From: Acorus gramineus
Taxonomy: Eukaryota > Streptophyta > Magnoliopsida > Acorales > Acoraceae
NCBI GenBank assembly: GCA_030737835.1
Contig: CM060857.1
Span: 11,246,457-11,310,456, forward strand
Direction: 5' to 3'
Length of the DNA stretch: 64,000 bases
The position numbers and the translations under genes were made by a program. How positions within the stretch are numbered: the stretch's first letter is position 1; every line of letters starts with the position of its first letter. Under the pieces are notes generated by a model. That model made no database searches. It was not told the origin of the DNA and was given only the letters and a program-made list of their open reading frames with translations. This document shows, piece by piece, positions 1 to 64,000 of this stretch.

Positions 1-138
1 TTTAAAGCTGTCTCTGGTATCTATCATTATCAGGAACAGATGAGAAATTAATGCTGATAAATTTTATCATTATGCTTATTGTTTTTGATGCTATGTTGTG
101 GTCAACGACTGAAACATTTCTCATTACTTCAATTACAG

Positions 139-1572
139 GAATTTATCAAATTAACATCTCTTACGGAGCTTTACCTTTCTGACAACAACATTGCAGCACT
201 TCCACCGGAGCTGGTTAGATTTCCTGGTTTCTAATCTCTTTATCCTAAATGGTTAAATTTTACTATCTCAATAAATAATTGATTCTCTGTGCTAATGGTG
301 CTATTTCAGTTGTGTTCGCTCTGCCGAGTTGCTTTTTTTTTTGGGAAACTAGATGCAGAGAGTTTAATTTGTTGTTGGATCAGTATTTCTATCTCAAGGT
401 TGAGCTTCAGCTCAACCTGAGATGTTTCTTTTGTTACAATCATATGGCCATTTAAAAAAAAAACAATGAGCTGAATTATCAGAAAATAAAGTTGATTGTA
501 AATGCTTTTACTTTTTCATCTCTCCTTTTAGCTTGAACATACAGCTATTTATTCCTCTACTTTTTTATGATGACTTAGTTCATGGTATGTTATCTGATCT
601 ATTACAGCATCCCTGTTTCCAAATATAGTCTAATCATATTTTTGTTTGTTCAAAATTTAATTGCTTAAAGCAGTTTAATGAAAAGTCCCCTAACATGGCA
701 TTTTACTTCATATTATTTCTATCCAGCCATCAACTGAGTTAACATTTCTCTAAACTGGAAATTTCTTGACAGGGCTTGCTGGAATCCAACATGCAAGTTT
801 TGAAACTCGATGGAAATCCATTAAGAAGGTAATTTACCGGTTCTTGCTTTGTCCGTCATTCATTCAACAAATAGGGAGCTCGTTGAGCATCATTTGTTTC
901 TTATAATTAACCCCAACCTTTGGGATTAACTCCTCATCCTGTGTTTAAGAAAACTCAAAACACCTCATGATTGCCTCAAACGTCGAGGACTAAATTTTCC
1001 CACTATTCCTTTAGGCCTTCACTAAAAGACTTTTTAAGTATGTAGAGACTCATCATGAAGCCTTCATAAGAAAGGCATGCACATCACACCATTGCAATGA
1101 GAAGCAACTCAACCAATTTTTGGACAAAGAGCAAGACAATTTATTATTCTTTTCTTGTGCATTCTTACAAGTATATGCACTTCTGTTCTAAATCAAGATA
1201 ATAATTAATAAGTTCAGCATTGATAACAGAGTATGTGAAATAGGCTTAGATGTCAGTGGAGAGGAAATTGAAAATCCAGTTAGTCTCAATAAATTAATCC
1301 ATTCAAGTAAAAGATCTATTGAAGGATCAATGTTGTACAATATTTTGAAACTCGTAAACAACTCTGTCTATTTCTGATATTATACTACCTCTTCATTGTG
1401 AGATATATTGGTTGGTTTTCCAAACCATTTCGCCAAATTCTAGAACAATGGATTGAAACATAATTGTTTGTCTAATCCTCTATGGTGCAGCATTCGGCGT
1501 GCTATCTTAGACCAGGGAACCAAAGCTGTTCTGAAGTATCTGAAGAACAGGATTCCAGACCCTGTAGTTTAA
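139..1572 (+). CDS. LRRC40-like leucine-rich repeat protein, last three exons
   Basis: Three exons are visible: 139-213, 773-828 and 1491-1572 (TAA). All have AG acceptors and, where needed, GT donors, and their phases join correctly; the Ser of PLRSIRR is split across the last intron. The product begins with LRR sequence (EFIKLTSLTELYLSDNNIAA), continues VLKLDGNPLR and ends RAILDQGTKAVLKYLKNRIP. This C-terminus (NPxRxxRxxIL..GTxAxLxYLxxRIP) is typical of the LRRC40-type intracellular LRR proteins that plants and animals share; their biochemical role is poorly defined. The gene is complete at its 3' end but its start lies left of the window. Family assignment is confident; the exact orthologue is not. 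Confidence 0.85.
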
Positions 1573-2049
1573 ATGTTGTGGGTGCCATTTTTTTCTTGGT
1601 TTTGTATTTTCTGTATCGATGTAACTTATATTTTGTCAGTGTAATTTTTTATTTTTCTGGTGTTTGGGGTGGCAACAAAGAACGCTTGTGTGCACACGCG
1701 CTGTGTGTGTGTGTGTGTGATGTGATCTGTTGTGGGATTTTCATGAATGCTTTGGATGTTGTGGATTGGAACATGTAATTTTATGGAAGGAGAATAATAT
1801 GATGTGGTGTGATATGATTTTCCATCTCACCAATTGGAGATGGGTAAAACAAAACAATTTATGACAGTACTTGTTTTCTATGTGCCTTTTATTAAACTTT
1901 AAAATGCCTTGTATCAACATAACCTCCTTTTAGTCCATGGAATCTTGGATTCTTTGTGAAAATTCATCATTTTGTTTTGAAAAATAGTGTATGCATCATC
2001 CGTGAAAGGAAAATGTGAGTGAAGTTCATTTCTTTGGTCATTTTAACAA
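1573..2049. other. 3' UTR of the LRR gene and AT-rich spacer
   Basis: This stretch follows the LRR stop codon. It holds a short (GT)n run near 1707-1720 and T-rich DNA that probably includes the 3' UTR. I see no other gene. Confidence 0.5.
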
Positions 2050-2314
2050 GGGAAAAATCTATATAACCTCCTATAAAGTTCATGTGACCCCTTGAAAACA
2101 TCTATATAAATCTAAATAGATTTTTGAGTTAAATTTTTATTGACAAATGGAGAATATTATATGTATATTCTGTTTAGTTAACTCTGATTGAAAATATAGT
2201 ATATCAAAAATCATCTGTAATGTGTTAAAAATGTGAAATATTCTCTATAAATGACGCTTTTAACCCTTTAGATAGGGTTTTATAATCTATTTGGAGAGGT
2301 AAAATCATTATTTA

Positions 2315-2636
2315 TGTTATAAATATATGCATTTGAAGATACATGCATATATTTGTGGATGACCACACAATAAATAGATTCATCTTGGTATAATGTAATA
2401 TATTAAAGTTGTAATTCATGCATTTGTGTATGCATTTATCTTGGTGTGTATTTTGGGTTTCCTATCATTGTGGTTGTGACCCTATAAATAGAGGGCTTGT
2501 GTAACATGAAGAATATCAATGAGAATAGATGAGAAATGAAATGAGAAGTTCTTGAAGAACAATACTTCCTCTTGTCCTCAAATATCTTTTGTGTTTATAT
2601 TTGTGTTTCTATCTCTTTTTCTTTTATTTTATAACA
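2315..2636 (+). repeat. Copia 5' LTR
   Basis: This 322-bp LTR starts TGTTATAAAT and ends TTTATAACA. A TATA-like CTATAAATAGAG lies near 2483, as expected for the LTR promoter. It differs from the 3' LTR only in GTAATA versus GTACTA near 2397. Confidence 0.95.
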
Positions 2637-2650
2637 CGTTATCAGCACGA
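2637..2650 (+). other. Copia primer-binding-like site
   Basis: CGTTATCAGCACGA directly follows the 5' LTR. This GTTATCAGCACG pattern is common at the PBS position of plant Copia elements. The matching tRNA was not checked. Confidence 0.6.
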
Positions 2651-3739
2651 CGATGCTCTTGAGGTTTGTATTTTGGTGAGTTGATGATGTTCAAATCATC
2701 ATGAATTTTATTTGATATTTTGCATACAACATAGTATACACTTTGAAAAAAAAAAAAATAAATAAATTATTTACCGATATTTTTTTTTCCATTTGTTTTG
2801 CTGTATGTGTAGTATTTGAGATCATCCCATGGATACATGCTAATTAATCAGTAAATAAACTATTCAATAGTTTATTTCCCATGGCTTATTGATTTCAAAT
2901 AGAAATATCAATCTAATTACAAGCTATAACCCTTTGATTCTTAATTCCTTGATCTGTTGTCCGGTTTCTATATAGTTTGAAACATTACGAAAAAAAATGG
3001 TTTGTATTTTTTATAATTCTTCACATGCTATTCATAGTTTGTATCATGACATTGTTGATATTGGTATTGTTGATTTTTCTTTCATAAAAAACAAAAATAA
3101 AATAAAAGGCATGGCTGAATTTTATCAAAGTGACCGGATTGATATATACATACATCATGATTGATTTATATGCAGCCTCATTATAATTTAGTTTTATCTT
3201 TCCAATAAATTCTTTGGTTATTCCTGGGATATGTATATCATGCATGCGTTTGTACAAATATTGAATTTTGCATGCTATATGTAATTATATCCATGAATTG
3301 AATTTTTTTGGAAGAACTACTGTAAGTTTCATATGTGAAAATTACAAAATAGGTGTTGGCTTCTACTGGAACCTTGCAATTGGTTTACATCTATAATATA
3401 ATATTAGAGATCTGTTCTGATAATGCAATTTTTTTTAACGATGGTTCAACATCTACAGGAGGTATGTCATCATGTTTACTAGGTGTTATGATATATTTAC
3501 TCTTCTCATCTGTTAAATTAAATCATTGAAGGAACTATTTCATCATTTAGAATGTTATCATATTAAAGGACTAATGTTGTTTTAGTGGTGTTCTGTTAGA
3601 ACTCTTCCTTGCTTAAATTTGGTGATTGTCGAATGAGAAAGATTTAATTGCATTTTGTTTTGCTATTTTTTAGTTAACAATACTTAATTTCACATCATTT
3701 TTATTTAGTTATTTATCATGTCAATTTTGATATTTAAGA

Positions 3740-4290
3740 ATTATTCATGAGTCCCTGAAGGACCATGCAGGAGGACCATACAATTTTTTTAATTTCATGA
3801 GCCCTGAAGGACCATGCAAAAGTTATGATTAACATGTGTCATAGTAAGACCATGTAAAAATGATGACCATATATGTCCCTGTAGGACTAAGCAAATATTA
3901 TGACTACATGTGTCTCTGAAGGACCATGTAAAAGTTATGATGAACAATGTTTTGTAGGAACATACAAAAGGTATGAAATTTTTTTTTTGAATATTTTAAA
4001 GACCATAAAAAAAAAAAAAAAGTATGATAATATGGATCCCTGAAGGATCATGTGAAAGATGTGTCCCTACAAGATCAACCATACAAAATTTCAGATAACA
4101 TGAATTCCTTAAGGATCATGTGAAAGATATTATTAAAATATGTCCCTAAAGGACCATATATTAAAAATAAAAATTTGTCCCTGAAGGACTATATAATATA
4201 TAGTGGCTATTTGTGTCCCTGTAGGCACAAAGAAAAATGATGATATTTTCTTTTGGGTCCTTGAAGAATCATAAGAAAAAAAAACATGTA
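3740..4290 (+). repeat. Degenerate tandem motif array inside the Copia element
   Basis: At least ten imperfect copies of a motif close to GTCCCTGAAGGACCATG recur at about 40-80 bp spacing, separated by A-rich runs. The motif holds a short palindrome (TCCCTGAAGGA). Array and spacers have drifted. It lies in the leader/gag part of the element. Confidence 0.6.
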
Positions 4291-7200
4291 AAAAAAAAAA
4301 TTATGATTAACTTTCGCTATTGTAATAAGATGATTTGAAAAGAAATATCTTATTATGAAAAGTCAACTGACCATTATGCTTCAAATATGTGCTCCAGCTG
4401 TAGCAATAGTGAAAGCAATAATTATTCATCAATTTCATATACTATCATTGCCCAACAACGAACTTTTGATGAAAAATCATATATATACTAATTTAATGGC
4501 TCAACATCTCTGCCCAAAGCAAATGCTTTATATTTTATTTTAGCCATGGAAGCTAAATGATGAGATCATGTTTTATACAGTTGGAAGCACAACAATCGTA
4601 GAGATTGTAAAACATCTCAAACCACCAGAAGTGGATTGCTATTGTACAAAAGCAAAATAAAGGGAATAAGTTTGTAAAACAAAGCCCTAAAATTCAAGGA
4701 AAATTATTGTTGTTCACATAGTGCTGAAAAACATGGTCACGTGCCTGATGTATGATCAGAACTTTGTCAATTATGTATTTATGTTTTTATAATTTTTCTT
4801 TATTTTATGAAATGCACTTTCATGATTTTATATTTATCTTATTTTAAGTTTAACATTCGTTAATGCAAATAATAATACTATTTTTGATATTACACTTGAT
4901 CGAAGGCTCCAGAAGAGCAGATATATCAGAAGAAAAAAAAAAGGGATCAACGATGAATTTGTATACATCTAAATCCAGAAGAATCTACTGAATTTTAAGG
5001 ATATCTGTCTTAACAAATATCATATTGTGATTATGAAGTATCTATGTATGAACGACAATCATTTATCTTATATCAGAAGCATACATTAGAAAAGCATTTG
5101 GCCAGAAGCATATCTTATGCCATAAGCATATACTAGAAAAGCATTGCGGTCTCTCCCAACGGGTTATATTAGAAAAACATATACTAGAAAAACATATGAA
5201 CGAGAAGTTCTATGATATTTATGATTTGGCATGATTGTCTCAGATATTCATTATGATCGTCGTTCTATGGTATGTGATGATGCATTGAACTATTCATTTG
5301 GATATATAATAAAGAACCAGAAGATTCTTTTTCTTGATGATAGTTAATATTTTTACCGCATGATTTTTGTGGATTGTTATTTCAATGAGACAATATTCCC
5401 GTCGTTAGGGGGAGGAAATATGTCGCTTAAAGAACGACGTGAAATTTATTATAGAAAATTGAGCATCAATGCCGGATGCATTTACTCATACAAAAAAGCG
5501 ACAATGTCACATATTCAACTGTAAAAACTAATGTTCAGATTAGTGTTCTTACTGAAAAACTATCAGTATGCCGACTAAATAATTCACAAAACATGCCTGA
5601 AGCTTAGAAGACATATATGTTCAAAAGATCATTATGTTCCCTGAAAGAGAAAAATAATGCTCCAGAAGAGCCTGAAACACTTGTAAGATCTACATTATTA
5701 ACTTCTGCAGAAGATAAAATATCCGAAGAAACATATGTCCCTGAAGTGACATGTCCCCAAAGGATATACATGGAAATGAGGAAATTCCATATGTTATACA
5801 AATACAAAAAGATCTTGTGGTATCGCAAACAAGTGATCATTGATGATATATTTTTCTATAGCTACTAAAATCATGATTTAGAACAATATTCAGTGTATGA
5901 ATATAAGGAATGCCAAAAGTGTGGCCGGCCGATTAATGTAAAAGACAAAATCAATTCTCAGAAAGAAAGGTACGAGAATGTAGATAAAGAGATTAGTGCT
6001 CACAAAGAGACCTCAATACAAGCAGCAAATGCAAATTGATCAATCTCATCTTTCTAATTAAAGATGTAACCCCAGAAGAGGTAGCCCCTGAGGAGGCAAA
6101 TGTAAATATGAGATCTCATTAAATCATAAAGAAGAAAGATGAGATATAATAAAATCATTGTCGACAATGTATATTTCATATGATGTTGCTTTTGCTATTA
6201 TAAAAGATAGTGAGGATCCGAAACCATGAACCGTCGTAGAATGTCGACGTAAAAATTATTGACCAAAAATTGGAAAGAATCAATGCAGGTAAAATTACAT
6301 ATGCTAGCGAAATGTGAAGTATTTGGACCTGTTGTCCAAACAACTGAAAATGTAAAGCCTGTAGGATACAAATGGGCATTGTAAGAAAGCACAATGACAA
6401 AAATTAAATTGTGAGATATAAAGCATGTCTTGTGGAACAAGATTTCTTACAGATACCTAATATTGACTATGAAAATTATATTCTCCTGCGACAGATGCAA
6501 ATCACATTTTGATTTTTAATTACTTTGGCAGTCTTAAAAGGACTGAATATGCTTCTAATGGATGTAGTTACATCATATTTATACGGAACACTAGAAAGTG
6601 AAGATCCTTGAAGGATTTAAAATGCCTGAAACAAATAACACATCCGAAGCATGTATTCTATCAAAAGATCTTTACATGAGTTAAAGCAATCTGGGCGCAT
6701 TGGAACAATCACCTAAGTGAATATTTTTTTTGAAAGAAGGGTATGAGAACAATCTAATTTGTTCTTGTATTTTTATTAAGAAATTGAAATCCGGATTTGC
6801 TATTATTACAGTATATGATCATGATTTGAATATATAGGGATTTCTGAAGAGCTTACATAAAAGAAAGAGTTGATCGAAATGAAAATATTGGAAAAACAAG
6901 ATATTGTCCCAGCTTACAGATTGAGCAAAATCCAAGTAGAATCCTTGTCCATCAGACAATGTAATACAGAAAAGTTCTAAAAAACTTTAATATAGACAAA
7001 TATCAATCCATTAAGTAAATATCAATCCATTAAGTTTTCTTATATATGTCAAGTCATTTGACACAAATAAGGACTATTTTTCATCCATAAGAAAATAATG
7101 AAAAACTTCTTGGTCCTGAAATACCATATCTTAGTGCAAATAGCATATACGAGTGCAGTAAGTGCTTTATTATATTTCGCACAAGGTAGATATTGTATTT

Positions 7201-7696
7201 TTAGTTAACTTGTTGGCCAAGTGTTATTTTACATGAAAATATTGGTATTGTGAAAAGGATTTTTTTTTGAAAAAAAAACAAATACGGGTTTATTATATTT
7301 AAAATGATTTTCTAGTGGTTAAATATAATTCAACGTTCATCGTGAAGAAAACATTACATGTATAACATGATTTAAAAGGAGGCTTCATCAAAGATCTATT
7401 CATCAAAGCATTACCAACCGCGATGTTCAAGAAGCTGAAGCAAAACATTGGAAGCCTCGACTCAAATATCTTCATGCTAAAAACAGGGGGAGTAATTTAA
7501 TTCAAAAATATTTGTGTACTGTACTCTTTTTCCTTCGACCAGGTTTTTTCCATTGGGTTTTTTCTAGCAAGGTTTTAATGAGGCAATATGAAAACATGCA
7601 CAAGAATATTGTACTCTTTTTCCTTCACTAAGTTTTTATCCCACAGGGTTTTCTTAGTAAGGTTTTAACGAGGCATATTCTCTGTATAATGGTCAT

Positions 7697-7707
7697 CCAA
7701 GGGGAAG
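7697..7707 (+). other. Copia polypurine tract
   Basis: The purine-rich stretch AAGGGGAAG lies immediately before the TG of the 3' LTR, the place where plus-strand priming occurs in LTR elements. Confidence 0.7.
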
Positions 7708-8029
7708 TGTTATAAATATATGCATTTGAAGATACATGCATATATTTGTGGATGACCACACAATAAATAGATTCATCTTGGTATAATGTACTATATTAAA
7801 GTTGTAATTCATGCATTTGTGTATGCATTTATCTTGGTGTGTATTTTGGGTTTCCTATCATTGTGGTTGTGACCCTATAAATAGAGGGCTTGTGTAACAT
7901 GAAGAATATCAATGAGAATAGATGAGAAATGAAATGAGAAGTTCTTGAAGAACAATACTTCCTCTTGTCCTCAAATATCTTTTGTGTTTATATTTGTGTT
8001 TCTATCTCTTTTTCTTTTATTTTATAACA
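7708..8029 (+). repeat. Copia 3' LTR
   Basis: This 322-bp LTR differs from the 5' LTR at one position and is followed directly by the second ATTTA target copy at 8030-8034. Confidence 0.95.
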
Positions 8030-8555
8030 ATTTACAGAAATTTTTTAGCATTTTTAACAAATTATAAAAAGTTTTGGAATATTGTGTTTTCAGTCAGGGT
8101 TAATCAAACAAAATATTTGCAGAATATTTTTCATTTGTCAACAAAAGTTTAACTTGAGGGGTTATTTGGATTTATATATGTGTTTTCATGGGTTATATGG
8201 ATTTTAGGAAAATGCAGGGGGTTATATGGATTTGGAAAATGTTACACTCACTCACATTCATCGACCAAAACTTAAACCTCACATGTTTTCAATTTTTTTA
8301 AAATAGTAAACATCATCTAACAAAGTATATGCTTTGATAAAAAGTATATATCGCTCAATTTCGAGTTAAATGAACCCATTTTTAATAGGTGTAATAAAAT
8401 ATTTAATGTAGTATATACAACATCTAACGAGGTATATGCTTCATTGAATTTCTAATGTGGTATATAGGACTGTGTTTTAGACTGAGAAAAAAATTGAGTG
8501 TAGCAGCACTCGATAGATTTAAGACAGTTTGTAGTGGGTTATTTGGATTTTTCCC

Positions 8556-9507
8556 TTTCAAGGTGGAGCCTGGATCCATCTTGAAATTGAGAATAAGAAT
8601 CCTTCAATTTTAATCAATACCCATTGAGAAAAGATACGTGTAGTAGGAATTACTTCTCCTTGTCATAATTTTGTATTTTATTTAAATCTTTTTAAAAAAT
8701 ATAGAGTTAGAAGAAAAAAAATAGCTATTGAAAATTTGGGTAAAGGTTGTTTAGGTCTCTCGATTTGTATAAAATATTTAAGTAAAAATTTGATTTGATA
8801 TGAGTATTGGTAAATGGTTGATGATATTTTGGGTGATTTTTATTCCAATTTAAGTTTGAATACACATTTAAGTATATAATTTGAAATCATCTTGGAAGCT
8901 CGTTAATAGGAAGGATACGCATGAGATGCATTAATATTTATATCCTAACTTTCGGATTCAGATATTAATTTTCATATTTGGATGTCTTCGAAGACGAATC
9001 GGATGTAGTTATTTTTTTAGATAAATGATATGTCTAAATATTAACATCAAATTGGATAATCAAATGATACATTACATTAGAGATATTTAAAAATTAAAAT
9101 TGAGATTTTAAGATCTATTCTCTCTTTTATATATTGAAAATTTAATAGTAATATTATATATCACGATTGTGATCAATCATACAAGATAACAAATATAAAC
9201 AATAAATAATACAAATATATATATTTCTAATATATGTCATTGATATCCATATCCCTACTCCTGATCATTGAATATCAGATATTTTTTATTTTTCAGATAC
9301 GAATTTAATTCAGATTCAGATTTTTTCAAATAATTGACATACTTTAACCCGTATTCTTGAAAACCCTTCAATGAATTCATTTGCATCTCCCTCACCCCTC
9401 CCGCCCGTGGAACCCTCACCACTTTGTATTCCCTTTTTGCTCTCCCTGTCCAATAGTGTCTCCTTCACCACAAAGCCCCCATCACTGCATCGCTCGAAGG
9501 TCTCCCC
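8556..9507. other. AT-rich intergenic stretch with a CT-rich end
   Basis: I see no gene here. The last 130 bp (9375-9507) are C/T-rich and resemble a plant 5' leader or promoter end. Block A, which is shared with the second GTF3C6 locus, starts abruptly at 9508. The CT-rich part is not found upstream of the second copy. Confidence 0.4.
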
Positions 9508-10432
9508 ATCGCCGCCTTTTCTCACCGCAGCCGTTCTCTGTATTTGCAGTACTTTTTTTTTTGTTAGTATTTGTGATTTAAGAAATCAATGTTTTATTTT
9601 TTTCAAATAAATTTTATTTTAAAGAGAATCACATTTAACTCTTACATAGCTTAACAAATGGGGATTTGTGTTTAAGCAGTGAATTAAGGTTGCCCCCATT
9701 TGTTTATAAGTATGGTTGATGAGAGGTTAACTTATGTATTTGAGTATCAAGGGTGTTATGATCAATTTAATGTTTTTGATGAGAAGACATGTTATGAGTC
9801 CTTATATGATGAACCCATAAAAAAAGGTCCACCCTGCATCCTATCCTTCTTATATGTGTATGGAATGAGAAATACACACACACTTAACTCATCAAAAGAA
9901 GAGGGGGAGAAGCAGGGGTGCTTGAGGGGTTATATCTTTTTGAGTTCTTCTTCTCCAGGTGTATATCAAGTGAATAGAAGAGGTTCAACCATTGAAGCAA
10001 GATCAAAGGAGGTGATCAAGAGCAATTGAAAATCTGAACTAAAAAGGTATTTCTCCATATCATGGATTCTTGTTTTCTTCCATACCTATCAAGACGTAAA
10101 GATCCAAATTATGTGCTTTGTTTGTGACTTCAAACATGAAGTCTTTGTCTCCAACATTTTTCTTGAGTGATTAGGTTTCCGAAAGGTCACATCTTTCGAT
10201 TATAAAGAAATTAAAATGTCTTCCTTTTGTATTGTGATCTATTATGCTATAGTCCAACACATAATTTATCACTTAATGATTCAGCTGAAGCACAAGTTTT
10301 TCAATTCTTATTCGTATTTCTTGATATTTCTTTCCGCAATTGGTCCTTAAAATTTGTTAGATGTTCACATTTTGTCATACTAAACCTCAACTGTGCTACA
10401 AAAAAATAAAATTCCTTGAGCATGAAATGACT

Positions 10433-10470
<38 letters not shown>

Positions 10471-10566
10471 GTCCCAATATTATCAAAACTTGAAAGTCCA
10501 TATTGTACATGATGCGAAATGAAATTGCCTGTTTTGTTAAATTGTAATTTTGATGCTTTTCACTAA
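9508..10566. repeat. Block A copy 1: upstream region of the GTF3C6 locus
   Basis: This block matches 40981-42068 with only small changes. In the second copy it runs straight into the GTF3C6-bearing block B, so A and B form one duplicated unit of about 4.5 kb. Here it ends at the Helitron insertion point. Short open frames inside it (for example 9700-10029) match no family I know and are probably chance. Confidence 0.9.
10433..10470. repeat. (GT)n(GA)n microsatellite
   Basis: A GT run is followed by a GA run. The matching site at 41916-41972 is longer, so the tract has changed length since the duplication. Confidence 0.9.
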
Positions 10567-10780
10567 TCTATACTATCTATATCTATATCTATATCTATAC
10601 TACCTATAAAAGTACCAATCCATGAAAAACATCCTTTGGACATATTTACCCTTATTAATTCATGAAAAACCATTCCTATCCCAAATGATATTTCATCATA
10701 CATATTTACCCTTTCAAATTATTCGTATTTACCATTTTACATTCTTCACAATCAATTACATGATATCATAAATTTTTTAA

Positions 10781-11048
10781 TAAATTCAATTTCATTTTAT
10801 ATAATTATATAATATATCTACATATATTATATTGTAACGTTTAGAAAATCCTTATATAAAATAGAAGTCCTATGTTTGTAATTATTAATAAAAAATATAC
10901 AAATATGTAAGGGATAAATTCAATTTCATTTTATATAATTATATAATATATCTACATATATTATATTGTAACGTTTAGAAAATCCTTATATAAAATAGAA
11001 GTCCTATGTTTGTAATTATTAATAAAAAATATACAAATATGTAAGGGA
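10781..11048. repeat. 134-bp tandem duplication in the Helitron 5' part
   Basis: Two adjacent, nearly identical 134-bp units start at 10781 and 10915 (each starts TAAATTCAATTTC). The same tandem pair is in Helitron H2 at 50216-50483, so the duplication is older than the split of the two Helitrons. Confidence 0.9.
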
Positions 11049-11686
11049 GATAAAATTGAACAAAAAATTAATATATACCCTTTCAATTACATGTTGTTTA
11101 CCCTTAACAATTCATGAAAATCTATTCCTATCGAAAATTATTTTTGATTAGACATATTTACCTTTTCAAATTATTCCAATCTAAATTATAAAAAAACCAT
11201 AATATATGTTATATTACATGCACATTTTTGTTTACCCTTAACAATTCATGAAAATCTATTCCTATCAAAAATTATTTTTGATCAAACATATTTACCCTTT
11301 CAAATTATTCTAATCTAAATTATAAAAAAACTGTAATATATGTTATATTACATGCACATTTTTATCCTTATATATTTTGAGAGATTTAATAAATAATGAA
11401 AAATTTATCAAATTATAAATTGTATCATGAAGTTTATGTTTAAATCAATGTATCTAAATTATTACAAAATCCTAATATATATTATATTACATGCACATGT
11501 TACCATATTAACCTATATATATTAAATTTCATTAATCATATATATACATATATACAGGGACGATGGGGTGCGACCGTGCGCACGGTGCACCCCATCGTGC
11601 GCCCCTGACGTGGGCCGTGCGATCGCTGGTCGTGCGATCGCACGGTCCACGTTTTTTTTAAAAAAAAAAAAATCGACCGTCTCTCT

Positions 11687-11689
<3 letters not shown>

Positions 11690-11744
<55 letters not shown>
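11690..11744. repeat. (CT)n microsatellite
   Basis: An almost pure CT run of about 50 bp lies inside the TIR element, next to the left TIR. It explains the RERERE-like translations on the minus strand. Confidence 0.95.
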
Positions 11745-11746
<2 letters not shown>

Positions 11747-11767
11747 AAACCCCTCTCTCTCTCGTCG

Positions 11768-12105
11768 ATGACGACGAAGAAATCGACCCCCGTCGACGAC
11801 GACCGCGACTCCCGTCGACGACGAAATCGACGCCCGTCGACGACGACCGCGATTCCCGTCGACGACGAAATCGACGCCCGTCGACGACGACCGCGACCCC
11901 CGTCGACGACGACCGCACGGACCCCCGTCGACGACGACCGCGACCCCCGTCCCTCTGCAACCCCCGTCGACGTTACGGACCGACCCCCATCGACGACGAC
12001 CGCGACCCCGTCGACCCCCGTCACCCCCGTCGACGTCGCCCCCATCGCCCCCATCGACCCCCGTCGCCCCCGTCGACCGTCACCCCCGTCGCCCCTGTCG
12101 ACCCC
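11768..12105. repeat. GTCGAC-rich tandem array (about 22-bp units)
   Basis: Imperfect units close to CCCGTCGACGACGACCGCGA repeat through this region and then degrade to CCCCGTCGCCCC-like DNA. Stops are rare in several frames on both strands simply because of composition, giving long open frames (for example 11768-12271 + and 11536-12240 -). I do not call a gene. Confidence 0.85.
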
Positions 12106-12447
12106 CGTTTTTTTTCGTGCGAATTTTTTTTTTTCGTTTTTGTTTTTTTTTAAAAAAAAACGAGGACCGTGCGATCGCACGACCAGCGATCGCATGGCCC
12201 TCGGACGGGCGCACGAGCCGTGCGCACGGTCGCACCCCAACGTCGCCCTATATATATATATATATATATAAAATTACATGTATCTATGATCCACCTGTTA
12301 CACACACACACACATATATATAAAAAGTTACATGTATCTAGAATTTATATACATAGCCCAATAAATATCCCTTTTGACATTCTCCCCTTTTTTTTTCTCT
12401 CCGTCAAGAGTAGTTCAATCACTAAATACATTCTTATGTTATTACAG

Positions 12448-12651
12448 AAAGACATGCAATCCAAATTTAATAGGAATTTGATCTCGTGCGTCGGGAAGAA
12501 ATATGAGTTCTACACAAAAGCTAATAAAACAAGTGAGGATGACAGAGCTATGGGACGTTGGATTGCTCAATATATAGAGCGTATCGATGACGTAGAAGAT
12601 GAAGACATCAACAAGGACGATGGATGCCAAAACAAAAGAAGAAAATTATAA
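12448..12651 (+). pseudogene. RPA70-like last exon stranded in Helitron H1
   Basis: This matches exon 9 of the RPA70-like gene at 54894-57092 nearly base for base: it starts KDMQSKFNRN, ends KRRKL and stops at TAA, with one Ile-to-Thr change (KTSEDD for KISEDD). About 30 bp of the preceding intron with its AG is kept, and the downstream flank (12652-12890) is also shared. Exons 1-8 are absent. The 5' junction lies near 12407-12412, where TAGTTCAATCAC follows the CTCCGTCAAGAG seen in H2. It is a deletion remnant, not a working gene. Confidence 0.88.
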
Positions 12652-12910
12652 TATCAAAATATCATTGCTCGTACTCCTGTTTTTATGTTTACTTGTTTCA
12701 TTTAATAAGGAAGACTTTTCAGAGTTTATGTTTTAATGAGTGTTGTATGTTTATGAACATTTGTCATTTCGATTGTTTAACGTATAGCTGATGTTATACA
12801 TTTGAGGATGTCAAATGTTTGGAAAAAAAATTATAATCCATGGTGCCTATTCATGTACTATTTAATATTATATGGTAAGTAATATTGTTTAATAGATTTT
12901 TTTTTTTGAC

Positions 12911-12937
12911 GGGGGGGGGGGGGGGGGGGGGGGGGGG
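12911..12937 (+). repeat. 27-base poly(G) run
   Basis: A run of 27 G follows a T run and GAC, and is followed by AGG. It can form a G-quadruplex and is also a place where sequencing or assembly length errors are likely. Confidence 0.9.
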
Positions 12938-13230
12938 AGGAATGGAACCCCCCTGGAATTTTTGTTTTTTTATAGGTCCTTTTAATTTTTTTTTTGTAGA
13001 TGATTGATTTAATTAGGGCCCATAGATCATGGGCTCTACATATGAAATTCCCTAAACAGTAACAACTCACACCTAAAATAAAAATAAAAATAATAATAAT
13101 CTATTATCCATATAAATCATCCATGTATATGATGTGCCCTCACGGCCTCACCCCTTCTTTTAATTAACTCTTCCCCCTCCACATAAAACAAAAGTCATTT
13201 TTTACTCTCATTTTTCATTTACCCCTAAGC

Positions 13231-14724
13231 CTCCTTCTATCCATATCCCACAAACAATCATGAAGGCACAATTCCCACTCCTCGTAGGTATACATTTTGA
13301 AAAAAATAAATTTTTGAATCTCTTTTTGTCTTTTAATGTATCTCAACTGTTCCTAATATCAATCCTCATCTCTAAAAAAATCCGTAATTGGGAATCTAAC
13401 ACCTGTAATCCTCTCCTCTCCTCTATCAACATTTCAAAAATATAGAATTTTTAAATTTTACTTTATTGTCATTGTTACTAATTTATTTAAAGTTTAAAAT
13501 ATTTGTGTAAATATCTAAAATAATTAAATCATTCAACATTTTCAGACTATGAAACCTCGTTAAGGTCAAATTTAAAATGTATGTATTGCTTATTAGATTT
13601 ATGTTTTGACATATTTTTTTGTGAATTATCAATATGAAATATGACTTCTTGTTTTAAAATATAATAATTATTTTTTTAATTATTCAGTAACATGTTTTAT
13701 ATGAATGTTTTTATTTTATTTTATACATATTTTAAATCTATGCTATTGAAAAAAAAACATAATGATATAACTTTGAAAAATATTTATATAAATCACATTA
13801 GGCCCCCATTTAAAAAAAATTGGCTCCGCCACTGCTATAACTCTCACAAAACTCTTATACATGATAGAAGCTCTAAGCATTTCATTATTAATAAAAGGGA
13901 AAATCCATAAAACCACCTGTAATTTTGTAAATATCCATATAACCCCTTGTAAACACACCATAAATGTGAATAACCCCCTGCTATTAAATTTTTTTTCACA
14001 TAGGTCAAATATTCAATCCATATCTCATTTTCTAAACAAAGTTTAATAAATATGTATTCTTTTAATTTAACCCTAAAAAAATAACAAAGATTAACATAGG
14101 TAATATGAATGTATTGAGCTTACAGGGGGTTAATATAAATATCCCAAAGATTACAGGGGGGTTATTTGGATTTTACCCTTAAAAAAAAAAAAAAATTGAT
14201 CCTCTTCTTTATCTCTTCAACTCTCCATCGATTTGTTACCCACATCGGCCACGAGACACTCTTCTGCAAATTAAAACCGTCCTCTCCAGATAGGAAACAA
14301 AAATCCAAACCACAGGTCTCCTCCACAACCCTAGGTCCAATCGGTCTCGTCAATCGAGTTCGACAGATGCACGGGGACATGCACAGCCCTGGCTTTCACC
14401 GCCTCCTCTGCAACCCCGGCACAGGGGATGCCGCAGGTAATTCATATGAAGATTTATCTGTTTTAAATTTGTTTGGGTTTTCTGTAAGTTGATTTGATGG
14501 GGTTTGTTGTGCGTGTCTAATCAGAGGTTTAAGGATTTTTTTTTCATGTAAATTAATTTTTTCCATTGAGCCTGTGTGAGATCTTGCCTCTGCATATATG
14601 CGTGTCTTCTGTTTTGAATTACCAGTAATCTACACATTTGGCATAAGTACTAAAAAATTGTTCGGCAACACTGGGTAGGCTTACAATGTCTGAATTCAAG
14701 AGTAGTATATTGAGTGTATAGTTA
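13231..14724. repeat. Block C, copy inside Helitron H1
   Basis: This block is similar to 18773-20248, 34506-35920 and 57895-59310 (copies 1, 2 and 3). It includes the MITE at 13897-14178 and an exon-like segment at 14367-14436 that ends in a GT donor. Here the match stops at about 14724, and the DNA after it belongs to Helitron H1 only. The H1 copy differs from the other three more than they differ from each other, so H1 probably took up block C before the later duplications. Confidence 0.85.
13897..14178. mobile_element. MITE copy in Helitron H1
   Basis: This 282-bp element begins GGGAAAATCCATAAAACCACC and ends, reverse-complemented, GGGTAAAATCCAAATAACC, giving inverted ends of about 28 bp with a few mismatches. 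It lies at the same place in every copy of block C, so it was inserted once and then carried along. The superfamily is unsure; target duplications are hidden in A/T runs. Confidence 0.7.
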
Positions 14725-15348
14725 TAAGTCTTCATTGCTATTTCCCTACACCTCATTATGCGTACCAAAGGAATGTCTTAATTTACACTTTTTTTCTATA
14801 GTGTGGGCTTCATGATTCTCTGCCGCATTTTTAGCCCTTTAATCTCAAAAAAACAAGGAAGTAAGGATTTGGTGGAGATTAAAAGCACTACTACTGAAAT
14901 AACTGCATTGAAAGAGGCAACTTTGCAGGAAGTTCTGTAGAGATTCATTGAGGTTGGTCTAAATCAAATTATTGTAAACAGGTAATAATTTTATCCACAT
15001 TATACCTCTTCTCATATAAGTTCAAGTGGAAAAAATTACATCATAAATATATAACATACATTCAAGTTTTCATAATTGGGTAATTAATCTTCGGGTTAAT
15101 GTTTAGACCGATTTCCTATTTATAATGGTAAAATACTTTAAAACTCTTATTTCTTCTTTATCTTTTTCAAAGAATGACAGCCATGCATATGATGACAAAA
15201 TGAAAGGAGAGATTACATGTGAGTCCAATAAACTTGAAAACATAACAAACTTGTAATGATCTAGAGTTCAATCTAAATTTAGGGCTTATCATTTTTACAT
15301 ATTTATATAAGTAAATATCTTATTTATTAAATTATCAACAAAAAAATT
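14725..15348 (+). other. Unique 3' segment of Helitron H1 with an exon-like piece
   Basis: Between block C and the Helitron hairpin lies DNA seen only here. Positions 14802-14981 look like an exon (acceptor after a T-rich tract, GT donor at 14982) with the reading SKDLVEIKSTTTEITALKEA, but the frame has a stop soon after. It may be a captured gene fragment; I do not recognise the source. Confidence 0.35.
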
Positions 15349-15377
15349 CATGTGCAATGCACATGTGCCTCAACTAG
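15349..15377 (+). other. Helitron H1 3' terminator hairpin and CTAG end
   Basis: The stem CATGTGC / GCACATG with loop AAT is followed by 8 bases and then CTAG, the standard subterminal hairpin and end of plant Helitrons. T follows directly in the flank. Confidence 0.93.
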
Positions 15378-15403
15378 TCTAATATAATGGTACTGAACCA
15401 CTT

Positions 15404-15480
15404 TTTGGCAGATTGGTAGAGATACCCCTCTTCACCGAGGGGTCCTGGGGCCGAGTTTTGCCCCTCTTGATAAGAGAAGA
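15404..15480 (+). repeat. tRNA-derived SINE-like head
   Basis: GGCAGATTGGTAGAGATACC, then TCACCGAGGGGTCCTGGGG and CCGAGTTTTGCC, resemble a degenerate tRNA body with A and B boxes and a loop-like CTCTTCACCGAGGG. It is also present at 42095-42171. It is too divergent for a tRNA gene; a SINE fragment is my best reading. Confidence 0.4.
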
Positions 15481-15954
15481 TTTGACCAAGAATAATAAAA
15501 GAAAAAAAATTTAATATAATGTTTCCCTATTCTTATTTTATCTCAATAAAACGTTGGCATTTAAAAATGCGAAAGAAATCTAAAAGTGATATGCTATATT
15601 TATATGATTGGATAAATAAAATTGAACTTCTTGTAATCATAGGCAAGTTGGATCATTTCCAAATTCATGCACTTCTAATATTTCCTCCTCTGCTCTAACA
15701 AGAACAAACAGATATTTTCATGGAGTGAAAGGAGATGTTGTTAGGGGAAATACTAAAGGAGCAAAAAATTCTTTGTTGTTTGTTTAAATCTACGCTTGAT
15801 TCTGAATCTCTATAGCATTTCGTATCCGCTTTATTGTTCTGTACATCCGTTATGGATCCCTAAATTTATTTATATTCATAATTTTCAATTTGGTGTTCCT
15901 AAGTTCAGTTGTTCTCTGGAGAAGGAGAGAGATTCTGATCAAATTATTAAAGCT

Positions 15955-18206
15955 ATGGATGATGATGATGATGAAGAAGAAGATGAGGAGTTCGTGTTGC
16001 TTGATCTCGGCAACGTCTGCGTACAACGTGACATCCCGGCGAACGCCCCGTACGTTCTTTCTGTAAGTAACACGGACTTGGCCTTTTTTAGTATTCATGA
16101 TGTAGTGGTCTTTAAAGAATGGAATATGTTTAGGGACAATTGTTTGCGCAGTTCCTTTTTACAGACTGACAAATATTTTTTTTAAAAAAATATGTATTTG
16201 TCTAATAAAGTACACACCTTTATAGAAAATATGAAGTACCTTTTCGCATTTTGTAACCTAGTATATACTAGCTTAACCTGGTATATACTGGGTTTGGAGA
16301 AAGTGAGGACTGTGTAAAGGACTGTAAGAATGACTGTTTATATGCCATTCTTATGTAATGGTCTTTAAAGAATGCGTCGATTTTAGTTATGATTGGATGG
16401 CTATACAAATAATTCGTAGATAACCCGCACAGGTTGGCTCTTTGGGCAGATTATAGGTATTCCCCATAGGCCTTGAGTTTGAACCCCCAAGACTTACCTA
16501 GTGCATCTGGCTTGTGGTTGATCACGTGCATCCGGGGATTTTCCATGACTAGTGTTGGGGTTCCTGGTCACCAAACAAAGAGTTTGGTAGACTTTGTACT
16601 GCATATTTGATGGATGTGGTTTTCATTTTAATGCTTGTTTGATTGTTTATTGGTTTATATCAGAGAAGATATGTTTTTGTTACCCTCAATTTTTAAATTC
16701 ATTGATACTAAGCATAACGTCTCTTTTAATGTGTTGTAGGGCTTGGACACACTGAACCCAATGTTGGTCATTGGTGTTAATTTGAAGATGGTGAGTTATT
16801 GACTTGTGAGATCTGTTCTTGTATTTATTTGGAACTTTTATAAAGAAAACGGGACCTGAACCTTACAATACTGATGATTTTTTTTTCTCACCCATATTTT
16901 TCTTTGACCCGATTATTTCATTTGCAAAGGAATTGGTTTGATTGGTTCTGATGACTTGTGAAGATGGTGTTTATTTGTTTTTACATGATCTGATTTCCAT
17001 ACCTTACAGTGTAGCTGGTAATATCTTTTAAAGTTTAGTTTGATGATAACATGTCCATCAAAACACAATGATTAACTGCCAAGAAATCCAAACCTTAGCA
17101 GACAATATTCTATATGAAATAATAAATCACCTTAGAAATTTCATAGTCAATGGTCCTTCATGTTTTTCTGTTGAAGGTCTCCTCAGTTGATAGCTTTGAG
17201 CCAAGCTCTTGACTCTTGATTAATGACAACTGATCTTCCCATTGACATTGTAATGGTTGAGATTTGGTTGAGGAAACTGGGCTCAAGTGCCAAGCATGCA
17301 AAGAATTGAGCTTAAGATAATGTATCCTTAATTTTCAAGATATTTGTCTTCTTAGAATTCAAATTAATATAAGCATTAGACGTTACTTTTTCTCCCTCTG
17401 CATAGATTTCTAGCTATGAGAGACTATCTATAATCTGCCATATCTGTGAAAGGGTTTCCATAGTTCTTACTGGCATGCACCTTTCTCAAATTTGGAGTGC
17501 CACCCTTCACATACTTTGAAATCATGTTTATCTTGTGCTCCACCCCAACTTTGCTTGCTTCATGTAAGGGCATGAAATCAATAATTAGGGTCCTCTCTGC
17601 AGTATATAAAACATCCTCATCATGGTCACTGTCATGCAAAGCCTGGGTAGAGAAGTCCTCAAATTTTTATGCAGATTTAAATTTGAATGTTCTGATTTCA
17701 TAATAAATGCATCTAATCACACTTTATACAAATATTGATTGTGTTCTGGTAATGTTAGCTTTTCTAACAAAGTTTTATGATGAAGCATGTCTGAGTTTAT
17801 TACAAGCCTTGATGCCTCCATAACGGTATAATTTTTTTTTTCTGGCAGATTGGGGAATACGAAGAAACCATTGGAACATGCTTTGTATTTTCCGAAAGTG
17901 GTATGTTTTGAACTTTTATGCAACATTAATCTGTAGCTACTTCATTCCCAGTAGGCGATTGTGCAGCCATCTTCTGTTAGCTGGTCATTTATCCTGTTCT
18001 AAAACTTCGCAGAATGTGGACCTGTGGTGCATGAGGAGAAGGGACCATCCGAAGCTAATCTCTTCATGGGGAAATGCATTATCGATTCAAAACAAGCCTC
18101 ATCAAAGAAAGTGAAACCTGTCGCCCGCCTACACAAGGTCCTGAAGTTTAGAGTGGTCCATGAGGATGATATCAAACTGGCTACAGATAAAACTAAAGAT
18201 TCGTAA
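15955..18206 (+). CDS. GTF3C6: TFIIIC subunit 6-like (tau55-related), copy 1
   Basis: Four exons (15955-16062, 16740-16790, 17849-17900, 18013-18206) join in phase to a 134-aa protein. The product has an acidic N-terminus (MDDDDDEEEDEEF), then FVLLDLGNVCVQRDIP, GLDTLNPMLVIGVNLKMIGE, YEETIGTCFVFSES, and a basic tail ending ATDKTKDS. The pattern DIPxNAPYVLSGLDTLNP...IGEYEETIGTCFVF is the TFIIIC subunit-6 domain, which pairs with GTF3C5 in the complex that recruits RNA polymerase III to tRNA and 5S genes in the nucleus. The start was chosen at the ATG before the acidic run; an upstream in-frame ATG at 15796 would add residues not typical of the family. Copy 1 reads LVIGVN where copy 2 reads LVIGDN. 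Helitron H1 sits 577 bp upstream. Confidence 0.88.
16432..16570 (+). repeat. SINE-like sequence in intron 1 of GTF3C6 copy 1
   Basis: GGTTGGCTCTTTGGGCAG is followed about 30 bp later by the B-box-like GAGTTTGAACCCCC and then by a body without coding potential. The same sequence is in copy 2 at about 43123-43261. It suggests a tRNA-derived SINE that predates the locus duplication; no clear tail or target duplication is seen. Confidence 0.35.
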
Positions 18207-19430
18207 TTGTAAACTGCAGCTCTGTAATCAAATTTGCTTTATATTAACACAAGTTAATCAAAGAAGTAAAAAATTTGTATTATTCAACCGCAGAACATCG
18301 TCCTACATTTCGAAGATCACATCACATGCTTCATCTATTGAGGCATATACTTTGTTAGTGAAATAGTAGTGCACGCAAGGCTGCATATGAAAACTTGTGT
18401 GTGAGAGCGCTCTTAATATAGGGATGACATTAGGGACAGTAAAATATATACTCCAAGGAATTGTACATATCAAGGTCACACTTATCTAGCAAATCATATA
18501 CTCTTGTTGGTGAAATGAGGCCGCATGTAGGGTGACTGAATACAAAGACCGCGTGTAACAGTGTTCTTTGCGGTCACCATAATTGAATACCAAGATAGAC
18601 TCATTTTGTGTCACAAATTTCACATAAAAGCAGGGAGCAACTTCGCAATTGCGTATATACATGATCTGGGAGAAGTGTATCATAACAACAATTCAATTCA
18701 AGCTTACTTATTATGTCACAGTGATCCAACATGACCAACCAAATAACCCCAAAATCACATATCATACAGAAGCATCCTTCTATTCATATCCCATAAACAA
18801 TCATGAAGGCACAATTCCCACTCCTCGTAGGTATACATTTTGAAAAAAATAAAATTTTGAATCTCTTTTTGTCTTTTTATGTATCTCAACTGTTCCTAAT
18901 ATCAATCCTCATATCTAAAAAAATACGTAATTGGGAATCTAACACCTGTAATCGTCTCCTCTCCTCTATCAACACTTCGAAAATATAGAATTTTTAATTT
19001 TACTTTATTGTCATTGTTACTAATTTATTTAAAGTTTAAAATATTTGTGTAAATATCTAAAATAATTAAATCGTTCAACATTTTCAGACTATGAAACTTC
19101 GTTAAGGTCAAATTTAAAATGTATGTATTGCTTATTAGATTTATGTTATGACATATTTTTTGGTGAATTATCAATATGAAATATGACTTCTTGTTTTAAA
19201 ATATAATAATTATTTTTTAAATTAGTAATATGTTTTATATGAATGTTTTTATTTTATTTTATACATATTTTAAATCTATGCTATTGAAAAAAAAAATGAT
19301 AAAACTTTGAAAAATATTTATATAAATCACATTAGGCCCCCATTTAAAAAAAAATGGCTCCGCCACTGCTATAACTGTCACAAAACTCTTATACATGATA
19401 GAAGCTCTATGCATTTCATTATTAATAAAA

Positions 19431-19709
19431 GGGAAAATCCATAAAACCACCTGTAATTTTGTAAATATCCATATAACCCCTTGTAAACATACCATAAATG
19501 TGAATAACCCCCTGCTATTAATTTTTTTTCACATAGTGCAATATTCAATCCATATCTCATTTTCTAAACAAAGTTTAACAAATATGTATTCTTTTAATTA
19601 GCCCTAAAAAAATAACAAAGATTAACATAGGTAATATGAATGTATTGAGCTTACAGAGGGGTTAATATAAATATCCGGAAGATTACAGGGGGTTATATGG
19701 ATTTTACCC
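19431..19709. mobile_element. MITE copy in block C copy 1
   Basis: Same inverted ends and same place in block C as the elements at 13897, 35094 and 58484; 279 bp. Confidence 0.7.
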
Positions 19710-19894
19710 TTAATAAAAAAAAATTGATCCTCTTCTTCATCTCTTCAACTCTCCGTCGATTTGTTACCCACATCGGCCACGAGACACTCTTCCGCTAATT
19801 AAAACCGTCCTCTCCAGATAGGAAACAAAAATCCAAACCACCGGTCTCCTCCACAACCCTAGGTCCGATCGGTCTCGTCAATCGAGTTCGACAG

Positions 19895-19964
19895 ATGCAC
19901 GGGGACATGCACAGCCCTGGCTTTCACGGCCTCCTCTGCAACCCCGGAGCAGGGGATGCCGCAG
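19895..19964 (+). pseudogene. Exon-like segment X1 (copy 1)
   Basis: A GC-richer 70-bp piece starts with an ATG and reads MHGDMHSPGFHGLLCNPGAG then DAA, ending CAG before GTAATT. Upstream DNA (from 19760) is CT-rich like a 5' leader. The same piece is at 14367-14436, 35565-35634 and 58954-59023. Splicing directly to the D-block exon at 21412 gives an early stop, so it may be a leader exon or a disabled first exon of an unidentified gene. Confidence 0.4.
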
Positions 19965-21411
19965 GTAATTCATATGAAGATTTATCTGTTTTAAATTTGT
20001 TTGGGTTATCTGTAAGTTGATTTGATGGGGTTTGTTGTGCGTGTCTAATAAGAGGTTTAAGGTTTTTCATGTAAATTAATTTTTTCCATTGAGCCTGTGT
20101 GAGATCTTGCCTCTGCATATATGCGTGTCTTCTGTTTTGAATTACCAGTAATCTACACATTTGGTAATGATCCCTAAAAAAATGTTCGGCAACACTGGGT
20201 AGGCTTACAATGTCTGAATTTAAGAGTAGTATACTGAGTGTATAGTTCCTTGCAGTCATTCGATTTAGGTAGAGTTAAAATGGCTTCTTTTTCTCGGTTC
20301 TTGTATTTCTAAAAAATATCTTCTTTAGATAACACATTTTTTTTTTCAGGAGTGACATAAGATTATTCACCTTTCTGAATAGGTAATTTTTTTTTGTAGG
20401 TTATTATGTTATTCTCATTGGGAAACATCAAAGATAGTTTTTGGTTGTTTAGTTAACTTTTAAACCAATTTTAAAAATGATATTAATACATCATATTAAT
20501 AACATTAACACATGTTCTTAACCAGGATTAACATCTTCATTATTAAGCCCAACCTTATACCCTGAGGATTTCTTCACGAATCGAATGTTGTACTGTGTTG
20601 TTAAGTTTATGTTTACATTTGTATGAAGGCAAAGCCTTCCTTTCTATCTTGTTACTCAAAAAATGGAAAGAAGAAATCTGATATAATTTGCATATTTTTG
20701 CATCATGCCTTCCTTTTCCACCTCACGTCATCCTTCTCATGCAAAAGTAGGCTTAGAGGAATTCCTACCTCCATCATCTCTGTTTCAATTAGGTCTCTCC
20801 CTTGCCTTGGACACCACGCAATGCAACAGCCTCCTCCACCCATAAATATTTCTGTTTACCTTTTCCAACCACAAACAAACACTCTAGACAGTAAACTACA
20901 GCGCATATCAAACTGCGCATATCATTCTCCATTTTTAGTGCCACTGGACCATCTTGTCAAGATGGCTCAATATATCCAATCAGTTCATAGGTTTCAAGGT
21001 TCATTTGGTTTAAATTTAGAATCCAAAATAGTTTGCACAGAAAATCTAACTTAGTTACGCATACCAAGTGGAATCTGTATATTACGTCCAATTAATGAGT
21101 TGTTTAAATAACTGCAACATTAGTCTACCTCAATCTCAATTGTAGATATCTAACAAAAATGTACTTACCATCATAAGATATTTTCTGACTATCACAGTGT
21201 ATGCTAGATCTTTTAGAAATGAATTGACAGCATGATGCATTTTAGAGACAAAACAAAAAACAAAAAAAAAATTGATGACAACCATTAGATAGCATCCAGC
21301 AGAATTCCTATGAGTTTCCCAAAAAAACATCCAGCAAAGAACAACACTAGATTGACTACTTTCAACAGATTAACTTAGAATGTACTTTAAATATTGTTTT
21401 TTTCTTAACAG

Positions 21412-21465
21412 ATTCTTCTTTGTCTCGCTAATCTGGTTGGAAGTACCATAGGAACACATGAGGTG
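21412..21465 (+). pseudogene. Exon-like segment X2 (copy 1), unassigned
   Basis: This 54-bp exon, framed by TTTTTTCTTAACAG and GTAAGT, reads ILLCLANLVGSTIGTHEV in 18 whole codons. The same exon is at 37083-37136 and 60471-60524. A much diverged version of identical length with its own splice sites is at 51938-51991. Conserved frame and length across a diverged pair suggest a real coding exon of a gene I cannot name. Confidence 0.5.
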
Positions 21466-21878
21466 GTAAGTACCAAAATTAAATGAATGTTTGCTTACAT
21501 CCTTAATTCATATTGCGACTATGAGGTATTTGAACTCTTATTTTTTTCCTTCATAGAATATTTCTTTCTTACCTTTTCTGCTTATATACTAAATTTCCAT
21601 TGCTCAAAAACAATTCACAAGTGTACAATGTTTATGTCAAATTGTTATTACTCTTAGGAGCCAATTGGAATCAGTTTTCTAAAGAAGTTCTTGTTGATTA
21701 TGAATTATAACATTTTGTAGGAGATAATCTTCTGACAATAATTACACAAAAGGAGAGTAATTGAATAATAGATTGATTATATGAAGCGTTTCAAAACCCA
21801 TATGGGCTTATGATCAGATAATTTAAGGATTAAATTTTAAACATTTTGCTTTTCCTTATCAACCTAAAAATAATTGAA

Positions 21879-22775
21879 TGAGAAAATAATTGATGCCACA
21901 CCTTCTATAGCCACAACATTCACTGACTTTGTTAAGACTGGTTGTTTTTTTTTGGTTTTTCATCTGTGGAGGTTTACATAAAGATCAAGGCAACCATTTT
22001 TTTTTGTTTATGCATAAAGCTCAAGACAACTTTTTTTTTTTGTTTATGTTCCTGTTTTTTTCCCAGTACTGAAACAGAAAAATTTCATGTTCAAATTGCT
22101 TAAGAAATGTCTTTACTCTTTACCACTCCAAAGCTTTTTACTTTATCCATGAATGTAGTGCATTGTTTCCCATTTTCTCATCACTAATCCTCAACTTGGT
22201 TAAAATATTATTTTTGGTTAATAATTGTTTTTTCCCTGTATTTTGTATTTTTGTTTTTCATGATTAAATATTCTCCACTCCTATCAGCATGAGTAAGACT
22301 CGAACCAGGATCTCTCGGTGGTTTGTTTTTTGTTTGTATTACTTGTTATTATGAAGAGCCATATCATGATCAAAGTTTTCCCGAGAAAGCAATGTGTGTG
22401 TGGTGTAGTCTGTAGGAGTAATCAATTGGTGATTTGGACTCCCTCCATATGTTTTTGCACATGATGGGTGGGTACAATGTATTAAACACCCTATGCTTTG
22501 GTAGATAGGCCCTCTCAAGTTGGAGCTAGTCCAAGAGACTGACCAATTCAACCAGGAACTAGGCCAAAGTTGTCCTTGAATTTTTGTTACTTTGTGAGCC
22601 AATTCATGTGAAACATGGAAGTCCCACAATAATAATTTAGCATTTAAAGTATCTTGAAAGACATGGAGAAAATCATGCTTCTGCTCATTTTTTTTCGCTG
22701 TGTTATTTTCATATATATTGCTAGATGGGATTGTGTTCTTGTAATTAGGACCCTTATGTGCTTGATTGACGTTAT
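21879..22775. repeat. Block E, copy 1
   Basis: Identical or nearly so to 40074-40970. It contains T-rich DNA and, on the minus strand near 22280-22330, a tRNA-B-box-like GGTTCGAGTCTTACTC suggesting a SINE fragment. A 155-codon open frame on the minus strand (22339-22806) has no family resemblance I can see. In copy 1 it joins block D directly; in copy 2 the two are 2.5 kb apart. Confidence 0.85.
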
Positions 22776-23160
22776 ATTGTATGGGTCTATCACTTCCTAT
22801 AGTCACAACAGTTAGGTTGAATAATAATCATACTATGTTCAGGTTCTAATAAATTTAGGGGCAAAAGTATTCTATTACACGGACACTGGAGTTTAACTAT
22901 TTATGAGGTTTTAGCTAAGGCATTTGTTTTTCTGAAAATCTTAAAACAAAGAAAGGTATACAAATGCATTTCACTTTTCTTACCATTGTGATCTCTTTTA
23001 TCTGTGGTGATGGTCTAATTATTCCTTTAGTTACAGCATTTACTGAAGTTTTATGAAAGCTTGCATTGATCAATTTTTACTATAGTATTCTTCCTGTCTG
23101 TGGTGATATTTAGCAACAGTTTGAGTAGTTCTAGAGAGATTCCCAAGGTTGTAGTTGCAA
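22776..23160. other. Spacer seen once
   Basis: AT-rich DNA with no gene that I can see. It separates block E from the start of the duplicated KS unit. Confidence 0.5.
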
Positions 23161-24305
23161 AACATTTTAAAAACAACGTTTTAAAAATCTGCATCTACGA
23201 CGCCCCAACGCAACCCTTTCATAGAAGCAAGTTTTCACAATGTGTTTTCAAATCAAATGCGTGTCAATCTAATGTTTTATTTTTCCCCTTTGAAGAGTGG
23301 AACCATAGCAACCCGAGCACAGGAGAATTGGGGGAGTAAAGTCTCCTATAAAAAAGTGTATGTATTCATGTGCTCAAAAGGTTGGTCTTGGGTTTTGCTG
23401 GGCTATTTCTATATCCTCTTCGTGTATGAGTTATATAAGATTATAATAAAATTGGATGAGTGAATGTCAATGCTCATATGTGTTTTCTTACATGGATTTG
23501 ATGCAGTCTCATTTGTTTTTAGATAAATGGATTGTATTAAGGCATCGTTTGGAACCTTGTCAAAATTAGTTTTTAGATAATTGTTTCTAAACAGGGTTTT
23601 TGAAATTTAACTTTTAGGATTTTGGTTTTAATAATGTGTTAAAAGTCAATGAAACAGCTGGTTCAAAACAACTTTTATGGAAACACCAATTTTTGGAACC
23701 AAACTGGACCTAAGAGCGTACGCTGCTACCTTAAATAATAATAATAAAAAATGTCATGTAATGCAGTCTGACCCTCTCTCTAGCATCATCTATCTCTGCC
23801 ATTGTTTTCGTCTTTTGGTAGATAAGTGTTTTTTTATGGTTAAATGTTATCCTAAATTAGCGGGAGTAGAACTAAAACCTAGGACCTCTCAGTTAAGAGG
23901 GATTACCTCTGCCAACCTACTAAGAGGTGGTTTGGTTCCCCACCTCCAATTCGACCCTTCACACATTGCATTTGCCTCTTTTTTTGTGCGACCTTTGGGA
24001 AGTGATGGAAATCGTTCAAGTCCATTGAGCGTCATGACCAATTTATCCCCATATTGATCAGACTCACCACTACCTTGAATCAAATCTCAACTCCCCAAAC
24101 TATTTTCCTCTGAAATCCACTTGATGTCGACGATCTTGGATTTCCATATCATTTGAGTTTGTAATCCCCAACAGAAAAGAACTGCCTATTTGTAACTAAC
24201 GTGTTCATAAAAGCCTTCCATTGTCCCAGTTTCTTTACATGTTCTACAAATGGTATGTCTAACATTTCATTTATTATTATTATTCATGTTTCTTTTCTTA
24301 TGCAG
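23161..24305 (+). promoter_or_regulatory. Upstream region of KS1
   Basis: This DNA is shared with the second KS copy (60902-62046) almost without change. It includes a SINE-like piece on the minus strand (23840-23935, with GAGAGGTCCTAGG). An open stretch 24165-24252 ends in a GT donor and could join the KS exon at 24306 in frame, but it has no ATG. It probably contains the promoter and 5' UTR of KS; no clear TATA site can be chosen. Confidence 0.45.
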
Positions 24306-24328
24306 CATCTTCTGATCTTGGATCACAC

Positions 24329-27300
24329 ATGGCGATTACAGCAACTAATGCAGTTATGGTATGTTTCACGCCTCATATACATGGTTTTCATCTAATTTTC
24401 ATGTTGAGGTGTACTGATCAGCACTGGATGGATTCACATTCCAGTTTGCTGAAGGGCCAAAAGAAAGAACAAGGGATAAATTGTCCAAAGTGGAGTTTTC
24501 CATGTCTTCCTATGACACTGCTTGGGTGGCCATGGTTCCATCGTCAAATTCTCCTCAATCTCCATGTTTCCCTAAGTGTCTACAATGGTTATTGGAGAAT
24601 CAGCATCTTGATGGATCATGGGGCTTGCCCGGTCATATTCCATCTTTGATGAAAGATTCTCTCTCCTCCACATTGGCCAGTGTTTTGGCACTTAAACGGT
24701 GGAATATTGGCGAGGAACATATGAATAAGGGTGCCATGCTAGCCCATTTTATTTCCTCATTTAAATTTTGTGATATCAATATATTTTGTTTTGATTTGTT
24801 TTCTTATAAATTAGCTTTGTCAATTTCTTCCAGGGATCCAATTTATTAAGTCCAATGTTTCATTCGCCACTGATGAAAACCAGCACCCCCCAATTGGTTT
24901 CAATATCATTTTTCCTGGTATGATTGGATATGCCAATGACTTGGGTTTACATCTTCCATTGAGCTCGAGTACCATAGATGATATGATGCAGAAGCGAGAC
25001 CAGGAATTAAAAAGGTATCAGAATTTTTAATTTACATATGTTTGATATTCTCATTTTGTTTCACCTTGTAATCTTCAGTGTAGAATATCCATGGATATTG
25101 AACGTGCAACATGGAGTTTAATCTCTTATGTCAAAACTTATGCCACTCTCTGATTATAAGATTTCCTCTGTTCTTGAAAACCATATATCTGAAAGGTTTG
25201 CTTTATCAAAGCATATTGTGCTATAATTTGACAGATTAGCACTAAACACAAATTGGGAAGGTCAATGTTCTATCAATTTTACACTCTTGTTGCACTTTTT
25301 ATACACTTCAAATAGTATTTGCATATGCATTTTCCTTCCAACAAATAAAGGCCATACCTTGGGCAAGTGTGTGATACATTTTATTGGGCTGTACGTGACA
25401 TCAGTCTGTTGGAAATCTCTTGCACCTCATGAATAATGTTACTTATAAATAATTTGCTCAATGACCTACATGAACTTTGTTCCTTCTATTTTGACCCCTC
25501 ATCTTCTCAGATAAGGTGATTTGGATGATGGTATAGATATATTTTAGGTGTACTCTTGGTTGCAATCAAGACAAGGAACCAACATGATGAAATGACATGT
25601 AAAAGGCCTTGAAGCAAGCTCCAAATGAAATCCTAGGGTTTTCAACATTTACATGAAAGCATTGCTATATTGTCTTTGAAGTCTGGTTGCCTCTCTAACA
25701 AGGAACTAACATGCATGTACATAACAACTGTACATGAAGTCTTACAAGGCATCTTCAAGAAGTCAGATACATGATCTCAGTAGTGCATATATATTAAAAT
25801 ATAACAAAATATAGTATTTTTTGTAAACATTTGAAATGATTTGTTAAATTAACTCCATATGTAGCCCATGAGGCCACACATATATAAATGATCTCTTTTA
25901 TAATTGACTCGCGCAGAGTTGATGTACATAATAAGTTAATGGGACTAACACGTATCCATTATCCTTGTAATAATGACATAGACATGCAGTTGTCAGACAT
26001 AACACCTTGGAAGGCATTACTAGTGATATTCATTCTCTTCTTTGTTGTACATGATGATGTATCTATATTCGAACATTACAATCATGACTTTGTTCTATGC
26101 CATTGCTAACATACAGTGATATATCACCTCAGATGCTCAACAAATTTTAGTGGAAACAGAGCCTACCTAGCTTATGTTTCAGAAGGATTGGGAAAATTAC
26201 AAGATTGGACAGAGATCATGAAATTTCAAAGGAAGAATGGTTCTTTATTTAATTCACCATCCACTACAGCCGCTGCTTTAATGCATGGTTACAATGCAAA
26301 GGGCCTTGATTATCTGTGGTCGCTCATAGAAATGTTTGGCAATGCAGGTGATCATCATCATGGTTGTTTCCGATTTATTTGTCTCTCCTCTATATAGTAC
26401 TATTGTTTTTCTATTATCATTATCATCTGTATATGCATGTCTCCTAAATTAATAATTTTTTTCATAAAGCTGACCCCAGATATGTTGGAAAAAGATTATA
26501 TTTGAGTTGGATTGAGTATTCCTATCATGGTTTCTTTCTCATGTAGTCTGATGTCTATCATTCCAGTACCCACTGCATATCCTCTGAGGTTGCGGACCTG
26601 TTTGTCACTGGTAGATAATGTTGAGAGATTAGGCATTGCTCGACATTTCAGAGATGAAATAAAGAACATTTTGGATGAAACATACAGGTGATGCAAACTA
26701 AAACTCTCTTCATGTATAATTTTAGATTATCAGTAAAACATATGACCTAAGGCAACATACAGAAGCTGGCTACAGGATGATGATGAAATATTTTTAGATA
26801 CTGCAACATGTGCCATGGCATTTCGGCTTTTGCGTATTTACGGATACAATGTCTCTTCGGGTACTTGTTTTCAACTAGATACAATGATTGACCATGATTT
26901 CTATAATAGTAATAGGGTTATTTGTAGCTATCTATTGGGACTCTCACTGAGTTTTTTATGTTTAGATGTACTAGCTCAACTTGACAATAAAGATCCTTTC
27001 TTCAATTCAGTGGGTGAAAGTCTACAAGATATAGGTGCAACAGCTATTGAGTTATATCGGGCTTCTCAAGTCATGATATTTTCAAATGAGCTAGATCTAA
27101 AGAGACTAAATTCCTTAGCAAGTCATATTCTTAAACAACAACTCTCTAGCAGGGCTTTGAGTGGGGATATATTGCAACAACATAATGATCTAGAGGTAAT
27201 TACCTGACAAGAAACAGAACTCTTTAAATTTCAATCTGATGTCGAACTTATGTTACCTTTCATTGGTCCACTGAAAATTTATACCTTCAGGCGGAAAATA

Positions 27301-28852
27301 CCTTGAAGTTCCCCATGCATGCTGATTTGGAGCGCATAGAGCACAGGAGGACTATGGAGAGTTTTAGAGTTGATAGTATTCAAATTCTAAAATCTGCATA
27401 TAGGTAAGCTCAATATAGATTTTCCTGAACATGTTCTAAATCTGCTAAATAATTAGTTATGCCTAGTACCCATCAATTAATTAATGTTGTCATAACAGAA
27501 TCATGAATATTGACAACCAAGATTTCCTAGAATTGGCAGTGGAGGACTTCCAGAGTTCTCAACTCACATACCGTGAGGAGCTAAAAAATCTGGAGAGGTA
27601 AAGTGCATGATGTTTATGTAGGGAATGACATCTTACCTAAAATGTGTTTGATTTAGATTCTGTTTTCAAACAGGTGGATAAAAGAAAATAGATTGGATCA
27701 GTTAAAATTTGCCCGACAGAAGTTGACATATTGTTACTTTTCTGCCGCTGCCACTCTTTTTCCTCCTGAATCATCCGATGCCCGTATTCCATGGGCTAAA
27801 AATGGTGTACTAACCACCGTAGTTGATGACTTCTTCGATGTCGGGGGTTCTCAAGAAGAAATGATACAACTCATTGAGTTGGTTGAAAAGTATGTCATTT
27901 TGTGCTGGTTGTGGTTTATAAGAAATGGTTTTTTAGACCAGAGTTCATCTTGAACTCATTAGGTTGATAATTTTCAACGATTTGCAGGTGGGATGGAGAT
28001 GTGGTCGATTGTTGCTCTGAACAAGTTGAAATAATATTTTCCGCACTTTACAATACAATTAATGACCTTGGAACTAGAGCGTCGTCAATACAAAGGCGCA
28101 GTGTCACGAGCCACATAATTGAAATAGTGAGTTAACATAGCTTATGATTCTTCAATTTTCTTCCTCTATCCCAATATTTGTTCGAGATGTGTTGACATGA
28201 CCTATCTCGATATTATAGTGGCTTGCTTTGGTCAAGTCTATGATGAGAGAGTCAGAGTGGCTAAAGAACAATGCAGTGCCCACTCTGGACGATTACATGA
28301 CAAACGGGTGCATATCATTCGCTTTAGGGCCAATTGTTCTTCCGACGCTCTACTTTGTTGGTCCTGAGATTTCTGAGGATGTCATTAGAAGTCCAGAGTA
28401 CTCTAATCTATTCAAACTCATGAGCACATGTGGGCGTATTCTCAATGATGTACAAGGCTTTGAAGTATGTATCCATATGACCTCAGATAATAATTTTTTG
28501 TTATTTTACCATGTCACTGACCTGCAAATGCATTTTTATTCAGAGAGAAGGAAATGAAGGGAAATTGAACAGTGTCTCATTGCTTGTGCTTAATGGACAT
28601 GGTAAAGTTTCCGTGGAAGATGCGAAGAGGGAGATGAGAGACAAAATTGACCATAGCAGGAGAGAGTTGCTAAGACTTGTGTTGCAGACTGAGGGAAGTG
28701 TTGTCCCAAGAGAGTGCAAGGATCTGTTTTGGAAGATGAGTAAGATTCTACATGTCTTCTATATGAGGAATGATGGGTTCACTTCTCCAAAGGAAATGCT
28801 CAATGCTGTGAATGCTGTCATATATGAACCTCTCAATGTCACCTCTGTTTGA
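24329..28852 (+). CDS. KS: ent-kaurene synthase, copy 1 (TPS-e/f class I diterpene synthase)
   Basis: Exons 24306-24358 (ATG at 24329), 24445-24730, 24834-25014, 26133-26347, 26567-26687, 26763-26860, 26966-27195, 27291-27403, 27499-27597, 27674-27889, 27988-28126, 28219-28464 and 28544-28852 all have GT-AG borders and join in phase to 760 aa without a stop. Family marks: [11 protein letters not shown], a gamma-beta region with no class II DxDD, the class I metal site DDFFD in exon 10, GPIVLP with the Ile kept in kaurene-forming enzymes, and [10 protein letters not shown] as second metal site. Arabidopsis KS is 785 aa and aligns throughout. The enzyme ionises ent-copalyl diphosphate and cyclises it to ent-kaurene, normally in plastids, for gibberellins. 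Here the first residues before [13 protein letters not shown] are only [10 protein letters not shown], so a plastid transit peptide is not obvious; a further 5' exon is possible. Intron 3 is unusually long (1.1 kb). Confidence 0.93.
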
Positions 28853-29691
28853 TCAATAAAACAATTCTAAGTATTGAGTTAGTAAATAAATTACTTATCT
28901 AAGTAACACCCTTGGCATTGTTTGATTTCAATTTAAATGGCTCAATATATAATCCTGATAAATCAGTAGGTCTTGTTTGGGTAAATTTCACTGAATTGAT
29001 GTGTAATGTGGTTATTGAAATTCCATGTACGTTTCTGTGTGATTATATGCAAGACCTAGAACAGGGCGATTGTTTTAGAAAGTTTTGGAATTTTCTTTTT
29101 ATCAAATATTACAAAATCAATTAGCAGTCAAATCCCAAGATAGAGATCATGAGTCAAATCAATTAAATTTATAGATCCAATTTTGTATTTGTGAAGTTCA
29201 TTTAAATGAACCTAGACTGATATTATATCCTAACTACGTTGGTCAACTTTGAGAATCGAGAAGCCGGAAGGAAAAAAAAAAAGGGATTTTTATTTTTAAG
29301 TATATGCTATTTAGTGATTAATCTCTTCTTTTTCATATTTCATTTTAAGTTTCAGTTTTTTACTCATTTTTTGTTTTTTACTTCCTATCAAATTCCATTT
29401 AACTTTAGTTTGTTAACTTAAAATTTTAAAATATTAAAACTGCTCTTATAATTTTTATTTTTGTCTTTATAAACTATGTTATTTAGTTGTTGATTCATTA
29501 CATCAATTTTATGTTCATTTTTTATATTGTATTTTAAGTCTGATTTTAAGTCTCTAACCTCAAACACTTTTTTTTTTGTTATTAATCTCTAGACAAATTG
29601 TCTGTGTGAATTTGGAAGTATTTTAATATTTTTATTTTATTAATCTATGTATTTCATTCATTAAATTAAGATTTCTGTTTACCTTTTCCAA
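28853..29691. other. KS1 3' flank and AT-rich spacer
   Basis: T/A-rich DNA with no gene seen. It ends at an abrupt junction where ATTTCTGTTTACC occurs twice within 40 bp (29671, 29699). Confidence 0.5.
28855..28860 (+). terminator. Putative KS1 polyadenylation signal
   Basis: AATAAA lies 2 bp after the stop codon. It is very close to the stop, so a later signal may also be used. Confidence 0.35.
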
Positions 29692-31068
29692 CCGTAAATA
29701 TTTCTGTTTACCTTTTCCAACCACAAACAAACACTCTAGACAGTAAACTACAGCGCATATCAAACTGCGCATATCATTCTCCATTTTTAGTGCCACTGGA
29801 CCATCTTGTCAAGATGGCTCAATATATCCGATTAGTTCATAGGTTTCAAGGTTCATTTGGTTTAAATTTAGAATCCAAAATAGTTTGCACAGAAAATCTA
29901 ACTTAGTTACGCATACCAAGTGGAATCTGTATATTACGTCCAATTAATGAGTTGTTTAAATAACTGCAACATTAGTCTACCTCAATCTCAATTGTAGATA
30001 TCTAACAAAAATGTACTGTACCATCATAAGATATTTTCTGACTATCACAGTGTATGCTAGATCTTTTAGAAATGAATTGACAGCATGATGCATTTTAGAG
30101 ACAAAACAAAAAACAAAAAAAAAATTGATGACAACCATTAGATAGCATCCAGCAGAATTCCTATGAGTTTCCCAAAAAAACATCCAGCAAAGAACAACAC
30201 TAGATTGACTACTTTCAACAGATTAACTTTGAAAGTTTCATCACTTAGCAATCGCCAAAAATGTACCTTACCTGTTTTAAATTGATAGATTGGAGATAGC
30301 CATTAATGGCAATCACACCAAAATCAGACAATGTCGAGGAAGCAAAACCTTCTAGCAAAACTTTGTTGGAGCCAAACCCATACATTAGCACACCAAATCC
30401 AACCCTGCAAGAATGTGTGATATTTAGAGTGAAAGCCAACCTTCTCCTCACCAAAAAAAAAAGAAGAAAAAAGAATGTGAATGATATAATATCCAGAAAT
30501 TCTACAAGTAGGTCATATGAGATAGCAGTATTTTCAAGAAGAAAAATGCGCCAGAGGAGAAAAAAAAAAAGGTGCTGTTGAGGAATGTGGTTATGAATTT
30601 CTTTATTATTTGATATTTTGTATATTAGGATTTATCTGGACCTATGTTAAGTAAAATCATACATGAGCAGACCAAATCCAAACCTGCAAGAATATATGAT
30701 ATTTAGAGTGAAAGCCAACCTTCTCCTCACAAAAAAAAAGAAAAAAAGAATGTGAATGATATACATCACCAGTTGCTTTATTTTCTTCCGGAGTTGAATA
30801 TTTGCAAGTTCAAAACAGACATCCCATGCTAACTTTCTTGATCACTAAGACAATAAAAAAAATTTAATCAAAATCTCCCCAATGCAGATCTTTCACTAAT
30901 ACGTAGGGGGGTTGTTCCAACTCCAATGAAACAGTATCTAATCTGCTGTTCATCTTGATCTTTCCTATAATTCATGGCTATGAATTAATTCTGATACAAT
31001 GGAGGTTTTGTTAAGCACCGAGTCCTTCAATTTTTTTTCCTTGAATGAGCTTTTAGTTGTCATACTAA

Positions 31069-31203
<135 letters not shown>

Positions 31204-31506
31204 TAGCTTTTGACAATTGTGAAGCCTAAAAGTTCTTATCCTTCTACGGATCGGGCATGCAACACCATTATCTTTCCCTTTGTTCCAAAAGGCGAGCGAA
31301 AGCGGCGAAGTCCAAGCCATAATACAATTTGAACTACTTTTTAAACTACTTTTTAAAAGAGTTGATTGTTTTGTTGCCTTGTAGTTGTTGTTTTTCCATC
31401 TACATTTTTTGGGTTGTGTAACATTTATTACCTCATTTTTATGGTCATCTACAGTTGATATGAACAGTGATTTTTAAAAAAAATTATTAGACAAGAGGGT
31501 GAAAAA

Positions 31507-33705
31507 ATGACGTATGCTCGTGAAGATTTGATTGGTCATCCTACACCGTTAAATGCGCTGAAATTTTATGACAAGATATAGAATATTAAGGTCCGAGTTA
31601 TAAGACGAGGATCCATAGAAACATACAACAACCAAAAAGGGTCTGGGGAGATATGGAAAGTGATCGTAATAGATGATGAGGTTAGTAATGTGTACATGGT
31701 TTTATGTTTTCATTACAATTTCATTTTTTAAAGTTTTTTCAACTAACATGTACAGGGGACTAGAATGCAAGCAATAATGTTCAAAGAGGCGATCTCAAAA
31801 TTCAATGCATTGCTATTAAAAGATAAGACGTACTATATTTCTAACGGAATGGTCAAACCAGTTCACCCAAATTATGCCTATGTTAACAAAATGGAGCTAT
31901 CACTCACAATTCATACACACATTGAGGAATTAGAAAGCGATTTGATTTTTCAAAAATCCATATATGATTTCACACCACTGAAGAACATTATTCAGAGTCG
32001 AAAAGTGGACGAGCAATTTGGTATGTATACTAAAACTTTTAAAATACAACAAATAGTTTATTTAATATTCAAACATGAAGACTATTAATAATTGCTGTGT
32101 ATTTCATGCAGACACTATAGCTTTTGTGTTAAATGTGAGGACTACATATAGAATGGGGAAAGATAAGGAACGTCCACCAACAAGAGTTCGAGAAATTATC
32201 ATTAAAGATATAGAGTAGAATCCTATGAAACTTCATGTTATTATCATGTAACATATATATACAACAAGTAAATAATGTTTTTCTTTCATTTGTACCAACA
32301 GGTCAGAATCAATTAAACTCAGATTGTGGGGTGACCTCGCTGACAATGAAGGAGAAGAATTAGAGGAATTGATCGCAGACAATCCTATAATTGCAATTTC
32401 AAGAGCAAAGGCTACCATGTCCGATGGTAATACACTCTACTTGGCCTTATACTTAACTATGCCTAATGACAGACATACCTACTCATTAAGTTTATAAATT
32501 AGCTTAGAAGATAAATGAATATAAGCTTCATAACGGAGTTTGTTCTTTATATTAACACATATTTCATTACAATTGTACTGGATCATATCAGCGATTTGAT
32601 ACCGGTTCATGTTCTTTTTTAAAATTATATTTGTTATTTTGTATAACAAAGTATAATTTTCATCCAGGTGAATTTTGTATCAACTCAGGAATACCTACAA
32701 CAATTGAAATCAACCCATCAATTCAACAAGCTAATGAGCTCAGACAACGGTATCATATGGATTTTATTACATAATTTTATTGGTTTTCTGATATTTATTG
32801 GTTTTCAAAGATTTCTTAAGTTATATTATGCAATCAAATTATTAACATTATAATAAACAGTTTCATATCTTTGAAGAAAAGTGGGGACCACAAATTTTTC
32901 CTCTTGCCCACAAAGACGGTGAGAGATACCACTGAAATGACAATCGATCAAATTATCCGTGAAGGCACATCTCAAGTCAAGGTATATATGAATTATAAAA
33001 CATATACACACACATATATATAACAGGTGTATTGTACAAATGAAATAATTATTATGAATAATTAACTTTTCAAAGTTAATTGAAATTGCAGACTACTTTC
33101 TGCTCATTCCAAGCAAACATCATGAGCATTGAAAACAAAAGGGAACCATATTACAATGCATGCAAGAAATGTTATAGTAAGGTTGACATGAAAGAAGGCG
33201 TAGTGGAATGCTATAAATGTAAAAAAATTGATGTCGAATGCAATCAAAGGTACGTATTATAGAATAAATAGTTATACTACTCATATGACAACTTATTACT
33301 TCTGTTGATTTCAGGTACATCTTAAAGCTTATCGTAACTGATGGTGAACAAAGTATTAAGATTACCATATTTGATGATTCAGAGATGTTAATTGGTTGTC
33401 CAGTCTCAGAATATATGAGCATGAATGGGGAGGTACGGTGAGCAATTAATTACAAATTTTTAAATAGTTCAATCACTAAATACATTCTTATGTTATTACA
33501 GAAAGACATGCAATCCAAATTTAATAGGAATTTGATCTCGTGCGTCGGGAAGAAATATGAGTTCTACACAAAAGCCAATAAAATAAGTGAGGATGACAGA
33601 GCTATGGGACGTTGGATTGCTCAATATATAGAGCGTATCGATGACGTAGAAGATGAAGACATCAACAAGGACGATGGATGCCAAAACAAAAGAAGAAAAT
33701 TATAA
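31507..33705 (+). pseudogene. RPA70-like gene, left copy with one stop
   Basis: Nine exons lie at 31507-31680, 31756-32020, 32112-32214, 32302-32426, 32668-32749, 32861-32981, 33092-33249, 33315-33432 and 33502-33705. All splice sites match the right copy. Exon 1 has TAG at 31579-31581 where the right copy has TGG (FYDKIWN). Otherwise the frame is the same as the intact copy. It encodes an OB-fold single-stranded DNA-binding protein of the RPA1 type that plant Helitrons carry. It may still give a shorter protein from a later ATG in exon 2. Confidence 0.85.
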
Positions 33706-34505
33706 TATCAAAATATCATCGCTCTTACTCATGTTTTTATGTTTACTTGTTTCACTTAATAAGGAAGACTTTTCAGAGTTTATGTTTTAATGAGTGTTGT
33801 ATGTTTATGAACATTTGTCATTTCGATTGTTTAACGTATAGCTGATGTTATACATTTGAGGATGTCAAATGTTTGGAAAAAAAATTATAATCCATGGTGC
33901 CTATTCATGTACTATTTAATATTATAAATTAATAAAATAAAAAATATAATATGCTTATTTTGATTGTTCTTCTTCTTTCAATTTTCATTATGGGCTAATC
34001 ATTATTATATATCAGCTAAAAAAAATTAATTAATATTATATTCATCACCTATATATTTTATTATTATTATTATTATTATGTTATACTGTTCATTTATTTA
34101 TGGGTTCCAATAATTAGGTTTTACTTCTTCATTATAAGAATTATTTTTTTCGTCGCTGCTGCTCAAGTGAAAGAAGACACATAATATTAATACATCTTAT
34201 TAACCAGGATTAACATGTTCATTATTTAGCCCAAACATTCTACATTGACAATTTCTTTAATATTGAAAAGTTGTATCGTGTTATTAAGTTCTCCATTACA
34301 TTCAGATGTGGCCAAAGAAGCGTGTTCTATGTGTCTGTGTATTCTTCAAATTATTATTATATGTGTAAAATTATGAAATCTATTTACAAATATTTTTATT
34401 ATAGGTATTATATATATAATATTATTCAGAATTAATATATAATCTATTGAAGTGCTTTGATTCACAGACCATTGAAGTGCTTCATCGGCCATACATGAGG
34501 TGAAA
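33706..34505. other. RPA70-like 3' flank and AT-rich spacer
   Basis: The first 220 bp are also in Helitron H1 (12652-12890). A (TTA)n run lies near 34060. Near 34180-34330 is an old, diverged copy of block D DNA (compare 20480-20630, with AACCAGGATTAACAT in both). No gene is seen. Confidence 0.5.
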
Positions 34506-35093
34506 ATTAAATTTTTGAATCTCTTTTTGTCTTTTTATGTATCTCAACTGTTCCTAATATCAATCCTCATCTCTAAAAAAATACGTAATTGGGAATCTAA
34601 CATCTGTAATCCTCTCCTCTCCTCTATCAACACTTCGAAAATATAGAATTTTTAACTTTTACTTTATTGTCATTGTTACTAATTTATTTAAAGTTTAAAA
34701 TATTTGTGTAAATATCTAAAATAATTAAATCATTCAACATTTTCAGACTATGGAACCTCGTTAATGTCAAATTTAAAATGTATGTATTGCTTATTAGATT
34801 TATGTTTTGACATATTTTTTGGTGAATTATCAATATGAAATATCACGTATTGTTTTAAAATATAATAATTATTTTTTAAATTATTCAATAATATGTTTTA
34901 TATGAATGTTTTTATTTTATTTTATACACATTTTAAATCTATGCTATTGAAAAAAAAAATGATAAAACTTTGAAAAATATTTATATAAATCACATTAGGC
35001 CCCCATTTAAAAAAAAATGGCTCCGCCACTGCTATAACTGTCACAAAACTCTTATACATGATAGAAGCTCTATGCATTTCATTATTAATAAAA

Positions 35094-35375
35094 GGGAAAA
35101 TCCATAAAACCACCTGTAATTTTGTAAATATTCATATAACCCCTTGTAAACACACCATAAATGTGAATAACCCCCTGCTATTAAAATTTTTTTCACATAG
35201 TGCAAATATTCAATCCATATCTCATTTTCTAAACAAAGTTTAACAAATATGTATTCTTTTAATTTAACCCTAAAAAAATAACAAAGATTAACATAGGTAA
35301 TATGAATGTATTGAGCTTACAGGGGGTTAATATAAATATCCGAAAGATTACAAGGGGGTTATATGGATTTTACCC
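35094..35375. mobile_element. MITE copy in block C copy 2
   Basis: Same ends and position within block C as the element at 19431. Confidence 0.7.
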
Positions 35376-37082
35376 TTAATAAAAATAAATAAATTGATCC
35401 TCTTCTTCATCTCTTCAACTCTCCGCCGATTTGTTACCCACATCGGCCACGAGACACTCTTCCGCTAATTAAAACCGTCCTCTCCAGATAGGAAACAAAA
35501 ATCCAAACCACCGGTCTCCTCCACAACCCTAGGTCCGATCGGTCTCGTCAATCGAGTTCGACAGATGCACGGGGACATGCACAGCCCTGGCTTTCACGGC
35601 CTCCTCTGCAACCCCGGAGCAGGGGATGCCGCAGGTAATTCATATGAAGATTTATCTGTTTTAAATTTGTTTGGGTTATCTGTAAGTTGATTTGATGGGG
35701 TTTGTTGTGCGTGTCTAATAAGAGGTTTAAGGTTTTTCATGTAAATTAATTTTTTCCATTGAGCCTGTGTGAGATCTTGCCTCTGCATATATGCGTGTCT
35801 TCTGTTTTGAATTACCAGTAATCTACACATTTGGTAATGATCCCTAAAAAAATGTTCGGCAACACTGGGTAGGCTTACAATGTCTGAATTTAAGAGTAGT
35901 ATACTGAGTGTATAGTTCCTTGCAGTCATTCGATTTAGGTAGAGTTAAAATGGCTTCTTTTTCTCGGTTCTTGTATTTCTAAAAAATATCTTCTTTAGAT
36001 AACACATTTTTTTTTTCAGGAGTGACATAAGATTATTCACCTTTCTGAATAGGTAATTTTTTTTTGTAGGTTATTATGTTATTCTCATTGGGAAACATCA
36101 AAGATAGTTTTTGGTTGTTTAGTTAACTTTTAAACCAATTTTAAAAATGATATTAATACATCATATTAATAACATTAACACATGTTCTTAACCAGGATTA
36201 ACATCTTCATTATTAAGCCCAAACCTTATACCCTGAGGATTTCTTCACGAATCGAATGTTGTACTGTGTTGTTAAGTTTATGTTTACATTTGTATGAAGG
36301 CAAAGCCTTCCTTTCTATCTTGTTACTCAAAAAATGGAAAGAAGAAATCTGATATAATTTGCATATTTTTGCATCATGCCTTCCTTTTCCACCTCACGTC
36401 ATCCTTCTCATGCAAAAGTAGGCTTAGAGGAATTCCTACCTCCATCATCTTTGTTTCAATTAGGTCTCTCCCTTGCCTTGGACACCACGCAATGCAACAG
36501 CCTCCTCCACCCATAAATATTTCTGTTTACCTTTTCCAACCACAAACAAACACTCTAGACAGTAAACTACAGCGCATATCAAACTGCGCATATCATTCTC
36601 CATTTTTAGTGCCACTGGACCATCTTGTCAAGATGGCTCAATATATCCAATCAGTTCATAGGTTTCAAGGTTCATTTGGTTTAAATTTAGAATCCAAAAT
36701 AGTTTGCACAGAAAATCTAACTTAGTTACGCATACCAAGTGGAATCTGTATATTACGTCCAATTAATGAGTTGTTTAAATAACTGCAACATTAGTCTACC
36801 TCAATCTCAATTGTAGATATCTAACAAAAATGTACTTACCATCATAAGATATTTTCTGACTATCACAGTGTATGCTAGATCTTTTAGAAATGAATTGACA
36901 GCATGATGCATTTTAGAGACAAAACAAAAAACAAAAAAAAAATTGATGACAACCATTAGATAGCATCCAGCAGAATTCCTATGAGTTTCCCAAAAAAACA
37001 TCCAGCAAAGAACAACACTAGATTGACTACTTTCAACAGATTAACTTAGAATGTACTTTAAATATTGTTTTTTTCTTAACAG

Positions 37083-37136
37083 ATTCTTCTTTGTCTCGCT
37101 AATCTGGTTGGAAGTACCATAGGAACACATGAGGTG
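37083..37136 (+). pseudogene. Exon-like segment X2 (copy 2)
   Basis: Identical in frame to the copy at 21412 (ILLCLANLVGSTIGTHEV). In this copy further exon-like pieces follow at 37882 and 38514, so this may be the most complete version of the unidentified gene. Confidence 0.5.
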
Positions 37137-37881
37137 GTAAGTACCAAAATTAAATGAATGTTTGCTTACATCCTTAATTCATATTGCGACTATGAGGTAT
37201 TTGAACTCTTATTTTTTTCCTTCATAGAATATTTCTTTCTTACCTTTTCTGCTTATATACTAAATTTCCATTGCTCAAAAACAATTCACAAGTGTACGAA
37301 TGTTTATGTCAAATTGTTATTACTCTTAGGAGCCAATTGGATACAGTTTTCTAAAGAAGTTCTTGTTGATTATGAATTATAACATTTTGTAGGAAATAAT
37401 CTTCTAACAATAATTACACAAAAGGAGAGTAATTGAATAATAGATTGATTATATGAAGCGTTTCAAAACCCATATGGGCTTATGATCAGATAATTTAAGG
37501 ATTAAATTTTAAACATTTTGCTTTTCCTTATCAACCTAAAAATAATTTATACATTTACATTTAACGATAAATGGCTTAGAAATTTAATTTGTTAAATGAT
37601 TCCAATCATGTAATTACAAAACTATTTTATAGTTCATTGGTAAATTGTTACTTCAATGTTATTCTACACCATCTTTCGTGCTCAACTCCAAAATAAGACT
37701 AAAAAAAGAAAGACAGAACAAGAATGATTTCTACTGATGCTAATCAAAGGCATGATGAGTAACATCACATTTTATGGCATTTCCTTCTTCATTTCCAGTC
37801 AGAAATTTAGAGTTGGTCTACTTCCATATGAATTTTGGAGGCTACATAAATTTAAGTCGATTGTTCAATTCAAATTATTAG

Positions 37882-37951
37882 TTGAAGGAAAAGGTTGTTG
37901 AAGGTCATCTACGTGAGGATCTGCAGCATATGTCAAGGGGTCATCCACAAG
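37882..37951 (+). pseudogene. Exon-like segment X3, unassigned
   Basis: After an AG acceptor the frame reads LKEKVVEGHLREDLQHMSRG and HPQ, then a GT donor (37952). It would join X2 (phase 0) directly as THEV-LKEK. A possible 6-bp micro-exon CAAGAG lies at 38114-38119 between AG and GT. I do not recognise the protein. Confidence 0.45.
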
Positions 37952-38513
37952 GTAGGTTTATGCAGAATATGTTCAGGAGTTTAATTAATTTCGTTGAACT
38001 GAGTTGTAAAGCCTTGTTGCAATGTGGGTGGTTATTCTGCAATGTGTATCTAAGGTTGTGGTGATTATTTTAAAGAAACCTTGCTTATCATTCTTTTTTC
38101 CCCATTTTTGCAGCAAGAGGTAAGTTCAAGATGTGTGTGTGTACGAATGTGACGTAGTTTTCAATCTGGTTCTGGGCCAGAAAGATTTGCCCCCGATACG
38201 ATACCGTTTGCTGAAAGCATATCCAGATTTGTATGGATTGGGATAGTTTCACAGTTCAGTGTTCTGTCTGCTTCTTTGCTCGTTTCAAGCTCGTTTGAAT
38301 ACCAAACATATAATGGCAGTATTAATAAGCAAGGTACTAATATAGAAAGGAGAAGGGATATGGATTTTTTGTATGAAATTTATATTTTAGATTCTAATAG
38401 GTACCTGGACAAAGACATAATACGGGCCTGGTGGAAATGACACAATTGCAGGCTTACTGGCATCACTAATGGAAGTATTCCGTACTACTGTAGCCTGTGA
38501 ATGTATATGTTAG

Positions 38514-38663
38514 ACCGTGGTTATAAAGGCTTCGATTTGGATGCAAAATCCAGAAGAGTCATTTAAAGAACTGGAATCTATTATTGCATGCGAACTTCAT
38601 CATCCAACATGGCCTTCAACACTGCTGAATGATATCTTGCTCAAATTGCATGGTACAATTAAG
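38514..38663 (+). pseudogene. Exon-like segment X4, unassigned
   Basis: Exactly 50 codons are open between an AG and a GT donor: TVVIKASIWMQNPEESFKEL, then ESIIACELHHPTWPSTLLND, then ILLKLHGTIK. Composition, codon pattern and splice sites look like a real plant exon. I cannot name the family. With X1-X3 it may form part of a gene whose other exons are lost or lie elsewhere. Confidence 0.5.
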
Positions 38664-39770
38664 GTATTCCTCTCATGTCATTCCATTCTTTCAATCTTTT
38701 TAATGAATTAATTGAATATTTCTTTAAATGACGTATGTAGACAATATTAAAATCATGCTCATGTTTGTGTAAACTCTTTTATTTTAATGAATAAAGTCTT
38801 TTTTTTTAATCATGGCTCTATATTCTCAAATTGCAAATTGTAATTATATATGGGTGTTTTATTTTTGTGGTCTGAACATTGCCATTATCCATTTTTTTTC
38901 TTCCAATAATCTTTTATGCAATGTAAAAACATCATGATTACATGGTGGGAATGGTGTTGGCGAAAAATTTCAATCAAATTTGGCAATGACAAAACACTTC
39001 ATGGAGGATGTTGTTAGGATTTGTTGGAGTAGTGATGTTTGAGAAAAAGCATCTATAAGTTGAGTGATTCTGAAATAACTAAAGAGGGGGTTGGTATCTG
39101 AACGAAGCACTATAGCCTCTAGGTTTGTTTGTTTAGCCCTCATTTTGTCATTTATTATTACTTTTCCAAATAATATTATTTTCAAATTTTTATATGGAAT
39201 TCAATATACTATAATTCTTATTTATATTACTTGGGATAAACATAACTACAACATTACTATCATAGGATTCATTCATTTTTATTTCCATTACAGAAATATC
39301 ACATAAAGTAATTGAAAAAATTTCCCCTATTACATAACTACAACATACATGACTCGCAAGTATTTGAATAACAAAAGAAATATCACATACAAGAGGGGTT
39401 GCCAACCACCTCAACATTTGACCCCTCCTACCGTGTTGCTCTCCCCCCTCCCTACTCCTCCATGCCTCCTACCATCATTTCAATGTCACATAAAAAAAAT
39501 ATATCAAAATCAACTCCCTCTGTAATGCAGAGAGAGAGAGAGAGAGAGGGCATCACCAATTTTGAGAAGGGAAGAGGTCCATCACAAGTAGAAACCACAC
39601 GGAGGCGGCTCTCCATTTCTCTCCTCTGGCTTTTTCCTTGCACAAGGGGTGATGGAGTCTGGGGAGTGTGTTGTCAATTTTTTTTATTTTTCCGCCTCCG
39701 CGTTACGCCTTATCGTTCCCGACGTGAAAAAACTATCCTACCCCGGCTACTTTGATTTATTTACGAGTGG

Positions 39771-39953
39771 TATATAAATCTCATCTTCAGCCTCTTCTCT
39801 CTCTCGCCTCGGACACTTATTTTTCTTCTCGTCGAAGCGAAAGACCCCTCTCAAACCCTAATCGGCGGACCCCCCCCCCTCCCTCCTCTGTTGCGGACCA
39901 GCCCCTCCGACCTCCGACCTCCTCTGTTTCGACCTCCGATCTCCGACCAGAAG
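39771..39953 (+). promoter_or_regulatory. Promoter/leader-like region
   Basis: TATATAAAT at 39771 is followed by a CT-rich, GC-rich stretch (39790-39953) with AAACCCTAATCGGCGGACCC, and a GT donor (AAG|GTAAAA) at 39954, the pattern of a plant 5' leader exon with first intron. A (AG)n run lies upstream (39529-39549). No coding exon of a known gene follows before block E at 40074, so it may be a stranded promoter. Confidence 0.45.
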
Positions 39954-40073
39954 GTAAAACCAGGTGTTTCATATGCTTCCATTCTTTGTGACCTCCGATC
40001 CGTTTTTTTTTTTTTTTTATTTCTTGTTGTTTTTCAATCTGCATCAGCTTTGTTCTTATCACATTCAATTTAA

Positions 40074-40970
40074 TGAGAAAATAATTGATGCCACACCTTC
40101 TATAGCCACAACATTCACTGACTTTGTTAAGACTGGTTGTTTTTTTTTGGTTTTTCATCTGTGGAGGTTTACATAAAGATCAAGGCAACCATTTTTTTTT
40201 GTTTATGCATAAAGCTCAAGACAACTTTTTTTTTTTGTTTATGTTCCTGTTTTTTTCCCAGTACTGAAACAGAAAAATTTCATGTTCAAATTGCTTAAGA
40301 AATGTCTTTACTCTTTACCACTCCAAAGCTTTTTACTTTATCCATGAATGTAGTGCATTGTTTCCCATTTTCTCATCACTAATCCTCAACTTGGTTAAAA
40401 TATTATTTTTGGTTAATAATTGTTTTTTCCCTGTATTTTGTATTTTTGTTTTTCATGATTAAATATTCTCCACTCCTATCAGCATGAGTAAGACTCGAAC
40501 CAGGATCTCTCGGTGGTTTGTTTTTTGTTTGTATTACTTGTTATTATGAAGAGCCATATCATGATCAAAGTTTTCCCGAGAAAGCAATGTGTGTGTGGTG
40601 TAGTCTGTAGGAGTAATCAATTGGTGATTTGGACTCCCTCCATATGTTTTTGCACATGATGGGTGGGTACAATGTATTAAACACCCTATGCTTTGGTAGA
40701 TAGGCCCTCTCAAGTTGGAGCTAGTCCAAGAGACTGACCAATTCAACCAGGAACTAGGCCAAAGTTGTCCTTGAATTTTTGTTACTTTGTGAGCCAATTC
40801 ATGTGAAACATGGAAGTCCCACAATAATAATTTAGCATTTAAAGTATCTTGAAAGACATGGAGAAAATCATGCTTCTGCTCATTTTTTTTCGCTGTGTTA
40901 TTTTCATATATATTGCTAGATGGGATTGTGTTCTTGTAATTAGGACCCTTATGTGCTTGATTGACGTTAT
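40074..40970. repeat. Block E, copy 2
   Basis: Matches 21879-22775 at a constant offset of 18195. It ends at a junction with block A (40981) made of a repeated TTATTTTCATATATAT that also occurs inside block E near 40897. Confidence 0.88.
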
Positions 40971-40980
40971 TTTCATATAT

Positions 40981-41923
40981 ATCGCCGCCTTTTCTCACCG
41001 CAGCCGTTCTCTGTATTTGCAGTACTTTTTTTTTTTGTTAGTATTTGTGATTTAAGAAATCAATGTTTTATTTTTTTCAAATAAATTTTATTTTAAAGAG
41101 AATCACATTTAACTCTTACATAGCTTAACAAATGGGGATTTGTGTTTAAGCAGTGAATTAAGGTTGCCCCCATTTGTTTATAAGTATGGTTGATGAGAGG
41201 TTATTAGTTTTTAACTTATGTATTTGAGTATCAAGGGTGTTATGATCAATTTAATGTTTTTGATGAGAAGACATGTTATGAGTCCTTATATGATGAACCC
41301 ATAAAAAAAGGTCCACCCTGCATCCTATCCTTCTTATATGTGTATGGAATGAGAAATACACACACACTTAACTCATCAAAAGAAGAGGGGGAGAAGCAGG
41401 GATGCCTGAGGGGTTTTTTTCTTTCTGAGCTCTTCTTCTCCAGGTGTATATCAAGTGAATAGAAGAGGTTCAACCATTGAAGCAAGATCAAAGGAGGTGA
41501 TCAAGAGCAATTGAAAATCTGAACTAAAAAGGTATTTCTCCATATCATGGATTCTTGTTTTCTTCCATACCTATCAAGACGTAAAGATCCAAATTATGTG
41601 CTTTGTTTGTGACTTCAAACATGAAGTCTTTGTCTCCAACATTTTTCTTGAGTGATTAGGTTTCTGAAAGGTCACATCTTTCGATTATAAAGAAATTAAA
41701 ATGTCTTCCTTTTGTATTGTGATCTATTATGCTATAGTCCAACACATAATTTATCACTTAATGATTCAGCTGAAGCACAAGTTTTTCAATTCTTATTCGT
41801 ATTTCTTGATATTTCTTTCCGCAATTGGTCCTTAAAATTTGTTAGATGTTCACATTTTGTCATACTAAACCTCAACTGTGCTACAAAAAAATAAAATTCC
41901 TTGAGCATGAAATGACTTGTGTG

Positions 41924-41974
<51 letters not shown>

Positions 41975-42068
41975 CCCAATATTATCAAAACTTGAAAGTC
42001 CATATTGTACATGATGCGAAATGAAATTGCCTGTTTTGTTAAATTGTAATTTTGATGCTTTTCACTAA
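40981..42068. repeat. Block A, copy 2
   Basis: Matches 9508-10566. It runs without a break into block B, and the empty Helitron site is at 42063-42075. Confidence 0.9.
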
Positions 42069-42075
42069 TCTAATA
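42063..42075. other. Empty Helitron target site
   Basis: CACTAATCTAATA is intact here; in copy 1 Helitron H1 lies between CACTAA and TCTAATA. It fixes both Helitron ends to the base apart from the usual TCT ambiguity. Confidence 0.93.
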
Positions 42076-42645
42076 TAATGGTACTGAACCACTTTTTGGC
42101 AGATTGGTAGAGATACCCCTCTTCACCGAGGGGTCCTGGGGCCGAGTTTTGCCCCTCTTGATAAGAGAAGATTTGACCAAGAATAATAAAAGAAAAAAAA
42201 TTTAATATAATGTTTCCCTATTCTTATTTTATCTCAATAAAACGTTGGCATTTAAAAATGCGAAAGAAATCTAAAAGTGATATGCTATATTTATATGATT
42301 GGATAAATAAAATTGAACTTCTTGTAATCATAGGCAAGTTGGATCATTTCCAAATTCATGCACTTCTAATATTTCCTCCTCTGCTCTAACAAGAACAAAC
42401 AGATATTTTCATGGAGTGAAAGGAGATGTTGTTAGGGGAAATACTAAAGGAGCAAAAAATTCTTTGTTGTTTGTTTAAATCTACGCTTGATTCTGAATCT
42501 CTATAGCATTTCGTATCCGCTTTATTGTTCTGTACATCCGTTATGGATCCCTAAATTTATTTATATTCATAATTTTCAATTTGGTGTTCCTAAGTTCAGT
42601 TGTTCTCTGGAGAAGGAGAGAGATTCTGATCAAATTATTAAAGCT

Positions 42646-44900
42646 ATGGATGATGATGATGATGAAGAAGAAGATGAGGAGTTCGTGTTGCTTGATCTCG
42701 GCAACGTCTGCGTACAACGTGACATCCCGGCGAACGCCCCGTACGTTCTTTCTGTAAGTAACACGGACTTGGCCTTTTTTAGTATTCATGATGTAGTGGT
42801 CTTTAAAGAATGGAATATGTTTAGGGACAATTGTTTGCGCAGTTCCTTTTTACAGACTGACAAATATTTTTTAAAAAAAAATATGTATTTGTCTAATAAA
42901 GTACACACCTTTATAGAAAATATGAAGTACCTTTTCGCATTTTGTAACCTAGTATATACTAGCTTAACCTGGTATATACTGGGTTTGGAGAAAGTGAGGA
43001 CTGTGTAAAGGACTGTAAGAATGACTGTTTATATGCCATTCTTATGTAATGGTCTTTAAAGAATGCGTCGATTTTAGTTATGATTGGATGGCTATACAAA
43101 TAATTCGTAGATAACCCGCACAGGTTGGCTCTTTGGGCAGATTATAGGTATTCCCCATAGGCCTTGAGTTTGAACCCCCAAGACTTACCTAGTGCATCTG
43201 GCTTGTGGTTGATCACGTGCATCCGGGGATTTTCCATGACTAGTGTTGGGGTTCCTGGTCACCAAACAAAGAGTTTGGTAGACTTTGTACTGCATATTTG
43301 ATGGATGTGGTTTTCATTTTAATGCTTGTTTGATTGTTTATTGGTTTATATCAGAGAAGATATGTTTTTGTTATCCCTCAATTTTTAAATTCATTGATAC
43401 TAAGCATAACGTCTCTTTTAATGTGTTGTAGGGCTTGGACACACTGAACCCAATGTTGGTCATTGGTGATAATTTGAAGATGGTGAGTTATTGACTTGTG
43501 AGATCTGTTCTTGTATTTATTTGGAACTTTTATAAAGAAAACGGGACCTGAACCTTACAATACTGATGATTTTTTTTTCTCACCCATATATTTTTCTTTG
43601 ACCCGATTATTTCATTTGCAAAGGAATTGGTTTGATTGGTTCTGATGACTTGTGAAGATGGTGTTTATTTGTTTTTACATGATCTGATTTCCATACCTTA
43701 CAGTGTAGCTGGTAATATCTTTTAAAGTTTAGTTTGATGATAACATGTCCATCAAAACACAATGATTAACTGCCAAGAAATCCAAACCTTAGCAGACAAT
43801 ATTCTATATGAAATAATAAATCACCTTAGAAATTTCATAGTCAATGGTCCTTCATGTTTTTCTGTTGAAGGTCTCCTCAGTTGATAGCTTTGAGCCAAGC
43901 TCTTGACTCTTGATTAATGACAACTGATCTTCCCATTGACATTGTAATGGTTGAGATTTGGTTGAGGAAACTGGGCTCAAGTGCCAAGCATGCAAAGAAT
44001 TGAGCTTAAGATAATGTATCCTTAATTTTCAAGATATTTGTCTTCTTAGAATTCAAATTAATATAAGCATTAGACGTTACTTTTTCTCCCTCTGCATAGA
44101 TTTCTAGCTATGAGAGACTATCTATAATCTGCCATATCTGTGAAAGGGTTTCCATAGTTCTTACTGGCATGCACCTTTCTCAAATTTGGAGTGCCACCCT
44201 TCACATACTTTGAAATCATGTTTATCTTGTGCTCCACCCCAACTTTGCTTGCTTCATGTAAGGGCATGAAATCAATAATTAGGGTCCTCTCTGCAGTATA
44301 TAAAACATCCTCATCATGGTCACTGTCATGCAAAGCCTGGGTAGAGAAGTCCTCAAATTTTTATGCAGATTTAAATTTGAATGTTCTGATTTCATAATAA
44401 ATGCATCTAATCACACTTTATACAAATATTGATTGTGTTCTGGTAATGTTAGCTTTTCTAACAAAGTTTTATGATGAAGCATGTCTGAGTTTATTACAAG
44501 CCTTGATGCCTCCATAACGGTATAATTTTTTTTTTCTGGCAGATTGGGGAATACGAAGAAACCATTGGAACATGCTTTGTATTTTCCGAAAGTGGTATGT
44601 TTTGAACTTTTATGCAACATTAATCTGTAGCTACTTCATTTCCAGTAGGCGATTGTGCAGCCATCTTCTGTTAGCTGGTCATTTATCCTGTTCTAAAACT
44701 TCGCAGAATGTGGACCTGTGGTGCATGAGGAGAAGGGACCATCCGAAGCTAATCTCTTCATGGGGAAATGCATTATCGATTCAAAACAAGCCTCATCAAA
44801 GAAAGTGAAACCTGTCGCCCGCCTACACAAGGTCCTGAAGTTTAGAGTGGTCCATGAGGATGATATCAAACTGGCTACAGATAAAACTAAAGATTCGTAA
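42646..44900 (+). CDS. GTF3C6: TFIIIC subunit 6-like (tau55-related), copy 2
   Basis: Exons 42646-42753, 43432-43482, 44543-44594 and 44707-44900 match copy 1 in position and phase and give 134 aa. The one amino-acid difference I see is Asp (LVIGDN) for Val in copy 1; a polar Asp-Asn fits the family better (plant homologues have IIDN-like sequence here), so copy 2 looks ancestral. Its upstream region is not interrupted, and downstream it faces the tail-to-tail SDP6 locus as the likely original neighbour. It acts in RNA polymerase III transcription. Confidence 0.88.
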
Positions 44901-45569
44901 TTGTAAACTGCAGCTCTGTAATCAAATTTGCTTTATATTAACACAAGTTAATCAAAGAAGTAAAAAATTTGTATTATTCAACCGCAGAACATCGTCCTAC
45001 ATTTCGAAGATCACATCACATGCTTCATCTATTGAGGCATATACTTTGTTAGTGAAATAGTAGTGCACGCAAGGCTGCATATGAAAACTTGTGTGTGAGA
45101 GCGCTCTTAATATAGGGATGACATTAGGGACAGTAAAATATATACTCCAAGGAATTGTACATATCAAGGCCACACTTATCTAGCAAATCATATACTCTTG
45201 TTGGTGAAATGAGGCCGCATGTAGGGTGACTGAATACAAAGACCGCGTGTAACAGTGTTCTTTGCTGTCACCATAATTGAATACCAAGATAGACTCGTTT
45301 TGTGTCATAAATTTCACATAAAAGCAGGGAGCAACTTCGCAATTGCGTATATACATGATCTGGGAGAAGTGTATCATAACAACAATTCAATTCAAGCTTA
45401 CTTATTATGTCACAGTGATCCAACATGACCAACCAAATAACCCCAAAATCACATATCATACAGAAGTACCTCATCTCAATCTTCCCTTTATTCTTCTCTG
45501 TGATGTACCCTTGTTTCTCTTACTTATGCTAACTGTCACTATATCTGTGTGGACACACAAAACTTCAAA

Positions 45570-48500
45570 TTATGAGGGAAGCATCTTCACAGTTTTGAAT
45601 GTTTGAAGGAAACCTTCAGCGTCCATTCTTTCCCTTTCCAGCCTCTCCCCATTCCATCCACGCTCAGTTGCCAATACCTGAATGATCCTGGGGAGGGCTT
45701 GTGCTGCTGCATTGACATCAAGAAACGCAAGTCTGGTCCTCCTTGCGATAAAATCAATGGCTGATTCACAATATTCGTTCCTCACGCAGTATGCCACTTC
45801 AGCTTCCAGATACGGGTATCCATGAGCCAATCTTTTCCCAAGGTTTTCATCCTGCAATGAACATGTAATAGCATGAGTTGTAGTTAAACCATTCTTGGAA
45901 AAAAAATTCTACTCTAGATGTGTTTGCTTTCCATCCTGTGCAATGAGTGCAACTTGTTCAGCCATGCTTCCATAACTGCTAGAGAGGTGTTTTGCAACAG
46001 AGGCATCCATGGTCCCTGGAATCACTTTTCCATTGCGGGTTCGCTTCATTCGGACGCATGACTGGGCCAGAGTTGTGAAAGATGAAGGTTCCCATTTGTA
46101 TGCGCCGAGAATGGGAAGGTGGGATGTTACACAGGCGTTTGATGGTTTCAGATTCCCGTGCTTGATGGCAGCATCGACTGCATCTTCTGCCATGCTGAAG
46201 ATCGATATAGTTAGATATAAGGCCAACATGTTATAATGAAGCCTGAGGGTTAGTTTGGTAACCCTTCTCGTTTTTCTTATACTGTAGCACCTTAAAAAAT
46301 GGCATTTGAAATCCTTTATTCCCCATTATTGGGCTACCCAAAGAAAATTCTCTTCTTTCCTCATTCCCACGGAATCCATTAAAACTACATTCCTAGAGAA
46401 CGACGAATTCTTCATCGAAGCCAGAGTTATGAAACTGGCTATAAATGCCTCAAGAGGTCATTGATATGCACTCCAGTTAGTGGGATGATTCTTATTTAAA
46501 GTTAAAAATGTGTTGTGAAGATTGTTTCAAGCTTTTTTAGTGGTTGAAATTTTGTTAATGTGAATTAAACATAACGTACGCATTTGCATTCCTCAATCAA
46601 GAGAATCAAATGTCGGTCATATTTGGGGAATCATTTGACAGAAAGCTAGGCCTTAACACACATTCAGAATGACCATTCCTAACACTAAACGGCTAACAGT
46701 GTGATTCATTGGAATAGTAAAAATAAAAATACCTGCGGTAAGTAGTCCATTTTCCTCCACTAATTGTGATCAAACCAGGGCAATCAATGTGTACAATGTG
46801 ATCCCTTGAAATGCTCTCTGTGTTCTTTGCAGAAGGATCCAAAGCCAATGGGCGCAGTCCACTCCACGAAGAAAGAATGTCTGAGTGCCTCACCTGAAGG
46901 GAAAAGAAAGCCAAATTCTCACTGTGTTGCAATCTGAGTGGGACGTCCAATGGATCGTATATTAACATCTGATCATTACAAGCAAAACTCCATAAAAATG
47001 ATGATGGTTTTGATAGTATGAAAAATATTAACACACCTGGATATTCAAGTAATCTCCGATGGCCTGCAAAATGAAATCGATTTCTTCTTTGGTAGGTTCG
47101 GGGAGGCTGTTTACTGAAGCTGCAGAATCTGTAGTACCAGCCAATGTTTTTCCCCTCCATGGAAGCATAAAGACCACTCTCCCATCCTTGGTTTTGGGAA
47201 TAATTAAGCCCATGCTCTCAGGAGATATCATATTTGGTGCATATTTGGTGATATCATATTTGGTGCATCACTGTTGGCCATCTTTCTTACAGCATCGCAG
47301 AATGGACCAGTGGCATTGACAACCACTTCTGCGTATACATCAAACGCCTTCCCTGCATCAGTACTCAAACATAAGATAAATAATAGATCTCGGCGAATGC
47401 TAGATGAATTGCATGAATACAATGTGATCTTCTTCGATTGAATTATGCGATTTCTTGATAGATGGATGGCGACTAGTCTTCTTAGGAAGTCTTGAAAAAA
47501 TGTGAATGCTAAATGTTATACATTAAACTCCTCTCCTAAAGCAGTACTCAAACACAAAATGTACATGTATAAATCACAGCGAATGCCATATGAAATGTAT
47601 GTAATTGCATGTATTAAGGGTAGGTCTTGGGTCCGAGTCTTGGTGTTGACTCACCCATCTGTTTGCTGGCGATTATTCAAAAGAATTTTCCGTGGGACTA
47701 GAGGAAACATGCGGAGATAACCTTCCTATCTTGACTATAAGGTCAACCACGAGGTGTCTCTCTAGGAAAAAAAATGTAACACGTTGATCTTTTTCTGTTG
47801 AATTATGCAAAATCACATCCATGTTATATGGTTTGTCAATCTTATCCTTGGTAATAAAAGTCAATTTTTAGAGCTGATAATTCCCCTCCAAATGAAGCAG
47901 AAGCATATCAAATTTGAACTCATTTTACCAAATCACACAATGACTCTGCATCTACTAGTGGCCAATAAGAAACCATTAATAGAATAGCCACCACAATTCA
48001 AGACTAGACGCTGATAAACTCAGTCTGTTTTACAATCACCACATGACTAACGCAATATATTAAAATCATCTAATGTGTCAGCATACACTGTATCACTAAA
48101 TTGGTAAATATATATGCATTCAACTCATATGAGTATGTTTTTCATTAGCCCGATATCTACTTAAAAAAAAAAAACAAAAAAACACCACATATAGGCTGCA
48201 AAAAGAATTGAGCATAATACCTGTCAATTTGTCCTGAATTCGGGCCCCAACCACCCGACCGGAATCCCCATCGACACGCAAATCCACCGCCGCCGCATGG
48301 TTCATCACCGCGGCGCCAGCCAGCGCTGCCGTGCAAGCCAACCCGACATTGAGCCGCGAATCATCCATCTGCCCATCATAATAAACGACGGCGCCCCTCA
48401 ATTGCCTCCCGCCGCACTCCCCCGCGAGCGTGGGGAAGGCGCTGACCGCTTAGTCGGCAGAGAAGTACCTCGACAGCCTGAGAACGCGCGTGCCCGCCAC

Positions 48501-49910
48501 CAAATCATAGGCTTTCAAGCCCGCCCAGTAGTAGACCACGTCGAACCAGCTATAACAGGGGGTGAGCGTGGGCAGGGGACGGCACATGTGGGGCGCGTTT
48601 TGCATGACGCGGTTGCGCTCCTCGAGCGCGTGCAAGACCAGCTTCAGCTGCCCGTAGTCCAGGTTGAACACCGCCTTCTCCAGGTACCGAACACCTGCCC
48701 ATGATTTGCCAGAAAAGCATGTCAATTATTCGAAAAAAACGTCTATATCAGTTCTGAATCTGTATTTTTTTAAAAAATCATTCGATATTCAAATATTCGA
48801 AAATGATACCAATGTTATTTGTTCCCAAAAAAAAATATTCGAATTTGACACACACACACACACAAGATACTGTTTAAAATTCAATTATATGATCTTTAAG
48901 CCCACTTTTGAGTGGCGGAATAGGTGGAGAATAGAAGAATAAATCTAAAAGCTTGTTTGTTTGCAAGAAACAAAAATATAGCTATATCAAAATAGGTAAG
49001 CGTAAGCTTGTATTGTTATTTTTTATTCCTTTAGAATTGTGTTTTTCTAACCCATAACTCCATTGGTATAATGAGTTCAGTTATTAAATCATCTTATCGT
49101 TTGTCATTATCTCTTATAAATTATGACCCACATGTCTTGTTATTATATGCATCTTTTATAATTCTTCATTTTAATCTTATTCTATTTTTATTCAACTAGA
49201 CAACAGAAACTTCGTTATTATGTTTTTCAACATAAATAACTAAAAATACAATCAAACAAAAATTTATTTATTGTTTAATTTCATCAAAGTTATTCAGGAC
49301 CCTTCATTGAAGAAAGATACTTCTATCAACTTGTCAAGATGTAGTTCAGTAATAGGATTAAAGGAGTTGAGAAAACCAAGAGTCTCAATTTAGTTTCAAT
49401 ATTTGAACATACAAATTATCTGAAAAATATATATATACAAACTCCGAATTCAAGAATGAATCAAATTTGAATAATAATATGCAAATATTAAGGTATGTGA
49501 ATAATGTGATCCATAATCAATTTCAAAGCTTAGAGATACAATAGGGAAGAGGGAGAGCGAATGGTAGTACCTCCGTGGAGGAGCTTGGTGGAGCGGGAGG
49601 AGGAGCCGGAGGAGAAGTCGTCGCGCTCGACGAGGCCGACGCGGAGCCCGCGCGTGGCCGCGTCCAGGGCGACGCCGGAACCCGTTGCGCCGCCGCCGAT
49701 CACGAGAAGGTCAAGTGGGCGGTCGGGGGCGGTGGCGGACAGGGCGGAGGTTTGTTCGGCGCGGCTCGGGGTGAGGCCGTTCTTCGACAGGATCGTCTCC
49801 TTCACGGATTCGAGTGGTGCCGCATTGTTGTTCTCTTCTCTGGTCAGGATCAGTTTCGCTGCGGCGGCGGCGGCGGCGGCTGCGGAGCCTAACAGGAATC
49901 GGCGTTGCAT
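45570..49910 (-). pseudogene. SDP6: Mitochondrial FAD-glycerol-3-phosphate dehydrogenase locus, decayed
   Basis: Minus-strand exons: 49910-49571, 48694-48221, 47352-47037, 46893-46733, 46194-45936 and 45851-45570 (TAA). Exon 1 has the FAD motif [10 protein letters not shown], later exons GPFCDAVRKM, GLIIPKTKDGRVVFMLPWRG, ISGGKWTTYR and the C-terminal GKRLAHGYPYLEAEVAYC, all matching Arabidopsis SDP6, which oxidises glycerol-3-phosphate on the inner mitochondrial membrane and feeds electrons to ubiquinone. Three faults: an in-frame TAA in exon 2 (48450-48452, after RYFSAD); a 26-bp tandem repeat near 47225-47270 in exon 3 that shifts the frame and replaces the usual SGVHIVLPDYYSPE; and exon 5 ending CAG|GATGG instead of a GT donor. 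Exons 1-2 are strongly GC-rich. Helitron H2 starts 84 bp upstream of the ATG. Probably a pseudogene; assembly error is less likely for three faults. Confidence 0.85.
48450..48452 (-). other. In-frame stop in SDP6 exon 2
   Basis: On the minus strand the frame reads RLSRYFSAD-stop-AVSAFPTLAG, with homology on both sides, so the stop lies within the conserved protein and not at an exon end. Confidence 0.88.
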
Positions 49911-50215
49911 GGTGGAAGAGAGAGAGGAGGGTGTGAATTGATAGATGTTAAGTGTGGTGGGCGATTGATGGAATTGCTATAATTGGGAGAGCATCTATAT
50001 CTATATCTATATCTATATCTATATCTACTATCTATATCTATACTACCTATAAAAGTACCAATCCATGAAAAACATTCATTGGACATATTTACCCTTATCA
50101 ATTCATGAAAAACCATTCATATCCCAAATGATATTTCATCATACATATTTACCCTTTCAAATTATTCGTATTTACATTCTTCACAATCAATTACATGATA
50201 TTATAAATTTTTTAA

Positions 50216-50483
50216 TAAATTCAATTTCATTTTATATAATTATATAATATATCTACATATATTATATTGTAATGTTTAGAAAATCCTTATATAAAATAGA
50301 AGTCCTATGTTTGTAATTATTAATAAAAAATATACAAATATGTAAGGGATAAATTCAATTTCATTTTATATAATTATATAATATATCTACATATATTATA
50401 TTGTAACGTTTAGAAAATCCTTATATAAAATAGAAGTCCTATGTTTGTAATTATTAATAAAAAATATACAAATATGTAAGGGA
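50216..50483. repeat. 134-bp tandem duplication in Helitron H2
   Basis: Two units start at 50216 and 50350, the same as in H1. Confidence 0.9.
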
Positions 50484-51213
50484 GATAAAATTGAACCAAA
50501 AATTAATATATACCCTTTCAACTACATGTTGTTTACCCTTAACAATTCATGAAAATCTATTCCCATAAAAAATTATTTTTGATCAGACATATTTACCCTT
50601 TCAAATTATTCTAATCTAAACATAAACTTTACGTAATATATGTTATATTACATGCACATTTTTATCCTTATATATTTTTGAGAGATTTAATAAATAATGA
50701 CAATCTATCAAATTATAAATTGAATCGTAAAGTTTATGTTTAAATCAATGTATTTAAATTATTACAAAATCATAATATATATTATATTACATGCACATGT
50801 TACCACATTAATCTATATATATTAAATTTCATTAATAAAATTATATAAAAATTATTAACTTTTTATATACAATAGTATATAAATTTTTCCATTTTGTCTG
50901 TAATTTTTTATCAGACATTTTTACCCTTTCAAATTATTCCAATCTAAATTATAGAAAAAACGTAATATATGTTATATTACATGCACATTTTTATTCTTAT
51001 ATATATATTTGTGAGAGATTTAATAAATAATGACAATCTATCAAATTATAAATTGTATCGTGAAGTTTATGTTTAAATCAATGTATCTAAATTATTACAA
51101 AATCCTAATATATATAATATTACATGCACATGTTACCATATTAACCTATATATATTAAATTTTATTAATTAAATTATATATATAAAGTTACATGTATCTT
51201 ATGATCCACCTGT

Positions 51214-51288
51214 TACACACACACACACACACGCACACACACAACATGTATCTATGATCCACCTGTTACACACACACACACACACACA
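51214..51288. repeat. (AC)n tracts in Helitron H2
   Basis: Two AC runs (51214-51242 and 51269-51288) follow duplicated GATCCACCTGTTACAC segments, so the motif-plus-repeat has itself been duplicated in tandem. H1 has it once (12288-12316). Confidence 0.85.
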
Positions 51289-51340
51289 TATAAAGTTACA
51301 TGTATGCCCCTTTGTTTTTTTTCTCTCCGTCAAGAATGAT

Positions 51341-51937
51341 CGACGAAGATGCTGTTACAACCCCTTTTTTTTTTTCTCTCCGTCAAGAATGATCGACGAA
51401 GACGCTGTTACAAAGGAAGAACAGTTGTCAATACAAAACCAGGGCATCCCCTTTAAAACCCCTCATCTTCTCCGGCATGTCAATCGACACCCTTCCAAAA
51501 ACGGACGCATTCATTCGCACGGCATTGAGGAGCTCCAGCGGCAACACACGATCATCCCCATCCCTATTTATGTGGATCCATTGTCGATCTCTCCTTTCTG
51601 TAAAAAAAAAAAAACTGCCATTACGAAGGTTCGGTCAGTATATATCATGCACACTTTGATTCACAAATGTTAATTTTTTTCATTTAATCCCCCTTTTTTG
51701 GTTTAATTTTGGTTGTTCTTCAATTTTTTTTAATGGTCTTCTCATCGTTATGTATGAGGAAAATAATTATGCACACTTTGATTCACACGATTAGCATGTT
51801 CTGAATTTTTTTTACCCTTCTGAATCAATGTTTGCAATTTTTCTTCTTATTCTTGCATCTTGTCTTTCATTCTTAGTTGTAACACAAAAGTGAAAATAAG
51901 AAATCTAATACAAAATATATTGTTTTGCTCTTAACAG
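51341..51937 (+). other. Unassigned segment with repeated leader motif
   Basis: AATGATCGACGAAGA(T/C)GCTGTTACAA occurs twice about 68 bp apart (51335 and 51388), each after a T run and CTCTCCGTCAAG. A GC-richer stretch follows to 51600. A 139-codon open frame (51254-51673) matches no family I know. It could be a leader or captured exon. Confidence 0.35.
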
Positions 51938-51991
51938 ATTCTTCTTCGTTTCTCTATTGTGGTTGGACGTAGGACAGGTGTGCATATTGTG
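51938..51991 (+). pseudogene. Diverged paralogue of exon-like X2
   Basis: A 54-bp open piece with AG before and GTGAGT after reads ILLRFSIVVGRRTGVHIV, matching ILLCLANLVGSTIGTHEV of X2 in length, frame and splice sites. The following intron (AATGTTTGCTTACGTC) is also related to that at 21478. This is an old paralogue, much older than the near-identical copies. Confidence 0.5.
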
Positions 51992-52429
51992 GTGAGTGCC
52001 TTGATTAAAATAATGTTTGCTTACGTCATTTTTTCATATTGCAACTATGAGTTGTTTGAATATTCATTTTTTTGTTGGATGAAGATTTTAGAATTTTTTT
52101 TAATTTTTTTTGCAATGTGATTTTCATGAATTTCAGCTCAGGCAAGTGAGAAGATTGGTCTTTTGCTTTTGCTTGTAATTAAAATTTACAATTACTTTTG
52201 CTTTTGCTTTTAGAAGTTGTTTGCTTTTGCTTTTGCAAGTATGCCTTCTCTAGCTAAACAATTACATATTAGAGTTGAAGAAAAAAAATGGTTTCAATGA
52301 ATTTTTACTTCTTTACTGTGTGTGACTTGTTATGGTTGCTAAATGAATCATATTGGACTTGTTATGGCTGCTAAATGAAGAGGACATGAGCAAAAGAGGT
52401 GTACCACAGTCTCTTTCTCTTGCAAGCAT

Positions 52430-52880
52430 GAGGTGCATGAATTGGGTTCACCTTCAATCCATCCAGCTCCGTAGGCCTTGGTCATTAGCTTTTCTCTATA
52501 CATCAACTACATATGCACTTCACCTTTAAAATGCTTTAATTATCCAGATCTGTTTCTATTTTCTCATGATCTCAATATGTGGTGCTCTATCTTATTTCTC
52601 AGCCATTCATAGATTTGCTTGATAACAAAAGATGCAAGTTTCCCAATTCTGGTCCCAACTTAGCCTAGATTTCATTCCTCAATCTGCAATCAATGAGCAA
52701 ATATTCAGTATTTTCCTCTTCACACCCATGCAATTTACTAATGAGAGATCCTCCAGATGCTGAAGCAACCTGGTTCACTTTAGTACACATTTTGTTAAGA
52801 CAGAGGGTCGCTTGTGCATTTAGGGGATATCTGGTCCTCCAAGAATCCGTCAACAGCCTAACATCTACCCCTCCAGTCAG
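52430..52880 (-). mobile_element. LINE remnant (reverse transcriptase C-terminal zinc finger)
   Basis: On the minus strand a frame reads YPLNAQATLCLNKMCTKVNQ, then LHGCEEENTEYLLIDCRL followed by NEIWAKLG. The C..E.ENTEHLLIDC.L...IW pattern is the zf-RVT region at the end of plant L1-type reverse transcriptases. Only this fragment is kept, with stops either side. Confidence 0.6.
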
Positions 52881-52950
52881 ATCAACAACCCCTGTGACCC
52901 CTCAACAAAATTTTTGTAGAAAAGAGTTAAATGAGAACCCCAGTTTTCAT

Positions 52951-53611
52951 CTTTTCCACCTCACGTCATCCTTCTCATGCAAAAGTAGGCTTAGAGGAAT
53001 TCCTACCTCCATCATCTCTGTTTCAATTAGGTCTCTCCCTTGCCTTGGACACCACGCAATGCAACAGCCTCCTCCACCCGTAAATATTTCTGTTTACCTT
53101 TTCCAACCACAAACAAACACTCTAGACAGTAAACTACAGCGCATATCAAACTGCGCATATCATTCTCCATTTTTAGTGCCACTGGACCATCTTGTCAAGA
53201 TGGCTCAATATATCCGATTAGTTCATAGGTTTCAAGGTTCATTTGGTTTAAATTTAGAATCCAAAATAGTTTGCACAGAAAATCTAACTTAGTTACGCAT
53301 ACCAAGTGGAATCTGTATATTACGTCCAATTAATGAGTTGTTTAAATAACTGCAACATTAGTCTACCTCAATCTCAATTGTAGATATCTAACAAAAATGT
53401 ACTGTACCATCATAAGATATTTTCTGACTATCACAGTGTATGCTAGATCTTTTAGAAATGAATTGACAGCATGATGCATTTTAGAGACAAAACAAAAAAC
53501 AAAAAAAAAATGATGACAACCATTAGATAGCATCCAGCAGAATTCCTATGAGTTTCCCAAAAAAACATCCAGCAAAGAACAACACTAGATTGACTACTTT
53601 CAACAGATTAA
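52951..53611. repeat. Extra partial block D
   Basis: Matches 20713-21377. It ends where the sequence changes from ATTAACTT to GAAAGTTTC, leading into the SQE/RPA block. The left copy of the big duplication keeps only its last 540 bp (29692-30231). Confidence 0.85.
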
Positions 53612-54454
53612 CTTTGAAAGTTTCATCACTTAGCAATCGCCAAAAATGTACCTTACCTGTTTTAAATTGATAGATTGGAGATAGCCATTAATGGCAATCA
53701 CACCAAAATCAGACAATGTCGAGGAAGCAAAACCTTCTAGCAAAACTTTGTTGGAGCCAAACCCATACATTAGCACACCAAATCCAACCCTGCAAGAATG
53801 TGTGATATTTAGAGTGAAAGCCAACCTTCTCCTCACCAAAAAAAAAAGAAGAAAAAAGAATGTGAATGATATAATATCCAGAAATTCTACAAGTAGGTCA
53901 TATGAGATAGCAGTATTTTCAAGAAGAAAAATGCGCCAGAGGAGAAAAAAAAAAAAGGTGCTGTTGAGGAATGTGGTTATGAATTTCTTTATTATTTGAT
54001 ATTTTGTATATTAGGATTTATCTGGACCTATGTTAAGTAAAATCATACATGAGCAGACCAAATCCAAACCTGCAAGAATATATGATATTTAGAGTGAAAG
54101 CCAACCTTCTCCTCACAAAAAAAAAGAAAAAAAGAATGTGAATGATATACATCACCAGTTGCTTTATTTTCTTCCGGAGTTGAATATTTGCAAGTTCAAA
54201 ACAGACATCCCATGCTAACTTTCTTGATCACTAAGACAATAAAAAAAATTTAATCAAAATCTCCCCAATGCAGATCTTTCACTAATACGTAGGGGGGTTG
54301 TTCCAACTCCAATGAAACAGTATCTAATCTACTGTTCATCTTGATCTTTCCTATAATTCATGGCTATGAATTAATTCTGATACAATGGAGGTTTTGTTAA
54401 GCACCGAGTCCTTCAATTTTTTTTCCTTGAATGAGCTTTTAGTTGTTATACTAA

Positions 54455-54589
<135 letters not shown>

Positions 54590-54893
54590 TAGCTTTTGAC
54601 AATTGTGAAGCCTAAAAGTTCTTATCCTTCTACGGATCGGGCATGCAACACCATTATCTTTCCCTTTGTTCCAAAAGGCGAGCGAAAGCGGCGAAGTCCA
54701 AGCCATAATACAATTTGAACTACTTTTTAAACTACTTTTTAAAAGAGTTGATTGTTTTGTTGCCTTGTAGTTGTTGTTTTTCCATCTACATTTTTTGGGT
54801 TGTGTAACATTTATTACCTCATTTTTATGGTCATCTACAGTTGATATGAACAGTGATTTTTTTAAAAAAATTATTAGACAAGAGGGTGAAAAA

Positions 54894-57092
54894 ATGACGT
54901 ATGCTCGTGAAGATTTGGCTGGTCATCCTACACCGTTAAATGCTCTGAAATTTTATGACAAGATATGGAATATTAAGGTCCGAGTTATAAGACGAGGATC
55001 CATAGAAACATACAACAACCAAAAAGGGTCTGGGGAGATATGGAAAGTGATCGTAATAGATGATGAGGTTAGTAATGTGTACATGGTTTTATGTTTTCAT
55101 TACAATTTCATTTTTTAAAGTTTTTTCAACTAACATGTACAGGGGACTAGAATGCAAGCAATAATGTTCAAAGAGGCGATCTCAAAATTCAATGCATTGC
55201 TATTAAAAGATAAGACGTACTATATTTCTAACGGAATGGTCAAACCAGTTCACCCAAATTATGCCTATGTTAACAAAATGGAGCTATCACTCACAATTCA
55301 TACACACATTGAGGAATTAGAAAGCGATTTGATTTTTCAAAAATCCATATATGATTTCACACCACTGAAGAACATTATTCAGAGTCGAAAAGTGGACGAG
55401 CAATTTGGTATGTATACTAAAACTTTTAAAATACAACAAATAGTTTATTTAATATTCAAACATGAAGACTATTAATAATTGCTGTGTATTTCATGCAGAC
55501 ACTATAGCTTTTGTGTTAAATGTGAGGACTACATATAGAATGGGGAAAGATAAGGAACGTCCACCAACAAGAGTTCGAGAAATTATCATTAAAGATATAG
55601 AGTAGAATCCTATGAAACTTCATGTTATTATCATGTAACATATATATACAACAAGTAAATAATGTTTTTCTTTCATTTGTACCAACAGGTCAGAATCAAT
55701 TAAACTCAGATTGTGGGGTGACCTCGCTGACAATGAAGGAGAAGAATTAGAGGAATTGATCGCAGACAATCCTATAATTGCAATTTCAAGAGCAAAGGCT
55801 ACCATGTCCGATGGTAATACACTCTACTTGGCCTTATACTTAACTATGCCTAATGACAGACATACCTACTCATTAAGTTTATAAATTAGCTTAGAAGATA
55901 AATGAATATAAGCTTCATAACGGAGTTTGTTCTTTATATTAACACATATTTCATTACAATTGTACTGGATCATATCAGCGATTTGATACCGGTTCATGTT
56001 CTTTTTTAAAATTATATTTGTTATTTTGTATAACAAAGTATAATTTTCATCCAGGTGAATTTTGTATCAACTCAGGAATACCTACAACAATTGAAATCAA
56101 CCCATCAATTCAACAAGCTAATGAGCTCAGACAACGGTATCATATGGATTTTATTACATAATTTTATTGGTTTTCTGATATTTATTGGTTTTCAAAGATT
56201 TCTTAAGTTATATTATGCAATCAAATTATTAACATTATAATAAACAGTTTCATATCTTTGAAGAAAAGTGGGGACCACAAATTTTTCCTCTTGCCCACAA
56301 AGACGGTGAGAGATACCACTGAAATGACAATCGATCAAATTATCCGTGAAGGCACATCTCAAGTCAAGGTATATATGAATTATAAAACATATACACACAC
56401 ATATATATAACAGGTGTATTGTACAAATGAAATAATTATTATGAATAATTAACTTTTCAAAGTTAATTGAAATTGCAGACTACTTTCTGCTCATTCCAAG
56501 CAAACATCATGAGCATTGAAAACAAAAGGGAACCATATTACAATGCATGCAAGAAATGTTATAGTAAGGTTGACATGAAAGAAGGCGTAGTGGAATGCTA
56601 TAAATGTAAAAAAATTGATGTCGAATGCAATCAAAGGTACGTATTATAGAATAAATAGTTATACTACTCATATGACAACTTATTACTTCTGTTGATTTCA
56701 GGTACATCTTAAAGCTTATCGTAACTGATGGTGAACAAAGTATTAAGATTACCATATTTGATGATTCAGAGATGTTAATTGGTTGTCCAGTCTCAGAATA
56801 TATGAGCATGAATGGGGAGGTACGGTGAGCAATTAATTACAAATTTTTAAATAGTTCAATCACTAAATACATTCTTATGTTATTACAGAAAGACATGCAA
56901 TCCAAATTTAATAGGAATTTGATCTCGTGCGTCGGGAAGAAATATGAGTTCTACACAAAAGCCAATAAAATAAGTGAGGATGACAGAGCTATGGGACGTT
57001 GGATTGCTCAATATATAGAGCGTATCGATGACGTAGAAGATGAAGACATCAACAAGGACGATGGATGCCAAAACAAAAGAAGAAAATTATAA
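54894..57092 (+). CDS. RPA70-like single-stranded DNA-binding protein, unbroken copy
   Basis: Nine exons (54894-55067, 55143-55407, 55499-55601, 55689-55813, 56055-56136, 56248-56368, 56479-56636, 56702-56819, 56889-57092) have GT-AG borders and join in phase to 449 aa without a stop. The start was set at MTYARED; a longer in-frame ATG exists upstream. The N-terminal part (GHPTPLNALKFYDKIWN, WKVIVIDDE, GTRMQAIMFKEAISKF) is the first OB fold of the RPA1/DUF223 type; REIIIKDIESESIKLRLWGD is the second; exon 7 has a zinc ribbon (CKKCYSKVD ... CYKCKK) as in the RPA1 C-terminal fold; the tail ends acidic then KRRKL, a likely nuclear signal. Such genes are typical Helitron cargo and are thought to bind single strands during rolling-circle transposition. 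The Rep/helicase partner is not in the window. Confidence 0.8.
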
Positions 57093-58483
57093 TATCAAAA
57101 TATCATCGCTCTTACTCATGTTTTTATGTTTACTTGTTTCACTTAATAAGGAAGACTTTTCAGAGTTTATGTTTTAATGAGTGTTGTATGTTTATGAACA
57201 TTTGTCATTTCGATTGTTTAACGTATAGCTGATGTTATACATTTGAGGATGTCAAATGTTTGGAAAAAAAATTATAATCCATGGTGCCTATTCATGTACT
57301 ATTTAATATTATAAATTAATAAAATAAAAAATATAATATGCTTATTTTGATTGTTCTTCTTCTTTCAATTTTCATTATGGGCTAATCATTATTATATATC
57401 AGCTAAAAAAAATTAATTAATATTATATTCATCACCTATATATTTTATTATTATTATTATTATTATTATGTTATACTGTTCATTTATTTATGGGTTCCAA
57501 TAATTAGGTTTTACTTCTTCATTATAAGAATTATTTTTTTCGTCGCTGCTGCTCAAGTGAAAGAAGACACATAATATTAATACATCTTATTAACCAGGAT
57601 TAACATGTTCATTATTTAGCCCAAACATTCTACATTGACAATTTCTTTAATATTGAAAAGTTGTATCGTGTTATTAAGTTCTCCATTACATTCAGATGTG
57701 GCCAAAGAAGCGTGTTCTATGTGTCTGTGTATTCTTCAAATTATTATTATATGTGTAAAATTATGAAATCTATTTACAAATATTTTTATTATAGGTATTA
57801 TATATATAATATTATTCAGAATTAATATATAATCTATTGAAGTGCTTTGATTCACAGACCATTGAAGTGCTTCATCGGCCATACATGAGGTGAAAATTAA
57901 ATTTTTGAATCTCTTTTTGTCTTTTTATGTATCTCAACTGTTCCTAATATCAATCCTCATCTCTAAAAAAATACGTAATTGGGAATCTAACATCTGTAAT
58001 CCTCTCCTCTCCTCTATCAACACTTCGAAAATATAGAATTTTTAACTTTTACTTTATTGTCATTGTTACTAATTTATTTAAAGTTTAAAATATTTGTGTA
58101 AATATCTAAAATAATTAAATCATTCAACATTTTCAGACTATGGAACCTCGTTAATGTCAAATTTAAAATGTATGTATTGCTTATTAGATTTATGTTTTGA
58201 CATATTTTTTGGTGAATTATCAATATGAAATATCACGTATTGTTTTAAAATATAATAATTATTTTTTAAATTATTCAATAATATGTTTTATATGAATGTT
58301 TTTATTTTATTTTATACACATTTTAAATCTATGCTATTGAAAAAAAAAATGATAAAACTTTGAAAAATATTTATATAAATCACATTAGGCCCCCATTTAA
58401 AAAAAAATGGCTCCGCCACTGCTATAACTGTCACAAAACTCTTATACATGATAGAAGCTCTATGCATTTCATTATTAATAAAA

Positions 58484-58764
58484 GGGAAAATCCATAAAAC
58501 CACCTGTAATTTTGTAAATATTCATATAACCCCTTGTAAACACACCATAAATGTGAATAACCCCCTGCTATTAAATTTTTTTCACATAGTGCAAATATTC
58601 AATCCATATCTCATTTTCTAAACAAAGTTTAACAAATATGTATTCTTTTAATTTAACCCTAAAAAAATAACAAAGATTAACATAGGTAATATGAATGTAT
58701 TGAGCTTACAGGGGGTTAATATAAATATCCGGAAGATTACAAGGGGGTTATATGGATTTTACCC
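58484..58764. mobile_element. MITE copy in block C copy 3
   Basis: Same ends and place as in the other three block C copies. Confidence 0.7.
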
Positions 58765-60470
58765 TTAATAAAAATAAATAAATTGATCCTCTTCTTCATC
58801 TCTTCAACTCTCCGTCGATTTGTTACCCACATCGGCCACGAGACACTCTTCCGCTAATTAAAACCGTCCTCTCCAGATAGGAAACAAAAATCCAAACCAC
58901 CGGTCTCCTCCACAACCCTAGGTCCGATCGGTCTCGTCAATCGAGTTCGACAGATGCACGGGGACATGCACAGCCCTGGCTTTCACGGCCTCCTCTGCAA
59001 CCCCGGAGCAGGGGATGCCGCAGGTAATTCATATGAAGATTTATCTGTTTTAAATTTGTTTGGGTTATCTGTAAGTTGATTTGATGGGGTTTGTTGTGCG
59101 TGTCTAATAAGAGGTTTAAGGTTTTTCATGTAAATTAATTTTTTCCATTGAGCCTGTGTGAGATCTTGCCTCTGCATATATGCGTGTCTTCTGTTTTGAA
59201 TTACCAGTAATCTACACATTTGGTAATGATCCCTAAAAAAATGTTCGGCAACACCGGGTAGGCTTACAATGTCTGAATTTAAGAGTAGTATACTGAGTGT
59301 ATAGTTCCTTGCAGTCATTCGATTTAGGTAGAGTTAAAATGGCTTCTTTTTCTCGGTTCTTGTATTTCTAAAAAATATCTTCTTTAGATAACACATTTTT
59401 TTTTTCAGGAGTGACATAAGATTATTCACCTTTCTGAATAGGTAATTTTTTTTTGTAGGTTATTATGTTATTCTCATTGGGAAACATCAAAGATAGTTTT
59501 TGGTTGTTTAGTTAACTTTTAAACCAATTTTAAAAATGATATTAATACATCATATTAATAACATTAACACATGTTCTTAACCAGGATTAACATCTTCATT
59601 ATTAAGCCCAAACCTTATACCCTGAGGATTTCTTCACGAATCGAATGTTGTACTGTGTTGTTAAGTTTATGTTTACATTTGTATGAAGGCAAAGCCTTCC
59701 TTTCTATCTTGTTACTCAAAAAATGGAAAGAAGAAATCTGATATAATTTGCATATTTTTGCATCATGCCTTCCTTTTCCACCTCACGTCATCCTTCTCAT
59801 GCAAAAGTAGGCTTAGAGGAATTCCTACCTCCATCATCTCTGTTTCAATTAGGTCTCTCCCTTGCCTTGGACACCACGCAATGCAACAGCCTCCTCCACC
59901 CATAAATATTTCTGTTTACCTTTTCCAACCACAAACAAACACTCTAGACAGTAAACTACAGCGCATATCAAACTGCGCATATCATTCTCCATTTTTAGTG
60001 CCACTGGACCATCTTGTCAAGATGGCTCAATATATCCAATCAGTTCATAGGTTTCAAGGTTCATTTGGTTTAAATTTAGAATCCAAAATAGTTTGCACAG
60101 AAAATCTAACTTAGTTACGCATACCAAGTGGAATCTGTATATTACGTCCAATTAATGAGTTGTTTAAATAACTGCAACATTAGTCTACCTCAATCTCAAT
60201 TGTAGATATCTAACAAAAATGTACTTACCATCATAAGATATTTTCTGACTATCACAGTGTATGCTAGATCTTTTAGAAATGAATTGACAGCATGATGCAT
60301 TTTAGAGACAAAACAAAAAACAAAAAAAAATTGATGACAACCATTAGATAGCATCCAGCAGAATTCCTATGAGTTTCCCAAAAAAACATCCAGCAAAGAA
60401 CAACACTAGATTGACTACTTTCAACAGATTAACTTAGAATGTACTTTAAATATTGTTTTTTTCTTAACAG

Positions 60471-60524
60471 ATTCTTCTTTGTCTCGCTAATCTGGTTGGA
60501 AGTACCATAGGAACACATGAGGTG
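60471..60524 (+). pseudogene. Exon-like segment X2 (copy 3)
   Basis: Same 18 codons and splice sites as at 21412. No X3 or X4 follows in this copy. Confidence 0.5.
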
Positions 60525-60901
60525 GTAAGTACCAAAATTAAATGAATGTTTGCTTACATCCTTAATTCATATTGCGACTATGAGGTATTTGAACTCTTAT
60601 TTTTTTCCTTCATAGAATATTTCTTTCTTACCTTTTCTGCTTATATACTAAATTTCCATTGCTCAAAAACAATTCACAAGTGTACGAATGTTTATGTCAA
60701 ATTGTTATTACTCTTAGGAGCCAATTGGATACAGTTTTCTAAAGAAGTTCTTGTTGATTATGAATTATAACATTTTGTAGGAAATAATCTTCTAACAATA
60801 ATTACACAAAAGGAGAGTAATTGAATAATAGATTGATTATATGAAGCGTTTCAAAACCCATATGGGCTTATGATCAGATAATTTAAGGATTAAATTTTAA
60901 A

Positions 60902-62046
60902 AACATTTTAAAAACAACGTTTTAAAAATCTGCATCTACGACGCCCCAACGCAACCCTTTCATAGAAGCAAGTTTTCACAATGTGTTTTCAAATCAAATG
61001 CGTGTCAATCTAATGTTTTATTTTTCCCCTTTGAAGAGTGGAACCATAGCAACCCGAACACAGGAGAATTGGGGGAGTGAAGTCTCCTATAAAAAAGTGT
61101 ATGTATTCATGTGCTCAAAAGGTTGGTCTTGGGTTTTTCTGGGCTATTTCTATATCCTCTTCGTGTATGAGTTATATAAGATTATAATAAAATTGGATGA
61201 GTGAATGTCAATGCTCATATGTGTTTTCTTACATGGATTTGATGCAGTCTCATTTGTTTTTAGATAAATGGATTGTATTAAGGCATCGTTTGGAACCTTG
61301 TCAAAATTAGTTTTTAGATAATTGTTTCTAAACAGGGTTTTTGAAATTTAACTTTTAGGATTTTGGTTTTAATAATGTGTTAAAAGTCAATGAAACAGCT
61401 GGTTCAAAACAACTTTTATGGAAACACCAATTTTTGGAACCAAACTGGACCTAAGAGCGTACGCTGCTACCTTAAATAATAATAATAAAAAATGTCATGT
61501 AATGCAGTCTGGCCCTCTCTCTAGCATCATCTATCTCTGCCATTGTTTTCGTCTTTTGGTAGATAAGTGTTTTTTTATGGTTAAATGTTATCCTAAATTA
61601 GCGGGAGTAGAACTAAAACCTAGGACCTCTCAGTTAAGAGGGATTACCTCTGCCAACCTACTAAGAGGTGGTTTGGTTCCCCACCTCCAATTCGACCCTT
61701 CACACATTGCATTTGCCTCTTTTTTTGTGCGACCTTTGGGAAGTGATGGAAATCGTTCAAGTCCATTGAGCGTCATGACCAATTTATCCCCATATTGATC
61801 AGACTCACCACTACCTTGAATCAAATCTCAACTCCCCAAACTATTTTCCTCTGAAATCCACTTGATGTCGACGATCTTGGATTTCCATATCATTTGAGTT
61901 TGTAATCCCCAACAGAAAAGAACTGCCTATTTGTAACTAACGTGTTCATAAAAGCCTTCCATTGTCCCAGTTTCTTTACATGTTCTACAAATGGTATGTC
62001 TAACATTTCATTTATTATTATTATTCATGTTTCTTTTCTTATGCAG
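60902..62046 (+). promoter_or_regulatory. Upstream region of KS2
   Basis: Matches 23161-24305 at a constant offset of 37741, with a handful of base changes, so both KS genes have almost the same proximal promoter. DNA further upstream differs (block E and spacer before KS1, block D before KS2). Confidence 0.5.
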
Positions 62047-62069
62047 CATCTTCTGATCTTGGATCACAC

Positions 62070-64000
62070 ATGGCGATTACAGCAACTAATGCAGTTATGG
62101 TATGTTTCACGCCTCATATACATGGTTTTCATCTAATTTTCATGTTGAGGTGTACTGATCAGCACTGGATGGATTCACATTCCAGTTTGCTGAAGGGCCA
62201 AAAGAAAGAACAAGGGATAAATTGTCCAAAGTGGAGTTTTCCATGTCTTCCTATGACACTGCTTGGGTGGCCATGGTTCCATCGTCAAATTCTCCTCAAT
62301 CTCCATGTTTCCCTAAGTGTCTACAATGGTTATTGGAGAATCAGCATCTTGATGGATCATGGGGCTTGCCCGGTCATATTCCATCTTTGATGAAAGATTC
62401 TCTCTCCTCCACATTGGCCAGTGTTTTGGCACTTAAACGGTGGAATATTGGCGAGGAACATATGAATAAGGGTGCCATGCTAGCCCATTTTATTTCCTCA
62501 TTTAAATTTTGTGATATCAATATATTTTGTTTTGATTTGTTTTCTTATAAATTAGCTTTGTCAATTTCTTCCAGGGATCCAATTTATTAAGTCTAATGTT
62601 TCATTCGCCACTGATGAAAACCAGCACCTCCCAATTGGTTTCAATATCATTTTTCCTGGTATGATTGGATATGCCAATGACTTGGGTTTACATCTTCCAT
62701 TGAGCTCGAGTACCATAGATGATATGATGCAGAAGCGAGACCAGGAATTAAAAAGGTATCAGAATTTTTAATTTACATATGTTTGATATTCTCATTTTGT
62801 TTCACCTTGTAATCTTCAGTGTAGAATATCCATGGATATTGAACGTGCAACATGGAGTTTAATCTCTTATGTCAAAACTTATGCCACTCTCTGATTATAA
62901 GATTTCCTCTGTTCTTGAAAACCATATATCTGAAAGGTTTGCTTTATCAAAGCATATTGTGCTATAATTTGACAGATTAGCACTAAACACAAATTGGGAA
63001 GGTCAATGTTCTATCAATTTTACACTCTTGTTGCACTTTTTATACACTTCAAATAGTATTTGCATATGCATTTTCCTTCCAACAAATAAAGGCCATACCT
63101 TGGGCAAGTGTGTGATACATTTTATTGGGCTGTACGTGACATCAGTCTGTTGGAAATCTCTTGCACCTCATGAATAATGTTACTTATAAATAATTTGCTC
63201 AATGACCTACATGAACTTTGTTCCTTCTATTTTGACCCCTCATCTTCTCAGATAAGGTGATTTGGATGATGGTATAGATATATTTTAGGTGTACTCTTGG
63301 TTGCAATCAAGACAAGGAACCAACATGATGAAATGACATGTAAAAGGCCTTGAAGCAAGCTCCAAATGAAATCCTAGGGTTTTCAACATTTACATGAAAG
63401 CATTGCTATATTGTCTTTGAAGTCTGGTTGCCTCTCTAACAAGGAACTAACATGCATGTACATAACAACTGTACATGAAGTCTTACAAGGCATCTTCAAG
63501 AAGTCAGATACATGATCTCAGTAGTGCATATATATTAAAATATAACAAAATATAGTATTTTTTGTAAACATTTGAAATGATTTGTTAAATTAACTCCATA
63601 TGTAGCCCATGAGGCCACACATATATAAATGATCTCTTTTATAATTGACTCGCGCAGAGTTGATGTACATAATAAGTTAATGGGACTAACACGTATCCAT
63701 TATCCTTGTAATAATGACATAGACATGCAGTTGTCAGACATAACACCTTGGAAGGCATTACTAGTGATATTCATTCTCTTCTTTGTTGTACATGATGATG
63801 TATCTATATTCGAACATTACAATCATGACTTTGTTCTATGCCATTGCTAACATACAGTGATATATCACCTCAGATGCTCAACAAATTTTAGTGGAAACAG
63901 AGCCTACCTAGCTTATGTTTCAGAAGGATTGGGAAAATTACAAGATTGGACAGAGATCATGAAATTTCAAAGGAAGAATGGTTCTTTATTTAATTCACCA
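62070..64000 (+). CDS. KS: ent-kaurene synthase, copy 2, 5' part (cut by window end)
   Basis: Exons 62047-62099 (ATG at 62070), 62186-62471, 62575-62755 and 63874 onward match KS1 at a constant offset of 37741. The reading frame is open as far as it goes, through [11 protein letters not shown] and [14 protein letters not shown], and the window ends inside exon 4 after NGSLFNSP. One amino-acid difference is seen: [10 protein letters not shown] here, [10 protein letters not shown] in KS1; Leu lies closer to other plant KS proteins than the second Pro, but this is a weak point. The catalytic half lies outside the window, so activity cannot be judged. Confidence 0.88.

Follow-up and report, generated by a model that had tools for sequence, protein, structure and literature searches.

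Two copies of a GTF3C6-type locus

The window, by which we mean the whole stretch of 64,000 nucleotides that was analysed (C11:11246457-11310456 in a genome of 398.6 Mb and 137 contigs), has genes of plant-like appearance and contains two copies of a locus with a gene of the TFIIIC subunit 6 (GTF3C6) type. The gene was assigned from two joined exon translations, which match PF10419 with an E value of 8.3e-07, above the gathering score; the single 129-aa open reading frame (ORF) over the first exon gave no Pfam match. Duplicated sequence spans 9508-18772 in copy 1, where it is interrupted by a 4811-bp insert, H1, and 40981-45466 in copy 2. The start codon of the GTF3C6-type gene follows 577 bp after the 3' end of H1, and the insert and the gene have the same orientation. 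The main features are:

10567-15377, + strand: H1, almost certainly a non-autonomous Helitron (TC...CTAG, A/T target), recognised from the empty sites in copy 2 and on contig C115 and from the family ends
15955-15957, + strand: start codon of the GTF3C6-type gene in copy 1 (copy 2 counterpart at 42646)
42063-42075, + strand: empty site in copy 2, CACTAA/TCTAATA, an exact join to the H1-free copy 1

Across the insert, copy 1 reads CACTAA/TCTATACTATC...CTCAACTAG/TCTAATATAATGG, where the slashes mark the boundaries of H1, and copy 2 at 42063 reads CACTAATCTAATATAATGG. With H1 removed, copy 1 is identical to copy 2 over 200/200 bp (100 bp per side), which bears out the proposal of an earlier, sequence-only reading of this DNA that copy 2 keeps CACTAA joined to TCTAATA at 42063-42075. 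Over the longer flanks, 7 of 1059 compared bases differ on the left (29 gap columns) and 8 of 3395 on the right (3 gap columns), giving 15 differences in 4454 bases (0.34%, or 0.17% per copy).

Directly beside the insertion site, we also noticed a dispersed repeat of ~85 bp (15391-15479 and 42082-42170 of the window) that is tRNA-like by eye. In the empty-site search of the genome, for which 40 of the 43 candidates were scored, 35 of the 40 listed matches are diverged copies of this repeat elsewhere.

The ends of H1 and its family

The empty site alone allows five placements of H1, shifted by 0-4 bases, because H1 and the right flank both start with TCTA. The placement A/TC...CTAG/T was therefore chosen from the relatives of H1 elsewhere in the genome. 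Read in this way, H1 begins with TC and ends with CTAG, has an A on its left and a T on its right, and lacks a target duplication. The terminal features are:

10567-10598, + strand: microsatellite of the TCTATA type at the 5' terminus, which exceeds the basic family start TCTATACTACC in length; the number of TCTATA units differs among family members
15349-15365, + strand: 3' subterminal hairpin with a 7-bp stem and a 3-nt loop
15374-15377, + strand: CTAG 3' terminus

The 17-nt hairpin, CATGTGC-AAT-GCACATG, is followed by exactly 12 nt to the 3' end. Folded as DNA, the last 40 nt of H1 reach -6.5 kcal/mol, a value that none of 200 shuffles equalled (z -2.59). By eye, the 5' and 3' ends are not complementary, and H1 appears to lack terminal inverted repeats. 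The boundaries given in the sequence-only reading (TC...CTAG, A/T target, hairpin 12 nt from the end) are thus correct to the base. Its statement that they are fixed without any database was slightly too strong: the exact join can be seen in the window, whereas the choice among the five placements needed the family.

Genome searches with the last and the first 100 bases of H1 each found at least 40 places, with 40 of 144 and 40 of 277 candidates scored, respectively. After ends with an identical 25-bp right flank were counted once, there were 41 distinct 3' ends with this hairpin and tail, including H1; the sequence-only reading would have been refuted had no other genomic element shared the ends of H1. 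Of these, 39 terminate in CTAG, one in TTAG and one in CTCC; the next base is T in 40 and A in the remaining one, and the full 7-bp hairpin stem is present in 38. Among 36 distinct 5' ends, 31 begin with TCTAT after an A and two after a T, while three have no TC. Many of the 5' ends include a TCTATA microsatellite; some represent internal units of a tandem series of 5' ends.

Our survey of two-ended elements comprised 21 entries, 18 of which have both ends (L021, L022 and L038 have no 3' end by the stricter pattern). One more, L044, was set aside since its left edge lies inside an array of 5' ends, leaving 17 usable elements; 12 of them have no flanking repeat, four have a repeat of 2-3 bp and one is situated in a TA microsatellite. 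Among the 18 two-ended elements, ten are ~1.0 kb long, and two with repeated 5' ends reach at least 1.6 kb. The larger family members are H1 and its relatives on C2, C25 and C54 (4.7-4.8 kb), one on C8 (6.3 kb) and one on C10 (11.2 kb).

These flanks bear on another reading of the insert, as a non-Helitron transposon that made a 4-bp TCTA duplication. In copy 1, TCTA occurs at either end of the insert, and such an event would be compatible with the empty site by itself. In the family, no flanking repeat reaches 4 bp in 16 of the 17 usable elements, and the remaining one is that in the TA microsatellite; the 3' ends stop at CTAG (39/41) and before a T (40/41), and the ends of H1 are not inverted repeats by eye. 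A transposon with TCTA target-site repeats is contradicted by the flanks of the other family members and was rejected, its probability being negligible.

Several family ends have unusual arrangements. In L044, L055 and C1:15762707-15764506, the 5' end is repeated head to tail in units of ~300-380 bp. In L050, L052 and L053, the sequence directly after the family 3' end looks like the 5' end of another Helitron (TATCTATAAAA), and the 25-bp right flank of L052 is also that of L053. The window itself contains a second family 5' end at 49993-51184, which adjoins an FAD-oxidoreductase exon (49530-49910, PF01266); a mismatch scan found no 3' end matching it within the window.

The interior of H1 and its coding relatives

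The interior of H1 was found in three more full-length copies, on C2, C25 and C54. The C2 and C25 copies share their flanks and are one insertion site, so that the three copies represent two sites. The following features were recognised inside H1:

11555-12248, no strand assigned: nested GC-rich element that lies within a TA microsatellite and has imperfect terminal inverted repeats of >100 bp; also matched by the C2, C25 and C54 copies (L039, L040, L041)
12411-12651, + strand: remnant of the last coding piece of the RPA-like gene of longer relatives, ending in CQNKRRKL and a stop; 98.7% identical to 33465-33926
13227-14723, + strand: interior segment, 95.3% identical to 18770-20247 and, from 13302, 95.6% to 34503-35917 and 57893-59306
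14718-15377, + strand: 3' tail, common to family members on C43, C10 and C103

Since the nested element is also present in L039, L040 and L041, it is older than the spread of the 4.7-kb form. By description, it is reminiscent of the TA-targeting, Mutator-like MuTAnT elements, as far as these are described in the sections of PMC4486113 considered here. The stretch at 12960-13226 is a dispersed repeat with at least 41 matches (40 of 216 candidates scored) and was therefore unusable for counting copies of the H1 type; a run of 27 G lies shortly before it (12911-12937).

Helicase and RPA-like remnants were observed in longer relatives. The 11.2-kb element on C10, which has the same ends as H1, contains a partial PIF1-type helicase ORF of 323 aa that matches PF05970 (E 6.3e-14) and PF21530 (E 4.1e-18). 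We looked for a Rep (HUH) domain in this element by eye among ORFs of at least 50 aa and by a profile scan of two of the three ORFs of at least 120 aa, and found none. The C8 relative and an element of the window at ~29687-37547 carry pieces that we take to be RPA-like. The ORF at 33080 in the window element matches Rep_fac-A_C at E 1.1e-4, below the gathering score. In a Pfam scan of nine proteins, the H1 remnant at 12411-12651 and six other ORFs gave no match, and in a scan of eight pieces, five gave none, two reached only E 0.14-0.18 and the last is the Rep_fac-A_C match just given. When one RPA-like piece was compared with solved structures, the matches were to RNA polymerase; they were weak (E about 0.01) and were taken as chance. 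Taken by its sequence, H1 looks like a reduced form of these longer relatives.

A third copy of the locus and the polarity of the insertion

The empty-site search of the genome also led to contig C115 (260,661 bp), which starts within this locus and has no insert at the corresponding base. Over its first 21 bases, the contig agrees with the left flank of copy 1 (21/21) and is unlike the junction preceding copy 2, this match being only 21 bp long and at the contig end. In 1307 columns without gaps or N, we counted 16 private differences in C115, six in copy 1 and one in copy 2; the six of copy 1 fall within 29 columns beside an indel and may represent few events. To the right, C115 is interrupted by an insert of ~5.4 kb, after which the locus resumes, and the sequence beyond it matches copy 2, not copy 1, with 100% identity over 301 bp. 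The insert (L060:1344 onward; C115:1344-6755) starts near CACTACAACACTAGC, and we presume that it may be a CACTA element.

By its sequence, C115 is placed as the outgroup to the two copies of the window, and it looks like the unduplicated arrangement of the locus. Given that it is also empty, the empty state is most likely ancestral and H1 derived. This agrees with the sequence-only reading, which left it as an either/or whether H1 entered after the GTF3C6 duplication or was absent from the copy that was duplicated; both alternatives fit the empty C115.

The gene-proximal flank has four matches in the genome, of which three are near-identical (99-100%; two on C11 and one on C115) and one is a diverged, partial match on C10 (85%). 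This fourth locus, L070 (C10:10593707-10593976 and around), contains no 4.8-kb insert, and the site itself is unalignable base by base. In short pieces, it is 81-85% identical to the sequence upstream of GTF3C6 and is perhaps an old paralogue.

The number of near-identical versions is relevant to a further possibility, namely that the assembler mistakenly placed two alleles in tandem as copies 1 and 2 and that H1 is a presence/absence polymorphism between haplotypes. The assembly may keep some alternative haplotypes, since C2 and C25 hold one insertion site twice, and C115 is a short contig with the same locus. A diploid that lacks the duplication should nevertheless have no more than two versions instead of the three distinct ones seen, and copy 2 starts at a junction sequence that is missing from both copy 1 and C115. 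We therefore consider a false tandem unlikely.

Age and source of H1

At the Arabidopsis rate of 7e-9 substitutions per site and year, the flank divergence of 0.34% between the copies would correspond to about a quarter of a million years. This would be an upper limit for H1 only if its entry post-dates the duplication and no homogenisation of the copies took place. Outside the nested element, 15 substitutions in 3953 columns are private to H1 (0.38%), compared with 19 in the C2, 25 in the C25 and 32 in the C54 copy. The flanks reach 0.17% per copy, roughly half the value for H1, implying that part of the private changes of H1 was inherited from an unseen source or that the flanks were homogenised. 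We think that part of them was probably inherited from a source outside the copies found. No source copy identical to H1 was found, and the nearest among the three full-length copies differ from it by about 1.8%.

The same excess of private changes in H1 over the flanks also speaks for a rival reading, in which H1 pre-dates the tandem duplication and copy 2 later lost it, either because it was excised precisely or because an empty allele converted the site; the flanks, with 15 differences in 4454 bases, are similar enough for conversion to be possible. Since the outgroup C115 is empty too, excision from copy 2 is unlikely, and two losses, or conversion from such an allele, would be needed. In addition, the empty sites have no footprint, and the diverged C10 locus also lacks an insert of that size, though its site is unalignable base by base. 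An earlier H1 is thus highly unlikely, and we favour an insertion into copy 1 that is probably recent.

Identity and proposed mechanism

H1 has the TC/CTRR termini of Helitrons, an insertion between A and T without target duplication, and, by eye, no terminal inverted repeats. Its hairpin (17 nt, 12 nt from the end) falls within the range of 16-20 bp and 10-15 nt from the end, and the PIF1-type helicase of coding family members is found in the C10 relative. As far as its features were tested, the family is an ordinary plant Helitron. The exact ends, the A/T target without duplication, the hairpin and the family are all directly observed, as are the empty sites of copy 2 and of the outgroup C115, and we are highly confident that H1 is a non-autonomous Helitron. 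It would have inserted by rolling circle into an AT of copy 1 once the tandem duplication had taken place, or else on a different haplotype from the duplicated one.

The enzyme, the rolling circle and the time or haplotype of entry are what we infer from these observations. A Rep/helicase supplied by another family member would cut at the 5' TC of H1; the rolling circle would copy the strand until the 3' hairpin and CTAG stop it; and the product would be joined into an AT dinucleotide in front of the GTF3C6 gene, 577 bp before its start codon, with no target duplication. An effect of H1 on GTF3C6 expression is possible from its position. A more speculative extension, to which we give a low probability, is that members of the family can still move and that H1 has started to uncouple the regulation of the two TFIIIC-subunit genes in the tandem.

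Relation to known Helitrons

In the sections of the report considered here, the Xuan-Feng Helitrons of wheat have a 5' TC, a 3' CTAG, a 17-nt hairpin 11 nt from the end and an AT preference, and non-autonomous members are moved by a coding member, with activity demonstrated in wheat (PMC13286980). H1 has the same termini, hairpin length and AT preference, with 12 nt instead of 11 nt after the hairpin. The likeness is one of terminal features, and of the two families the wheat one is that with demonstrated activity (PMC13286980). Helraiser (Helibat1) of bats, according to the part of its description used here, has TC/CTAG ends and a 19-bp palindrome that lies 11 nt before the terminus, inserts between A and T, and uses its 3' hairpin as a terminator (PMC4778049). 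H1 is similar to it in the TC/CTAG ends, the subterminal hairpin and the A/T target; Helraiser is an animal family whose full RepHel protein is known, unlike the H1 family (PMC4778049).

Paralogous sequences without a TE insertion have been defined as RESites (PMC4486113), and both paralogous and orthologous empty sites were used for insect Helitrons (PMC6544945). From what these sources state in the passages considered, paralogous empty sites are an established tool (PMC6544945, PMC4486113). H1 is a textbook insertion of a known kind. Its empty site follows the RESite logic (PMC4486113, PMC6544945) and differs in that one window of 64 kb contains both paralogues as a tandem pair and a third copy acts as the outgroup. 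This third copy, on C115, which is empty, the outgroup by sequence and apparently in the unduplicated arrangement, is what is new here. H1 leaves the existing knowledge of Helitrons unchanged; its value lies in exact ends for one family in this genome, which are the hard part of Helitron annotation, and in a promoter-proximal insertion that is polarised and probably recent and comes with its own control copy.

Apart from the GTF3C6-type locus, we observed an exon that is 100% identical at three places, namely 24481-24849 and 62222-62590 of the window and C1:32319978-32320346. It gave no Pfam match, and no C115 match was among the genome matches reported for it. By its SYDTAW motif, we take this exon to resemble a diterpene (ent-kaurene-type) synthase.
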